A stretch of DNA of 64,000 bases from assembly GCA_033439295.1 (NCBI GenBank), contig JAVTLE010000016.1, forward strand, positions 2,232,001 through 2,296,000, read 5' to 3'. The stretch comes from Deuterostichococcus epilithicus. Lineage: Eukaryota > Chlorophyta > Trebouxiophyceae > Prasiolales > Stichococcaceae. The notes beneath the pieces are model-generated. The model had not been told where the DNA came from. It worked only from the letters and a program-made list of their open reading frames with translations, and did not search any database. Below, piece after piece: positions 1 through 64,000 of the stretch. Position 1 is the stretch's first letter. Every line of letters starts with the position of its first letter. The position numbers were made by a program, and so were the translations under genes.

Positions 1-1197
1 TTCATGACCTGTGCAGACAAGCACGACTCTGAGACATGCCGTCACGCAAGAACGGCCATCGTAGCACTGTTCAGCAACTGTGTGTGCATGCATGCATCCT
101 TCGCCAGCTCAAGAGAAGGGGGACACCGATTTTGCATTGGACTTTGGTTTGAATGCTTCTTTCGGTGCCTGCAGATACACAGCACCCATAAGCTTGAAGC
201 GCCAATTTATGTCAGTGAATGAACAATTGCAATCATCACAGTGCCTGCTCTGATGGAGCCTTCATCAATTGCTCTACCATTTGGTCAACAAACCTGACGC
301 CTAGCAAACACTTCAGGACACCGCGTGTCTGCGCTCACCATGATGTCGCTCTTGAGCGTGGACGCGTCTACAAGTACGAACAGATGCTCGACGTGATATC
401 GGCAGCGGAAATGGCAGTCGTGCCCGTGAGCTGCTACTTACTGCGGCTTTCGGTGGGGCCTATGCAGCTCAGATAGTTCGAGCTCGAGGTGGGTAAACCC
501 TGAAATCCAGGAGGATGACGTGAAAAGCCCTAGGCGTGCTCTGCCTGCTGTGCACCCGCTTGCACACACGCACAGACCCAGCCTGTTTTGCAGACTCTAG
601 CAAATCGGAGCTCGCCATGTTGTCAGTGTCCTGAACCTTGCAGCGTCCGCGCAACCTTGATTGCCTGCAAGAAGCACCGCACGTACCGGAAGAAAATGCA
701 CAAAGAGGCGATCTCCTGCGCTAATACCAGATACACATCCATCATGAGGGAACTTACATATTAGCTTTCAGGAGCTTTGGCGGTTGCTCCATCTTTGCTG
801 AGACAAAGTGAGTCCAAAGACATCCCTTGCAGAAGGGCTTGTGCACGTCCATGTGCGAGTGAACGTGCTATGGCAAGAAGAGCTGGTGGTCTCATCATGT
901 ATCTATGTCATATCAAACACATACATCATGATTGTACCCTGAACAGGCCATATGCACCAGCATGGCAGCCGCGTCCGCATGTGACCCGCAGCGCTCGCGG
1001 CCGAAAGTCACACGGGGCTGCCGGGCAGCGCGGGCCAGACAGATATTTATACACAGGCGGGCTCGCAGCCACCTGCACTTCCGGCTGCGCCTGCGCCTGC
1101 GCCTCTTGGCGAGCACAGCCCGCTGCTGCAGCCATTGCTCGCCCTGCGGCTGTCAGCCTCGCTAGCGCCGGTGCTAGCCACAGCCACAGCCGCGTCA
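1..1197. other. No supported gene; 5' flank of the first gene
   Basis: Several short open frames occur on both strands, but none has a recognisable motif, a consistent splice chain or a signal peptide. GC content rises after about 950. The region probably holds intergenic sequence and the 5' untranslated region of the gene starting at 1198. Confidence 0.5.
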
Positions 1198-2591
1198 ATG
1201 CAGCACACGGGCGCGCAGCAGGCGTCAGCGCCAGCAGCCGAAGCTGACGGGACCCCGGCGGAGCATGGCGGCAGTGGTGGCAGCAGCAGCGACAGCAGCG
1301 ACAGCGGCGATGCCAGCAGCAGCAGTGAAGATGAGGAACACTTGGGCGCGACTCAAGATAGCTTGGACTCGGATGGCGAGCCACTTTCGCCGCAAAAGAA
1401 GATGCAGCGGAAGCTCCAGCGGTGGCGCGAGGTGAGACTGTGCACCAGCTGCAAGATGCCTCATCGTCGACTTCGTTTGTTCAGCCCGAGGAACTGCAGA
1501 CCTGTGGAACATGCATCCGGGTATGCAGAGCAGGGGAATGCTTGAAGGATTATTATTATTATTATCGTTCAACTGAATGGTACCACTCCAGTGATCTGCC
1601 AGCATTGCCTCGCTACAAACTGCCTTGTGTGTAGGCGGGCCCGTCAGAGGCGGCAAAGGCGTTTCTCAGCCCTGACCGCCCCAGAGAGACCGTGCACGTG
1701 CTCTTCTTCAGCAGCTCCCCTGCAAAGCGACAGTTGCTGCAGAAGAGCGCCACTGGCTGCTGCGACATCAGAACCTGGATCGCAGGCCCTGGGCGGGCCA
1801 GAGTCTCCCGCTACTCTGGCGCCCCAGAGGCTAAGGCACGGGACCAGCAGCTGCCGCGCGGGTGCATCGTGCGCCAATCACTGCTCCACTGCACGATCGT
1901 CGCCATGATGGTGTGCCCCGGCCCACGCTGGTGCAATGCCGCCACGCACATATGTGTACGCCCCGGCGATGGCGGCAGCAGGCAGGGCAGGTATGTCATG
2001 TTCCAGCAGATGCCGACGGGCGGCAGACCCGCCGCTCAGCAGCATGCAGCCGCTGGCCGCCGCGCCGCAGCATCTGGCCCTCCCATCCTACCAGCGCCGC
2101 CATGCCCAAGCAAGCGGCCGGAGCTGGTACGATACAGCTTCGTCGAGCTGACGGCTCAGTCAAGCCAGTGCGTCAGCAGCAGCAGGCGCTGCCGCCATGC
2201 TTTTTGTGCACATAGGACCGTTTCATTTTTTGTGCTTGCTGCCAGCAGGCGGATTCAGCTATTGAGTGCCATGCCATCGCGGTGGTTGTGTTCTAGCATA
2301 CCATGCCACCTGTTCAGAAGAAGCATCACTTACGCAGCGCTTTGCAATGGCGTAACCCAAAACACAAGCCCATCAGAAAGCACGGCATGGCAACGAATGT
2401 CAATCTTGCCATTTTGCCCACCCAAAACACAAGCCCGACAGAAAACACGACCAATCGGCTTGGTCAGAATTCAAAGTACAACTAGTGTGATCCATGCCGA
2501 GCTCGTGTGGCTCCACCCTCCTAATGCCGGGATAAAGCGTCGCGTGCAATCTGACAGTTCCCGCCGCAGCAACTGGCTAAAGAATGCATAG
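1198..2591 (+). CDS. Small paralogue of the 11.3-14.5 kb gene, unknown function
   Basis: Exon 1 runs from the ATG at 1198 to 1431 and encodes a Ser/Asp/Glu-rich acidic stretch followed by a basic patch (SPQKKMQRKLQRWRE). The donor GTGAG at 1432 and acceptor TAG at 1632-1634 join in phase 0 to exon 2, which opens with AGPSEAAKAFLSPDRPRE and SPAKRQ. The same exon boundary and motif occur in the reverse-strand gene at 11292-14504, so the two are inverted paralogues. The motif fits no family I know; the acidic plus basic layout suggests a nuclear protein (inference). The 3' end is uncertain. Exon 2 stays open to 2591, but the last 500 bases read like non-coding sequence, and a strong donor (GTATGT, 1991) could end the exon near 1990. 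It may be a truncated copy. Confidence 0.5.
1549..1565. repeat. ATT microsatellite
   Basis: About six ATT units lie inside the intron (1432-1634) of the first gene. It is a simple sequence repeat with no evident role. Confidence 0.9.
2354..2448. repeat. Two-copy 65-bp-period tandem repeat
   Basis: The core ACCCAAAACACAAGCCC followed by CAGAAA is seen at about 2354 and again at about 2419. It lies in the doubtful 3' part of the first gene, which supports the idea that this stretch is non-coding. Confidence 0.6.
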
Positions 2592-2703
2592 GCCCGCCCG
2601 TTCCTTTCACCACCAGCCCCCTTCCCCGCCATATTCAGCCAATTCTGGCTCCGTCCAGGCACTCGGGGCCACCGCTGGGAACGTGCAATCCCCTGCCGGG
2701 GCC

Positions 2704-5700
2704 TCACAGGGTGAATTTCCTGCAGGTCTCCTCGTCGCACAGGCACGGCCGGGTGCCGACTTTCTTCTCCAGCTCCTCCGTGGTGGTGTCGGGCATGTAA
2801 TCCAAAGTCAGCTCTTGACCGCGCGTAATGTCGGCGACCGCGTAGAAGACGATGCGCGTGAAGCCGTGGCGCTGGCGCACCTCCATCGACCGCACATTAG
2901 ATGCGCAGCTGTGGTTCATCAGCCTGTGCGGGACAGTGCACAGGTGCAGTCAGGCGAGTGTGCCATCATGAGAGGCCATGTTCGAATGCGGTGCACATTG
3001 GCGGCGCTGTTGTATCTGTACAGAGCCAGCGGTGGCATGAGGCACAGGCACTGCTATAGGAAAGGGCATCAGCCTGCAGCGCATGTTGGGCTGTGGTTCA
3101 TCAGCTAGCAACGACGTCACACGGCGCCTTGACAGCAGGGCATGCTGAGCACGGCAATGCCCTGATAGTGGACTGCCCAAAAGCGAACGGGTGCATGTGC
3201 CGCCGTCTTGCGCCTTTCAATCTTGCAAAACTGCCTAATCGGGCAAGCCCTGCACTCCATTTGCATGCCCGCAGAGCCAAGCTCAAGCAATGCCGGCCAG
3301 ACGCGACAGCAGCAGGCCCCGAACGGGGCCGGGGAAGCGCACTTGCACACGTTGGCAACGCGCGCGGCATCGACGGCAACGGCGGCGCCGCGGATGGCCG
3401 CCACCGGCCGCACCGCCCGGCTGTGCGCCTCCTCCTTCCGCACCAGCTGGCCCGGGAAGGTGAGCCCGAACATGTAGCAGTGGCGGCCGTCGGCTGCTTC
3501 GCGCGCCTCCTCTTCCCGCGCCGCCCGCTCGGCCAGGCTCAGGTACTCGCCTGCAGAGGCAGAGGGTTGACAGGGGTTGCGGCGTCTGGGGGTGCGTTCC
3601 CTGTAGAACTTCTCGGGTTGCTGCGGGCTGTGTCACGCGCGCAGCCTTGCTTGAGGGTTTAGGGTTCAGGGTACAGAGTTTGAGGGCGCGGCCGATCGAT
3701 GACAGCCGGCGGATGGCAAGACGGTGTGGCCCAGCCCGACATGAGGTGGAGGCTACGACGCGGTTCAGGTCCAGTTGGTTCCCCAAGCAGTAGGCCTGAA
3801 GACCACTGAAGTGGCCACGGCTGGCAGACTGCTGTCGTGCTTGGAGCAATGCATGCACGGACAGCAGCTCAGCAGAGCGCAGAAGCAGCTGCCGCTGACA
3901 GTATCGACTGTGCCTCACCGACATATTCGCCAAGCACGGCGCCGGCCGGGATCGGCTCCAGGGCGACCACCTGCCGGCATTGACACCCGAACCCACATCA
4001 TGCTCCTTCTGAAGATGCTCCGTTCGAACCAAATCGTTCAAGCTCCCGGAGAAGCAGGTGAAGCCAAGCGGTGGACACAGCGCGCATGGGGCATGTGCAT
4101 GCGTGAGGGTTGCGCCGCAGGCGGCCGCGACTCGGTACGGTCTGCACGCATCAGCCCCCCGAGAGCCTGAGACCCACCTGGTCGCCCAGCTCCTGCCTGC
4201 GGCCGGTGCAGGCGCGCACCAGCATGCGATACTGCGCCCCGCCATTTGCCGCGCCGCCCTGCCGTGCGGGCCACACGCAGTGCGTCAGCAAGCCTTTCCT
4301 CAGCAGCCGCCCGGCTGCCACGCTGAGCACTGGCTGAAGATGCTGGGGACTTTCAGGATCCACGACAGGCCCCAGACAGATTTTGAAGGGCAACCAGATC
4401 TCGAAATCCCAGCGCCCCATGCCCCCGACTTGCAAACCTCCAGGACAGTTTGTGCAGTGGGTGGAGGGGGCATCAGGCGCCCAGCAGGGCTGCGGGGAGG
4501 GCCGCACCCAGAGCAGCGCCGCAAGGCTGCCGCGCGGCGCGTTGCCGTCCCAGTGNCGCGGCGNCAGGTCGGCCACNCCCACATTGGGGCAGCCCGCCAG
4601 GCTCGCAGCGGCCGAGCTGGCCTGCGCGGCGGCGGCACAGCACAAACTCTGACTTGTTGGCGGTGGGGCTTGTGCCTTCGGTCCTGGTCCTGCCTCGGTT
4701 CGAGGCCAGGGTGTGAGAGAGTGTGGCTCTGACGCTGCCTCTCAAAGCCTCATCAAAAGGGTTCGAGTAGCAAATCGCAGGCTTTCAACCAGCAGTTTGG
4801 GCGTCAAATGCTACACCTGTGCCACCCGCATGCAGTTGCACCGGCCAGGATGCACACGGCACAGCGAGGACGCTTGCAGGACGGAATGCGGCACAATAAG
4901 CACCAGGTAGCGCCAGGTGCGGCGGCGCGCTGAGGCGTCGAAGAAGATGCGCGGCTCTGGGCGGGCTTCGGGCGGCAGCGCCTCCAGCTCGGCGTCGCTC
5001 GGCACCTGCTGCACCATCGACGCGCAGACCCTGCCTGCGAATCACAGAATCAGAGATTTCACATGATCTTCGATGGTTTATTGCATGTGTCTTCTGGCTG
5101 AGCCGCGCATTCTCTGGCTGAGGCCCCATGGCCTGTCATATGGCACATGCTGCACCATCAACGTGCGCAGGAACTCGTAAAGTCACCACGAGCTCAGTGT
5201 TTGCAAGTGGTTTCCTCTCGCTTGCAAGGCGTCACCGACATCGCCCCTGTCGCAGAGCAGCGGGATTGAGACAGAACAGATTGTAGGCTTTCGACGGTGG
5301 TCTGCAGAAGTGAGCCGAACGCTGCTGCGGTGCCATGCATGAGCCGGTACAGTCGCTATGGGGACACCAGAACCCATCTGCAGTGCTGAGCCGCATGTCT
5401 GCCAGGCCCAGGGAGCTTTTACAAATCAGCGGGAGCAGGGTGCACAAGGAGCATGAGCGTGGCGGAGCGGAGAGGAGGGGGTGTGGGGGGGTGGGGGGGG
5501 GGGACCAGGGCAAACCAATACCTCCCAGTTGAGCGTCCCACAGCTTCTGCCGTGCGTTCCGCTCGCTCTCCAGGATCTCCACCTCGAACACGCCCTGCCT
5601 GCAGTACTCTGCGGGACACAATCCGGGGCACTGGTCAGCACATGCACAGCATTCGGCGCGCTGCATGGTGGCTGGTTGGGTTGTGGTGTTGGTTTGTTTG

Positions 5701-8700
5701 CGATACGCAACGGTGGGATGCTGCGGCAAAGCCAGGATCTCGCGACTGTCAGGACCTCCAACACATCCGTTGCAAAGCCGGACACATCGACGCGAATCGT
5801 CAGGTCGCTCTTGGGGCACCGCTCGGCCCCGTGCAGAGCACTGCCCGAGGCAGCGAGCAGGCTTCCGCCGCGACTCGTGACTCCACGCCTTTCATCCCAC
5901 CGAGGAGGCGCCCGAGACATCGGCCTCACCGCTGAGGTTGCAGGCTGCCCAGGCCTCCCAGGCCTCGGCGTCGTCCTCGTCCTCGTCGCCGCCCGCCTGC
6001 GACGGCGGCGCAGCGGCCAGGCGCCCTGCCGCAGGCGTGCGGCGGTGACTGCGCCTGTGGCTGGAGGGCGGCGCCTCCGGCCACTCTGGCAGCTCCTCGT
6101 CGGCGTCCTGTACGCGCGCCGGGTGAGCCCCCCTGTAGGGGGTGGCCGGCGACGGCTCTCTGTCGCGCGGCGGCGCGCCGCCGGGCGGGCCGCGGCGCGC
6201 CGGGCGGCACGTAGATCGGCGCGGCGCCGGCGGCGGCTGTGTCCCCGCCGCCCCTCGACGCGGCNTGGCGGCTGCGGCCAACGGCGCCGCTGTGGCAGGC
6301 ACCGCTGCTCTGCGTGGCCGGAAGCGTGCTCGCGCCGGCGCTGGTGCTGCTGCCTGGGTGCAACAGCTTCCGCCGCTTGCCACCCTGCAAACACGGAGGT
6401 GTGACATGGTCCGCGCATCAACAGCACCCACGCTGGCATCAAAAAGCAGGCATGCAATCGACTTGGGGCCCCCTTCGAGAGGCCTGCCTCACAAACGCTT
6501 CATCTGTACTAAGTGAAACGGTGTTGGCCGCCGAGCCTTGGACCTCTCGGTCAGCTGATCTGATTCTGAGTGCCCTTCCCAGACTGGAACACCAATGCCT
6601 CACAAAGAGCGATTGAAACGTCAGAACGAGCGTTTGAAACGTCGGAAAAAGGCCCATTCCTGTTATCAGGGATGCACAAGATACAACGTTCATCTGGTTA
6701 GAGTAGCAACCTGAATGCTGCTGCAGATGTCAAGACCGCGCTGACGTATGACAGCACATGCGCACACATCGCATGGTCAGCCGGGCTCACCCCCGAGTTT
6801 GCTGCCACCTCGGGCCGAGCACTGCCCAACCCGCTGCGGCCGCCGCCAGCGGCGGCGATGCCGGCCGCCCCGCCGCCGCGGACGCCGCCGCCAGCGCCGC
6901 GCTCCAGTGTGACGTGGATGCACGGGTCGCGCGGCCGCAGCGTCAGCCTGACGACATCGCCAGGCGCCGCAGGGTTGGCCCCCGCCCACAGCTGCCAGGC
7001 GACTGTGTGGCCGAGCGTGCCTCGGCTGGGCCTGCGGCGCATTTGCAACCTTGACACTGGTAACGTCCAACTGAGGTTCGCTCCCGTGGGTTCAGCAGCG
7101 GCGTGTGCGAGTCAGGTACAGGCATGGCTAGCCCGACTGCTCGATTGGGTGTGCAGAGTCATGAGCGCAGAAGGCCAGGGAGGAACGCCCCTTCCATGCA
7201 TGCTGGCAGGCCCTCTGTGCATCGCCGCGTGGCAAAGCCGCTGCTCACCGTGGCGACTGGTGGTACGTCAGAAACACCCGAGGGCCTTCGTCCAGCGTCG
7301 CAGGAATTTCCTCGTGAACCCACTTTGGGTCCCCTGCACCCCAAGAGCCGAACACAATGCAGGCGTGAGGGGAAGACGACCCGACCTGTTGTTCGACTGC
7401 TGCTCCGTGCATTGACAATGGCAGTGGCATGGCGCACAAGGCAGCTGCCACAGAGCCCTTGGATGTGGCGCAATGCGCAGATGGAGGACGGCACCTTGCT
7501 GCAGGGGGGCCCGGGGCAGGATCTGTGTAGCCATGTCCTCGGTGACGGTCACAAAGCGCTCCCACCTCGCCGGCTCCGCAGTCAGCTCCTGCACATACCC
7601 CACAGGGTGCTGTGAGGCGCACCAGACAGGATGCGCAGGCGCTGCGCTGGTTGCGGCGTACCTGCAACGTGTCCGCATTGCCTCCAGACGTTTCCGCACC
7701 TTGTGGCGGCAGGGCAGAAACACTGGATCGAGCGCACCAGATGCTCACCTTACAGGCGACAAGCTCGACAGCAGCACTGCCCTCTCCGGCGGCTACCTGC
7801 CTGGCGGCCCGCTGCGCATCCGAGTTGGCGCTCGACTGACGCAGCAGCCTGCGACGGGCACCGGCCGCTGCCGCCGGGCCCAGGCCTGCCACCGCTGCCG
7901 CCCCTGCCGGCTGATGCGCAGTGGCCGGCCACGCCGCGGCGGCGCCTGCTGCGGGCACCACTTCTCCCACCGCCTCTACCGCTGCTGCAGCCGCTGGCGG
8001 CCCTGCTGCTGCTGATGGCGCTGCTGTGTCAAGCCGCATGGCCAGGCCATCAGATGCCACCGGCGGCAGCAGCAGCGCAAGCGCCGCGAGCGCCCCTCGT
8101 GCCGCAGACTCCGGTGGCACGGGCAGAGCCGCTGCGGCTCCGGCACCAGCCACTGCCGCCGGCGGTGCTGCTGCTGCTGTCTCTGGGGGCGCTGCTGCAA
8201 ACGGATCGCCTGGCACCAGCGCCACATGCAGCCTGCATCGCCACACAGCACACGTTGTCGACCGCTCACATTGGCAGACTCATTGGTGAAACTATCACTG
8301 CTGAAATCTGCAAGCTGATACGGATAAAGCAGGTGGGACAGAAGGCTGCTGCCTCGCGAGCTGCTGCTCAAGCACAGATGGAGGCTGCCAACCAATCAAC
8401 CCCCTCGAGAATCAAACCCATAGTGCCTGCACGATACGGAGGCTGTGACGTACCTGTCGCAGTCGCTGCTGAGGCGCGCAAAGCGCACGCTGTGCATGCG
8501 CGGGTCGCCCTGCAGCGCTGCCGCCACCTCGGCCCAGCCCGCCTGGGCGTACCAACGCCCCTCCTTGGGCGCATCGTTGAAGAAGCTGGCCTGCCGCACC
8601 GGCACTGGCCAATGCTCAGTGCCTCGCCCTTTGCAGATGGGGATCAGTTGCGGATGAGGATCTTGACGGGTGCATGGTAGCAGGCCAGTGGCCTCTGCTG

Positions 8701-10731
8701 CGGCGGCAGTGGCTAGACGGCTGTGCAAAGCGCGCTGCCCGCGTCCGCAGGCTTGGGCGCAGTGTGCGAGTCCACTGAGCCTGTCCTGCATGCCACTGAT
8801 CAAAGTCACTCACCTCCAGGACGACTCTGTAGTCGCAGGCGACCACCACCAGGGTGACCGCCCGCCTGGCAATGTACAGTCGCCCCCAACGCTCGCCGCT
8901 GTCGCCCGGCTCGCCGACCTCTGAGTCGCTCCCGCATTCGACGCTGGAGGCGGCGCCCGCATCAAACAGCTGGTCCGCCGGCAGCAGCTGCCCGGAGAAC
9001 AGCGCCGCGGTGGCCGAGGTGTTGTGCATGATGGACATGGGCTCGTTGTCACCGGCGCAGAATGGCGCGTCCACAAAGGCGAGCGCCTGGGTTGCAGAAC
9101 AAATGCTCTTGGTCCAGTAGATGAAGAATCCTTGAAACAGGCACTGCTGTCTTGAAGAATCAGAGCCATGAGCTTTATCAAAAGAGCTGTCCTTCAGTCC
9201 CACACGTTTGCATGTCTTGCACTTCAGAGTATGGGCGTCAACCCCACAGGGGAGGATGAGCTCCTCTTACAGAGTATGTATCATTACCAGGTGCGGCCAG
9301 CATGGAGCTGGAGCGTGTGGGAGCAAAGCGCGATTGGGCTCAGCAGCTGGCAAGACGCACCTGGGGAAAGGGGTCCGGAGGCAGCAGCGCCGACTCGCTC
9401 TGGACGTGCGCCCACCGCGGCGGGGGCGAGCCGGCCGTGTCGGCGACAGTCTCGTGGCCTGTGGAGGCGACACTGGCGGACAGCGCCGCGGCGCAGGCGG
9501 CCTGCCGCTGCTTCCCCTGCGCGCCGGCGGCGGTCACGATGGCATCGAGGCACCACCGCTTGGCGGCTGGCTGCATGCCGGCGGTTGGGCCGCCGCCTGC
9601 CGGTGCCAATGCCAATGCCGCCCCATGCTCAGTTTTGGGCGGCGCGGCCACCCGCTGCCTGACCCGCTGCCTGAGCCGCCGCGCATCTGCTGCGGCGTCA
9701 GAGCCGGCGCGGCCCCTGCGGCTGTCGCCCTCAACGGCCGGGCCGTCGGCAGGCGTCGCAAGGGCCACATGCAGGTGGTCAGGTTTCCAGCAGGTGGACA
9801 GCACGATGCGGTCCCGCCTGCCGAGGCCGGCGGCGGCGAGGAAGTCTGGCAGGCCGCCTGTGCTGCGCAGGAGCTCGTCGGCCTTGAACTTGACGCGCCG
9901 CCGCGTGCCGCTGGCGGCTATCAGCAGATATGCGCCCCCCTTCGTGCAGCCCGGGCCTAGCAGCGCTCTCGCATGTTTGGAGGGCACCCACAGCTCGGGC
10001 TGCGTCAGCTTGCCGGGGGGGACAGACAGCTGCACCACGGCGCGGCGGACGAGGGAGCAGCCGTTGGCCACGCCCGACGCCGCCGTGACGCCGGCCGCCA
10101 CTGACGCCTCCACCGTGCCGGCTGCCGCTGCACCGTCTGCGGCGGACGCCGCCATGATGCCGGCCGCCACCGTTCCTGCTGCCGCCATGTCGCCTGCAGC
10201 CGCTGCAGCGTCGGCTGCGGCTGGCACGGCCGCTGCAGCAGGCGCTGCGGCTGCTTCGAGCCGAGGGCGGGCCGGCAGCTCCGCCGCAGGCAACGATGCG
10301 CGCCGCCAATGCCCGACCCCCGCCCACCCGCCAGGCGGCTCGCTGATGTCGTACCGTTGCCGCCAGCCTGACGCCGGGCAGTCGCCAGAACTCTCCCAAG
10401 CATCTTTGGCCCCGCCCCCCAGCTGCTCGCCCTCCTTGGAGGCCTTCCCGCCTTCCTCAGACTCTGCTTGCCCGCCAGACAGCTCGCCCGACTCGAGGCT
10501 ACTGCCCTCAGCCGCCCGCGGCCCCTCCTCGTCGACCAACTCCCCTTCCTCGTCCGCCGACGACTCCTCCGGCGACTCGCTGTTCGGGACGAACAGCGAG
10601 CCGCTGGTCGGCCCCGAGGAGGCGGCGGCGACGGTCTCCGCTGATGACTCGGAGGCCCAGGCTGGCTCCTGGGGTTTCGCCCATAAATCATTTTTTTGTT
10701 CTTCAGGGACAGGCCTGCAGATACTGGGCAT
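2704..10731 (-). CDS. SET-domain histone lysine methyltransferase, 13 exons
   Basis: Predicted protein of about 1,411 aa. Exons by hand: 10731-9361, 9086-8814, 8590-8454, 8232-7749, 7609-7495, 7056-6791, 6384-5930, 5608-5522, 5034-4904, 4621-4178, 3970-3919, 3550-3349, 2923-2704. Every junction except one keeps codon phase. The SET domain fills the last 160 residues: PIPAGAVLGEYVGE, HCYMFGL, the AdoMet/active-site LMNHSCASNV, then ELTLDY and a post-SET CLCDEETCRKF. This supports S-adenosylmethionine-dependent lysine methylation, probably of histones; the target lysine cannot be read. The classical nine-Cys pre-SET cluster is not seen. Residues 1-230 are acidic and Ala-rich. Residues about 230-330 (from RRAVVQLSVPPGK, including LWVPSKHARALL) look B3-like, which is inference. 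Exon 7 is one base out of frame around an N at 6265, probably an assembly error. It might belong to a lineage-specific SET class. Confidence 0.88.
3070..3106. repeat. Intronic copy of the NHSC exon boundary
   Basis: The last SET intron holds GCTGTGGTTCATCAGC at about 3090-3105. This copies the sequence at 2908-2923, where the final exon begins (LMNHS on the reverse strand). It looks like a small, decayed exon-edge duplication. Confidence 0.5.
3650..3672. repeat. Short telomere-type motif in SET-gene intron
   Basis: GGGTTTAGGGTTCAGGG is a one-and-a-half unit match to plant-type TTTAGGG. It lies in the intron between the exons at 3970-3919 and 3550-3349, about 100 bases upstream of the acceptor. 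Confidence 0.6.
4555..4577. other. Three undetermined bases in a SET-gene exon
   Basis: Three single N bases lie within 23 bases of GC-rich coding sequence. The frame stays open through them, so they look like base-call uncertainty and not indels. Confidence 0.95.
5476..5503. repeat. G-rich homopolymer-like tract
   Basis: This run of G broken by single T bases lies in the intron between SET-gene exons 8 and 9. On the coding strand it is a pyrimidine-rich C tract. It could form a quadruplex on the plus strand (inference). Confidence 0.8.
6265..6265. other. N that probably marks an extra base
   Basis: Exon 7 of the SET gene (6384-5930) enters in phase 0, but its downstream reading frame (acidic, DEDEDDAEAW near the end) is offset by one. 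Treating this N as a spurious base makes the exon 454 nt and restores phase with exon 8. Confidence 0.6.
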
Positions 10732-11291
10732 CTGGCCATGCGCAGGGCGCCATCAACAGGCCTGCAACTGGATTCTCTAGCAAGGCACAATACCGCTCGT
10801 TGGATAACCAAAGCGGCCGGCGAGAACTCGGCATCACGGTCGTCATCAGCAGCTGTCCACTGCGTTTTGCTGACGTGTTGCTCGACACGGCTTGGTGACC
10901 AGCCAAGGCAAACCGAGACCGACTTGCTGCGACAGCTTGCTTTAATCAAGAAACCAGAGTCAGGCACGTCTGCCCCTCACCCGGGTTGGGAGGGCTTCCG
11001 CCGCAACGGGGCGCGGCAGCTGCGGCGGCTCGGCCCGGGGCGTGCGGCCGCCGCTGCGCCTGCGCTTGACGCGCGGCCATGCCAGCTCAGGCGCCAGCGG
11101 CGGCGTGCGCAGCGGCATGAGGCGCCCGCCTGTTGGGACAAAGCAGGCCTGCTGAGTTTCGGAGCTCGTGTTTCGGAGCTCCTGACTGGCAGAAGCCGAA
11201 TGAGAAGCCAAGACAGCAAGGGCAGGCAGCAGGCACTCTGGTTCGGGAGCATCAACATGGACAAGAGAGGTGGCTCGGTGAAGCGATTTTG
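10732..11291. other. Intergenic spacer between two reverse-strand genes
   Basis: This 560 bp separates the stop at 11292 from the ATG of the SET gene at 10731. I see no conserved gene; it should contain the SET promoter and the upstream gene's 3' end. Confidence 0.6.
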
Positions 11292-14200
11292 TCAGCGCCA
11301 CAATATGCCAAGCGGCAAGGATCGTCTGAGCAGCTCAGCGGCACAGCGTAGCCTTGACGCCCCCAGCACAGGACGTGTATGAGGAAGAAAAGAAGACTCC
11401 TCATGTCGGGTGTAACATGCACCTGCGGTACTGGGCAGCTGCTGCGCTGCCGCCGCTTCGACCGCCAGCTCCTTGCAAGGCAGCGGGCCGCTGCACTCGT
11501 CAGGCTGCTTTGGTGCCGTTGGCACAGCATCAACCACTATGGCCAGCTGCGGCGAGAATGGCTGCTGCTGCTGCTGCTGCAGCAGCGATGGCGGTAGCAA
11601 AGGTGGTAGCGGCGGCGGCGGCAGCAGTGGCTGCTGCTGCTGCGCCCAGCATGCATCCGCCCACTGCTGCTGGGCTGCTGCCATGTTATTTGCGGCTTCC
11701 TGCTGTTCCCCATCTGCATCCGACTGCTGCCCGCCGGCTGGCAGGCGTGCAGCAGGCAGTGTGAGCGGCGGCAGCAAGCTGCCCATGGCGTGCAGCTGGT
11801 CCTCGGTCCGCTGCTGCGTCCGCATGTCCCCAGCGGCGGAGCCGAGAACGCCAGAGCTTGCGGTGGGAGCCGGCGCCTGGCAGCCGGGCTGCGACGGCAC
11901 CGTGAAGCGGCTTGCAGGCCGCGCCGCCGCCGCCGCCGCCGGCGGCTGGCCGTGCATTTCTGCCGGTGCTTCCGCTGCAGGTGCGCCGCCGGCGCTTCGC
12001 CGCACAGCGTGCACTGCTGACATCGTCGCTGGAATGCTGGCTGCAGCGTCCAACATGGCGGCATGTGCTGGCACCGCTGCCCCGATAGACGTCAGGCGGA
12101 TAGCAGGCGCCGTGCCCGCCGCCGCAGGCGCCATCTGCTCTTCTTTTGCAGCTGCAAGGCCTCGGAGACCAGAGGCGACGCTGCCATGGGCCGAGATCCT
12201 GCATGCCGCCGGCTGGCTTCCAGACTGGAGCTGCGGCTTCGAGGGCGCTGAGGCAGGCGCTGGCTGGCCGGCCGAAGCCAGCAGCAGCGACGCCGCTGGG
12301 CCGCCTTCCCCGCCGGTGATGTCGAGGTCTGAGTCGTCGTGCGACGATAGTATAACCACGTCGCCACCGCTGGACCAGCCACCCGCAGGGGCGCTGCACC
12401 GGCGCTCGCCGCTGCCGCTGACGCCTTCGTCGCCCTCGTCATCAGACGAGCTCAGCCCGATGGGGTCATTGGCTGTGCCCGCCGCTGGCCGGCTGTCCAA
12501 CGGCTGCAGCTGTCGCGCCTGCGACCGCGGCGGCTGCAGCGACTCAGCGTCACCCGTGACGTCCACGTCGCTAGCACTGGTGACAGCGGTGGTGGCATCA
12601 CTGTCGTCTGCCATGGTGGCAGTGTCGTCTGCCTCGGCGACCGCCTCGGAGGCTGAGGGCGTGCCTGGCGACACCGCTCCTGCAACTGTTGCCGCTTCCG
12701 CCGCTGTAGCGTCTGGCGCAGTCTGAGGCGGCGGCTGGCAGGCGACCACGGGCACGGCGGTGGGCTCGCCTGAGCTGAGACCGCCCGCTGTGCTGCCGGC
12801 CACGTCGCTTTCGACAGCCAGCTGGTCTGCGGTGGCGTGGGATTTGCGTGGCGCTGCTTGTGGCGCTGCCACCGCCACCAGAGCGGCGTGGCCGCTGCGC
12901 TCTCCTGCACGCTGGGCGGCAGCCAGCTCATCCACGGCGTCGTCCTGATGTGCCAGTCCTGCTGCAGCAGGTGCACCAGCTGCCAGCTGTGCAGCAGCGT
13001 CTGAACCCGCCGCTGCTGGTGCCGCCGCTGGTGCCGCCGCGGGCTCTGCCGAGCCCTCCGCCCCTGGCGCCGCCTGCTGGTCACTTGCTGCGTTGCCTGC
13101 AGCCGAGCGTGTTGCTGGCTGCCCTGCTGGTGCCACGGGCTGGGCTGTTGCCTGGTGAGGCAGGTGGCACTGCCGCCGCACGGATCGCTTCCCATCAGCC
13201 GCAGGCGGGGCGCCGCTGTGGTCGCGCCTCCCGCCGCCACTGCTACTGGCAGGCGCCGGACTGGCCCAGCAGGCACGAATGTCTCGGCAACCGGATGCGC
13301 TCAACTTCAGCGACTGCCGCTTGGCGGGGGAGCCGCTGAAAGGCACGTGCACAGCCTCTCTGGGGCGGTCTGGGCTGAGGAACGCCTTTGTCGCGTCCGA
13401 CGGGCCGGCCTGCATGCATGAGTGGCGTCAGGGCTCGTGCTGCATCAATGTCTGACGGTCACTACATCAGGCGCTCTTAAAGCTGTGCTGATAGACATTA
13501 CATTCTGCCAGCGCCATGCTTGCTGACACAAGCGGACCGGTGTCTGCCTCGAAGGGTATCTCGAACGGTCTCCTCGGAGGGTTTCATAGTGCGCCTATTG
13601 TGTCAGGCACTGAGGCGAGTAAGGTCAAGCGTTGCAAGCCTCATGCATTCAAAGATGAGGTCAGTGGATCCGGTGGATCTGCCAAGCCCTTGCGAGGGAC
13701 GCATTGGGCGCACACCTCACACCACCGCTGGGGCTTCCGTCGTCGCTTCTTGCGCGGAGAGACTCGCAGGCTGTCTGCGTCGAAGCTGTCCTGCGTCGGC
13801 CGAGGCTCACACCCGTCGCTGCTGCCGTCAATGCCACTGATGGCGCTGCCGCTGCCGCTGCCGCTGCCGCTGCTGCTGTCACTGCCGCCGCCGCTGCTGG
13901 CTCTACTGCCAGTGCCGCCGCTGCCCGCCCTGCCGCTGTCCATGTCACCCGCGTTGCCCGCTGTGAAAGCGCTGCCCTCCACTCGCCCATCAGCGGCGAC
14001 CGCGACCCCGTTTGCGACCTGGTGATTCACTCCCGATGGCCTGGCCGCAGCCGCTGAAGGCAGCTGCACTGCAGGCGGCAGCAGCTGCTGCGGCGCGAGC
14101 GGCGGCGAGCGCTGCACGGGCGCCCCCGGGCGCAAATCCACTGTGATTCGGGTCACGATGTTGTCCAGCAGCTGGGATACCGCTGTCACGTCTGCCGCTG

Positions 14201-14504
14201 GGCCGGTGGAAGGTGCTGCGGCCGCCGCCGGGCTGGCATTGCTGCCATCGGCGGCCGGCAGCGGCGCTGTATGGCCGCCGACGCTGTGCGCAAACGGCAG
14301 CCATGGTCTGGCACCGGCTACCGCGCTGGAAGGGTTGCAGGCGTGCTCTCGAGTGCCCGCAGCAGGCGGCTGCTCTTCGTGCTGCCGTGGTGCGCCACTG
14401 CTGACCTCGGCACCGCGTGCAGCGCCTTCGCCTGCCGCGATGCCACCGACCGCAGCAGCGTTCAAGGCCGGCTGCTCGTTTGCGGGGCAAGATGCTGTCG
14501 TCAT
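11292..14504 (-). CDS. Large disordered nuclear-type protein, unknown function
   Basis: Two exons (14504-13716 and 13409-11292) encode 968 aa. The intron is GTGTG to GCAG and phase 0. The start is the first ATG (TTASCPANEQ follows). Exon 1 is Ala/Gly/Ser-rich and ends in an acidic stretch and a basic patch, SPRKKRRRKPQRWCE, a plausible nuclear localisation signal. Exon 2 opens with AGPSDATKAFLSPDRPRE, then SPAKRQSLKLSASGCRDIRA. The rest is low complexity, with Asp/Ser acidic patches (LSSSDDEGDEG, ILSSHDDSDLDITG) that resemble SUMO-interacting motifs, and Gln runs near the C-terminus. The motif spanning the intron is shared with the gene at 1198, its inverted paralogue. I do not recognise the family. 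A chromatin or transcription role is inference from composition and neighbours. Confidence 0.72.
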
Positions 14505-15139
14505 GCGCTGGATCGGGCGCAATCCGAGGTGCAGCCCCGCAAATCACGCTTGCTGGCTGGCGCCGGGCCCGCGACAGCGCGTCGGGTGTCTCATCGCCAG
14601 GACGCCCTCGCGGCGCTGGCCGCAAGAGGTGGCTGATGTTGCTATTTCTTCTCCTTGCGTCGATGCAATTTCTGCCCGTGACAACTGATGTCCTCCATTT
14701 AGCCAAGCGGCTTTTGGCAGTTACGGAGTTGCCGGAACGATCTGCTCGTTGCGCGGGCTGTTGTACAGCAAGGCGTCCAGCTTGAACACCCTGCCTCGGA
14801 GATGGACTAGCGCATCGCCTGAGGTTTCAGATTTGTGTTAATGCTGCACAATCCGAGCTACTGCCGAGCGTCTCGGAACAACAAAAGCTGTGATCCCGTA
14901 AGAGAGCTTAGTGGACGACGCGTTCTCGTAAAAGCCGCAAAGTGTTGTGTCCACACAGAATCTTGACGCTTGAGCACTCGCTTGACACCCGGCGCCGCAT
15001 ACTGATGGGACCCCCAGAGCGCTCCGTGCTGTGTGCGCGTGCTGTGGAATCCAGCCTGCGCTTCACCGGACATTCTCCGCTCTGCAAAACATGACCTCCG
15101 ACATGAACCTGAAATGAACCATGTCTGACTCTGACATGC
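14505..15139. other. Intergenic, promoter side of the 11.3-14.5 kb gene
   Basis: No supported gene is seen. Short open frames here lack motifs and splice partners. The region separates the ATG at 14504 from the start of the duplicated block. Confidence 0.6.
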
Positions 15140-18100
15140 ACCTGACATTTCCCAATGCATTTGCAATTTTTTAGAATTTTGCAGCTCTGCTGGAAGTCCT
15201 CAGTCAATCGTAGGTGCGCTTCAGGGAACGAAAGCCGCCAAAAACACAACACCAGCAGCCGGTCTCAAATCAGGTTCTGCACATGCCATTGCCCCGTGCC
15301 TGCTGCCAAACTTCCACCTGCAGAATATTGCGCCCCACCACAGCCTGAATTTCGACGCACATCCAGCAGACAAGGCAACGTCCATACTGCGCCATGCCGC
15401 CTCACTCTGCTGTCAAGTTCACTGTCGACGGTCCGCCGCCGAGGCGATCTGCACGGCCTCGGCTGCGGCCGCCGCCTCTGCCAGAGTCCCTTCGACATGG
15501 TCCATCAACTCGGCCCGAGTCCGCCACCGCCGGCTGCCCCGCAGCGCGTCAGCCAGCGCCCGGGCAGTGGCGGCGTTGCGCAGGAAGCCCATGTCACAGA
15601 GGGCGCCCAGCAGCTCATCTTGCTCCCGCACTTTTGGCTGCGAACCAGGTTAAGGGAGGGCAATACTCACCACCAGCCCTGAGTGCGATTGTCTTGGAAT
15701 CACGGAATCCCGCTTGTGACGGCTTCAACAAGTCCTGCCGCGCAACACATGTGGGGCAGAAGGGGTAGAGGTGGCAGCTGGTATATGACCATTGCGTCAG
15801 GCGCTGGCGGTGCCCCAGACGTTGTAAGCTGCTGCTGCGGCGGCGGCGCTGGTTCCGCCTGGGACTGCTGCGCTGCGCGAGACTGCTGCCGCGCCTGTGA
15901 CCGCTGCCATTGCAAGTCCAGCTGCGACGCCTGCCGCATGCCCACCGAAGGGTGACAGCTGCCCTGCGAGCTCTTCGTGACTGCGGCGCCGCCACCGCCG
16001 CTGCCACTGCCGCCCCCAAGTTCCTGCTGGCCACCTGGTCGGCGACGGCGGCGGCGCCATGATCGACTGCCAGCATGCCGACGGCTCCGCAGACAGGTGC
16101 GTGTAGTGGTGTACGTCTGGACTGCTGTGTCCCTGAGCACCCAAGGACAGCAGGTTGTCAGCTGCATTCAAGGTCGTACATGAGATCGTACATGAGCGGC
16201 TGGGTGGCTAGAGGCAAAGACACTGCCGGAAGGGGACGCAGCCTGACGCTGCCGCCTACCCAGCAGCTGCATCGGAGCACGAAAGCCATGTGTGATGCTG
16301 CGTGATCGTTCCTGCAGGCTCACGGACTGCCTCCGGTGCCAGCCGGCGGGCTGGCAGGCTGCGCGGGAGCAACCTGGTGGCCGCAAAGGCTGCCGGTGAA
16401 GGCAAGCCCTGGGTGTTCAATGCCACTCCGACGACGCACTTTGCGGTGGTGGCGGCGACACTGTCAGGCGCAGCTCAGCCGAGCGGTGGCGATTCGGGCG
16501 CTGCCCGCCAGCAGCAAGCGGCAGGCAGCTCTGCATCGGCGTCGGCGGCATTGACACCCCACAGCCAGGTGTGCTGCTAGGTAACTAAACGAGACAAGAC
16601 TTGATGTCCATTCCTTCAGAGAATCTTCACTCTGCAAAGCGAGGAACTCGGCACAGCACATGCTGTGCAATGCGGCTGCTGCGCTCAGCTACCGCCAGGA
16701 CCTCGACACTGCTGACTCCTGGCTCTCAGGTGCCAACATGGCAGCAGTCCACGCTGCGAGTCGACAGCTAGGGAGCGGAGTCCTCGTGCGCGGCGCAGGC
16801 TTCCCAGTTTGTGCACCCGCCAGTTGGCTGCGGCGGTCGCGCTGCCGGGCTGCTGCTTCGGCACGTGCGGCTGCGCTTTCAGCAGCCCGGTCACCGTCAC
16901 GCTGCTGCCTGCGGGCACGGTCACCGCCCGCTCCACGGGCAGCTCGGTTGGCGCCTGCGCAAGGGACGAATGAGTGCTCATTTGTTTGTCATGCACCCTC
17001 GATGGACATACTGCATGGTGGCGAACAGCAGTTGGCCGGGCAGCGCGCGCATCAAGCGGGAGCCGACCGATGTGGCCCTCGAGGTTGCATGCATGGTCAA
17101 CGGAGGCACGCAGACAGGCGAAGCGTCAGGTCAGTCGGCGACCGGCTGCTGCCGCACCTGTGTGCCCCGCGCTGCCGGGTCGCACCCATCGCAGCCGTAG
17201 CAACAGCAGCCCGGGCAGCCGGCTGTGCTGGCGCAGGCTGCGCCGCGGCAGGCGGCGCGTTGTCAGCCTGCGGGGCTGGCCGCGGCCGGGCGGGCGGCGG
17301 CATCTGCGCAGCGGCCGGCCGGCTGGACAGCTGAAGCTGGTTCCGCAGCGCCTGCGGAGCATCCACCAGCAACACAAGTCAGCACACTTGCAAGTTGCAG
17401 CTGTGTGGCTTGTGCCAGCGTCTGGCAGCTGAGCGTGTGCCGCCGCAACGCGAGCCTTGTCTACAGAAAGTCAGATGAGCACGTGCTTCAGAACAAGTCC
17501 AATCATCTGGTCGGGCAGCGCGGCGACGGCCTCGTCAAAGGCGGCATGCAGCCCAGACATGACCTGCGGCAGGTGGCCTGCCAGCAAGGATGCGCCTCCG
17601 ACAGCACCAACGAGCCCCACTCCGCCCTGTTTGCCTGCACCTCTTTAGAGCGACTTAGCATTTGTGAACTCGCATGCATCAGCATATTATTGCGCTGCGT
17701 TGGGCATACGACTAGGTGCTTGTGCGACCATCTGGCATATGAAAAATCACGGCAAAGCGTTGCTGGGTGCCCTGTCGGAATCCTTGTCTCCTCTGCCCTC
17801 GTCGTCGCCCTAGGGTGACAACATCGATCAGGCGCCCTGCCGTCACACCTGCAACTCTGTGCAGCCCGCCACCGACGGAGCCCGAGCTTCATGATGACGC
17901 ATCACAGCCAGAGCTGCAATTAGGTTGCAAAAAGTCAGAGGCATCGAATGGGACTGGAATGGCATCTTACCTGCACCAGCGTGGCGACCATGCGCAGGCA
18001 CGTCTGCGCGAGCACGTCCTGGAAGCCGCTGGGCCGGAAGGCGCTGAGTCTGCGGAACTTGCGGCGGCGTGTACGCTAGAGTCCCCCAGCAGCTGGCGTG

Positions 18101-19600
18101 CCTGCTCGTTGCGGCGCGGCTACGTATCGCAGCCCCTGGAACAGCCTGACCTCCGCCACGTCGATAGGCTGCAGTGCAGTCGATGCTCTGCACTCGTCAT
18201 CGATCATCCGTGTTGCGTGAACAAGCATGGACACGAGGAAGCCTGGCAGGGCGGGGTCAAAACTTACCGTGTAAAGCCACCTGCGATATCCGTGACATGC
18301 ACCGCGCACGCTGCGCTGCCAGATAATGATCCCTTCACGTCCACTTCGGTTTGACCTTGCAAGCTCGGGCGTGTGCCAACCCAAGACGGCATTCACGACA
18401 TTCTGGCTCTGCTGCAAGCCCCGCTGCGGCCCTCACTTGTGCGAATATGTCAGCCTTCCTCATCCCACCTGCTTCTGGCTGTGAGCAATGCGTGCGGCAT
18501 GAACCGCCACATGCAACTGAAGCCCTGCTTTCGCAGATCTTACCTGCTTCTGGGTGGCGGCCAAAGCAGGCGCCACAGAGCGCCGCACAGCCTCCAGCAC
18601 GCCGGCCAGCGCCGCTTGGAGGACGGCATGTGCCGTCAACGGCAACCCCCGCAGCGACCAGCGGCGCCGCGCCCAGCTGCAGCGACACGGAACCCGGGGT
18701 GACGGCCTCGCCTGTGCGGGGAACGAAGTTGCCCATCAACTAGCATTCAGGGATTCTGGGTGGTGCTATGCACAGTCGGAGCTCGGAGTGCACGGCCGGG
18801 CGTGCACGAGCGCTGCGTGGTAGAGGATGCAGGCTGCAGATGACAGTGCAGTGAGCTGATGAAATGACCTGGACACCATCTCAGCGTCTGAAATAATGGA
18901 TCTTGGCATAATGCGCCATCAAAAACTTTTTGATGTGTTGAACACACGCATACAAGACGTCCGCCAAGACACGCCTGGGCCAGGCGTGAGCGGCGGCAGG
19001 AGGTCCAGCCCGGGCAGTGCCGCGCCAAGCTCGATAGCATCGTCCGCAGCAGCGCGGTGTCCGCCTCCTGCACGTCCACTGCGCCGCTAGCCTGCGGGCC
19101 GGAACGTGAATTCTAAGAGTAATCAAGCTCTACTGCGGATGATAGGCGGGGTGCTAGAGTACATTTGCTTGCCTGTTGCCACTTGAGTCAGATGAGCCAG
19201 AAGCAGTGCTGCAGATGATTTTGCCTTCGCTTCTTAGTACCTTGAGCCTCGATGCTGATCGTCACTGCGGCCACAGCTGGAGTGTGTGCCCGGGGGTGCA
19301 TATACCGGCGGCAGCCCAGCACACACTCGCTGAGATGCATGCTCCGCCCGCACCTTGCACAGGCACTCCACGTCGAATAGCCTGAAGAGGTGCGGCAGCA
19401 GGCGCCGCAGCAGCAAACCCGAGCAGGCGCAGCTAACGCCATCCGCACTGCCCGCGCCGCCGGCCCGGCCCGCAGCCCCGCCTGTTGGCCGGCCTGCAGC
19501 GCGCAGCGCAGCAGGCCGCATTCTGCGCCTCCAGCAGCCGCACTGCCTCCCTTTTTGACCAAGCGTTGCATGCACCAGCCGCAGCAGCTTTCAACCTGTA
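15140..19600 (-). pseudogene. Decayed duplicate of the 3' third of the CDCA7-type giant gene
   Basis: The block matches 27115-31650 in direct orientation, exon by exon. Examples: the UBA-like terminal exon near 15630-15419 (LLGALCDMGFLRNAATARAL against LLGALCDMGFPRNAATARAL), the exon around 18740-18550, and the exon around 19540-19390. No zinc finger and no 5' exons are present, so it starts mid-gene. The segment 16013-16838 is inverted relative to the parent, so one coding exon and parts of two others lie on the wrong strand. The copy of the LLRCTLRAGLQPGL exon has small deletions that change frame. I read it as a non-functional partial gene copy. A short transcript from it cannot be excluded. 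Confidence 0.75.
15140..19600. repeat. Segmental duplication, copy 1
   Basis: About 4.46 kb, direct repeat of 27115-31650. The left edge lies in shared sequence TTGCAGCTCTGCTG. The right part shares GGAGTGTGTGCCCGGGGGTG. Introns as well as exons align, so this was a DNA-level duplication, not a retrocopy. Confidence 0.85.
16013..16838. repeat. Internal inversion within duplication copy 1
   Basis: Sequence from about 16013 to 16838 is the reverse complement of about 28030-28885 in copy 2, while flanks on both sides are collinear. Both breakpoints fall in GC-rich runs of GCCGCCGC-type sequence that form a short inverted pair. That could have mediated the flip (inference). Confidence 0.8.
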
Positions 19601-20158
19601 CGTACCCGTAATCGTAGTGCCCACGTGACCCTCTTCCCATACGCTTGAAGCACTACTCAGGAGCACTCACGTTCCAATTTAGACGCCATTTATTTGTACG
19701 CAAGTGCAATTCTAAGTGGTTTCCGCGCAGCGATCTATTCGACACAAAGTCACAAAAGCGTTTAATTGCTGAGTCCTACACGTGCAGCTGGAAGGACGCT
19801 GTCCCAGCTCATTCCACACGGAGACATCGCCGTTGCGCCGGTTCTCGCTGTGATTGCGTCGTTTTCAGCTGGTCGTGATCGTTAGCTACCTTCGTCTGCG
19901 CAGCAGACATCATCGTCACCGGAACGCCTACCGTGCGATCTTTCCAAGCCTTTCCCAACCTTGGTGCTTGCGCGCAACGTTGCAGCTGCTACGAAAGCTG
20001 CTTCTGACGTGCCAGGTGTGAGCCCCCTACGAATAATTACGCTATGTCATGCTTTGCAAACAGCTCCACGCGCCTAGCACTTGAACACACGACCGACATG
20101 AGCACGCCCGCAGGATTTGACCAGCAGCACTGCATCGCTGCTCAGGAACGTACATCTT
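19601..20158. other. Intergenic, AT-richer
   Basis: Sequence after the duplicated block drops in GC. No gene is supported. It should hold the promoter of the membrane-protein gene, whose 5' end is uncertain. Confidence 0.5.
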
Positions 20159-23148
20159 ATGGGCAGCTCTCGTTTCATTCCGGCAAAGACGCTACCAAGT
20201 GTACAGATGTGGCAGCAGAACGTGGGCTCGGCGGAGGCTGTCCACAAGGCGACCGCTGTCGTTATCGGTGACTTACACCAGGTGCAGCGTCTCGGCTTGG
20301 CCCGTCCTGGGGTTGGGTGTGCTGCCGCTTCCACGCGGCCCCAGATGCTGACGTCCATACAGCTGTATGCTGCGTGTTTAGGGTGTGAGGTTCACACCGT
20401 AGCTGCTGGGTTTGTTTTCTGTGTCCATGCTGACGCCGAACTGACGGATTACGCCGTGTATTTACTGCTGTGGTGCAGGGACAGCCTGCTCAGAGGAGTT
20501 TGCAGGCTGCATCTAGCTGCACTCGATCTGAGCAAGCGCTGGTTGGTTTGTGTGCTGCAGGAGCCTGTGCCAAGCAGCACGTTGCGCAAAGTGCTGCGGG
20601 TGCTCGTTGTCGCCAGCATCTTTGCTGCAGTTGCTGGCCTGACTGGTGTGTGCATGGCAGTTGAAAGTTGTTTTGCGGTGCCGCTGCAGCATAATGCATT
20701 GCAAAAGACGTTGGCAAAGCTCTGTTGATGACTTGATATGGTGCATCACTTGAGTTGTTTCTCACCGCTTGTGCGTAGTATCGCATCGTAAATCATCAAT
20801 TGGCTGCAGCTAAGCTCTGCCGCGCGATGCGTGCCAGGGCAAACTGTTGAAAAGCATTTGTTGTGTTCTTTCGCAGTGGCAAAGTATGTCACAAGTGAAG
20901 ATCTGCGAGGGAGTCTTGAAACAGTACGCGAGACTGATGTCTTCAAACTCTCTGGGGTGCGTCGTCTATGCTATGTATGGTAAATCATGCTTTCGTCGAG
21001 CCAAACGAACCAGGCAACCCTGTTTTGCAACTACAGCAGCTGTAGGTCGCTATTGCACAGCTCAAGCTGAGCATTGCCAAATGTATGGTGCTGATGATAT
21101 GCAGGATCAAGTAGAGGTGGCCCAGTGCCCCTGTCAGAATGAGACGTTCACCTGGTCAACCTTTGTCACATACAAGCCGCCATTCACTGCAAATCCTGAC
21201 GAACAGGTGCTGATTCTGATAGCTCATTGCACTTGACCTCACACAGTCCGAAGCGGGTTGTTATAGCAGTAAGCATGGTGCAATGGGCCACACACGACCT
21301 GGGTCTGGCCAGTTGCGCTCGGATGGCTGTCGATGCTGCGTCAACCTCTGATGACCGCCACAACGGTTCTGTCTCACAGCTGGTCCTGTGCGAAAAGGCC
21401 ATCGCACCAGAGCTGTACACGACATCGTTGCCCAATGCTGACTCATCGTCTGCGCAAAACGCAACATACCTTGGGTACCTGAATCGTCTGAACGACAATG
21501 TGGCAACGCAGCTCGCCTGCTCGCTGTGAGTAGCTGCCGTTCACTTGCTGAAGTGTCTTGTCTGCGCGCTGTGTCTTCTCTTCCGTCCATGGCGAGTGCA
21601 CGTATTTCTGTTGTTGTTTAGCTTCACATCGGCGCCGTGTACACTCTCAATTGCATGGCGCATCAGCAGCGCGTCACTCATGGCGCATGAATGCACATGG
21701 CGGAATTGGTTAGTGCCATCATCGAATATGTCATGCTTTCGCTCATCAACACATGTCGTCGCACAGACCCCTATACTCAAGCGCAGTGATTCCAGCACAC
21801 TAGGTGTTTATGTATGTGTCATATACGACAGTTGGTCTTGCAAATTGATGCAGGGCTTTGCGGGATCTTGCATTAGCACTGGACCCGAACCCCAACCACC
21901 ATGCCCTTGGTATCGGAGACAACTTTTACTCCACTGAACTGCTCAGTCGCCGTCAGGCGTACCAAAGGGTTACCTCCTTGATAAGTGCGCTGGCATGCGT
22001 GACGTCTGTGACCACAATGTGGAATCTGTCAACCTTGGCATTCCTTATCATGTTGCCCAATCTGAACACGGGACCCATGCCCTGCAGCGGGGAAGCTGGC
22101 AGAGTATACGCACAACCTCGAGATGCAGCTGGAGCTGCTCGTTGTTCTCGCCATAGCAAATCGCAAGGAGTTTGCGGCAATTTCCACGTCCCTTGTCAAC
22201 AGCACCGGAGGTCTGGCAGCTGTTACCGCAACGCAGATTAGTCTGGACTTGGCTTACAACAGAACCGCGGCCACCAGCCAAGCCCTACTGGTGCGTCCAC
22301 AAGTCCAATATGTCAGCATCCTGTCACGGCTCCCGACTGAACATCACGAGCTGCTGAGAGGACCATGAAATGCACCGGAATATTGGAGCATTTATGCAGG
22401 TGCATGTGCTAGTCATTCATTGCATTTAAAATTGTGCATTTGACAAGCGGCCATCGATGCCATTCATTGAATCACTGCTGAATTTCCGCGACCACCAGCA
22501 CTCGAATACTGCTGGGACCACGTCCCCTGCTGATAGAGTGCTGCAGCAGCTCTACAATGCCATCACGATGGATTATGACACCTACGTGGCGGCATGCAAT
22601 CCCTATTACTGGTGAGCACACGTTGAAGTATATTATGAGTTGTCCTGTTTACAAGCCATGCTGCATCTTGTTGAGCACTAGCTTGCAAGTGGGCCTTTGG
22701 CGCTCCGAAGCTGCTCATTGCTTTGTTGTTGATTATTGCCGTGTACAATGTACGAATGAACACCTAAAGGGTTTACGGTCCCTAGGACCACCGTCTTGAA
22801 ACTTGTGCAAGAATTGCACACGGTCGCACACAGATAGAGACTGCTGAATTTGTTGCCCTTGCCGTGTGCAGCGATTATTCCGTCAAGAAGAGCTTGTGGG
22901 GCCGTATCACAGACTTCCTGGGGTTGATCGGCGGACTCTACACAACAGCGCTAGCGGTCGGGTGCGTTGTACCTCACGCTGTTTCTTGCATGTGTGCCTG
23001 CCGCAATGATGCACCGCATCATAGTCATAATAAGCGCTCCTGTCACACGTGTCCTTATTGTGCCAATGCCACCAATGGCGCCTTCATCTGTGTTGTAGGT
23101 TAGTTGCGTGGTTCATGATCGATCTGCTGCTATCTCATTGTGTGTGAC
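20159..23148 (+). CDS. Multi-exon membrane protein with Cys-rich ectodomain
   Basis: Exons I can phase: 20561-20645, 20877-20956 and 21105-21206. Further exons lie near 21250-21528, 21851-21955, 22129-22290, 22502-22611, 22875-22960 and 23102-23148. An N-terminal membrane helix is encoded at about 20600 (VLRVLVVASIFAAVAGLT). The ectodomain includes CPCQNETFTWSTFVTYKPPF and several N-x-T/S sites. Near the end, two exons join across a split Cys codon to give CNPYYCDYSVKKSL, followed by LGLIGGLYTTALAV, a second membrane helix. From memory this CPC...CxPxxCxY...GLxGGLxxxL layout recurs in uncharacterised membrane proteins of rotifers and protists; I cannot verify that here. Function unknown. The first exon and start (ATG 20159) and the last exon are tentative. 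Confidence 0.55.
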
Positions 23149-24453
23149 AATCACCGGCCCTAGAGTGCTGACTTGGCCTAGTCTAGAGGTTAACCGTGCT
23201 GTTTCATTGGTGACTGGCGATGGAGTTTCACACACGGAGAACATGAGTTTGTAGTAAAACCAGCGTAATGAAATCCTGAAATGGAGTCGGCGCCATGCAC
23301 TAGTTCTTTGCTGTAGCACACACTCATCGCACGATACTACCTGCCACCCGCCAGTAGTGGAAATGGCATTGGCAATGATGCCGCAATCATAGTAATGTCC
23401 ATAAGAATGGTACTGTCCTGGCACCACCTACCCCGTTTCGGCACCCATCGGTCATCAGCGCCAGTCACCTTGGCTACCACCACACTTGGCGAGTGATGAT
23501 CAACCAATATATGTTGTTGCACAGCAGGTTTGGCAATAGATGGTGCCCTCAAGGATCATTTTGCAAGAGTATGTTAGCATTGGTCATATCGACAATAAGG
23601 GCTTACATTGCATGTATAGTGATCAAGGGCCAGGAGCATAAGCACTGTAAACCAAAGCAACGGTGGCTGGGTGGCACGACAGAGACTCCTGCGGCACGAG
23701 ACCCAATCATTGAATTGCTCGTGTCAGCCGACACGGACAATCATAGTGAAGACGTACTGTGCCTGTTGTATGTGTTGCTTGGCATGGGAGTTGGAATGCT
23801 CAGCAGGTCGGCGGAGTGGTGTTTCCAGTCGCCAGGCTGATGTGTCTGCATCGTATTTCGGCGCTACTTGAGCCCTGGAAGACTTGGGTGCGTAGTTGAA
23901 TCAGGCAGAGTGCTCGATCCTCGTACACGCCGTATCACCAGATGTGCTGCAATCGAACTTGGTTGTGCCACTACTGTTGAGGTTGACGGAAATGATAGTA
24001 CGCAGTTGAATCTTGTCTTTACTTGTCATAACATAGCAGCTTAGGACTAGGAATAACAAACTCCGTACCAGGTCCAGCATCCCATTTGGAGATGATGTCC
24101 CCTGTTCTCCTCTTTACGACACTCAATTGCAGATGAGACAATCATTGGACATGTTAAGCTCATGTAAAGGTGTGTGCTGTGGGCGTATAGCTGCTCAACG
24201 CGCTTCAGTGTCTGTACGTAAGCCTTCCTTTGCAACCTGAGACGAACACTCTGCTAAATCTACAGTTCCGGACGGTCAGCCAACAGGATTTGCAACAGCC
24301 ACTCCTCAGATCAATGATGACGTAGCCACTGTACATACATTATGGTATCAGCCTGACAAGATCGGCCACGTGGTGCGTCACACCAAGCACTACTGGTACG
24401 GCAGACCACACACAGCTCACAAACATCTTCAGGCCCACGTCAGGTTTGCAAGC
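23149..24453. other. Intergenic, relatively AT-rich
   Basis: About 1.3 kb with no supported gene on either strand. Base composition is visibly lower in GC than the flanking gene-dense parts. Confidence 0.6.
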
Positions 24454-25450
24454 ATGACTTTGCGCGCACCTCGTCGTGTCCACCGTCACCGGCTCTCTGA
24501 GGTGCTGCTGTTTGCCATTGCGCTATGCTGCACCAGTACCGGCGTGTCGGCCCAGACGCTGACTGAAGCGCCCACCGCGGCGTTCAGTGCAGGCTGCGAC
24601 TACCAGATCTTCGCATTGTCTGTTACAGACGCCTGCTCGTGCGTCAGACTCATGACTTCGCTGCTGTACAACGGCAACTTTTCACCCGCGGACATTGCCA
24701 GCAACACAGGCTGGGGCGTCGTCGCCAGCGGCGACGACCAGGGCTGCTTTGGGTGCTTCAACGACACCTCTGGTCAGTTCGAGGCTACGTTGACACAGGC
24801 CACGAATCTTGACCCCGTCTGCGACAAAATAAGCGGGAACCTTGCGCGGCCTTACGTATCATCGCTGCCAGTTGCCACTGCAATTGGCGGAGTCCCAAAC
24901 GTCTTCAGTTACAGGCGCGCCTTGTATCACCCTCGTGCGGGCTACGTGCATCATCGAAATTCAGCACAGGCTGCATGAAATGTACAAGTAGCAGGTGCCC
25001 GTCTTGTACCACTCTGATAACGTTTGTTGACATGGGATGACCGCGCTAGCTGAACTTGACAGTTTCGCTGAACCATGTGGCATGTTCAGTCCAAACCATG
25101 TGGCATGTTCAGTCCAAATCCATGCAGTCCAAGTGCCGAATCTGCGTATTTGCGTGATGTGCAGTGCTTATTGCGAGGCGCAACCCACAGCAGCACCAAG
25201 CGAAGCCTCGTCGCCCGAGCCCACGTCTGCGCCGCCATCCTTACTCACGTCCGAACCGGCATCCGTGCAAACACTTGCGCCTACGCCTGCAGCATTGACC
25301 ACATCAGCATCACAGGCTCCGACTGTTACAGCGCTGCCGGCACCCGCACCACAGGCCGGCGGCCGTCGCGCGAGCGCAAGCATCGCCTTCATGCTGTGGC
25401 TGGTAATACTCGCCGCAGTCTCCTTTTCAGCAAAAGAGTGCAGTACATAA
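24454..25450 (+). CDS. Small secreted or surface-anchored protein
   Basis: The ATG at 24454 begins a signal peptide (hydrophobic VLLFAIALCCTSTGVSA, likely cleavage before QTLTEAP). The mature part has paired Cys (DACSCVRLM, QGCFGCFND) and an N-glycosylation site. A second exon from about 25171 encodes a Pro/Ser/Thr/Ala-rich stalk (PTAAPSEASSPEP) and ends with a hydrophobic tail (IAFMLWLVILAAVSF), stop at 25448-25450. The layout suggests a surface protein held by a C-terminal helix or GPI anchor. The exact intron start between about 24840 and 24900 is unresolved. I do not recognise the family. Confidence 0.6.
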
Positions 25451-25573
25451 GCTTCCAAATGCTTGCTTGTGGCTTGCGATTCTCTCATGCTGAACCCCAA
25501 CAGCACATCATGAGCCAACAACTGGAGATGACAGCCAAGGCTGTCACACTGACCGAGCCTTACAGGAGGACTG

Positions 25574-26529
25574 ATGGCTGACATGTTCATTACGCTTCAG
25601 GTGTTGCTCGTGGTAGGACTGCTGTCCATTGGCACATCTGCGCAATCTACCAAGGACACCATCGTTGTCTACAGGTGCAAGCATGCATTGCACCTTAACA
25701 GCACGTTGGCGTGGCAGATTTGGTCTCCACCTGCAGGAATCCCTCCTGATGTACTGTTCTGTAGACTGTCGCTGAACATTCAGCCAGATCAATGGGAAGA
25801 CACGCTCACAGACGAATCTGATGTTTCGTATGGGCAGCAAGGAGGTTGGCGGCTGTCCGTCTACGCCAGTGCCAACTGATGCGCCTGCCGCTGACAGCAG
25901 CTCCATCGGCGGCAGCTCCGGAGGCGGCAGCTCCGGCAGCCTTGCTGACACCGGAGGTGACTGCATTGTCAACTTGGGGATTGAAAGTCATCATCGGGCT
26001 GTTCATTTTCACTTCAGATCGAGGCCCCGTGTCAAGATGTGCAGGGTGTTCCTGTGTTGCGCACATGGAGACACTGCGGGTCACACCGCACGCCTTGCAG
26101 CTTCCGTCAGCACCGGTGCAGTGATGGCGTCATCGCTGTTGACACATACCTTGATCACGAGGTTATGTACACTTGGCAGTGTGACCAGTAAAAGCTTGTT
26201 GGTGGATGGTATACAGTCCTAGCTACCCTTGCTGGCTGTGATGATCAGCGAGAGGAGCTGTCAGAGCGTTGCAGCACCGCAGTGCAGACACCGACTCAGC
26301 ATGTTGGGCTGACGTGCTTGTCTAGCGTGCAAAAACAGGCAGTGGTGGAGGGTTCTTCAACGGTGGCACAAGCGGAGGGTTCGTAGACAGTGGAGCTGGC
26401 GGCTTCACCACCACTTCTGGCGCAGGCACCATCGGCGGTGGGGGAGACAGTGGTCTGGGCCAACAAATTGTGGGTGACACCAGCGCACAAGTGGCTACAG
26501 GTATAGCCAACAGCGGCAATGCAGTCTAG
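25574..26529 (+). CDS. Secreted Gly/Ser-rich protein, 3 exons
   Basis: Exons 25574-25674, 25838-25956 and 26339-26529 join in consistent phase (2, then 1) to a 136-aa protein. It has a signal peptide (MADMFITLQVLLVVGLLSIG, then TSAQ), a short Pro/Ala/Asp linker (STPVPTDAPAADSSSIGGSS) and a Gly-rich tail with repeated SGGGFFNGGTSGGF and SGAGGF-like units. The last exon has no methionine of its own and is found only through splicing. It starts 123 bases after the preceding secreted-protein gene, which has a similar stalk, so the two may be related. An extracellular-matrix or cell-wall role is inference. Confidence 0.6.
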
Positions 26530-27114
26530 GGAAAGGCAGTGCTGCTTGACGGTGTAGCTGGGACGCAACCTGCAAAGTCCGTTAAGATGTGCGCTCGTCA
26601 TGTTGCTGGCCGGCAAATCACGCGTGCCAGCACTCGAGCACAACATATAGTCGCATGTGCACTCTTGTGTCTTGTTGTTGGCCGCAGCTGACATCTTGTT
26701 GCTTTCTGCGTATGAACCTCTTTTTTGACCCGGCTACCTTAACGTGGCAATTTTACCGCTGTGTTACCCGACAAGAGGCTTCAATACCAATGCCAGAAGC
26801 TTTCATCTTGCGTCATTTGCAACAAAGCACAACCAACTAAATGTGTCAGTTTGATTTCGCCAAACATGTGAACATTCCTGTTATCTGACGCTCTCCTTCA
26901 ATACATCACCCGTACATAGTGCTTGTTGTTCACGACCTCGTGACACTCTCCTGGAGTAGGTTTCCATCATGTGTCAATTTGTTCCTGTTCTTCAAGCAAG
27001 CATATTGCAATGGCAACTGCCGGTCAGCAGACCTGCTGAACAGGGGCGGTCGGGTTTGGTGCATGGCGCTGCACTGTCACCATGCTTGTCAAGAGTCGCA
27101 GCGCTGACATGAAC
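26530..27114. other. Intergenic, convergent 3' ends
   Basis: No supported gene is seen. It separates the Gly-rich protein gene on + from the 3' end of the giant gene on - and the left edge of duplication copy 2. Confidence 0.5.
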
Positions 27115-30100
27115 AGAGGACACAAAGTTTCCTAAAACATTGCAGCTCTGCTGAAAGTCCTGGAATAGTCGAAGGTTCGATTGACGGAACAAAAGCTGTC
27201 ACAAATACAAAACCAGCAGCCGGTCGCAATCCAGGATCTGCACATGCTGTTGCCCCGTGCCTGCTGCTGCCAACTTTGGAAATGTTGTATTGCAGGTTTG
27301 CGCCACCCCATCCTGTCCTGCACGAGACGCCAACATAAGTACCCCAAAGCACCAGCACACCGCTAGCAGACGCGGCAAAGTCCATATCGTGCCACGCCGC
27401 CTCACTCCGCTGTCAGGTTCATCGTCCACGGTATGCCGCCGAGGCGATCTGCACAGCCTCGGCTGCTGCCGCCGCCTCCGCCAGAGTCCCTACGACATGG
27501 TCCATCAGCTCGGCCCGCGTCCGCCACCGCCGGCTGCCCCGCAGCGCATCGGCCAGCGCCCGGGCGGTGGCGGCATTGCGCGGGAAGCCCATGTCGCAGA
27601 GGGCGCCCAACAGCTCGTTTTGCTCCCGCACCTTTGGCTACGCAGCAGGGTGAGGGAGAGCAGTTTTCACCACAAGCCCCAAGTGTGATGGTCTTGAAGA
27701 AGCACCCGGTGAGCAAAGTGACATGCTATAACTGTCACGACCACCTGTGACGGCCTTCAGGAAGTCCTGCAGCGCAACGCATGCAAGGCAGAAGGTGAAG
27801 GGGTGGCACCTGGTATATGTCCATTACGTCAGGCGCTGGCGGTGCCCCAGACGTTGTGAGCTGCTGCTGCGGCGGCGGCGGCTGAGACTGCTCCAGCACT
27901 GCTTGCGACTGCTGCGGCGCCTGAGTCCGCTGCCATTGCACGTCCAGCTGCATCACCTGCTGCATGGTCACCGAGGGGTGGGAGCTGCCCTGCGAGCTCT
28001 GCGTGACCGTGGCGCCACCGCCGCTGCCGCCGCCGCCTGACGGGTGCACGGACTGAGAAGCTTGCACCGCGTCTGGGGGCTCCGCTGCGGAGCCGTCGAC
28101 TCGCAGCGTGGACTGCTGCCATGTTGGCACCTGAGAGCCAGGTAGTCAGCGTTGTCAAAATCCTGGCGATAGATGAGCGCAGCAGCCGCATTGCACAGCA
28201 TGTGCTGTGCCGAGATCCTCGCTTTGCAGAGTGAAGATTTCTGAAGGATTGGACGCCAAGTCTTGTCTCGTCTAGAGGCTGTAACTAGCAGCACACCTGG
28301 CTGTGGGGTGTCGATGCCTCCGGCGCTGATGCAGAGCTGGCTGCCGCTTGCTGCTGGGGGGCAGCGCCTGGACCGCCACCGCTCGGCTGAGCTGCGCCTG
28401 ATGCTGTCACCACCGCCACCACCGCAAAGTGCGTTGCCGGAGTGGCCTTGAACACCCGGGGCTTGCCTTCACCGGCGGCCTTTGCTGCCACCAGGTTGCT
28501 CACGCGGAGCTGCAGGCCCCGCGCAGCCTGCCAGCCCGCCGGCTGGCACCGGAGGCACTCCGTGAGCCTGCACGCACGTTCACACAGCATCACACATGAC
28601 TTTTGTGCTCCGATGCAGCTGCTGGGAAGGCGGCAGCGTCAGGCTGCGTCCCCTTCCGGCAGTGTCTTTGCCTCTAGCCACCCAGCCGCTCATGTACGAC
28701 CTCATGTACGACCTTGAATGCAGCTGACAACCTGCTGTCTTTGGGTGCTCAGGGACACAGCAGTCCAGACGTACACCACTACGCGCACCTGTCTGCGGAG
28801 CCGTCGGCATGCTGGCAGCCGATCATGGCGCGGCCGCCGTCGCCCACCAGGGTGGCCAGCAGGAACTTGGGGGCGGCAGCGCCGGGCTGCTGCTTCGCCA
28901 TGTGCGGCTGCGCTTTCAGCAGCCCAGTCACCGTCACGCTGCTGCCTGCGGGCACGCCCACCGCCCGCTCCACGGGCAGCTCAGCAGGCGCCTGCGCAAG
29001 GGACAAATGAGTGCTCATTTGTTTGTCATGCACCCTCGATGGACATACTGCATGGTGGCGAACAGCAAACGGTCGCGCAAGGCACGCATCAAGTGGGAGC
29101 CGACCGATGTGGGCCCTCGTGGTTGCATGCATGGTCGACCGAGGCACGCAGACAGGCGAAGCGTCAGGTCAGTCGGCGACCGGCTGCTGCCGCACCTGTG
29201 TGGCCCGCGCTGCCGGGGTCACGCCCATTGCCGCCGTACCAACAGCAGTCCGGGCAGCCGGCTGTGCTGGCGCAGGCTGCGCCATGGCAGGCGGCACATT
29301 TGCAGCCTGCGGGGCTGGCCGCGGCCGGGCGGGCGGCGGCATCTGCGCGGCGGCCGGCCGGCTGGACAGCTGAAGCTGGGCCCGCAGCGCCTGCGGAGCA
29401 TCCACCGGCAACACAAGTGAGAAAACTTGCGAGCTGCGGCTGTCTGTGTGGTGCCAGCGTCTGGCAGCTGAGCGTGTGCCGCCGCAGCCGAGCCTTATCT
29501 TCAAGAGATGAGATGAACACAAGTTTCCAAACACAGTTGCAAACGAGTTCCAGGCACCTGGTCGGGCAGTGCGGCGACGGCCTCGTTGAACGCGGCGCGC
29601 AGCCCAGAGGTAACCTGCGGCAGGTGGCCCGCCAGCAGGCGGTGCACCCGCGGCAGCACTGATGCGCCCCACTCCGGCCCGTGCGGCTGCACCTGCACGA
29701 GGGAGGCTCTCTGCAAGTTTGCAAACCACATGCATCAACATCTTGCGCTGCACGGACGCAGGTGCTTGTGCGACCATGCGGCAGATGGGTTTGACGGCGA
29801 AGCGTTGCCGGGAGCCCTGTCAGAATCCTTGTCTCCTCTGCCCCCGTCGTCGCCCTAGGGTGGACACCATTGATCAGGCGCCCTGCCTCAAACACCTGTA
29901 AACCCTTTGCGAACCGCCACCAAGACCGAGCTTCAGGTAGCGCACCACAGCAAGAGCTGCTGTTAGAGAAGTCAGAGAGGCGGCGAATGTGACTGGAACG
30001 CCGGCTCACCTGCACCAGCGTGGCGACCATGCGCAGGCACGTCTGCGCGAGCACGTCCTGGAAACCGCCGGGGCGGAAGGGCACGCCGCCGGCGGTATTC

Positions 30101-31650
30101 ACGGCGGCATACACGCTGGAGTCCCCCAGCAGCTGGCGCGCCCGGTCGTCGCGGCGCGGCTGCCGCAGCACCTGGAACAGCCTGGCCTCCGCCGCATCGA
30201 TGGCCTGCAGTGCATTCGATGCACATCGGTGGTTTGTATTGCGGGATCAAGCATGGCAGGAGGAGGCCGGCTGGGTGCACAATTCGACAGCGTGAAGGCA
30301 CTAGTGATTGAGAAACAGCGCTGTGACATGCACGGCGTACGCTGCGCTGCCATATAATGATCCCGTCAACACCCAGCAACGTTCGCCCTTGCAAGCTCGG
30401 GCAGATCCCAAACCAAAGACAGCAGATACGACAATCTGACTCTGCTGCAAGCCCCGCTACGGCCCTCACGAATGTGTCAGCCGTCCCCATCCCACCTGCT
30501 GCTGACTGCTAAGCGATGAGGGCGACATGGAGCGCCACATGCAATGGCAATGAGATCCTGCATTCGCAGACCTAACCTGCTTCTGGGTGGCGGCCGAAGC
30601 AGGCGCCACAGAGCGCCGCACAGCCTCCAGCACGCCGGCCAGCGCCGCTTGGAGCAAGGCGCGTGCCGCCGTGGCAAAGCCCGCAGCGTCCAGCGGCGCC
30701 GCGCCCAGCTGCAGCGGCCCCGCCATGTGCAGCGATACCGGACCCGAGGCGACAGTTTCGGCTGCTCGGGGAACAAGATGGCCCATCAGCTAGCACAAGG
30801 GATTTTGGATGTGCACAAGTCGGAGTGCGCTGGCCGGGCGTGCAGTAGCGCGGGCAGAGAATGCAGGCTGCACATGACAGTGAGTTGCCAGGACCTGGAC
30901 GGCCATCTGGGCATCCAGAAAGAAGGATCCTGGCATGGTGCGCCACCAACACACAGTCGGACACAGAACGTCCGCCGAGACACGCCTGGGCCAGGCGTGG
31001 GCGGCGGCACGAGGCCCAGGCCTGGGCAGTGCCGCGCCAAGCTCGACAACATGGTCTGCAGCAGCGCAGCCGCCGCCTCCTGCACGCCCATTGCGCCATT
31101 TGCCTGCAGGCCGGAATAACAGTCCTCCGATTTAAGATGCAGTCAACGCAGTACCGCAGTTGACAGGGCGCCAGCATGCAAGTGGCTGCCTGGTGCCACT
31201 CGAGACAGTTCGTGCCTTCTGTTTCCCAAACCTTGAGCTGGTGCACCGATCAGCACTGCGACTACAGCTGGAGTGTGTGCCCGGGGGTGCATGTGTTGTC
31301 AGCAGCCCGCACACTTGCTCAGAACCCTACTTGCAAGCTGCAGCACCCTGCACAGCGCACCCTGCACAGGCACTCCACGGCGAGCGGTTTGAAGAGGTGC
31401 GGCAGCAGGCGCCGCAGAAGCGGCACGTCAGAGCGCACGCCCACGTCCGTGAGCAGCGCCCCAAGCAGGCGCAGCGCCGCCACCGCCATCCGCGCCGCCC
31501 GCGCTGCCGGCCCGGGCGGCAGCCCCGGTTGCAGGCCGGCCCGCAGCGTGCAGCGCAGCAGCCCTCCTGTCAGCGCCTCCGCCAGGCCGGCCACCGCCGC
31601 GCGGTCTGTGCAGATGACACAGAAGACATCACTGAGAAAATGAACAGCAC
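27115..31650. repeat. Segmental duplication, copy 2 (within the intact gene)
   Basis: This direct counterpart of 15140-19600 covers exons 24-33 of the giant gene and their introns. Here all exons are collinear and keep frame, so it is the parental arrangement. Confidence 0.85.
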
Positions 31651-34600
31651 GAGCTGAAGCCCAGAGTATGAGTAGCTCTTGTAACTGCCAACATTCAGCG
31701 GTTTTGTAGTAGGCAGCCGACTTGGCCTTGTCGGGATGACACGTTCCTGGGCATTGGGAGCAGCAACACGTGAACGGTTCTCCTCGCAACGAGCCGCAAC
31801 ACGCGCGGCCCAAACACTTCTGCACGAACGCCTCCTGCACTGACCTGCTTGCGGGTGGTTCCCAGGCGCCAGCGCGCGCGCATATGCCTCCGACACTGCG
31901 GCCTCCACTGCCGAAGGCGCTGCGCCGCCGGCCGGCACGTCCAGCCCCGCCGCCAGCAGCTGCCTCGCTGCCCGCTGCAGCGCGTCGTGCGTGTCGATGC
32001 CAGCCGGCGCCGCCGCCGTGGCGAGCGCTGCGAACAGCGCCGGCAGTGCCGCCAGGGCCCCCTGTAGCCAATCATCGGCACACATCCGTTCAGCAGCAGC
32101 AGTCAAAAAGTCAGCTGGTCCTAGAATCCATTGAGTCCGACATGCCAGCACTTTATTCCTGCAACAGCTTGACTGTTGGTCCTCCCGCCTCAGAACCTGG
32201 CTTTGTGAGGCCGCCCCCGCGCCTCAAGCGTTCAATGCACTTTAGCGGTGCAGTGCTCGGCCACAGCTCGTGCAAAGCAGGTGTTCGCCATACGGACCTG
32301 CACCGTCTGCCGGGCGTGGCCAATGTCGTTCAGTGCGCGCTCCCAGGGGGGACAAGCCCCCGGCTGACCCTCCGCCGCCGCACGGGCCGCTGCAGCCGCC
32401 GCACTCTGCAGCGCCATGACGGAGCCGGCGGCCGACTCCGCCGCCCGTGCAGCGAGCTGCAGCAGCAGCGGCGCTGCTGGTCCTGCAAACGGGCATGTGG
32501 AAGAGTTGAATGTACTATCGAGCGTCCATGCGCGCCAGCTGTTGTTGACGTCCGATCTGTTCTGACTGTGGTCATCTGCAAAGATCCATTCCAACAGATG
32601 GGACGCCACGCATGGTTCATGGAAAGGCAGGCGCCCGTGCATGGCTGTTGCCAGTTGTGCCTGGACCCCAAACACCTGCTGCAGCCTCCAATGCCTGCAG
32701 CAAACGGAGCCTGCACCCTTCACAGCACGGCACCTCGGGCGCCGGGGTCCACGAGGACGGAACGAGTGGCCGGCACCACTTCGGCCAGGACGGCGGCGGC
32801 GTTCACGGCCCAGTTCAGGCGCCGCCGCTGCGGTACCTTCTGCTGCTGTGCCGCCAGCGACCCCATCACCTGCAGTCAGTGACTTGCTGTAGGCCCTGGA
32901 TGCACACTCTCGTCAGGGTAGGCTCCGGAAGCCTGCTGCTGATGGGCGCAGGCGGGTGCTTTCACAAGGCCGTATTAGCATCATTGCACAGCCATGTCCT
33001 GGAACGCCCGGAGGCTACCTCGTCCAGGCCCAGCAGGATGTCGGGGAGGGCAGCCCGCCAGTGTGGCGCCGCCGCCAGCGCCGCCAGGGCATGGCCCACG
33101 AGCTGCGGCTGGTGCGCTGCCGAGGTGTCGTCCTACGCGAATCACAGATCCCGACGTTACACGTGTGCGGGACGAGGTCAGGTGGCTATATGTGCGGATG
33201 GAACCTCTCCCTGCATCGACGACGAGCCGCACCGCCTCCCTCACAGTATACGGAGTATACCAACACCATTAGATTGCTGTTCAGGGCCGCTGGCGGTGTT
33301 GCTGCAAAGACGCCTTTCACATGCGCATCATGATGGCCCCAGCACACCAGAAGCGGCAAATGTCCCTCTGTGGCAGGTGTTGGCTGCTGCGAAAATGGCT
33401 CCGCCCACCTCCCATGTGTCGCTGGCGGCCGCCCACGTTCGCCAGCCCATGGCGTCAAAGGCGAGGCAGCCTGGCAGCACCGCATTGAGCCGCGCCAGCT
33501 GCGGCCGCAGCGCAGGCTCGAGCGACGCCCGCAGCCAGGCGCGCACCACTGAGGCGACGGCGTCTGGCGTCATCGCCGCACTGCTGCCGGCCGCCTGGGT
33601 GTGCAGCAAGCAGTCCGTAGTTTGTAGCTCCACAGCCCTTTACATCCCGCACCGCTTTCACCTTGTCTCCAGGTGTTTTTTTGGTTGTGTTTTGAACACA
33701 CCATGATGGGTCTCTGCAGCAGCAGTTCCCAAACGGCAACACAAAGCACAATTGTCATCAGCTGCTATCGGCCCGAGAAGACATGGGATCGCGCACCCTG
33801 AGGGCGCTTGCGGTGAAGTGCAGGTACAGTCTGCGCTGCGCGTCCGTTGCGGCGCTCCAGAGGTCGGCCGGCGTATGTGGCCGCGCCGCCCGGCGCTCCA
33901 GGGTGGCCCATGAGTGCACGCCTGCCGCCACAAGCAGCCCAGAGGCCAGCGCCAGGGTGTTGACCTGCGGTTTCATCGAGCGAATGGCATGGCCGCAGGC
34001 GCAGACGCGTCTCTGCATCTCGTCTCGAGAGCAAGGCAGCTTCCCTTTCAGTGGACGAGACTGAGCGGTGATGGGCAGTAGGCATTAGGCGGTGAGCAGG
34101 CATACGCCAGGCCCACCAAAGTGCGGCGCCGGCTGCTGCCTCACCCTGAGGTCGACGTTCACGTCCTGGACGCGGCACCCGCGCAGCGCGCCGCCGTCGT
34201 CGCCGACGCCGCTGAAGGCGGCAGCAAAGGCGGTGCGCCGGCCCGGCGCTGCCGCCGGCGCGGCGGGCGCCGCCGGCGGCGCCCATGTGGGGAAGGTGAC
34301 GGCCACCAGCGACTCCAGGGCCACCAGGGCGCCGCCGGTCTGCACGAAGGCAACGAGTCGCTCCCGCACCTGGCGCCGGACCTGCGCGACCGCCTCCGGC
34401 ACCTGCACAGGTTTGGGTTTAGGGTTTAGGGTCAGCGACCGTCAAGCCTCCCATCAGGCTGCCGGGCTGCCCTGGCGCATCGTTCATGGTCCCAGACGAT
34501 GCCCTGAGCTACGGCGCCATGTCGGGTCTCGTTCCGTAGGCCTGAAGGCAGTGGTAAGCAGGCGTGCATGCAGCATCGTGCCTGCTGCGTCGCTGTGGCG

Positions 34601-37600
34601 ACCTCCATGGCAGCATGCAGCATGCTGAGCGCCCTCGTGCGGATAGGCGTGGGCACCGCCAGCTCCGAGTCCTGAAACGCAACACGAATCCGAATGACCT
34701 ACAGGTGTTTGATTTCACTGCTTGCAGGGTCGATGCCGGCAGACATGGGTGAAAGAGCGGCCTCCAGGCACAGTGAGGCGAGGCGTAGGCGCACATGCTG
34801 GCCAGCCATGTACCGAGCATGTCCAGCTGCGTGCCAGGCTGCGGCGTCAGTCCTGGCATGTAGTGACACGAATGTCGTGCTGGCCAGTGCACGAGCCGAC
34901 AGCTGGGCAGCTCTGCAGCCGGCAGCCTTGCGCTGTGTGAAGTGTCAGCAAGATGCTCCATTGAATGCCATATGCCAATGCAGCAACACATGAGTCTAAG
35001 ATTGTCACGGACCAGCAGCTGCAGCAGGGGCGGCCCCAGGATCTCGGCGCAACCCGGCGCCAATGCCACAATCGCGGCCTCCGCCTCCAGCAGCACTCCA
35101 CGCACCAGCAGCGCATTGCCCTGCACCATCAATCAGGACTTATAGGGGGCTTACTGGATGTCACACAGATGCCGACGCCTCACCAGTGGCCTCCACATCC
35201 GGCAGATGTCCCGCACCTGCAGCATTGCCCTGCGCCGGCATCCAGGGTCTCAGGGCTGAGGGTTTATCAATGTTGCCGCGAAAAGGAGCGCAGAGAGGGG
35301 TGCTGTGGCAGTGGAGGTCCTGGTCGCACAGGTGCTCATGGTGTTGCAGGCGTGAAGAACAAGGATTTAGGGAGTGCACTAGAAACCTGTGTTCTAGGAA
35401 AGGACGGGTTGATTCCTACCTCCAGGACGCAGTTGATGTCTTCCTCAGAGCAGAGGCCCTGCAGCGGCCCAATGGATTGCTCCTGCAGACCAAAGCCCGA
35501 CACTCCAGGGTCGTTGGCCAGTGTGAGGAAGCTTCTGATGACGCTGCAGATGCTGGATCTGGGTTGTTGCGGATTCAAGCTGCGGCAGGCCCACGTGAGC
35601 CGAGCATGAATGCAAGGGACATGTCTCAGCACGTCCCACAAGCGGGAGGCGTCTGGAGGCAGCATCGCACCCCAAGCGGGCGCCCTGCTTGCTTGCGCTC
35701 GAATTCGCGCCGGTGCACCGTGTCACGCTCAGCGACCAGCTGCGCTATGCGCTGCGCCAACTGCAAACCAATGTTGCATCTCGGTCTGAGTCGCGGTTTG
35801 AAATCACGGTTGTTTGGACCACGCGCAGGATAACCAGGCTCAACAGCGCCGCAGATCAAACGTGCACGGGAAGGGCAGGCCCCAACAGCGTGTCATCGGT
35901 GGCGTCAGCCGCGCGCCGCATGTCAAGCCACAAGCACAGTGGCGAGCCGAAGGGGCGATGCGCGCCGAGCACACAGCCCAACTCGTCCTGCAGACAGTCA
36001 AGAACCTCCAGAGATGTCGCACACAGTCAACAATGCTGCGCTGCACCTCGCGGGCAACGGAGGCGGCGTCCGCGGGGAGGCCCCGCCGCCGCAGCGCCGC
36101 CAGCAGCCCCATGGTATGCAGCACCACGGAGCTGCGGGCCTGCGGGTCTGACCGCTCGAAGTCCAGCAGCGGCTCCTGCTCCCGACAAAAGACTGTATCT
36201 GGGATGGTCGCCAACACTGTGACGAATGTTCAACTGCAGGCGGAGCCTTGTCACGTCATGCACCACCACGTTCCTCCGCTGCACAGGCGAGATTGCTCGC
36301 CCAAGCGTGCAAGTGCCTAATGCAGCCGCACTGGGAACGCCGCACAGGTACAACAGTCAAGGCCGTGACATCACACAGGATCAACACATGCCGATGAACA
36401 CTGTCTGCACATGATGGCGGCGCGCCTTGAGTAACACGAACTTGCAGACGTCCCACTCCAGCTGCTCCGGCGGCAACAGCTCCCCGGCCGCCACGAAGAA
36501 CGCCAGCGCCGCCCGCAGGTCCCCGTGCGTCGCCAGCGGCCGCCGCAGGTCCGCCAGGTCTGCGCCGGCAGGTTCGGGGTTGAATAGTCGTTGAAGGAGA
36601 TATTAAAAGATACATTCAGCATCTGCAGGCAACTCACACCTCCGATGGAAACGAGCCTGTTCCTGGAGTGATGGCCAGGGGATGCGGGCTACAGCTGGCC
36701 TTGTAACCAACACCGGGACCAGGGGCCTGAACTTGGATCAGATCCAAGGTCGACTGCCTTTGTTGTTTTTGTCTCTTGCCAAATAGCGGCGGGCTACCTG
36801 GGCGGCTGCCGAGGCGGCTGATGGGGACGGCCTCGGGGACCTCTGCCCCGATGAAGCGCTTGGCGCTGCGCACGCACGCCACCGCCGCGCGCAGCAGCTG
36901 CCCCTGCGTCTCCGCGTCGCCGGCGGCGGCGCGCGACCGCTGCAGCAGGTCCTGCATTGCGGCCGCAAGCCGCGGGAAGCCCCAGGCGGGGGTACTGGCC
37001 GCCTGCTGAGGCTGCTGCAGCGCCTACACGACATTGCGCACTCGCACAAGACTGGGGGATGCATGACTGTTTTTGGAAATTTGCGACAGCAGCAGCTTTG
37101 CCATGCACAGGTGTGTCTGCGATGCGAGCCAGGAGGCACTGCAGATGGAGCCTTTGCTGGATGCGCAGCGTTGATGGGCCAGGACCATGCAGATGCCGCT
37201 TTGGTCGGAGCGCCGGCACAAGGCAGCAAAATTCCCCACCTGAGTCTGGGGCTGCGTCTGCTGCAGCCTGTCTGGGGGCGCGACGTTCTCCTGTTGCTGC
37301 GGCGGAGGACGCACGGCCGGCCGGGGCGCTGCCTCGGTCTGGCGGCTGTCGCCGCGTGGCGAGTCGACAGTAGGCTGCGCTGTGTCGCCACCTGCCGGCA
37401 CTGCGTCGGCCGTCGGACCACCATCGAAGGTGGCATGCAACTGGTGGTGCGGCAGCGCCGGGCCGCCCTGCCGGCTCCGTGCCTGGCCAGCCCTGTATTC
37501 CGGCACGACTCCCTGAAGAGCTGTGCCGATCCTCGCATTTCCGTTGAACTTGCTATACCTTTCCAGAAGCGTGAGATGATGAGCACTGCGGCATGATGTT

Positions 37601-40600
37601 GACCATGCAATGCTCAAGCGACATTTGGCGGAAGATGGATTTCTGCGGCCCCTCCGTCTGGCCATCCCAACAGGACAGCTCACCTGGGCATGTCGGGCCC
37701 TGCTGCTGTTCGGCTGTGGGCAACCTGCTTGTGCTGGCGTGGGAAGCCTGGAGGTGCCCCATGTACGCCGCCGCCTGCAGATCATGGCAGTTTCTGGCAG
37801 GAGTTGGGGACACCGCTTGGGAATAAGCCTTGTCCTCGCAGACGCACGACAGGCATGGACAACAGCTTGCAACTGCAATGGCATGCGTCATGCAGAGATC
37901 TCGTGGCACGATGATGTCGAGCAGACCTGAGAACTGCGGCAGCCCCTGGTGCGGCCCCTCAGTCCGCCGCTGCTCATGGGCTGCGCCTTCAGGCGGCAGG
38001 GGTGTCGCAGCTGCGGAGGTCATGCCTGGGTGCCCTGCAGTCACCACGTGCCACTGTCGACCGGGAGTTGGAAGCTCGCGGGGCGCCTCTTGGAGATGGA
38101 ACCTCGGCGATGTGGGCAGGTGCGTGCAGATGTGGATGCAGGCCGGCAAGCGGCTGATGCAGCATAGAACTATATGCTTGTTGTCATCTTCACTGCTGGC
38201 GACACAGGACAGAGTGGAGGCATTGCATCTCCTAGTACGAGACCAGTTTGTGTTGCTACGCGCCGTTGGGCATTGCAGAGACGGAAGGTCACCATCATCG
38301 TGTCGAGACCACATGGCGCTGCCCGCGTCGCCGTCATCGTGCGGCTCGAAGTGGCGGCCGCCGCTGTAGCCGTCTGGAGACGCGGCCGCTGGCGCTGCGA
38401 TGTCCCCCTGCCGGGCGATGAACTCGGCTGGCGACGCAGTATGCTCAGCGCCCGCCTGCTGCTGCCGGGGCGCCTCCCGCCCTGCCGGCGCGGCAGGAGC
38501 ACCGAAGCCGCTGCTGGCGCTGCCATCGACACCGTGTGCGGTGCTGGCAGCAGGGTCAACGAGGCCGCGCGATTCCAGGTATATCTGCCGCAACGTGCGG
38601 CGCCTGCGCTGGCCGCCGGGCCGCGATGCCTGTGGCGCCGCGAACCCGTCTGCGCCCTGCCACGACGCAGATCCGCCGCCGCCAGCTGTCACCGCCCACG
38701 GCGTGTGCTGAGACCTCGCGGCCGCACTGGAGCCTGACGCTCCGAGCGGCGCGCCGTGCGGCTGGTGGCCGGACGGCTGCGCCCCAGAGGAAGCCGCTGG
38801 TAGCGCCGCACCGAGGCCTGCGCATGAGCAAAGCTGACCCCATCAACTTGAAGGGGTCACTCCTGCTGGTTGTCTGGGATGGTCCAGAATCACCAAGCAG
38901 CACGATATTGGTTCCAGCTGCTTCATCACAGAAAAGCAACTGCCACCTGTGAGCGCCTCAGCAATGGTGCAATGATGCAGACTAAGGATGCATGCAACGA
39001 ATTCTCGGCACCTGGCAGCAGCACATCGGCCTCCTCCTGCTCTGCACCGCCGAGGGAGGAGCCAAGGCCGGAGAAGCCGAGGCCGCTGCCCAGCTGGCCG
39101 CTGGCCGCCGCCAGCGCCGGCAGGACCGCCGCAAACTCCGCCATCATCGCCGCCTCCTGCGCCTGCACCTTGCCCACCCTGCAGTGCATCAGGTTGTCAA
39201 TCAGACGGCGAGTCTGCGCGCTGCCAGCCTCCCTGCATGCTGCAACAGCCAGCAGGGCACCCCCGCCTTCCCTCGCTCTGCACGCAGGATCGATGGGGAG
39301 CGCGTTTACGACGCTTAATTACACTGCAGCATCGCGCCGGCACAGTCATACTTCAACCTGTAACTCTGCTCGTGCAAGACGGCTACCTGGGCCTGGCCGC
39401 GCCGCCGCCGTCGGCGTGCCGCGCGCGCTTGGCGGCGGAGTCCCCCCACCCTGCAGCGTCGCCGTCCTGCCCGGGCCCGCGCTTGCGGCTGCCGTACACA
39501 GCCTCGCCGGCCTCGCGCATGGGCATCGGCGCCGCGTTCTCGCTCAGGTGCGTCAGGATGAGGTAGTGCGCCGCCTGCAGTTTCATGGCATTGTCAGGCC
39601 GAGAACAGGCAGCACAGCTTACCTTTTAGGTGGCGGTAGATGGGGGGGGACGCTGCAGAACATTGGGCTGCCTCCCCGGCCGAGTCATACCACCTTGGGC
39701 TGATGCACCTGGTCCGCCGCTGCAAACATACTTACAGCAAACAGAAGTCCTGAGCAGGCCTGCTGTGCACACCCAATGCTGTCGCAGAAGCTGTACTCTA
39801 TCCCCTGACGCTGACCCTACACCCTGACGTACCGACGGGAAGCCGGGCTGTTTCGCCTCGTCCGACAGCTGGCCGCCGGCGAGCAAGCCGCGCTCTGCAA
39901 CACGTGCTGCAGGCTGGCTGCCCGAGCCTCGGCCCCGCTGCAGAGGCCATGGAGGCGACCAATGCTGTCGCAGAAGCTGTACTCTACCCCCTGACGCTGA
40001 CTCCCTGACACTACTTTAATTTCTGACGCACCGACTGGAAGCCGAGCTGCTTGGCTTCGTTGAACAGCTGGCCGCTGGCCAGCAGGCCGCGCGCCGCCCG
40101 CTGGCAGGTGACGCCAGAGCAGTTGCAGATGTCGCGGCAGCAGGGGCAGCGCCAGTCCGGGTTGCGAAGCGCGTCCCGGATGTCCTCTCCCATGCGCGCC
40201 GCCAGGCAGCCGCCGCACCTGCAGGTTGACATGCACCGGCGCCGTTGATTCCTTTGACCCTGTTGTTCACCGCCGCTGGCGTACTGCTGGCTTGCTGTGT
40301 GCTTCGACAGCTGCAGCTTCTCGATCGCACACACAAGAACTATAGTTTGCAGTGCTGCCGAGTGCATGGAGTGGAGACTGGTTTGGAGATGCATCAGGTG
40401 CGCGTGCGCCGCTCTCAAATGGTGTGAAAGGTGGCAGCAGCCGCACCAGATGCCCCGCCGCAGGCCCGCCATCTGCCGCCTGCTGCCGGAGTGCTCGCAT
40501 GCACAGTGCGTCTTCTGGTCGATGGTTTTCTGCCTGCGCAAGAACCAAAGGACGGTCTGCAGCATACGATGACAGGGAGAACGGGGTGGCCGGATACTTC

Positions 40601-41185
40601 AGCAGACTGGTTGGTTGGGTCACCAAGAGTTTTGTCGCACCTGCAGAAGTGGCAGGTGGTGCAGGCTTTGCAGCCCGGCCCATGCTCCTTGCTGCACAGT
40701 GGCGCCTTTGGAGGGATGCTGAAGTTGTGGCGGGCCTGAAACTCCTGCAACGCCCGCCAATGATCGAGAGTGTAGTACTCCCTGCACGGTCGGGCATCGA
40801 CGACACTGCTGATAAACTTGTTGAGGCCGAGTTGCTATTTTCGGATTTCCACCCAAAGAGCCTTCCGTCCAGCCAACAGCAGCTCAACGCCTGCGACGCT
40901 CTACTACCGCCCTGACGACAGCTTGTGCTTGACAAGTCTTTCGCAGCTCCGTTGGGGCAAGCCGTGCGATCCCTGAGCATGTGCCATGGCCCAGGGACCT
41001 GCATGCAGACCCCGGCGTTGCTGTGGCTCTGTGCAGCAGTCCCACCTGTGGGTGCCCTGCGCATGCCGCAGCGCATGCAGGTGAGGCCCGATGCGGTTGC
41101 TGTATGCAGCGATGTCCGGCATGCTCTCCGGCACCGTGACAACGGCTTCTGCATCGTCACGCTCCGACACACGCCGCCGCGGCAT
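27419..41185 (-). CDS. Giant protein with N-terminal CDCA7-type zf-4CXXC_R1 zinc finger
   Basis: I trace 33 exons, about 2,025 aa. The first 13 are 41185-41046, 40781-40641, 40533-40447, 40218-40032, 39574-39387, 39178-39012, 38817-38293, 38088-37927, 37520-37240, 37023-36798, 36559-36411, 36175-36047 and 35760-35671. Later ones continue to 27631-27419. Phase holds at nearly every junction. Residues 80-200 match the CDCA7 finger: CKACTTCHFCRQKTIDQKTH, CGGCLAARMGEDIRDALRNP, RCPCCRDICNCS, then the AHYLILTHL helix. In animals and plants CDCA7 proteins work with HELLS/DDM1 remodellers in heterochromatin and DNA methylation. Residues 200-600 are disordered, and 600-1,700 are Ala-rich helices (ARM/HEAT-like, inference). 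Exons 30-31 may form an OB-like fold; the last exon is UBA-like (LLGALCDMGFPRNAATA). It could be two genes, but no in-frame stop or new start was found at the join. Confidence 0.75.
34415..34432. repeat. Interstitial telomeric repeat next to a splice acceptor
   Basis: GGGTTTAGGGTTTAGGGT lies in the intron between giant-gene exons 16 and 17. On the coding strand it reads CCCTAAACCCTAAACCC and ends about 12 bases before the acceptor at 34403-34404, in the polypyrimidine-tract position. Confidence 0.9.
39770..40088. repeat. 188-bp-spaced tandem duplication of the end of a zinc-finger exon
   Basis: Copies at about 39770-39896 and 39958-40088 share CCAATGCTGTCGCAGAAGCT and the coding end of giant-gene exon 4. 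The parental copy reads LLASGQLFNEAKQLGFQS; the intronic copy reads LLAGGQLSDEAKQPGFPS. The duplicate sits inside intron 4 as an exon remnant. Confidence 0.8.
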
Positions 41186-42350
41186 GGCTGGGACCGGCCA
41201 GAGGGGCGCCGATCAGGCGCCCGAATCTGCTGTCACCGCCGCATCGTGCGACCGCGCAAGCCGCGCTGACGCGCTCGCCTTCACAGACGCCTGCAGGCCT
41301 GATGCTATGGCTCAGTCTGGCGGGGTGGCTAGCATGGCTGCCAGGCTTTGCTGCTGCCGCCTTCGTGGCCTGAGGGCCGCGGGGTTTGGCCAGCGGGAGT
41401 TCCCGAATTGCTCTCAGACGGCCGGCTGTGAGAAGTGAGTGTTTATCGTGATTCTCGTAGCAACATGGCGCGCGAGCATGCATGGCGATGGTGACTACGG
41501 CAACGCGGCCCAGTCGCTGCTCCAGTAGATTCAAACTTGCCGCACAGCTCGCCTGAGCCACACGCCGGGAACAACACTATGATCCACCTAACATATTCTA
41601 AGAGACCGAACACCGAGCGCAAGAGCAAGACTCACCGACTTGAAGACGCGGAGCAGACAAGCTGCAGAAGGCGATGCAGCCCAAGCTCAGCGGGCTGTCA
41701 CGGCCATGAGCTGATGCAAGGTCTGCACATGGCTTCGATCCCAGTACTTGGCTGTCTTACAGTCGGTGGACGCGACGATCAGAAGGCACTGCTTCTGGAA
41801 GCCTGAGGAGCTTCACGAATCATATTCTGTCGAATCAATCGGGCGATACAGCGACGCAGCAATTGAGCAGAGGAGCAGAAAAACAGCGGTAAAGGCATGC
41901 CAATAACGATTGCAGCCTGCACATTGGGTTGAACTTCTGGCTGAGCACGTGACCTGCCAGCACGCACAGCACGGCGAGCTCTGCATGTGTTGTGCTGTAG
42001 ACTGCATGTTGCAGCAAACCCAGATGACAGCAGTATGAAAGTTACTTGCAGATTGTCAACAGCATCGTCTGCGTCAGCTTGAAACGCTCAAGAGTTGCAT
42101 TCGAAACTTGAAGGAGCTGTCCGTAACTCTTTGTCTTTTCACAGCCTCTCGCGGCGAAGGAACGCTAAAAACAGCTCGAACCGTCCATACTGAATTTTGA
42201 TCCGATGAAACCGCGCCGGAAAACTTTGCAAGGCTGACAGTTCAAGGCACGTCAACAACCTCACACGGTCACAGCCATGTATGACGAGACCTCAGAGGTG
42301 TGCATTTGTCGAACTTTGAAGACTTTTGACCTGCAGGGTACTCGTACGCA
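41186..42350. promoter_or_regulatory. Divergent promoter region, giant gene and LRR-B3 gene
   Basis: This 1,165 bp lies between two head-to-head ATGs (41185 on -, 42351 on +). No coding feature is supported. It must carry both promoters; individual sites cannot be assigned. Confidence 0.5.
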
Positions 42351-45300
42351 ATGGACGTGTCGACGCCGCAGCGCACGGCACCTGGCCAGGCGCCGCTGCC
42401 ACTCGGCGGCTCACCGCTGGCAGATAACAGCCCTGGCCAGCTCGATGCGCTGGCAGCGCTGATGGGGTCGGAGCCAACCAATGACGACGCCGCTGTGACG
42501 CCGGGCCGACCGCCTCCGGCAGGCATTGCCGCCTATAGTGGGATGATCAGCATGCCGCGGCCAGAGGCAGCGGCACCTGCCGCGGCGCCGCAGCCCGCCT
42601 GCGAGAGCCCAGATGCCGCTGCTGAGCATTGCAACGCACCTGGTGATGCCGCGCCGCAGGCAGATGCGGGCATGCCACAACGTGGCCAATCGCAGCAGCC
42701 GCAGCCGCAGCAGCAGCTGCCACAGCAAGCGTCGGCGGAGGGCGGCAGCGTGCCAGCAGCAACACGCGCTGTGGCAGGCGCACCTACCGGTGCTGCTGCC
42801 TCCCACGAGGCTGTTAGCGTGAGCTTCGACCAGGAGTCTGGCGGCGGTGACGTGGCGCCGCCAAACAGGGTGCTGGAGGCTCTGGCGGAGCTGTGCGAGC
42901 AGCGGGACATGGACTTTGGAGCGCTGCCGCCGGCGGTGCGAGACTGCCTGGCGGCGCTGCCCGACAGCCTCATCGCGGCGCCCGGCGAAGGTGCAGGTGA
43001 GAGGCAAGAGCAGCAGACGTGCACAAACTGGTCGTACTGGAACATGCGGCTACTCGTCTGGAACATGCGGCTACATGTAGCCAGCGGAACTCTGTTTAGA
43101 AGGTGCCTGAATGTAATGGCACCTCCGCACACGTCTACAATCATGACACTGGATTCGACGAGGCTGTGGGCACAGGGGCCGGGAGTGCATGCCTGGACTT
43201 CAGGGTGCGCCCAGGCCAGCAGGGCCTGACCAAGCACCAGCTCCCGGCGCTCTTCGATTGCCTGTTCAGGTGTGCCCGTCACGCCAGAGCTACCCCAAAC
43301 CCTTGAATTGCACATTGACTCTGGGCTTCGTATGTGACCAGCACGCTTCTCGATCTGAAAAGCATTGTCCTGCGGTGCGCTGTCTGTCACCCGGGTCATT
43401 TCTTGCTGCGATGCAGGCAGGGTTATGTCATCCGGGCTCACCTGCTCGACCTGTCAGGCTCACAGGTGAGGGTGGTCCTTTGTGGATCACTCAGCTTCGA
43501 CCTGGTGCGACCAGACAGCGCTGGTTCGCACCGTCCACAGTCAGCCGTGCATCTCTTCACGTGCCCCTAATGACAAGTGCGCTGTTGGCGCAGCTGCTGA
43601 CGGCGGGCTTGCACGATCTGCGCTGGGCGGTGGACGGGCTGGCGCGCGAGAACGCCGACAACACGTGCCTGAGGCACCTGGTGCTATCTGGCTGCGGCAT
43701 CGATGTCGGTGTGCGCTTCCGTCCCCAACTCGCGCATCTTGGGCCATGGTTGCAGCTGTGTGCACTTGTACGCCAAAGATTGAATGATGCTTATCTGGTC
43801 CGAAGGTCTTGCAGTCAAAGCAGGCAAGGTTTTCACACGTTGTGCAGCAGGGACCCCTCACTTCGTGTGTTTCAAATATGCAGAGACACTGTCGGAGACG
43901 TCGTGGGGAGTGGCGCTAATGCACCAGCTGCTCACGCTCGACCTGAGCCACAACGCCGCCCTCGGCGCCGCGCAGTCCCAAGGTGGGCACAGCTGCACCT
44001 CCTCTGGCACTTCCAATGATGGCGGGGCGGGACAGGCACATCATTGCACCTCGATCGCACCCGCAGGCCTGCATTTGCGAGTGCTTTTCTTCGTCGTTTC
44101 GAACATGCGATCTCTCCTGTCATCTTAAAAAGACTTATTTCGCAATACAGAGGAATCTTGGATCTTGGACCCCTACCCGAGCGGCGCCATCGCGCGCCTG
44201 CTGGGCAGCAGCCCGCTGACCATGTTGTGCCTGCAGCACGCAGGCACGTCTCTGCGTAACGGAATCATCTGGCAGCATGTCAATCACGCATCCTTTGCAC
44301 AAAATGGTCTCAAGCTGCCTCCATCTCGCTGGACATTACGAGGAAGTCGTATCATGAGAGCCTCCCCAGACGCTGCTGCCTGCACGACTCCGCGTTGTGG
44401 TTCCACCCCGCCACCTTCGCTTGAAACCCCGGACATGACCCGTCAGACTGCATTGTGATCATGATCTGACGCCTTTTCTCTGGAACCCAGGCATGGACCG
44501 CAGCAAGCTGGAGGCGCTGTGCGCCCGCGTCGCCGCGCCGGAGGCGTTCGCGCCGCTTGCGGTGCTGAAGCTAGGCCCCGTGGCAGACGGCGCCCTGGCG
44601 GCCGACTTCGTCAGCAGCCACCTGTTGCCCCTGCTGCAGGTGCGGGGGTTTGCAGACCGCTGCCACTGAGTGGAACTGCTCGGAGCAGGCACAAACGAGC
44701 ATTTGCAGCGTGCGCAATGTGGCCTGGCGAGTGCAGCGCTCCTCGTACACCGCCTATGTGCACAGCTTCCTGCTTGCAGGCATAACTTGCGCCTGTCCAT
44801 GCCTGGCTTTATACAGCGCACGCACGATTCGGTGCTCTGTCCCCGGCAGGCCAAGGCGAGTCTGGAGGTGCTGCACGTGTGGGGACTGGCCGCGGCCGCG
44901 CGCGATGCTCTGGTGGAGGGGTGGCGGGCGCTGCGTGGCGCGGAGCCCCATTTCGAGTATCTCGACGGCGGCCTGCGCTTTGCGACGCACAGGTGCCCGG
45001 CGGAGGGAACCGATCACCGTCAGTAGAGGCCACCATTCTCTGTCACGCCCATCGTCAGCCTGCCTCACACGCTGACATGGCAGACGGAAACAGCCCTCAG
45101 ATTCGGCTGTGAAGCAGCAGCGACCTCAGGGTTCAAAGAGTCCAGCACGCTGCTGCAACATCCAGTCTGCTGCGACTGCAGGGGCCTGTCTGAGGCGGAG
45201 CAGCTGCCGTATGAGCACTGCCTGCCGGCGCCGCGGCGCCCCTCCTCCCCGTCCTGCAGCTACTCAGGGCCGCAGGTGGGGTTCTGACCTGTGGACGAGG

Positions 45301-48300
45301 CTCCGTCCCCACCAGCTGCAGCAGCTGCATGCTGGCTGCAGCCGAATTGACTGCCGGCTTGCTCCGTTCGGTGGATGCAAGTGCAGGCCACATGGGGCCA
45401 CTGCGGTGCTGTTCTTCGTAGAGGCATCGGCGCTGGTCGATCTTTGACAACGTGTCCGAGGCTGCCGCTGCTCGTTGATGCAGGCCCAGCTCTCGGACAG
45501 CGACGACGAGGGGCAGGGTGGCGGCGGTGGCGGTGGCGGCGGCAGCGACCCCATTGTGGATGCCGCGGCGGCGGTGCTGCGCGGCAATGCGGAGCTGGCG
45601 GCGATGGAGCGGCGGCGGCAGAAGCGTGCGGCCGCGGCGCAGCAGGGTGGCGGCGGCGGCGGCAAGCGCCAGCGCCGGCTGATTGATGGCGCGTCCGCAG
45701 GCCACTCGCACGGGGCGGCGTGTGACCCCGTGCCGCAGCTGTTGCCCACTGCCCGCCCGCGTGACAGGTCAGCAATGCCACACCGACTGTTTGACATCGT
45801 CGAACTTGCACATTCAGACTAAGTACCCGCCCTTCCCGCCTCTGCCCCTGGAATGCCACGCCTAAGAGCCCCTTGATTTTGGCGTGTGTTGCCCTATGCG
45901 AACCGTTGCCCTGTGCGAAAATCATCACGAGTCTCGCCAAGTTCGATGCCCCTGCGCAGGCCGCATTCTAACATGGGAGATCGGGCAGAGCTGCCACGCT
46001 CGCCTCGTGCTGCCAGGCAATCGGCCTCCGCTGCCAGGCCGGCGACAAGCTCGTGGCCGGCAGTGGACGACAGTTGGCCGGCACGCTCTGACGACCGCAG
46101 CTGCAGCGGCGGCGGCATGCCTTTGGGCGGTTATGGTAGCGGCAGCTATGTCAGCGACGGCAATGGCAGCAGCGGCGATCACAGCGGGCGCAGCCCTGCC
46201 CGCGGCCGCCGAGGCAGCACGCTCGGAGCTCGGATGCGCCGCGGCCCCCGCCAGCGGTTTCGGGTAAGCCCGCTTGCGGGTTGCCTTTGCAGGCTTGCAC
46301 TTGCATGTCCGGAAGTCGCAGTCCAGAAGCAGCAGAGCAGCAGGCATAAGTTCTGTGCATCCACGAGCCAACCTTGCAGCATGCCTGTTCGTTCTGATCT
46401 GACGCTGGAGTTTCTCTGACTGCCAGCTGATCATCAGACCGGCATAAGGAGCGCCATCAACCATCGCCTCCCCAATGAAACAGCTTCTTACAGTTCATGC
46501 CTCCTTGTGTACCGCAGCCTCATGGCATCATGGGCACTGATACTTACGCCCCCAGCGACGAGCTGCGCAGCCCGCTGCCGCCCGGCGTGGACCCAGGGTA
46601 CAGTGACCAGGCGGTCGCGGCGGCCCTCGCCTCGGGCCTACAGCTATGCGAGCGCCTGCAGGGCGGCGGCCGGCCAGCGGCCTGCAAGGTGTGTGAAAGC
46701 GTTGACGGAATGCGTGCGCCATGCTGTGGCGACTGCAGCAGCGCCCGGTGGGCGCGGAACCTCTGCGATGATGAACATAGCCCTGAGTCCTTCGGGTGCC
46801 GGCAGGGGGCGACGGGGTGGCCAGGCATTGCCCTGCCCCCTTGGCAAGCCGTGGGGCCACGCACATTGCACGGCGGCGGACTCGAGCTTGTGGAGGAGGT
46901 GGCGTGTGGCGTGATTCGAACCTCCGAGAACAAGTTTTGTTGACTCGCAGGAGATGCGCAAGTCGCATGTCAGCGGCGGCTTCTGGTGTCAGGTCCCGCA
47001 GGGCCTTACAGCGCATCTGCCGGCCTGCGACTGCGACTTGCTCTTTCAGACGCCGGAGCGCCGCGTGCCGCCAGACAGTTTCCACTATGTCGTGCCCGAT
47101 GCCGGTGGCGGCGGCGGCACCGTCGGGGGTGTACCGGCGTGGCAGGTCGTGCTGCTGCAGCGCGACGAAGGCAGCGGCGGCGGCAGCGGCTTTTCTGGCG
47201 GCTGGCGCGGCTTCGCCATCGACCTGGTGGGCCTTCTGTGCCCTGTGACGGCCTGCCTCCCCTTCTGGCACAGCGACTTGCAGGGCTCGTCGCGTGTGCC
47301 CGCGCCACGCGGCGCTGTGTGTGGCAGGCCTGCCTCCGGCGCCACTCAACTGCCACAACTGCGCTGAGCAGTACTGCAGCCGACGGCCGTGCCTCAGAAG
47401 TGTGTGACTCAGGGTTCAGTCACTCAGGGTTTAGTCCTTGAAGTATTGACGGCTGCAGGACCTGAAGGTGGGCGACGTGGTGGTGTACGAGGTGCTCGCG
47501 CCGCAGCGCCTGCACGTCCACATTGTGCGCGCCGCCGACTTCGAGTACGGCGCCGCTGGCCCCGGCAGCCCCGGCCGGCAAGCTCGGCGCGCCGGCGGCC
47601 GGCGCGGCAGCGGCCGGCGCCTCGGCGGCGGCGCGGCCTGCGGCAGTGGCCGCGGTCGCGCCGGCGCGTCGCAGGAGCCTGCGCTGCGGCCGGCGGGTTT
47701 GCCGGAGGCTCTGTCGCCTCCGACGGCCCGCGAGGACATCGCCTGCAACGGCTCAGACAGCTCCCTGTCATGCAGTGAGCCCTCGCCCGACATGCGGCAT
47801 GAAATCTGAAGATGTCATTTCAACTGCGGCAAGGTCCTCGGTCGCTTGAACGGACAAACCCTGCAGTAGTTTTGCGGGGCGGCAGCAAGCACGTGTTCAC
47901 CTCACAACGGCAGGCACAGCTGCGTTCCTTTTGGGATTTCACGTTAGATTCGCTCTGCACACCGACACGGAAGCTTTCATTACAAATCATCGCAAATGAT
48001 CCATTGATCATTAGGGTCCGTAATCTTGCAACGATGCCGCCCGAAGTGATCTTGCCACTGGCGGCTCCCGCAGGTCAGAGCGCCTCCGACGCCGCCGCCG
48101 CCGCCGCTGTCACCAGCGACGAGGAGGTCGATCGCTTCCTGGCGCCAGACAGCCTGGACCCAGAGTTGCTGCGCTGCGGCGTCGGCGAGAGCCCGCCGCC
48201 GCCGCCAGCCGCCGCCGCAGCCGCCGCAGGCTGGGCAAGCCATGGGGAGCCAAGGGACGAGCTGCGAGACGAGGTGGCCGACCTGCAGGCCTGGGCCTTT

Positions 48301-50171
48301 GACAGGTGCGATCTCGAGCGAAGCGCATCCAGGTCGCAGAAAGGATGCAACGCTTAGGGCAATTATTGCGCAAATGCCGAACCCTCAAGCAGCCCCTCTG
48401 AGGCACTTCCTGAAAGGCAAGCGCTTGTTGCAGCCTGAGGCCCCTGTCTGCCTGGGCAGAAGGCATCCCGCCACCTGGTAATGCGAGGGCTGAGCAGGAA
48501 GCTGCCTGCAATCATGCCTTGCTACACCACTGCTGCGTGCACAGGCGGCGGGGAGAGCAGCCAGCTGGCGACTTCTTTCAGGAGGCTGCCGGCAAACGCA
48601 CGGCCAAGCAGCGCGCCTCCGAGCCTGCCAGGGCGCAAGCCCTTGCGGCACTCCAGGCCAAGCGCGGCCGCCGCAGCGGCGCTGGCGTCCCCGCGGCACA
48701 GGGCAGCCACATAGCCGAGCCGGCGGCCGCCGCAGCCGATGGTGTATCGTTGGGCGCGGGCGCTGCAGTTAGTGTGCGCGCAGCACTCGCGGAGCCAACA
48801 ACAGACTCGCTGGTCGATCCAGAGTCAGCAGGGCAGGGCGGGGATGTGTGCGGGAGGCAGCGGCGCAGCAGCAGCGGCGGTGCCGCAGTGGGAGCTGCGT
48901 CACTGGACATGGGCGGCCAGAACAGCGGCGGCGACGGCGATGACGGCATGGAAGGCGTCTGGCGGAGCCAGCCGCGGCAGCTGCGGGCGCTGCGCATCCT
49001 GGACAGCGACTCGGATGGCGACGAGACTGCAGCTGCGACAGTGGCTGCGGCGCCGGAGTCGGTTGCAGTGCAGGCAGCAGCAGCTGAGGCAGCGGCGTTG
49101 CATTCGGCTGGCGACCCCGCCAGCGAGGTGCGCACAAGTGCTCGGACGAAGCTGCGGCCCTTGGCCAGCCAGCTGCCGGCGCTTGCTGCAACACCCTCAG
49201 CCAGTTTTGGCGGCTCGCACAGTGCCCGGCCTGCTTCAGACACGGAGGACAGTGCGCCAAGCGCCCTGCCACAGCAGCAGCCAATGGGGCGGCGGCCTGC
49301 AGCCAAGCGACGGCGCGTCCTGTCTGACCGCAGCCTTGGCAGCGAGCCCGCTGCCGCGCTCTGCGACGAGCGCAAGTCCAATTTCATTGGACGGCCGGGC
49401 GGCGTCCAAACGCCGCCGAATGCAGTTGGACCGCCGCCGGCCATCGAGTTGGAGCCCCCTGGAGCAAAGCAGCTCGGCCAGCCGCCTGCGGCTCCTGCGG
49501 CGGCACGCGCGATGCCGGTGGCAAGCCTCCCCCAGGCGCCCAGCGTCGAGCGACAACCAGCGGGGGGCGCTGGTGCCCCTGGCCCAGCGTCGCAGGCGCT
49601 TGCACGGGCGACGCTGCTGCAGCAGCCGCTCACCGGCTCTGCTGCGCCCGCTGAGCGGCCAATGCCGGCGCCGATGGAGCCTGTCGGCACTATACTGGCA
49701 GACACACCTGCAGCAGCAGCTGCTGCCGACAGGCTGGTGGCCACTCACGGCGCAGGCGCCGCGGCGCCAGCGCCAGAGCCCAGGGCGCAGCCGGCGGTGG
49801 GCAGCACATCGCCGGTCGACCAGCCAGCGGGCGACGCGGTGGGCATGCCGACCCCGGCAGATGCTGCCTGGGCAGCTCCACCAGGCAGCTTGCCGACGGG
49901 CTCAGCGGGCCGCCCTCGCAGGGTGAGCGACCGCCAGTGCGCCGGCGCCAGCCGGACTTCAAATGAGCTGTCGTCAGCCGGTGGCGCTACGAGGCACAGT
50001 CCACCAGCCAAGCCTGGGCAGCTGCAGCCTGCAGCCCTGTCTGCCTCGATGGAACGCTCAGCAGGCGGCAGCCTGGGCTGCGACCTGCTGTGGTCCCCGG
50101 AGGCATGGGATAAGCACATGCAAGCGGCGCAACAAAGCAATGCGCTTCCGTTGAGACGCTCCAGGGGCTAG
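42351..50171 (+). CDS. Leucine-rich repeat plus B3 DNA-binding domain protein, 16 exons
   Basis: Exons: 42351-42996, 43176-43269, 43417-43465, 43594-43708, 43884-43982, 44151-44255, 44491-44639, 44850-44992, 45182-45275, 45484-45767, 46017-46263, 46518-46688, 46951-47226, 47459-47774, 48074-48305, 48545-50171. All junctions keep phase and give 1,548 aa. Residues 1-215 are disordered. About 255-466 hold ribonuclease-inhibitor-like LRRs (LRHLVLSGCGID, LLTLDLSHN, LTMLCLQHAG, LEVLHVWGL). An acidic/Gly segment follows, then a canonical B3 domain at about 733-855: RKSHVSGGFWCQVP, WQVVLL, GFSGGWRGFAID, LKVGDVVVYEVL, LHVHIVRA. B3 is a plant-lineage sequence-specific DNA-binding domain. The last 540 residues are disordered, with an NLS-like PAAKRRRVLSD and acidic ILDSDSDGDE. 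Likely a nuclear transcription or chromatin regulator. The LRR plus B3 combination is unusual. Confidence 0.88.
47409..47440. repeat. Degenerate telomere-like motifs in an LRR-B3 intron
   Basis: CTCAGGGTTCAG and CTCAGGGTTTAG lie in the intron splitting the B3 domain (47227-47458). The match to TTTAGGG is partial. Confidence 0.4.
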
Positions 50172-51101
50172 ACTGCCGAGGCACTGCAGCAATCAAATGG
50201 GCGCTGCCTCTGGTAACTGACACATCTGGCTGTTTATTTGGGTTACCCAACGGATGGCAGACACAGGCTCTGGATGGGACAGGATGGCTATGCAAAGCCG
50301 AGGTCCTGGGCAAATGATCATCAGATTCCTGTGCATGTCCAGGACACCCTTTCGATTTGTTGAACGAACCTCAACAATAAGGTGCACAGTCAGGACGTCG
50401 CCGCCACCGCCAGTTTTGGCCTCGTCAGGTGGCCGTGGCATTGTCAGCTCCTTGTGCTTCCCGTTTCTGGGCGACTGTGTCTTTGAGGGCTGATAAAACT
50501 GCCAGAAAAGGTTCAAGTACGCAGCAGGGGAAGAATGTAGGTACATGCACCAACAGGACAGCCCCCCGTCCATTGTGGTGGCGACTAGCGAGCTGCGAAG
50601 GTGTTGCAGCCAGCACTGGTACTTATTCGGAGTCTGTGCCATCACAGGCTGCAGCGACATTGCACAATCACAACACAGGGGGTGAAATGTGAGCTGCGTT
50701 TGGACCATTGAGGGCATGCTGTACAAAGTGATCGTCTCGGTTGCAGGGACAGACATATGTCTACCGCACAATCGGCAACGACTCGTATCCAATTGCTGAT
50801 GTTGAGAGAAACGAGTAGTCAGAAGCAGGCGCAGCCTGAACCAAGGGACCAGCGATGAACGTCTATTCCTGCCAGCATTGCGGCGTGGGCACGGCGGCAA
50901 CAGGGCCCCTCTCACGATGCCCATGTGAGCCTGTCGAGCCCCCTGTGCCGCACGCCCAGCCTGGCAGCTCAAAACTGATGTGCGCAAGCAGCCGCGGCTG
51001 CGTGCTGGCCGACGTTTGGCCGCGCCAGCCACTCCCAGCCGGCAGGCTTGCCAGCAGCATCGCAGAACCCATCTGTGGCGCTGCCGCTAGGACTGTATCG
51101 C
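50172..51101. other. Intergenic between convergent genes
   Basis: No supported gene is seen. It carries the 3' untranslated regions of the LRR-B3 gene (+) and the first ferredoxin gene (-). Confidence 0.6.
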
Positions 51102-52451
<1,350 letters not shown>

Positions 52452-53346
52452 TGCTGCTGTGGGTCTGGAGATCGAAAGGATACGTAGAAAGCTAGGAGCG
52501 ACCGGCAGCGAGTATGCGAGCGGCACGAACGGACGCGATAAGCAGGTTTGCGGATGCCACACAAATTGGCTCAGGATGAGAGCCCCTGTATAAACCCTAT
52601 CGTTTTGTAAACATCACGTGGCACCAAGTGGTCATGGCGAAGGAGAGCTTTTGCGCAGGTAACCCCGACCTTGAAGTCTTCGATGGTAGATGATCAGGGC
52701 GTGCAGACGATCCAGCAGCCAGCCCACGAAATTGGTGGCGCGCGGATGCACAATCCAGAGTCAGATCCATGCAACTCTGCGCAGTATCACATGCCGCTGT
52801 ACAAAATTGCAGGCCGGCCCGAGTGTAGCGGGTGCACCTTTTTGTTCGGAGGTTATATATGTCTGCAGAATAGTTGATAAGCCGATCACACGTCTGTAAT
52901 ACCTCCGATGCCGCCAGCCGCAACAGATAAGCAGGCACGGCCGCCGCTGCTTATGGCGGCGGCACATCCAACGCCTTAACGACTTCACGTCGGCTGCTCG
53001 GCTGCCGAGGACCGGCGCTACAATGCCGCAGTAGCGACGGCGGTGGAGTGTGCAGCCGCAGCATCTGCTCTGCCATTACCACCGCGCGCTGTTGTGTATG
53101 ATATGTGTCTTCCTCTGCGAAACATTCATCCCTCAGCACAGCAACAAACGCAACCCAAACGGCAGGAACAGACTGGAACCTCATTCACAACCCTGCAATG
53201 TGCCAAGTCGCACTGCGGCTCGAGCTAGCTGGTGGAACACATGCTGCAGGGAATGCAGCGAGATAGACACACAGCTTTGTTTCAGGCTTCGTCATGCAGC
53301 GCCAGAGCAGTCACCTGGAGACTTAGTGGAGTTTCAGCTCCACCGC
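52452..53346. other. Spacer between tandem ferredoxin genes
   Basis: About 0.9 kb with no supported gene. It should contain the promoter of ferredoxin copy 1 and the 3' end of copy 2. Confidence 0.6.
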
Positions 53347-54608
<1,262 letters not shown>

Positions 54609-54894
54609 ATCTGGTGAGCTGCTGCAGTTTGCAAGCCGGTCCGAAAGGTGGTGGATAATCGTGGATGCAGTTTAAAAGCTGCGAAGTGCAAACTCTACGC
54701 GATGGCGCGGCAGATTTCGTGAGCTGAGCTGGCGAACATATGCCTCATTTCCCTGGCAGGGGTCGGGAGGCAGATTGCTGCATCGAAGGCTCACAAGGGG
54801 CGTGGTGGCATCAGGGCCCAAGCATTAGTCTTGCAGGAGCTGCAGGCGCGCCACATTTGATCCAGCAGCAGCAGGCACCAATTTAGGAGCAGCC
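54609..54894. promoter_or_regulatory. Divergent promoter, ferredoxin 2 and 2-Cys peroxiredoxin
   Basis: Only 286 bp separate the two ATGs, so both promoters and 5' untranslated regions overlap or abut. Both products are plastid redox proteins. No specific box can be assigned with confidence. Confidence 0.6.
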
Positions 54895-57522
54895 ATGGCT
54901 CAGGCTATGATGATTTCGGCTTCTCCGGCCGCGGCCGCCGCCCGGTGCACCAAGGCCGCAGTCAGCCCTGTCGCTGCCGCGCCCCGCGTGCAGCTGCGGA
55001 GGTCTGCGCTGCAAGGGCAGTCGCTGCGATCTGCACCCGTGTGCCTGAGCCGCTCGAAGGTCAACACCCTCTGCAGGGTGAGGTCGCTGCTACCCTGTCC
55101 TGAATGATGGCATGCATGCGAGATGGCGTGCATCTAGCCGGCCGTCATGCCACGCATTGAAAGACACCTTTCGCATGCAGTGCGCTTGTAACACACATGC
55201 ATGCGTGTTCTGTGGGCGCCGAGCATCGGTGCTGCGAGGTTGGATCGTCTTGGTGCTTGCGCTGCCTGGTGATATATCCTGTGGCCCGTGGCAGTGGCCC
55301 ACCGTCCTAGCGCGTTTCGCACCGTCGTGATCTTCATCCGTTCAGCGCCATTGTGCGACCGATAGTGGGCTTGAGCGCAGGCTGGCGAGGGCATTGTCGG
55401 CGGCTCGCCATCGCCGCCGCTCGTGGGCAACATTGCGCCCGACTTCAGCGCGCAGGCCGTCTACGACCAGGAGTTCATTGACATCACGCTGTCCCAGTAC
55501 CGGGGGTGAGATATCTGTATCTCATGCTGCTTGCATCCAGCTGGCATGCAATGTTGACAAGTGACTATTGCGCCGCAGCCATTGCGTCCGGCTCCAGGCG
55601 CCATTGCTGACCTGCATGCTGTGGCCGCTGCAGGAAGTACGTCGTCATCTTCTTCTACCCGCTGGTAAGCACTGGCTCGCTCGCTCGCCTTCCTGATCAC
55701 CTGTGGATTCCTGCGCCTCTCCTGCCATCCTCCGTCTTGTGTTGGAAACGCATTGAAGCGGCACCTCGCTGTGGTCGCTTCATGCCAAATGCCTCGTCGC
55801 TACCCTGCAGGACTTCACATTCGTGTGCCCCACTGAGATCACAGCCTTCTCGGACCGCCATGCCGACTTTGCGGAGCTCAATTGCGAGGTAAGCGGAGGG
55901 CGGGTCTAGTAACCCTAACCTGTTGCCGCGCCAGGGCGTACCGCCGCGGCCCCTAAGCTTGCCACACGACGTCCTGTGATGGCTCAGATGCCCGCCCGCT
56001 CAATACTGGGCCAACTGAAGTGCTGGGCCCCAGCTCAACTGGATTTGTCGAACTCAAGAACGTCTTGCAAGTGTATGAAGCTTAGTGCCCTCAGATGAAG
56101 CTGGTCAGCGCAGGTTCTGGGAATCTCAGTGGACTCGCAGTTCTCCCACCTGGCGTGGATCCAGACAGGTGAGGAACCCTGCGCCACTCTTTCATCTGCG
56201 GGCAGGGGCAGATTCTGACAGCCACGGGCGTGCCTTGCGCAAGGGGCGATGAGGGCACAAGCACGCAGCGAACCGTGCATTCGCCTTGTTGTCAACCTGT
56301 CAAGGCAAGCAGCTCGGGCAGTCTTCCTTCCCGAGCACACGGCCCTCAGCGAGGCCATGCGCACAACTGTCTCTGCTTCCAAGTCGTCCTTAGCCCGCTC
56401 TGCGCTGCCAGAATCCGACAGAGATACTAAAACTAGAGTTCCAATCACAACTCTGCGGGCGGGCTGCCCACGGGTACATTCCTTGGCTGTGCTGGCCTCA
56501 GCCCCGCGGCGGCGCCTCCGTCACACTGCATGCAGAGCCTCCTGCCGTGCTGCCGCGCAGAGCGCAAGGAGGGCGGCGTGGGCGACCTGAACTACCCGCT
56601 GGTGTCGGACCTGAAGCGCGAGATCAGCCAGAAGTACGGCGTGCTCAGCGGCGACGGCGTCGCGCTGCGCGGCCTCTTCCTCGTCGACCGTGAGGCGCGC
56701 CGTTTGCCGCTTGAGTCCCAGAGGAAGACAACTCTTTGAGGGTCTTGGTGGGGAAGACATTCCCTGGCGACATGCCTAGGAGGATGTTCTCTCAGGACGC
56801 CTCAGCTGTTGTTGCTGAAGATTGTCACTTCTCCTGGGGTCTCACGCATGGCTATGCTCCTAGCAAGGAGCGGGCGTGTGTCGCCTCTCGCCGGCTGCAA
56901 CCCTAGATTGCGCAGCCTGTGCAGCAGACGGCCTGCATATAAACTCTTTGTGCCCGCGTCTGTGCAGGGTGTCATCCAGCACTCGACCATCAACAACCTG
57001 GCGTTTGGCCGCAACATCGATGAGACGCTGCGGGTGCTGCAGGCACTGAAGTATGTCCAGGTGCGCTGCAGCAGCTGCTTAGGCAGGCCGACGATTCGAT
57101 CTCGTCCTTCCCCCTTTCCTCCTGATCAGTCGCCGAGGCCGACGGAGAGGGTAGGCGAAAGAGGGTAGGCGAAAGCCTGCGCACCCTGCTGCAAACATGC
57201 AAATGGTCGGGCTGTTGGCAGATCCAGCAATGATGGGCATCGTGTGCGTGTTGCACCAGGAGAATCCTGACGAGGTCTGCCCGGCGGGCTGGAAGCCTGG
57301 GGAGGTGACCATGAAGCCCGACCCCAAGGGCAAGATGGACTACTTCGTAAGTCTTGTCTATCGCCACACGCCTTGCTATTTGAGCCGATGCCAAGCTGCC
57401 CTACTGCAGCAATATGTGAGTCATATTCGCACCGAAGTCTTGCGCAAGGGCACCCTTGTTGCCAGCCTCCACAAATTTGTTTTCTCAGACGCAATCTTGA
57501 CCCTATGCAGGCGGCACTGTAA
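54895..57522 (+). CDS. Plastid typical 2-Cys peroxiredoxin
   Basis: Nine exons (54895-55077, 55381-55505, 55634-55664, 55811-55888, 56114-56168, 56561-56694, 56968-57060, 57260-57346, 57511-57522) give 265 aa with all phases consistent. An Ala/Ser-rich transit peptide of about 60 residues precedes [19 protein letters not shown]. The peroxidatic Cys lies in [17 protein letters not shown] and the resolving Cys in [15 protein letters not shown]. It also has [30 protein letters not shown] and the C-terminal YF helix linked to overoxidation sensitivity. It reduces H2O2 and alkyl peroxides using thioredoxin or NTRC electrons, in the stroma. The closest known relative is plant BAS1/PRXA. Intron 6 appears to use a GC donor (GAG then GCGCGC), needed to keep phase. 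The final exon is only 12 nt (AAL and stop). Confidence 0.95.
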
Positions 57523-57735
57523 GGCAGCTGTTGGCGACTGCGGCAAACATAGTGAGACAATGGGAAGCAGGAGGAGTCCGTCATGCGAACGAATTGGCAT
57601 GTCTGGGAGGGACCCGCTGCCAGACGAAGGAGACCAGTCTGAGCCTTCATTGTTTCGGAGCGTCTGCTGTGCATCTGGAGGCATGCATTGGCCATCCATT
57701 TTTGTGAATCGACTGACGTGTGGAACCATGATTGC

Positions 57736-57740
57736 TGTAA
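57736..57740 (+). promoter_or_regulatory. Candidate TGTAA poly(A) signal, peroxiredoxin gene
   Basis: TGTAA, the usual green-algal polyadenylation signal, lies about 215 bases after the stop at 57522. A second TGTAA occurs near 57877. Assignment is by position only. Confidence 0.35.
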
Positions 57741-57936
57741 CGCTATTTTTCGCCTGCTCCACACAATGCCAATCGTTGTCCCACCATAATGCTTGCCAGC
57801 AGGTATCGTGTACCTATAGTTTGGTGAGGGCTGAGTCTCTTTCTGCCCGCCATCTACGACAGTCTGCAGTGCAGGCTGTAATGCACCCAAGCTCGTGATG
57901 ACAGACACATTGCAGTGCTGCCAATTCAAGCCGAAA

Positions 57937-59592
57937 TCACGAGCGGCCGTGGGGCTTCCGGTGCGGCTTCTTGTGCGGCTTGCTCCAGCCGGCTACAGAT
58001 GCGGCGGAGGCCGCGGCGCCACTGCCGCTGCTGGACTCTGGCGCTGGTGCCGTGCCCACCAGCTCTGCGATGGTGTATGTCACCGGTTTGCCGCCGGAGA
58101 TGGAGCCTTCTGTGGAGTTGCCAAATGTCTTGACGAACTGGCACTGCGCATCCTGCAACAGAGCGGCGAGACCAACTCGTGCCAGCATACCAACCAACTG
58201 CTGCGGCCGTCGTGGTGCCTGAGATTTTTTCGAGCAAGGCAGCTGTCCAATGAAGCGATGTTTGCGCCTTCAACAAATGGTTGCGTGCAGAGCTGGCTGA
58301 TGCCTGTGATGTGTAGAGGGCCGCAGCCATTCTGCTCATGCATCATGGACAATCATTCACGCAGGCCGAGCACCTTGATCTGTGCGCCGGTTGTGAATTT
58401 AAGGTTGCAGAACGCGGCATCCGTCTGCAGGAGAGGCACAATATGAGTCCTGATTGGTCGAGGCACACTACGCAATGACGCCTTCCTGGCTTGGACCCCC
58501 AAAAATGTATCTTGCCTTCAGGGTGATGGTTGGCTTCTTGCATGTCACTGGGCCGTTCTGGCCTTGGATGACGCAGTAGCCACCGCTGCAAGTGGAACCA
58601 GCACGCTTGCAGATTGTGGGTGCGTCCGGAGCCAGGGGCTGAACATCAGCGTCGCATTGATTCTTGGCTTCTTGTCAGATCCCGTGATATCGTCTCACCT
58701 GATAGTGTACGTGAACTTCGCACCGACGCACTGGGTGGGCACCTGCGGTCGCGGCATGGCCAGCTTCACTGGCCGTAAAGCGGCACGCGGGAGCGCGCCA
58801 CAACGCTGCTGGCGCACAATTGAGCTTCAAGTGCACCTTAGTCGGAGGCACGTAGACCGGTGGGCTGCAGCTCGTTTGTGCCAGCGAGTCCGACAGCACG
58901 GCCAGCTGGCTGTTGCCGGTCAGCGGCACGGTCGGCATGTCGGCGACCAGCTGCGAGGCCTCTGCAGCAAGCGTAAGTGCAATTGCAACTTTGGTGCTTC
59001 ATGTATCCAAGGCCCCAAGATCTCTGAAAGAGATACCCAAAGCATAGTGTCGCTGGTGCATGTCGCTCAACGACTTTGTAGTTTGGTGCTGCAGAAATAG
59101 ATGAGCCTGCCGCATGGCCTGAAGACACGCCCTGTTCCACACCTGCCGCCTGATAAGTTTTCAACACATCGAGACGCGCTATTAGAAATTTGTTCAATCG
59201 ATGTGCTCACCGGTGCCGAGGCTGAGGATGCCGGTGGGCAGGCCGCTGGCGCTAACGGCGCTGCTCACCTGCGGCCCCCAGTTTGCCTGCAGGGCGGCAA
59301 ACTGCGCCTGCAGCGTGCTGGTGTAGCCTGCATGCATCCTTAAATGAATTCTCAGGCTCTTGGGGAAGGATGTAAGCGCGAAAGTCCTGGGTGCACCTCG
59401 GGATGACAGAGCGACGAAGGGACTTGTGCAGGCCCAACCTGCATACGCCGTCGGGTCGAAGATCGCCCAGCTGGACACTGGCGTGGCTGAAGACGCCGAT
59501 GAGGCGGTCGCTGAAGAGCTGGATCGAGCTGACGCCCCAGACAGCGCGACGAGCAGGATCGTGCCGATCACGAACACTGGGCCGCGCGCCAT
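57937..59592 (-). CDS. Small secreted Cys-containing protein, unknown family
   Basis: Seven exons (59592-59439, 59327-59211, 58961-58858, 58742-58699, 58585-58516, 58424-58374, 58152-57937) join in phase to 251 aa. The N-terminus is a clear signal peptide (MARGPVFVIGTILLVALSGA) followed by a Ser-rich spacer. The mature part has about six Cys (QTSCSPP, QCVG, GGYCVIQ, VTCKK, AFCNLK, QCQFVK), probably three disulphides, and beta-rich repeats such as KFTYTI, KPTITL, LKFTTG and PVTYTI. It ends in a basic tail, KPHKKPHRKPHGRS. Intron 5 has a GC donor (AAG then GCAAG). I do not recognise the family. A cell-wall or matrix protein is inference from secretion and the basic tail. Confidence 0.78.
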
Positions 59593-59887
59593 CGCAACGG
59601 AAGCCGCCGGCGGTCGTGCTGGAACCTGTCTGACGACTCTGCTCAGAGGCCGGCTCTCAATACAATATCGCTCCTAACTCGTCCGCTACAATGCAACGGC
59701 CAGCGATTGTGCAAGTCCATGCCGTTGCCCGGTTTGTGCCTCCGAGAGATAGGTCCCGTTGTCCCAGCAATCATGCCCCCTGGCCCAGATTTTGCTTCTG
59801 ATTCATTCCAGCTTCACAAAGTGCATAGTGCCTCTAGCGTTTTGCTGCATGCTTGTTGGCTGAGGCCGACACTTTTTTGCGTGTAGA
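59593..59887. promoter_or_regulatory. Divergent promoter, secreted protein and HAD hydrolase
   Basis: 295 bp separate the ATG at 59592 (-) from the ATG at 59888 (+). No coding feature lies between them. Confidence 0.5.
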
Positions 59888-61717
59888 ATGCTCACGCTGC
59901 TTGGCGCCTTGCGATCAAGCGGTGCTCTTGTGCCGTTCAGTGCAACGACATCTTGTATTGTCAGGCAAACAGCGGCGCGCGCGATCACAGCACGCAGCTT
60001 CTCGGCGCTGCCGTGCGAGCAGGACGATGCGGCGCCCCATCCGACCGGCCTCCCGGCTCCCAGATTCAAGGCGCTGCTGCTTGATGCGGCGGGCACGCTG
60101 CTGAGCCCTTCAGAGCCCGCAGCCGAGGTGTTTGCATACGTCACTGCCTTTGATATATCAGCATGCCCAGTGTGACTGCAGGTTTCATGCATGCCCCAAT
60201 CATCGGGATGCATGCGCCTGCTTCGCTGCCCTGCCGCAAACCCATTGTGCGTCACTGGCCAAGCCGCGCATTCGGCCAACACAGGTTTACCTGCGGTATG
60301 CAAAGAATTACGGATGTAAACTGACCGAGCGGGATATTCTGCGCCGCTTCCGGAGGTGAGCATCCCCTTGTTTCTGCGCTGCACAGCATGGCGGCACTCC
60401 TCGTCGCTTGCACACCACTTTGCTCGTCAACCTGAAGGACTGCGCTTGCACCGCAGGGCCTACAATACGCCGTGGGGCGAGTCTGCTCGTAGATATGTTG
60501 GCGACAGCCGCGACTTTTGGTGCGTGTGCCTCTCGAAGCTCCCAGCCCCTGGCGCGATTGTGTGCCATGCGTGCGTGATGTCACATGTAGAGCATGCTGA
60601 AGTGCAAGATGGTTGGATATGTCAGTGATATGTCGCAAACCTCATCGAATCACGCAGGCAGTTCATCGTAACAGAGTCCACCGGCTGCGCCGACGTCCGG
60701 CTGTCAGAGGAGATTTATGCATACTTTGCGCGAGCCGAGGCGTGGGCGGTGGCGCCCCGGGCGGTCGCAGCACTCAGCCGCCTCCAAGACGCCAGTGAGC
60801 GCACGGCAACACCTACCTGCCCTACTCAGCCGAGCTCGGAGCTGCAGCAGATCCTCACCCCTACCTTGCCTCTATGGAACCTGCCTGTGGACATCCCCCA
60901 ATGTGACCTGCGACAATGATATGTCACAGATGTGAAGCTGGCAGTCGTGTCCAACTTCGACACGCGACTGCGGCCGCTCCTGGCTGAGATGCGGGTGGAC
61001 ACACTGTTCGACGCCATCGTCGTGTCGGCGGTGCGTGTTTGCCCTGACGATCGGCTTACTGATGCGGCTCTGCTCCTTGTTCACGAACGCACATGTTTAG
61101 AGACGTTGTGCCTCGTGCACTGCACATGTTCAGTCTTTGGGTACTTCCATTGTTCACCTTTGCCCGACGACACCCTGTAGGAGGTGGGCGCGGAGAAGCC
61201 CAACCCTGTGATATTCGAGGCGGCCTGCGATGCGCTGGGCGTGCAACCCGACGAAGCTGTGCATGTTGGGGACGACCGCAGGTGGTTGCCTCATTGCTGT
61301 CATCTGCACTGGTTTTCCCACTTTGCCAAGCTGCTTTGCCGGTTGCCAGGCTGCCAGCCGCATCAAGGGTCGTGGGTGCTTGCTGAGGCATCGTGCCAGT
61401 GCTGCCGTGCGACGCCGGTGGTTTGATCAGGCTTGCGCTGGTGGTGCAGGAACGATGTGTATGGCGCCAGGGATGCTGGTGAGCGCTGCTGTGATGCACA
61501 TGTAACGCGTAATGATGTCAACCACGTGCAAGACCATGTGCATGCTGTGGAGCCCTCCACAGCTCCTCCACCACCATCAACATGTCTGGCACTTCACTGT
61601 GTCGCAGGCTGCTACGCCTGGATGTTCGGACTGGATGTTCTGACGATGGACCAGGTGGCTGATCGCATCCTGTACGGGCATGAGGACGATGACAGCCTCC
61701 GTGCAATCACTCAGTGA
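59888..61717 (+). CDS. HAD-superfamily hydrolase, HDHD3-like, organelle-targeted
   Basis: Eight exons (59888-60127, 60285-60355, 60457-60519, 60658-60794, 60930-61030, 61181-61281, 61450-61478, 61608-61717) give 283 aa with consistent phase. About 55 Ser/Thr/Arg-rich N-terminal residues look like a transit or mitochondrial presequence. HAD motif I is ALLLDAAGTLL; the helical cap follows (YLRYAKNYGCKLTERDILRR). Motif II is LAVVSNFD, motif III is the Lys of GAEKPNPVIF, and motif IV is HVGDD followed by ND. The second motif-I Asp, the usual acid/base in phosphatases, is Ala here, so activity may be altered or the substrate may be unusual. The substrate is unknown. The first ATG was taken. Confidence 0.88.
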
Positions 61718-62539
61718 AACACATTCATGATGTGGGGTCCAGTTCATGGTATAGCCGGGACCCTCCTGTCATCAATTTGAGCTGCCGCCAGCTGGCGGCA
61801 ACATTTTTGCGGCGGCTTGGCTGCCCCCATTTTGTGTCGAAGCTCCAACCGTGCTTCGAGTTCTGCAGCGAAACGATTGATTGGCACGTGTGTGTCAAGC
61901 TCAATTTTGAAGGATACGTAACTATGTCGTCATGCGGCACCTGTTGAGGTGCTAAGGTTTGTACCTGTCCGTTGACCAGCCGCATGTCGCTGTGGCTCCT
62001 CAGTTGGTGCGTCATCGTATACCAGCTCGGGCATGTAATGGCACTGGAGGTACCGCCAGTCTCCCGTTTCGCGTGTGTTCCCGGCAGAGAATTTCCATCT
62101 GCCAAGTGGGCAGAAGTTCTTCTTGGGACAAGGGTCGGACGTCTCCAGTACCCCTGCTGAACATTACACATTCCCCATTCCCCTACTAGTTGCTCATGTC
62201 CCGCTGAGCCAAGGGACGTAATGCCGTGCGAATGCTACCCCAGTCCCCCTCGCCCCCTCGTTTCCATGTGTACCTGAGTATCTCCCCTGAGCACAGCACG
62301 CAACGCACACCATGCTTTGCCGAGCTGCATAGATTTCTTACCGCGCCCAGCGTCCCTGGATCGCCAAAGCTGCTGTCAAACTCAGAAAGCGCAAGGCCCA
62401 CGGACCCCAGCCGCGGCAGCGAGTGACGAGGCGCGCCTTGGTTCAGCATAGCTGAAATGCTGGGACCTTGCTGCTAGCGCAAAAGTCAGCTGTAGGGGTG
62501 ACTTGACATCTAGTCCTACCTTCAGACATCCTTAGAGCA
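61718..62539. other. Intergenic between HAD hydrolase and RPA1
   Basis: No supported gene is seen. A TGTAA candidate poly(A) signal lies at 62034-62038, about 320 bases past the hydrolase stop. Confidence 0.6.
62034..62038 (+). promoter_or_regulatory. Candidate TGTAA poly(A) signal, HAD gene
   Basis: TGTAA, the usual green-algal signal, lies downstream of the stop at 61717. Assignment is by position only. Confidence 0.3.
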
Positions 62540-64000
62540 ATGGCGTACCAACTGGACGCGGGCAGTGCCTCGCGGCTGCACGGCGGTGACGCAGGCTTCA
62601 GCCCAGTTATGCAGTGTGTGGGTGAGTGCTGGTTGAGCTGACACCGCGCGACACTGTGTCTCTGGGCTTGTCAGAATCGTATGCGTTGGCAGTTCGCTGC
62701 TGTCATGTTCGTTGGTCTGTATTCACCGCCTGCAGCTGCCCTCTCAAAGTCAAAGTTGAGCAGGGCAAGTCTCCGTCCGGCCGCCTCACGCTTGGGGAGT
62801 TTGCAGCACGTTGCCGCTCTCATTTTGAACCCAAAGCGTGCTGCATAGCCCTCACTGGTCGCTTCGCCGGCAATTTGCGAGTTTGCCAGACTCAAGTTTC
62901 AAGACCAGGCCACCGTGGTCTGTCTCTTGGGAAAATCTGCACTAGTCGCTACAACCGTGCCTAGAGACCGCGCTCGTGAGATGGTCGCACTGCCTGCAGG
63001 CGTCAAGCGGCTGAACACCAATGCCGGTGCCAGTGCCGAACGCTTTCGGCTCGCGCTGTCAGACGGCGAGCAGTATGTGCAGGTCAGGACCGCCATCAGA
63101 TTGATGCGCACTGTGCATCACTCACATGTACAGGACTGAAGGCACACCACCAACGTGTTGGCCCCTCAACATGTTGTGCTACATTAACCTCGTGCTGTCT
63201 GGTCGAAATCTTGCAGCGTGCACGCATGGCGCCGCGCCGTGGCTGTGAGTGCCCTACCTGAGGGAATAGCACGTAATTTTGCAGGTCATGATGGCGACGC
63301 AGCTTAATGAGATGGTGCGCAGTGGCGAGATCGCCAATGGCACCGTTCTCCGGGTGGAGGAGTGTCTGGCCAACAATGTCAGCAACAGCAGGTGTGTGCT
63401 GTCACCATCGCCTATCAGCTAGCGCACCCCCTCTCGTTGCGAGGCTCAATGCTCAATTGAGGAGTTCTTTAGGTGGAGGTCGTACCAGAGAGGTCAGGCA
63501 GTCAGGGTGCAATGCAGCCCCGCAGTAGGCCAGCTCGTGGGTGGCGCTTTCTGTGTAGCTCTTCCTGTGTGCCATCTGCACTCCCACTAAGCACCTTTCG
63601 TGTGATGGCACAGGGTGCTCATTGTGCTCAACGTAACGCCAATGGGCCCGAGCGACCCCATCGGCAATCCCAACCCTTCACGCGTGCCCGACCCACCTGC
63701 AGGCAACTGTTGTATATTATCACACCGGATTTTCCCCCTGGGAGCGGCATGTTCTTGAATTTGAATTGAGCCGTTTCGGACCTCCGCCAGATCGTGACAT
63801 CACGACCTGCTGCTACTGCAGATGGCGTCGCCCCGGCCGTCCCGCCGCAGCAGCAGGCAGGCGGCTATGGCGGCGGCAATGCAAACAGTGCCACCGCCAA
63901 CGGCGGCATGTATGGCGCGCCTGCACCGGCACCTGCGCCCGCGCAGCCCATGTATGGAGCGCCTCAGCCGGTCGGCGGCGCCCAGAATGGCGGCGCCCAG
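62540..64000 (+). CDS. RPA1: Replication protein A large subunit, 5' part
   Basis: Five exons are visible (62540-62621, 63000-63082, 63285-63391, 63614-63702, 63822 to the window edge), all in phase. The first 100 residues form the RPA70N OB fold: SPVMQCVGVKRLNTN, ERFRLALSDGEQYVQ, VMMATQLNEMVRSGEI, NGTVLRVEECLANN and VLIVLNVTPMGP. A Gly/Ala/Pro/Gln linker (QQQAGGYGGGNANSATANGG, then YGAPAPAPAPAQ) follows, as in other RPA1 proteins. The ssDNA-binding OB folds A-C and the zinc finger lie beyond the window. RPA1 binds single-stranded DNA in replication and repair, and its N-terminal domain recruits checkpoint proteins. Intron 4 needs a GC donor (CAG then GCAACT) to keep frame. Confidence 0.9.

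What the first reader, a model, noticed from the sequence alone, without database searches (positions are those of the whole stretch)
42351..50171. Leucine-rich repeats fused to a B3 DNA-binding domain
All 16 exons keep codon phase, so the LRR block (about residues 255-466) and a canonical B3 domain (about 733-855) belong to one 1,548-aa protein. B3 proteins normally carry B3 alone or with AP2, ARF, zf-CW or PHD-like domains. I know of no described LRR-B3 architecture. An LRR sensor or scaffold on a sequence-specific DNA-binding domain could be a new type of algal transcription regulator.
Basis: partly seen in the sequence, partly recalled or inferred. Interest (0 to 1): 0.72.

Follow-up and report, generated by a model that had tools for sequence, protein, structure and literature searches.

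The report
Probable algal LRR-B3 fusion protein gene
One gene, apparently algal, probably encodes a large protein joining a leucine-rich protein-binding module to a divergent plant-type DNA-binding domain; similar pairings are known in plant immune receptors, so it is an unusual variant rather than a new kind of protein, and it still needs transcript proof.

Summary
The exon chain holds: 16 exons at 42351-50171 (+) stay in frame for 1,563 aa. A gene finder trained without this locus returns 12 of 16 exons exactly. The B3 is genuine but divergent, not canonical: Pfam E 1.7e-5, 25.1 bits, cut-off 30.1; a C12 paralogue shares it, the preceding exon and two intron positions. The LRR block is plausible but weak (LRR_6 E 0.00098, below cut-off).

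That one gene joins them is likely, not shown. The probability of no gene break at 44900-46900 is 0.94-0.99 if at least 300 bp must separate genes, but 0.21-0.74 without that rule and lower under very dense gene priors. The paralogue has no detectable LRR.

The novelty claim is too strong. [quoted passage not shown] Here LRR-B3 comes without NB-ARC, in an apparent alga. New variant of a known kind, moderate interest.

The parts
42351..42996 (+). exon 1: start codon, low-complexity N-terminus, then residues 174-210 before the LRR
   Evidence: same ends in the gene finder
43176..43269 (+). exon 2, start uncertain (gene finder prefers 43215)
43417..43465 (+). exon 3: first LRR unit begins
43594..43708 (+). 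exon 4: LRR units 1-2 (LRHLVLSGCGI)
   Evidence: LRR_6 best stretch
43884..43982 (+). exon 5: LRR unit 3 (LLTLDLSHN)
44151..44243 (+). exon 6: LRR units 3-4; followed by a probable GC-AG intron
44491..44639 (+). exon 7: LRR units 4-5
44850..44992 (+). exon 8: LRR unit 6 and end of the LRR block
45182..45275 (+). exon 9: linker; an unspliced reading would stop at 45285-45287
   Evidence: coding posterior 0.993
45484..45767 (+). exon 10: low-complexity linker with basic clusters RRRQKR and KRQRR (possible nuclear localisation signal)
   Evidence: (coding posterior 0.965)
45960..46263 (+). exon 11: low-complexity linker; weakest link (coding posterior 0.595; gene finder starts it at 46107)
46518..46688 (+). 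exon 12: VDPGY...LC.RL...AACK extension, shared with the C12 paralogue; ATG at 46530 is the rival B3 start
46951..47226 (+). exon 13: first three quarters of the B3 domain
47459..47774 (+). exon 14: end of the B3 domain, then low complexity; 3' end uncertain (gene finder 47696)
48074..48305 (+). exon 15: low-complexity region
48545..50171 (+). exon 16: low-complexity tail with basic clusters (KRGRR, KRRR); the gene finder splits it and may end at 49966

Best explanation
One gene encodes a large (about 1,340-1,560 aa) protein, mostly low-complexity and probably nuclear. An N-terminal leucine-rich repeat solenoid of the ribonuclease-inhibitor type holds a protein partner, and a divergent B3 domain holds DNA or chromatin, so the protein brings the LRR's partner to B3-bound sites: a DNA-tethered adaptor. 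Shown: the in-frame exon chain, B3 homology with a paralogue, coding signal in linker exons 9, 10 and 12 (weaker in 11). Inferred: one transcript across the linker, the LRR fold, nuclear location, DNA binding and a partner. It probably arose when a B3 gene of the C12 type was joined to an upstream LRR gene.
For: 16 exons in frame; 12 of 16 exact in a gene finder trained without the locus. Probability of no break at 44900-46900: 0.94-0.99 over three gene-start priors once at least 300 bp stop-to-start is required; 11 of 14 adjacent same-strand predictions in the material held are at least 678 bp apart. Splice sites of introns 8-12 at or above the 97th percentile of background. B3: Pfam E 1.7e-5; C12 paralogue with 49% identity over the B3 and introns at the same two places, after AACK and after GF.ID; a two-paralogue profile matches one PDB sequence at E <= 10, the VRN1 B3, E 0.0051. 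LRR: LRR_6 E 0.00098; a profile of its own six repeat cores matches two PDB sequences at E <= 10, a GALA protein and a 'Leucine Rich Repeat protein' (E 0.086 and 0.8); shuffle P 0.011 for the motif chain. Basic clusters in linker and tail.
Against: Without a minimum gap, the same probability is 0.74, 0.45 and 0.21 for gene-start priors of 1/2500, 1/1000 and 1/500, and 0.045 and 0.002 for 1/200 and 1/50. The 300 bp figure was my choice; 3 of 14 adjacent same-strand predictions are closer (9, 164 and 184 bp). For no break anywhere in 42400-50100 the default model gives only 0.37, mainly because the tail is uncertain. The gene finder may over-join: its 37-exon prediction at 27419-41185 joins a zf-4CXXC_R1 stretch to a 610-aa piece without a Pfam match. 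The paralogue stands without an LRR. Both domains are below Pfam cut-offs. No transcript; no relative with both domains.
Confidence: 0.55

Rival explanations
1. Two neighbouring same-strand genes: an LRR protein ending near exon 10 (for example stop at 45822) and a B3 protein starting in exon 11 or at ATG 46530 in exon 12, like the stand-alone C12 paralogue.
For: With a gene-start prior of 1/500 or denser and no minimum gap, the best parse splits here. ATG 46530 has the same start-context percentile as ATG 42351 (28th). The C12 gene as predicted starts one exon before the equivalent exon. 3 of 14 adjacent same-strand predictions have gaps under 300 bp. In a published survey, reads spanned the join in only 8 of 20 expressed predicted NLR fusions in B. 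rapa, though in 20 of 25 in wheat (PMC4759884 section 7).
Against: Without a minimum gap the best split parse needs an extra 45-codon gene between the two; with a 300 bp minimum the split drops to 0.01-0.06. Exons 9 and 10 and the 3' half of exon 11 have coding signal, and introns 9-11 have good splice sites.
Confidence: 0.3
2. The fusion is real but the B3 part is a decoy or chromatin-contact module rather than a sequence-specific reader, in the manner of integrated domains of NLRs or of VRN1. (A sub-case of the best explanation's gene model, so the odds overlap.)
For: The only PDB match of the two-paralogue profile is VRN1, called sequence-nonspecific in one passage of PMC6599366 and specific in another. 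The paralogue's predicted gene carries a Chromo-like stretch (E 0.0019, below cut-off). Integrated B3 domains occur in NLRs.
Against: No NB-ARC match in the held genome (0 matches at E <= 0.001, searched exon by exon), so no NLR frame for a decoy was found. DNA contacts were not tested.
Confidence: 0.12
3. The LRR-like block is not an LRR fold but another leucine-rich stretch, so there is no LRR-B3 protein.
For: Pfam LRR scores are below cut-off; the block was not among 5 places of the genome-wide LRR_6 search; phmmer against the PDB gives a LacI-type regulator first (E 0.052).
Against: The other three of the four PDB hits are NLRP1 LRR chains, E 0.10-0.12; the repeat profile retrieves two sequences, both LRR by name as far as I recall for GALA; motif spacing of 28-40 residues.
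Confidence: 0.1

Closest known systems
NB-LRR receptors with an integrated B3 domain (NLR-IDs; PMC4759884, PMC8832786)
   Same: LRR and B3 in one predicted protein; listed in eight angiosperm species
   Different: Those carry NB-ARC; none here, and none found in the held genome. Two other NLR papers' main texts do not mention B3 domains under the terms searched (PMC12787737; PMC7145615)
[quoted passage not shown]
   Same: B3 and LRR in one expressed gene, read as a resistance protein with DNA-binding domains
   Different: Also has NB-ARC and WRKY; B3 is N-terminal of the LRR
VRN1-type B3 proteins
   Same: VRN1 B3 is the only PDB sequence matched by the two-paralogue B3 profile
   Different: VRN1-type proteins have one or two B3 domains (PMC6599366, passages); no LRR in the passages seen
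Single B3 genes of Chlamydomonas and Volvox (PMC2688026, passages)
   Same: Green-algal B3 proteins
   Different: Those are ABI3/HSI-like and one per genome; this genome shows several B3 or B3-like places

Membership tests
B3 superfamily (PF02362) | Pfam B3 match at or above the curated cut-off of 30.1 bits | tested here: not met
   21.9, 25.1 and 24.5 bits for three cuts of this B3; C12 paralogue 23.2; not listed by the genome-wide search. Another B3 gene, at C14:2198 kb, does reach it (33.1 and 33.7 bits). I therefore call this one B3-like.
B3 superfamily (PF02362) | Homology to a solved B3 domain | tested here: met
   Two-paralogue profile: one PDB hit, VRN1 B3, E 0.0051, over 49 of 124 positions. 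Weak alone: the single sequence gave VRN1 at E 0.26, behind NrdI at 0.18
B3 superfamily (PF02362) | Open-barrel fold with DNA-contacting arms (recalled) | tested here: inconclusive
   AlphaFold2 on exon 13 alone, no alignment: mean pLDDT 41.7, not used
Leucine-rich repeat protein, ribonuclease-inhibitor type | Pfam LRR match over cut-off | tested here: not met
   LRR_6 19.4 bits (cut-off 23.4), LRR_1 15.5 (cut-off 20.6)
Leucine-rich repeat protein, ribonuclease-inhibitor type | Several tandem LxxLxL units of about 24-35 residues (recalled) | tested here: inconclusive
   Five strict L..L.[LV] motifs, spacing 28, 40, 31, 32; shuffle P 0.041 for number, 0.011 for chain; repeat profile retrieves two PDB sequences, E 0.086 and 0.8
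NLR with integrated domain | NB-ARC domain with LRR | tested here: not met
   No NB-ARC among the Pfam matches of the gene or in the held genome (0 matches at E <= 0.001)

The most novel reading that the evidence does not exclude
A class of green-algal regulators in which an LRR sensor sits directly on a B3 DNA- or chromatin-binding domain without NB-ARC, part of a wider set of algal B3 proteins joined to other modules (B3 with a Chromo-like stretch on C12, a B3-like stretch with SET in this window).
Probability: 0.2. Interest if true: 0.6.

Novelty: new variant of a known kind. Interest (0 to 1): 0.36.

Why it matters
If confirmed, it would be an LRR-B3 protein outside flowering-plant immune receptors and without a nucleotide-binding switch. 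It would show that an alga can join B3, reported as a single gene each in Chlamydomonas and Volvox (PMC2688026, passages), to protein-interaction and perhaps chromatin modules. Otherwise it is a modest addition.

Tried and rejected
AlphaFold2 on exon 13 alone gave pLDDT 41.7 and was not taken to a fold search. Spliced proteins were not sent to the structure tool, because its stated rule asks for proteins read letter for letter from the DNA. Relatives: none of 8 pattern matches (LRR, viral contigs), 3 (B3, viral contigs) and 50 (B3, genome contigs) held; the LRR was not searched in genome contigs. These collections hold viral or prokaryotic sequence, so absence says little. Polyadenylation motif TGTAA (recalled from green algae): none from 43113 to 52190, so it marks neither a break nor the gene end. 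A first MAFFT alignment of the LRR units was out of register and was replaced by one of 24-residue cores. Of the further weak matches, C4 and C13 were looked at and are chance; five weaker ones (E 0.03-0.17) were not. F-box-like start before the LRR: an idea by eye, no Pfam match at E <= 10. A literature search to name the organism found nothing; 'trebouxiophyte' and 'alga' are not verified here. Listings for B3, LRR and algal terms and the compound names showed no algal LRR-B3 among the titles, abstract starts and passages seen; this does not prove that none is in print.
Full report
Gene model. Joining GT-AG introns (one GC-AG) on the + strand gives 16 exons from ATG 42351 to TAG 50171, all phases compatible, 1,563 aa. 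To test this without my own eye I wrote a small gene-structure model (3-periodic coding model, splice and start matrices). It was trained on predictions in the rest of the window and ten stretches of about 10 kb of the same genome; predictions touching 42300-50300 were left out, though the background composition used the whole window (40 genes and 285 introns in the last round). In its training material it returned proteins that by eye are histone H2A, nucleoside diphosphate kinase, ferredoxin and 2-Cys peroxiredoxin. At this locus it returned one gene, 42351-49966, with 12 of my 16 exons identical at both ends; exons 2, 11, 14 and 16 differ.

Are LRR and B3 in one gene? Coding posteriors of the linking exons are 0.993 (exon 9), 0.965 (exon 10), 0.595 (exon 11) and 0.949 (exon 12). 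Splice sites of introns 8-12 lie at or above the 97th percentile of the GT/GC or AG sites on the window's + strand; the weakest sites are elsewhere (intron 1 acceptor 81st, intron 14 donor 90th). The probability that no intergenic stretch falls in 44900-46900 depends on assumptions. For gene-start priors 1/2500, 1/1000 and 1/500 it is 0.74, 0.45, 0.21 with no minimum gap; 0.79, 0.53, 0.28 with 150 bp; 0.99, 0.97, 0.94 with 300 bp; and 0.997, 0.994, 0.987 with 500 bp. Priors of 1/200 and 1/50 without a gap rule give 0.045 and 0.002. For no break anywhere in 42400-50100 the default gives 0.37, since the tail is uncertain. The gap rule is my choice; among 14 adjacent same-strand predictions in the material held, 11 are at least 678 bp apart and 3 are closer than 300 bp (9, 164, 184). 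The gene finder may itself over-join (27419-41185, 37 exons). I put the fusion at about 0.65-0.7. As a yardstick, reads spanned the join in 8 of 20 expressed predicted NLR fusions in B. rapa and in 20 of 25 in wheat (PMC4759884, section 7 read).

B3. The domain spans residues 748-870 across exons 13 and 14. Pfam gives E 1.7e-4 (21.9 bits) within 450 aa, 1.7e-5 (25.1) with exon 12, and 2.7e-5 (24.5) with inserts cut, all below the 30.1 cut-off. If exon 13 is read on into the intron (a cut that also had shortened inserts), E is 0.07. The genome-wide PF02362 search did not list this exon or the C12 one. The C12 paralogue (L020) aligns at 49% identity over the B3 and shares exon 12's VDPGY...LC.RL...AACK stretch. 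Introns follow AACK and split the B3 after GF.ID in both genes. The profile of the two finds one sequence in the PDB at E <= 10, the B3 domain of VRN1, E 0.0051; the single sequence found VRN1 only at E 0.26, behind an unrelated protein. I call it a divergent B3-like domain.

LRR. Residues about 250-462 read as six units. LRR_6 E is 0.0037 in the 494-aa half and 0.00098 in the block alone, both below cut-off. The genome-wide LRR_6 search listed 5 places, none of them here. Of four weak PDB hits the first is a LacI-type regulator (E 0.052) and three are NLRP1 LRR chains (E 0.10-0.12). A profile of its own repeat cores finds two PDB sequences at E <= 10, a GALA protein and a 'Leucine Rich Repeat protein'. 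The shuffle test gives P 0.041 for motif number and 0.011 for the chain. No other place in the held genome matches the block at E <= 1; the 7 matches are the locus itself.

Setting. The held genome has 46.8 Mb in 21 contigs; the window is C14:2232001-2296000. The Pfam B3 search lists three places: C14:2198 kb and C5 over the cut-off, C19 below it and with a stop inside; the protein search adds C12. The C12 gene as predicted carries a Chromo-like stretch (E 0.0019, below cut-off) after its B3. No LRR was seen by eye in the 3.8 kb of L020 upstream, where a histone H2A-like gene starts 0.9 kb away on the other strand. No NB-ARC was found at E <= 0.001.

What is known. [quoted passage not shown] Two other NLR papers gave no B3 passage under the terms searched (PMC12787737; PMC7145615). 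Chlamydomonas and Volvox have one B3 gene each (PMC2688026, passages). Searches for an algal LRR-B3 showed none in what I saw.

Mechanism. The most likely reading is a nuclear, DNA- or chromatin-bound adaptor: B3 anchors, LRR holds a partner. Basic clusters in exons 10 and 16 fit nuclear location. None of these activities is tested.

Noticed in passing
window 2704-14504 (-): Predicted long low-complexity protein with a C-terminal SET domain (Pfam E 2.6e-16) and a faint B3-like stretch (E 0.18, below cut-off); two further stretches looked B3-like by eye but gave no Pfam B3 match.
   Followed up: partly
L020 3528-6937 (G000:C12): B3 paralogue whose predicted gene also carries a Chromo-like stretch (E 0.0019, below cut-off): a possible B3-chromodomain protein.
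   Followed up: partly
L001 / G000:C14:2198104-2198355 (-): Another B3 domain, over the Pfam cut-off (33.1 and 33.7 bits), 34 kb upstream of the window on the same contig.
   Followed up: partly
window 15179-19532 and 27140-31580: Repeat within the window: three blastn pieces of 76-89% identity, the middle one inverted; by eye the 15-19 kb copy looks like a partial copy of the gene at 27 kb and beyond.
   Followed up: partly
window about 39-41.2 kb (-): zf-4CXXC_R1 zinc finger (Pfam E 5.5e-24), upstream of the finding on the other strand.
   Followed up: no
window 51102-52451 and 53347-54339 (-): Two ferredoxin-like genes in tandem (named by eye), followed by a peroxiredoxin-like gene at 54895-57522 (+).
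   Followed up: no
window 44244-44490: Probable GC-AG intron (CAG|GCACGT) in the LRR block.
   Followed up: no
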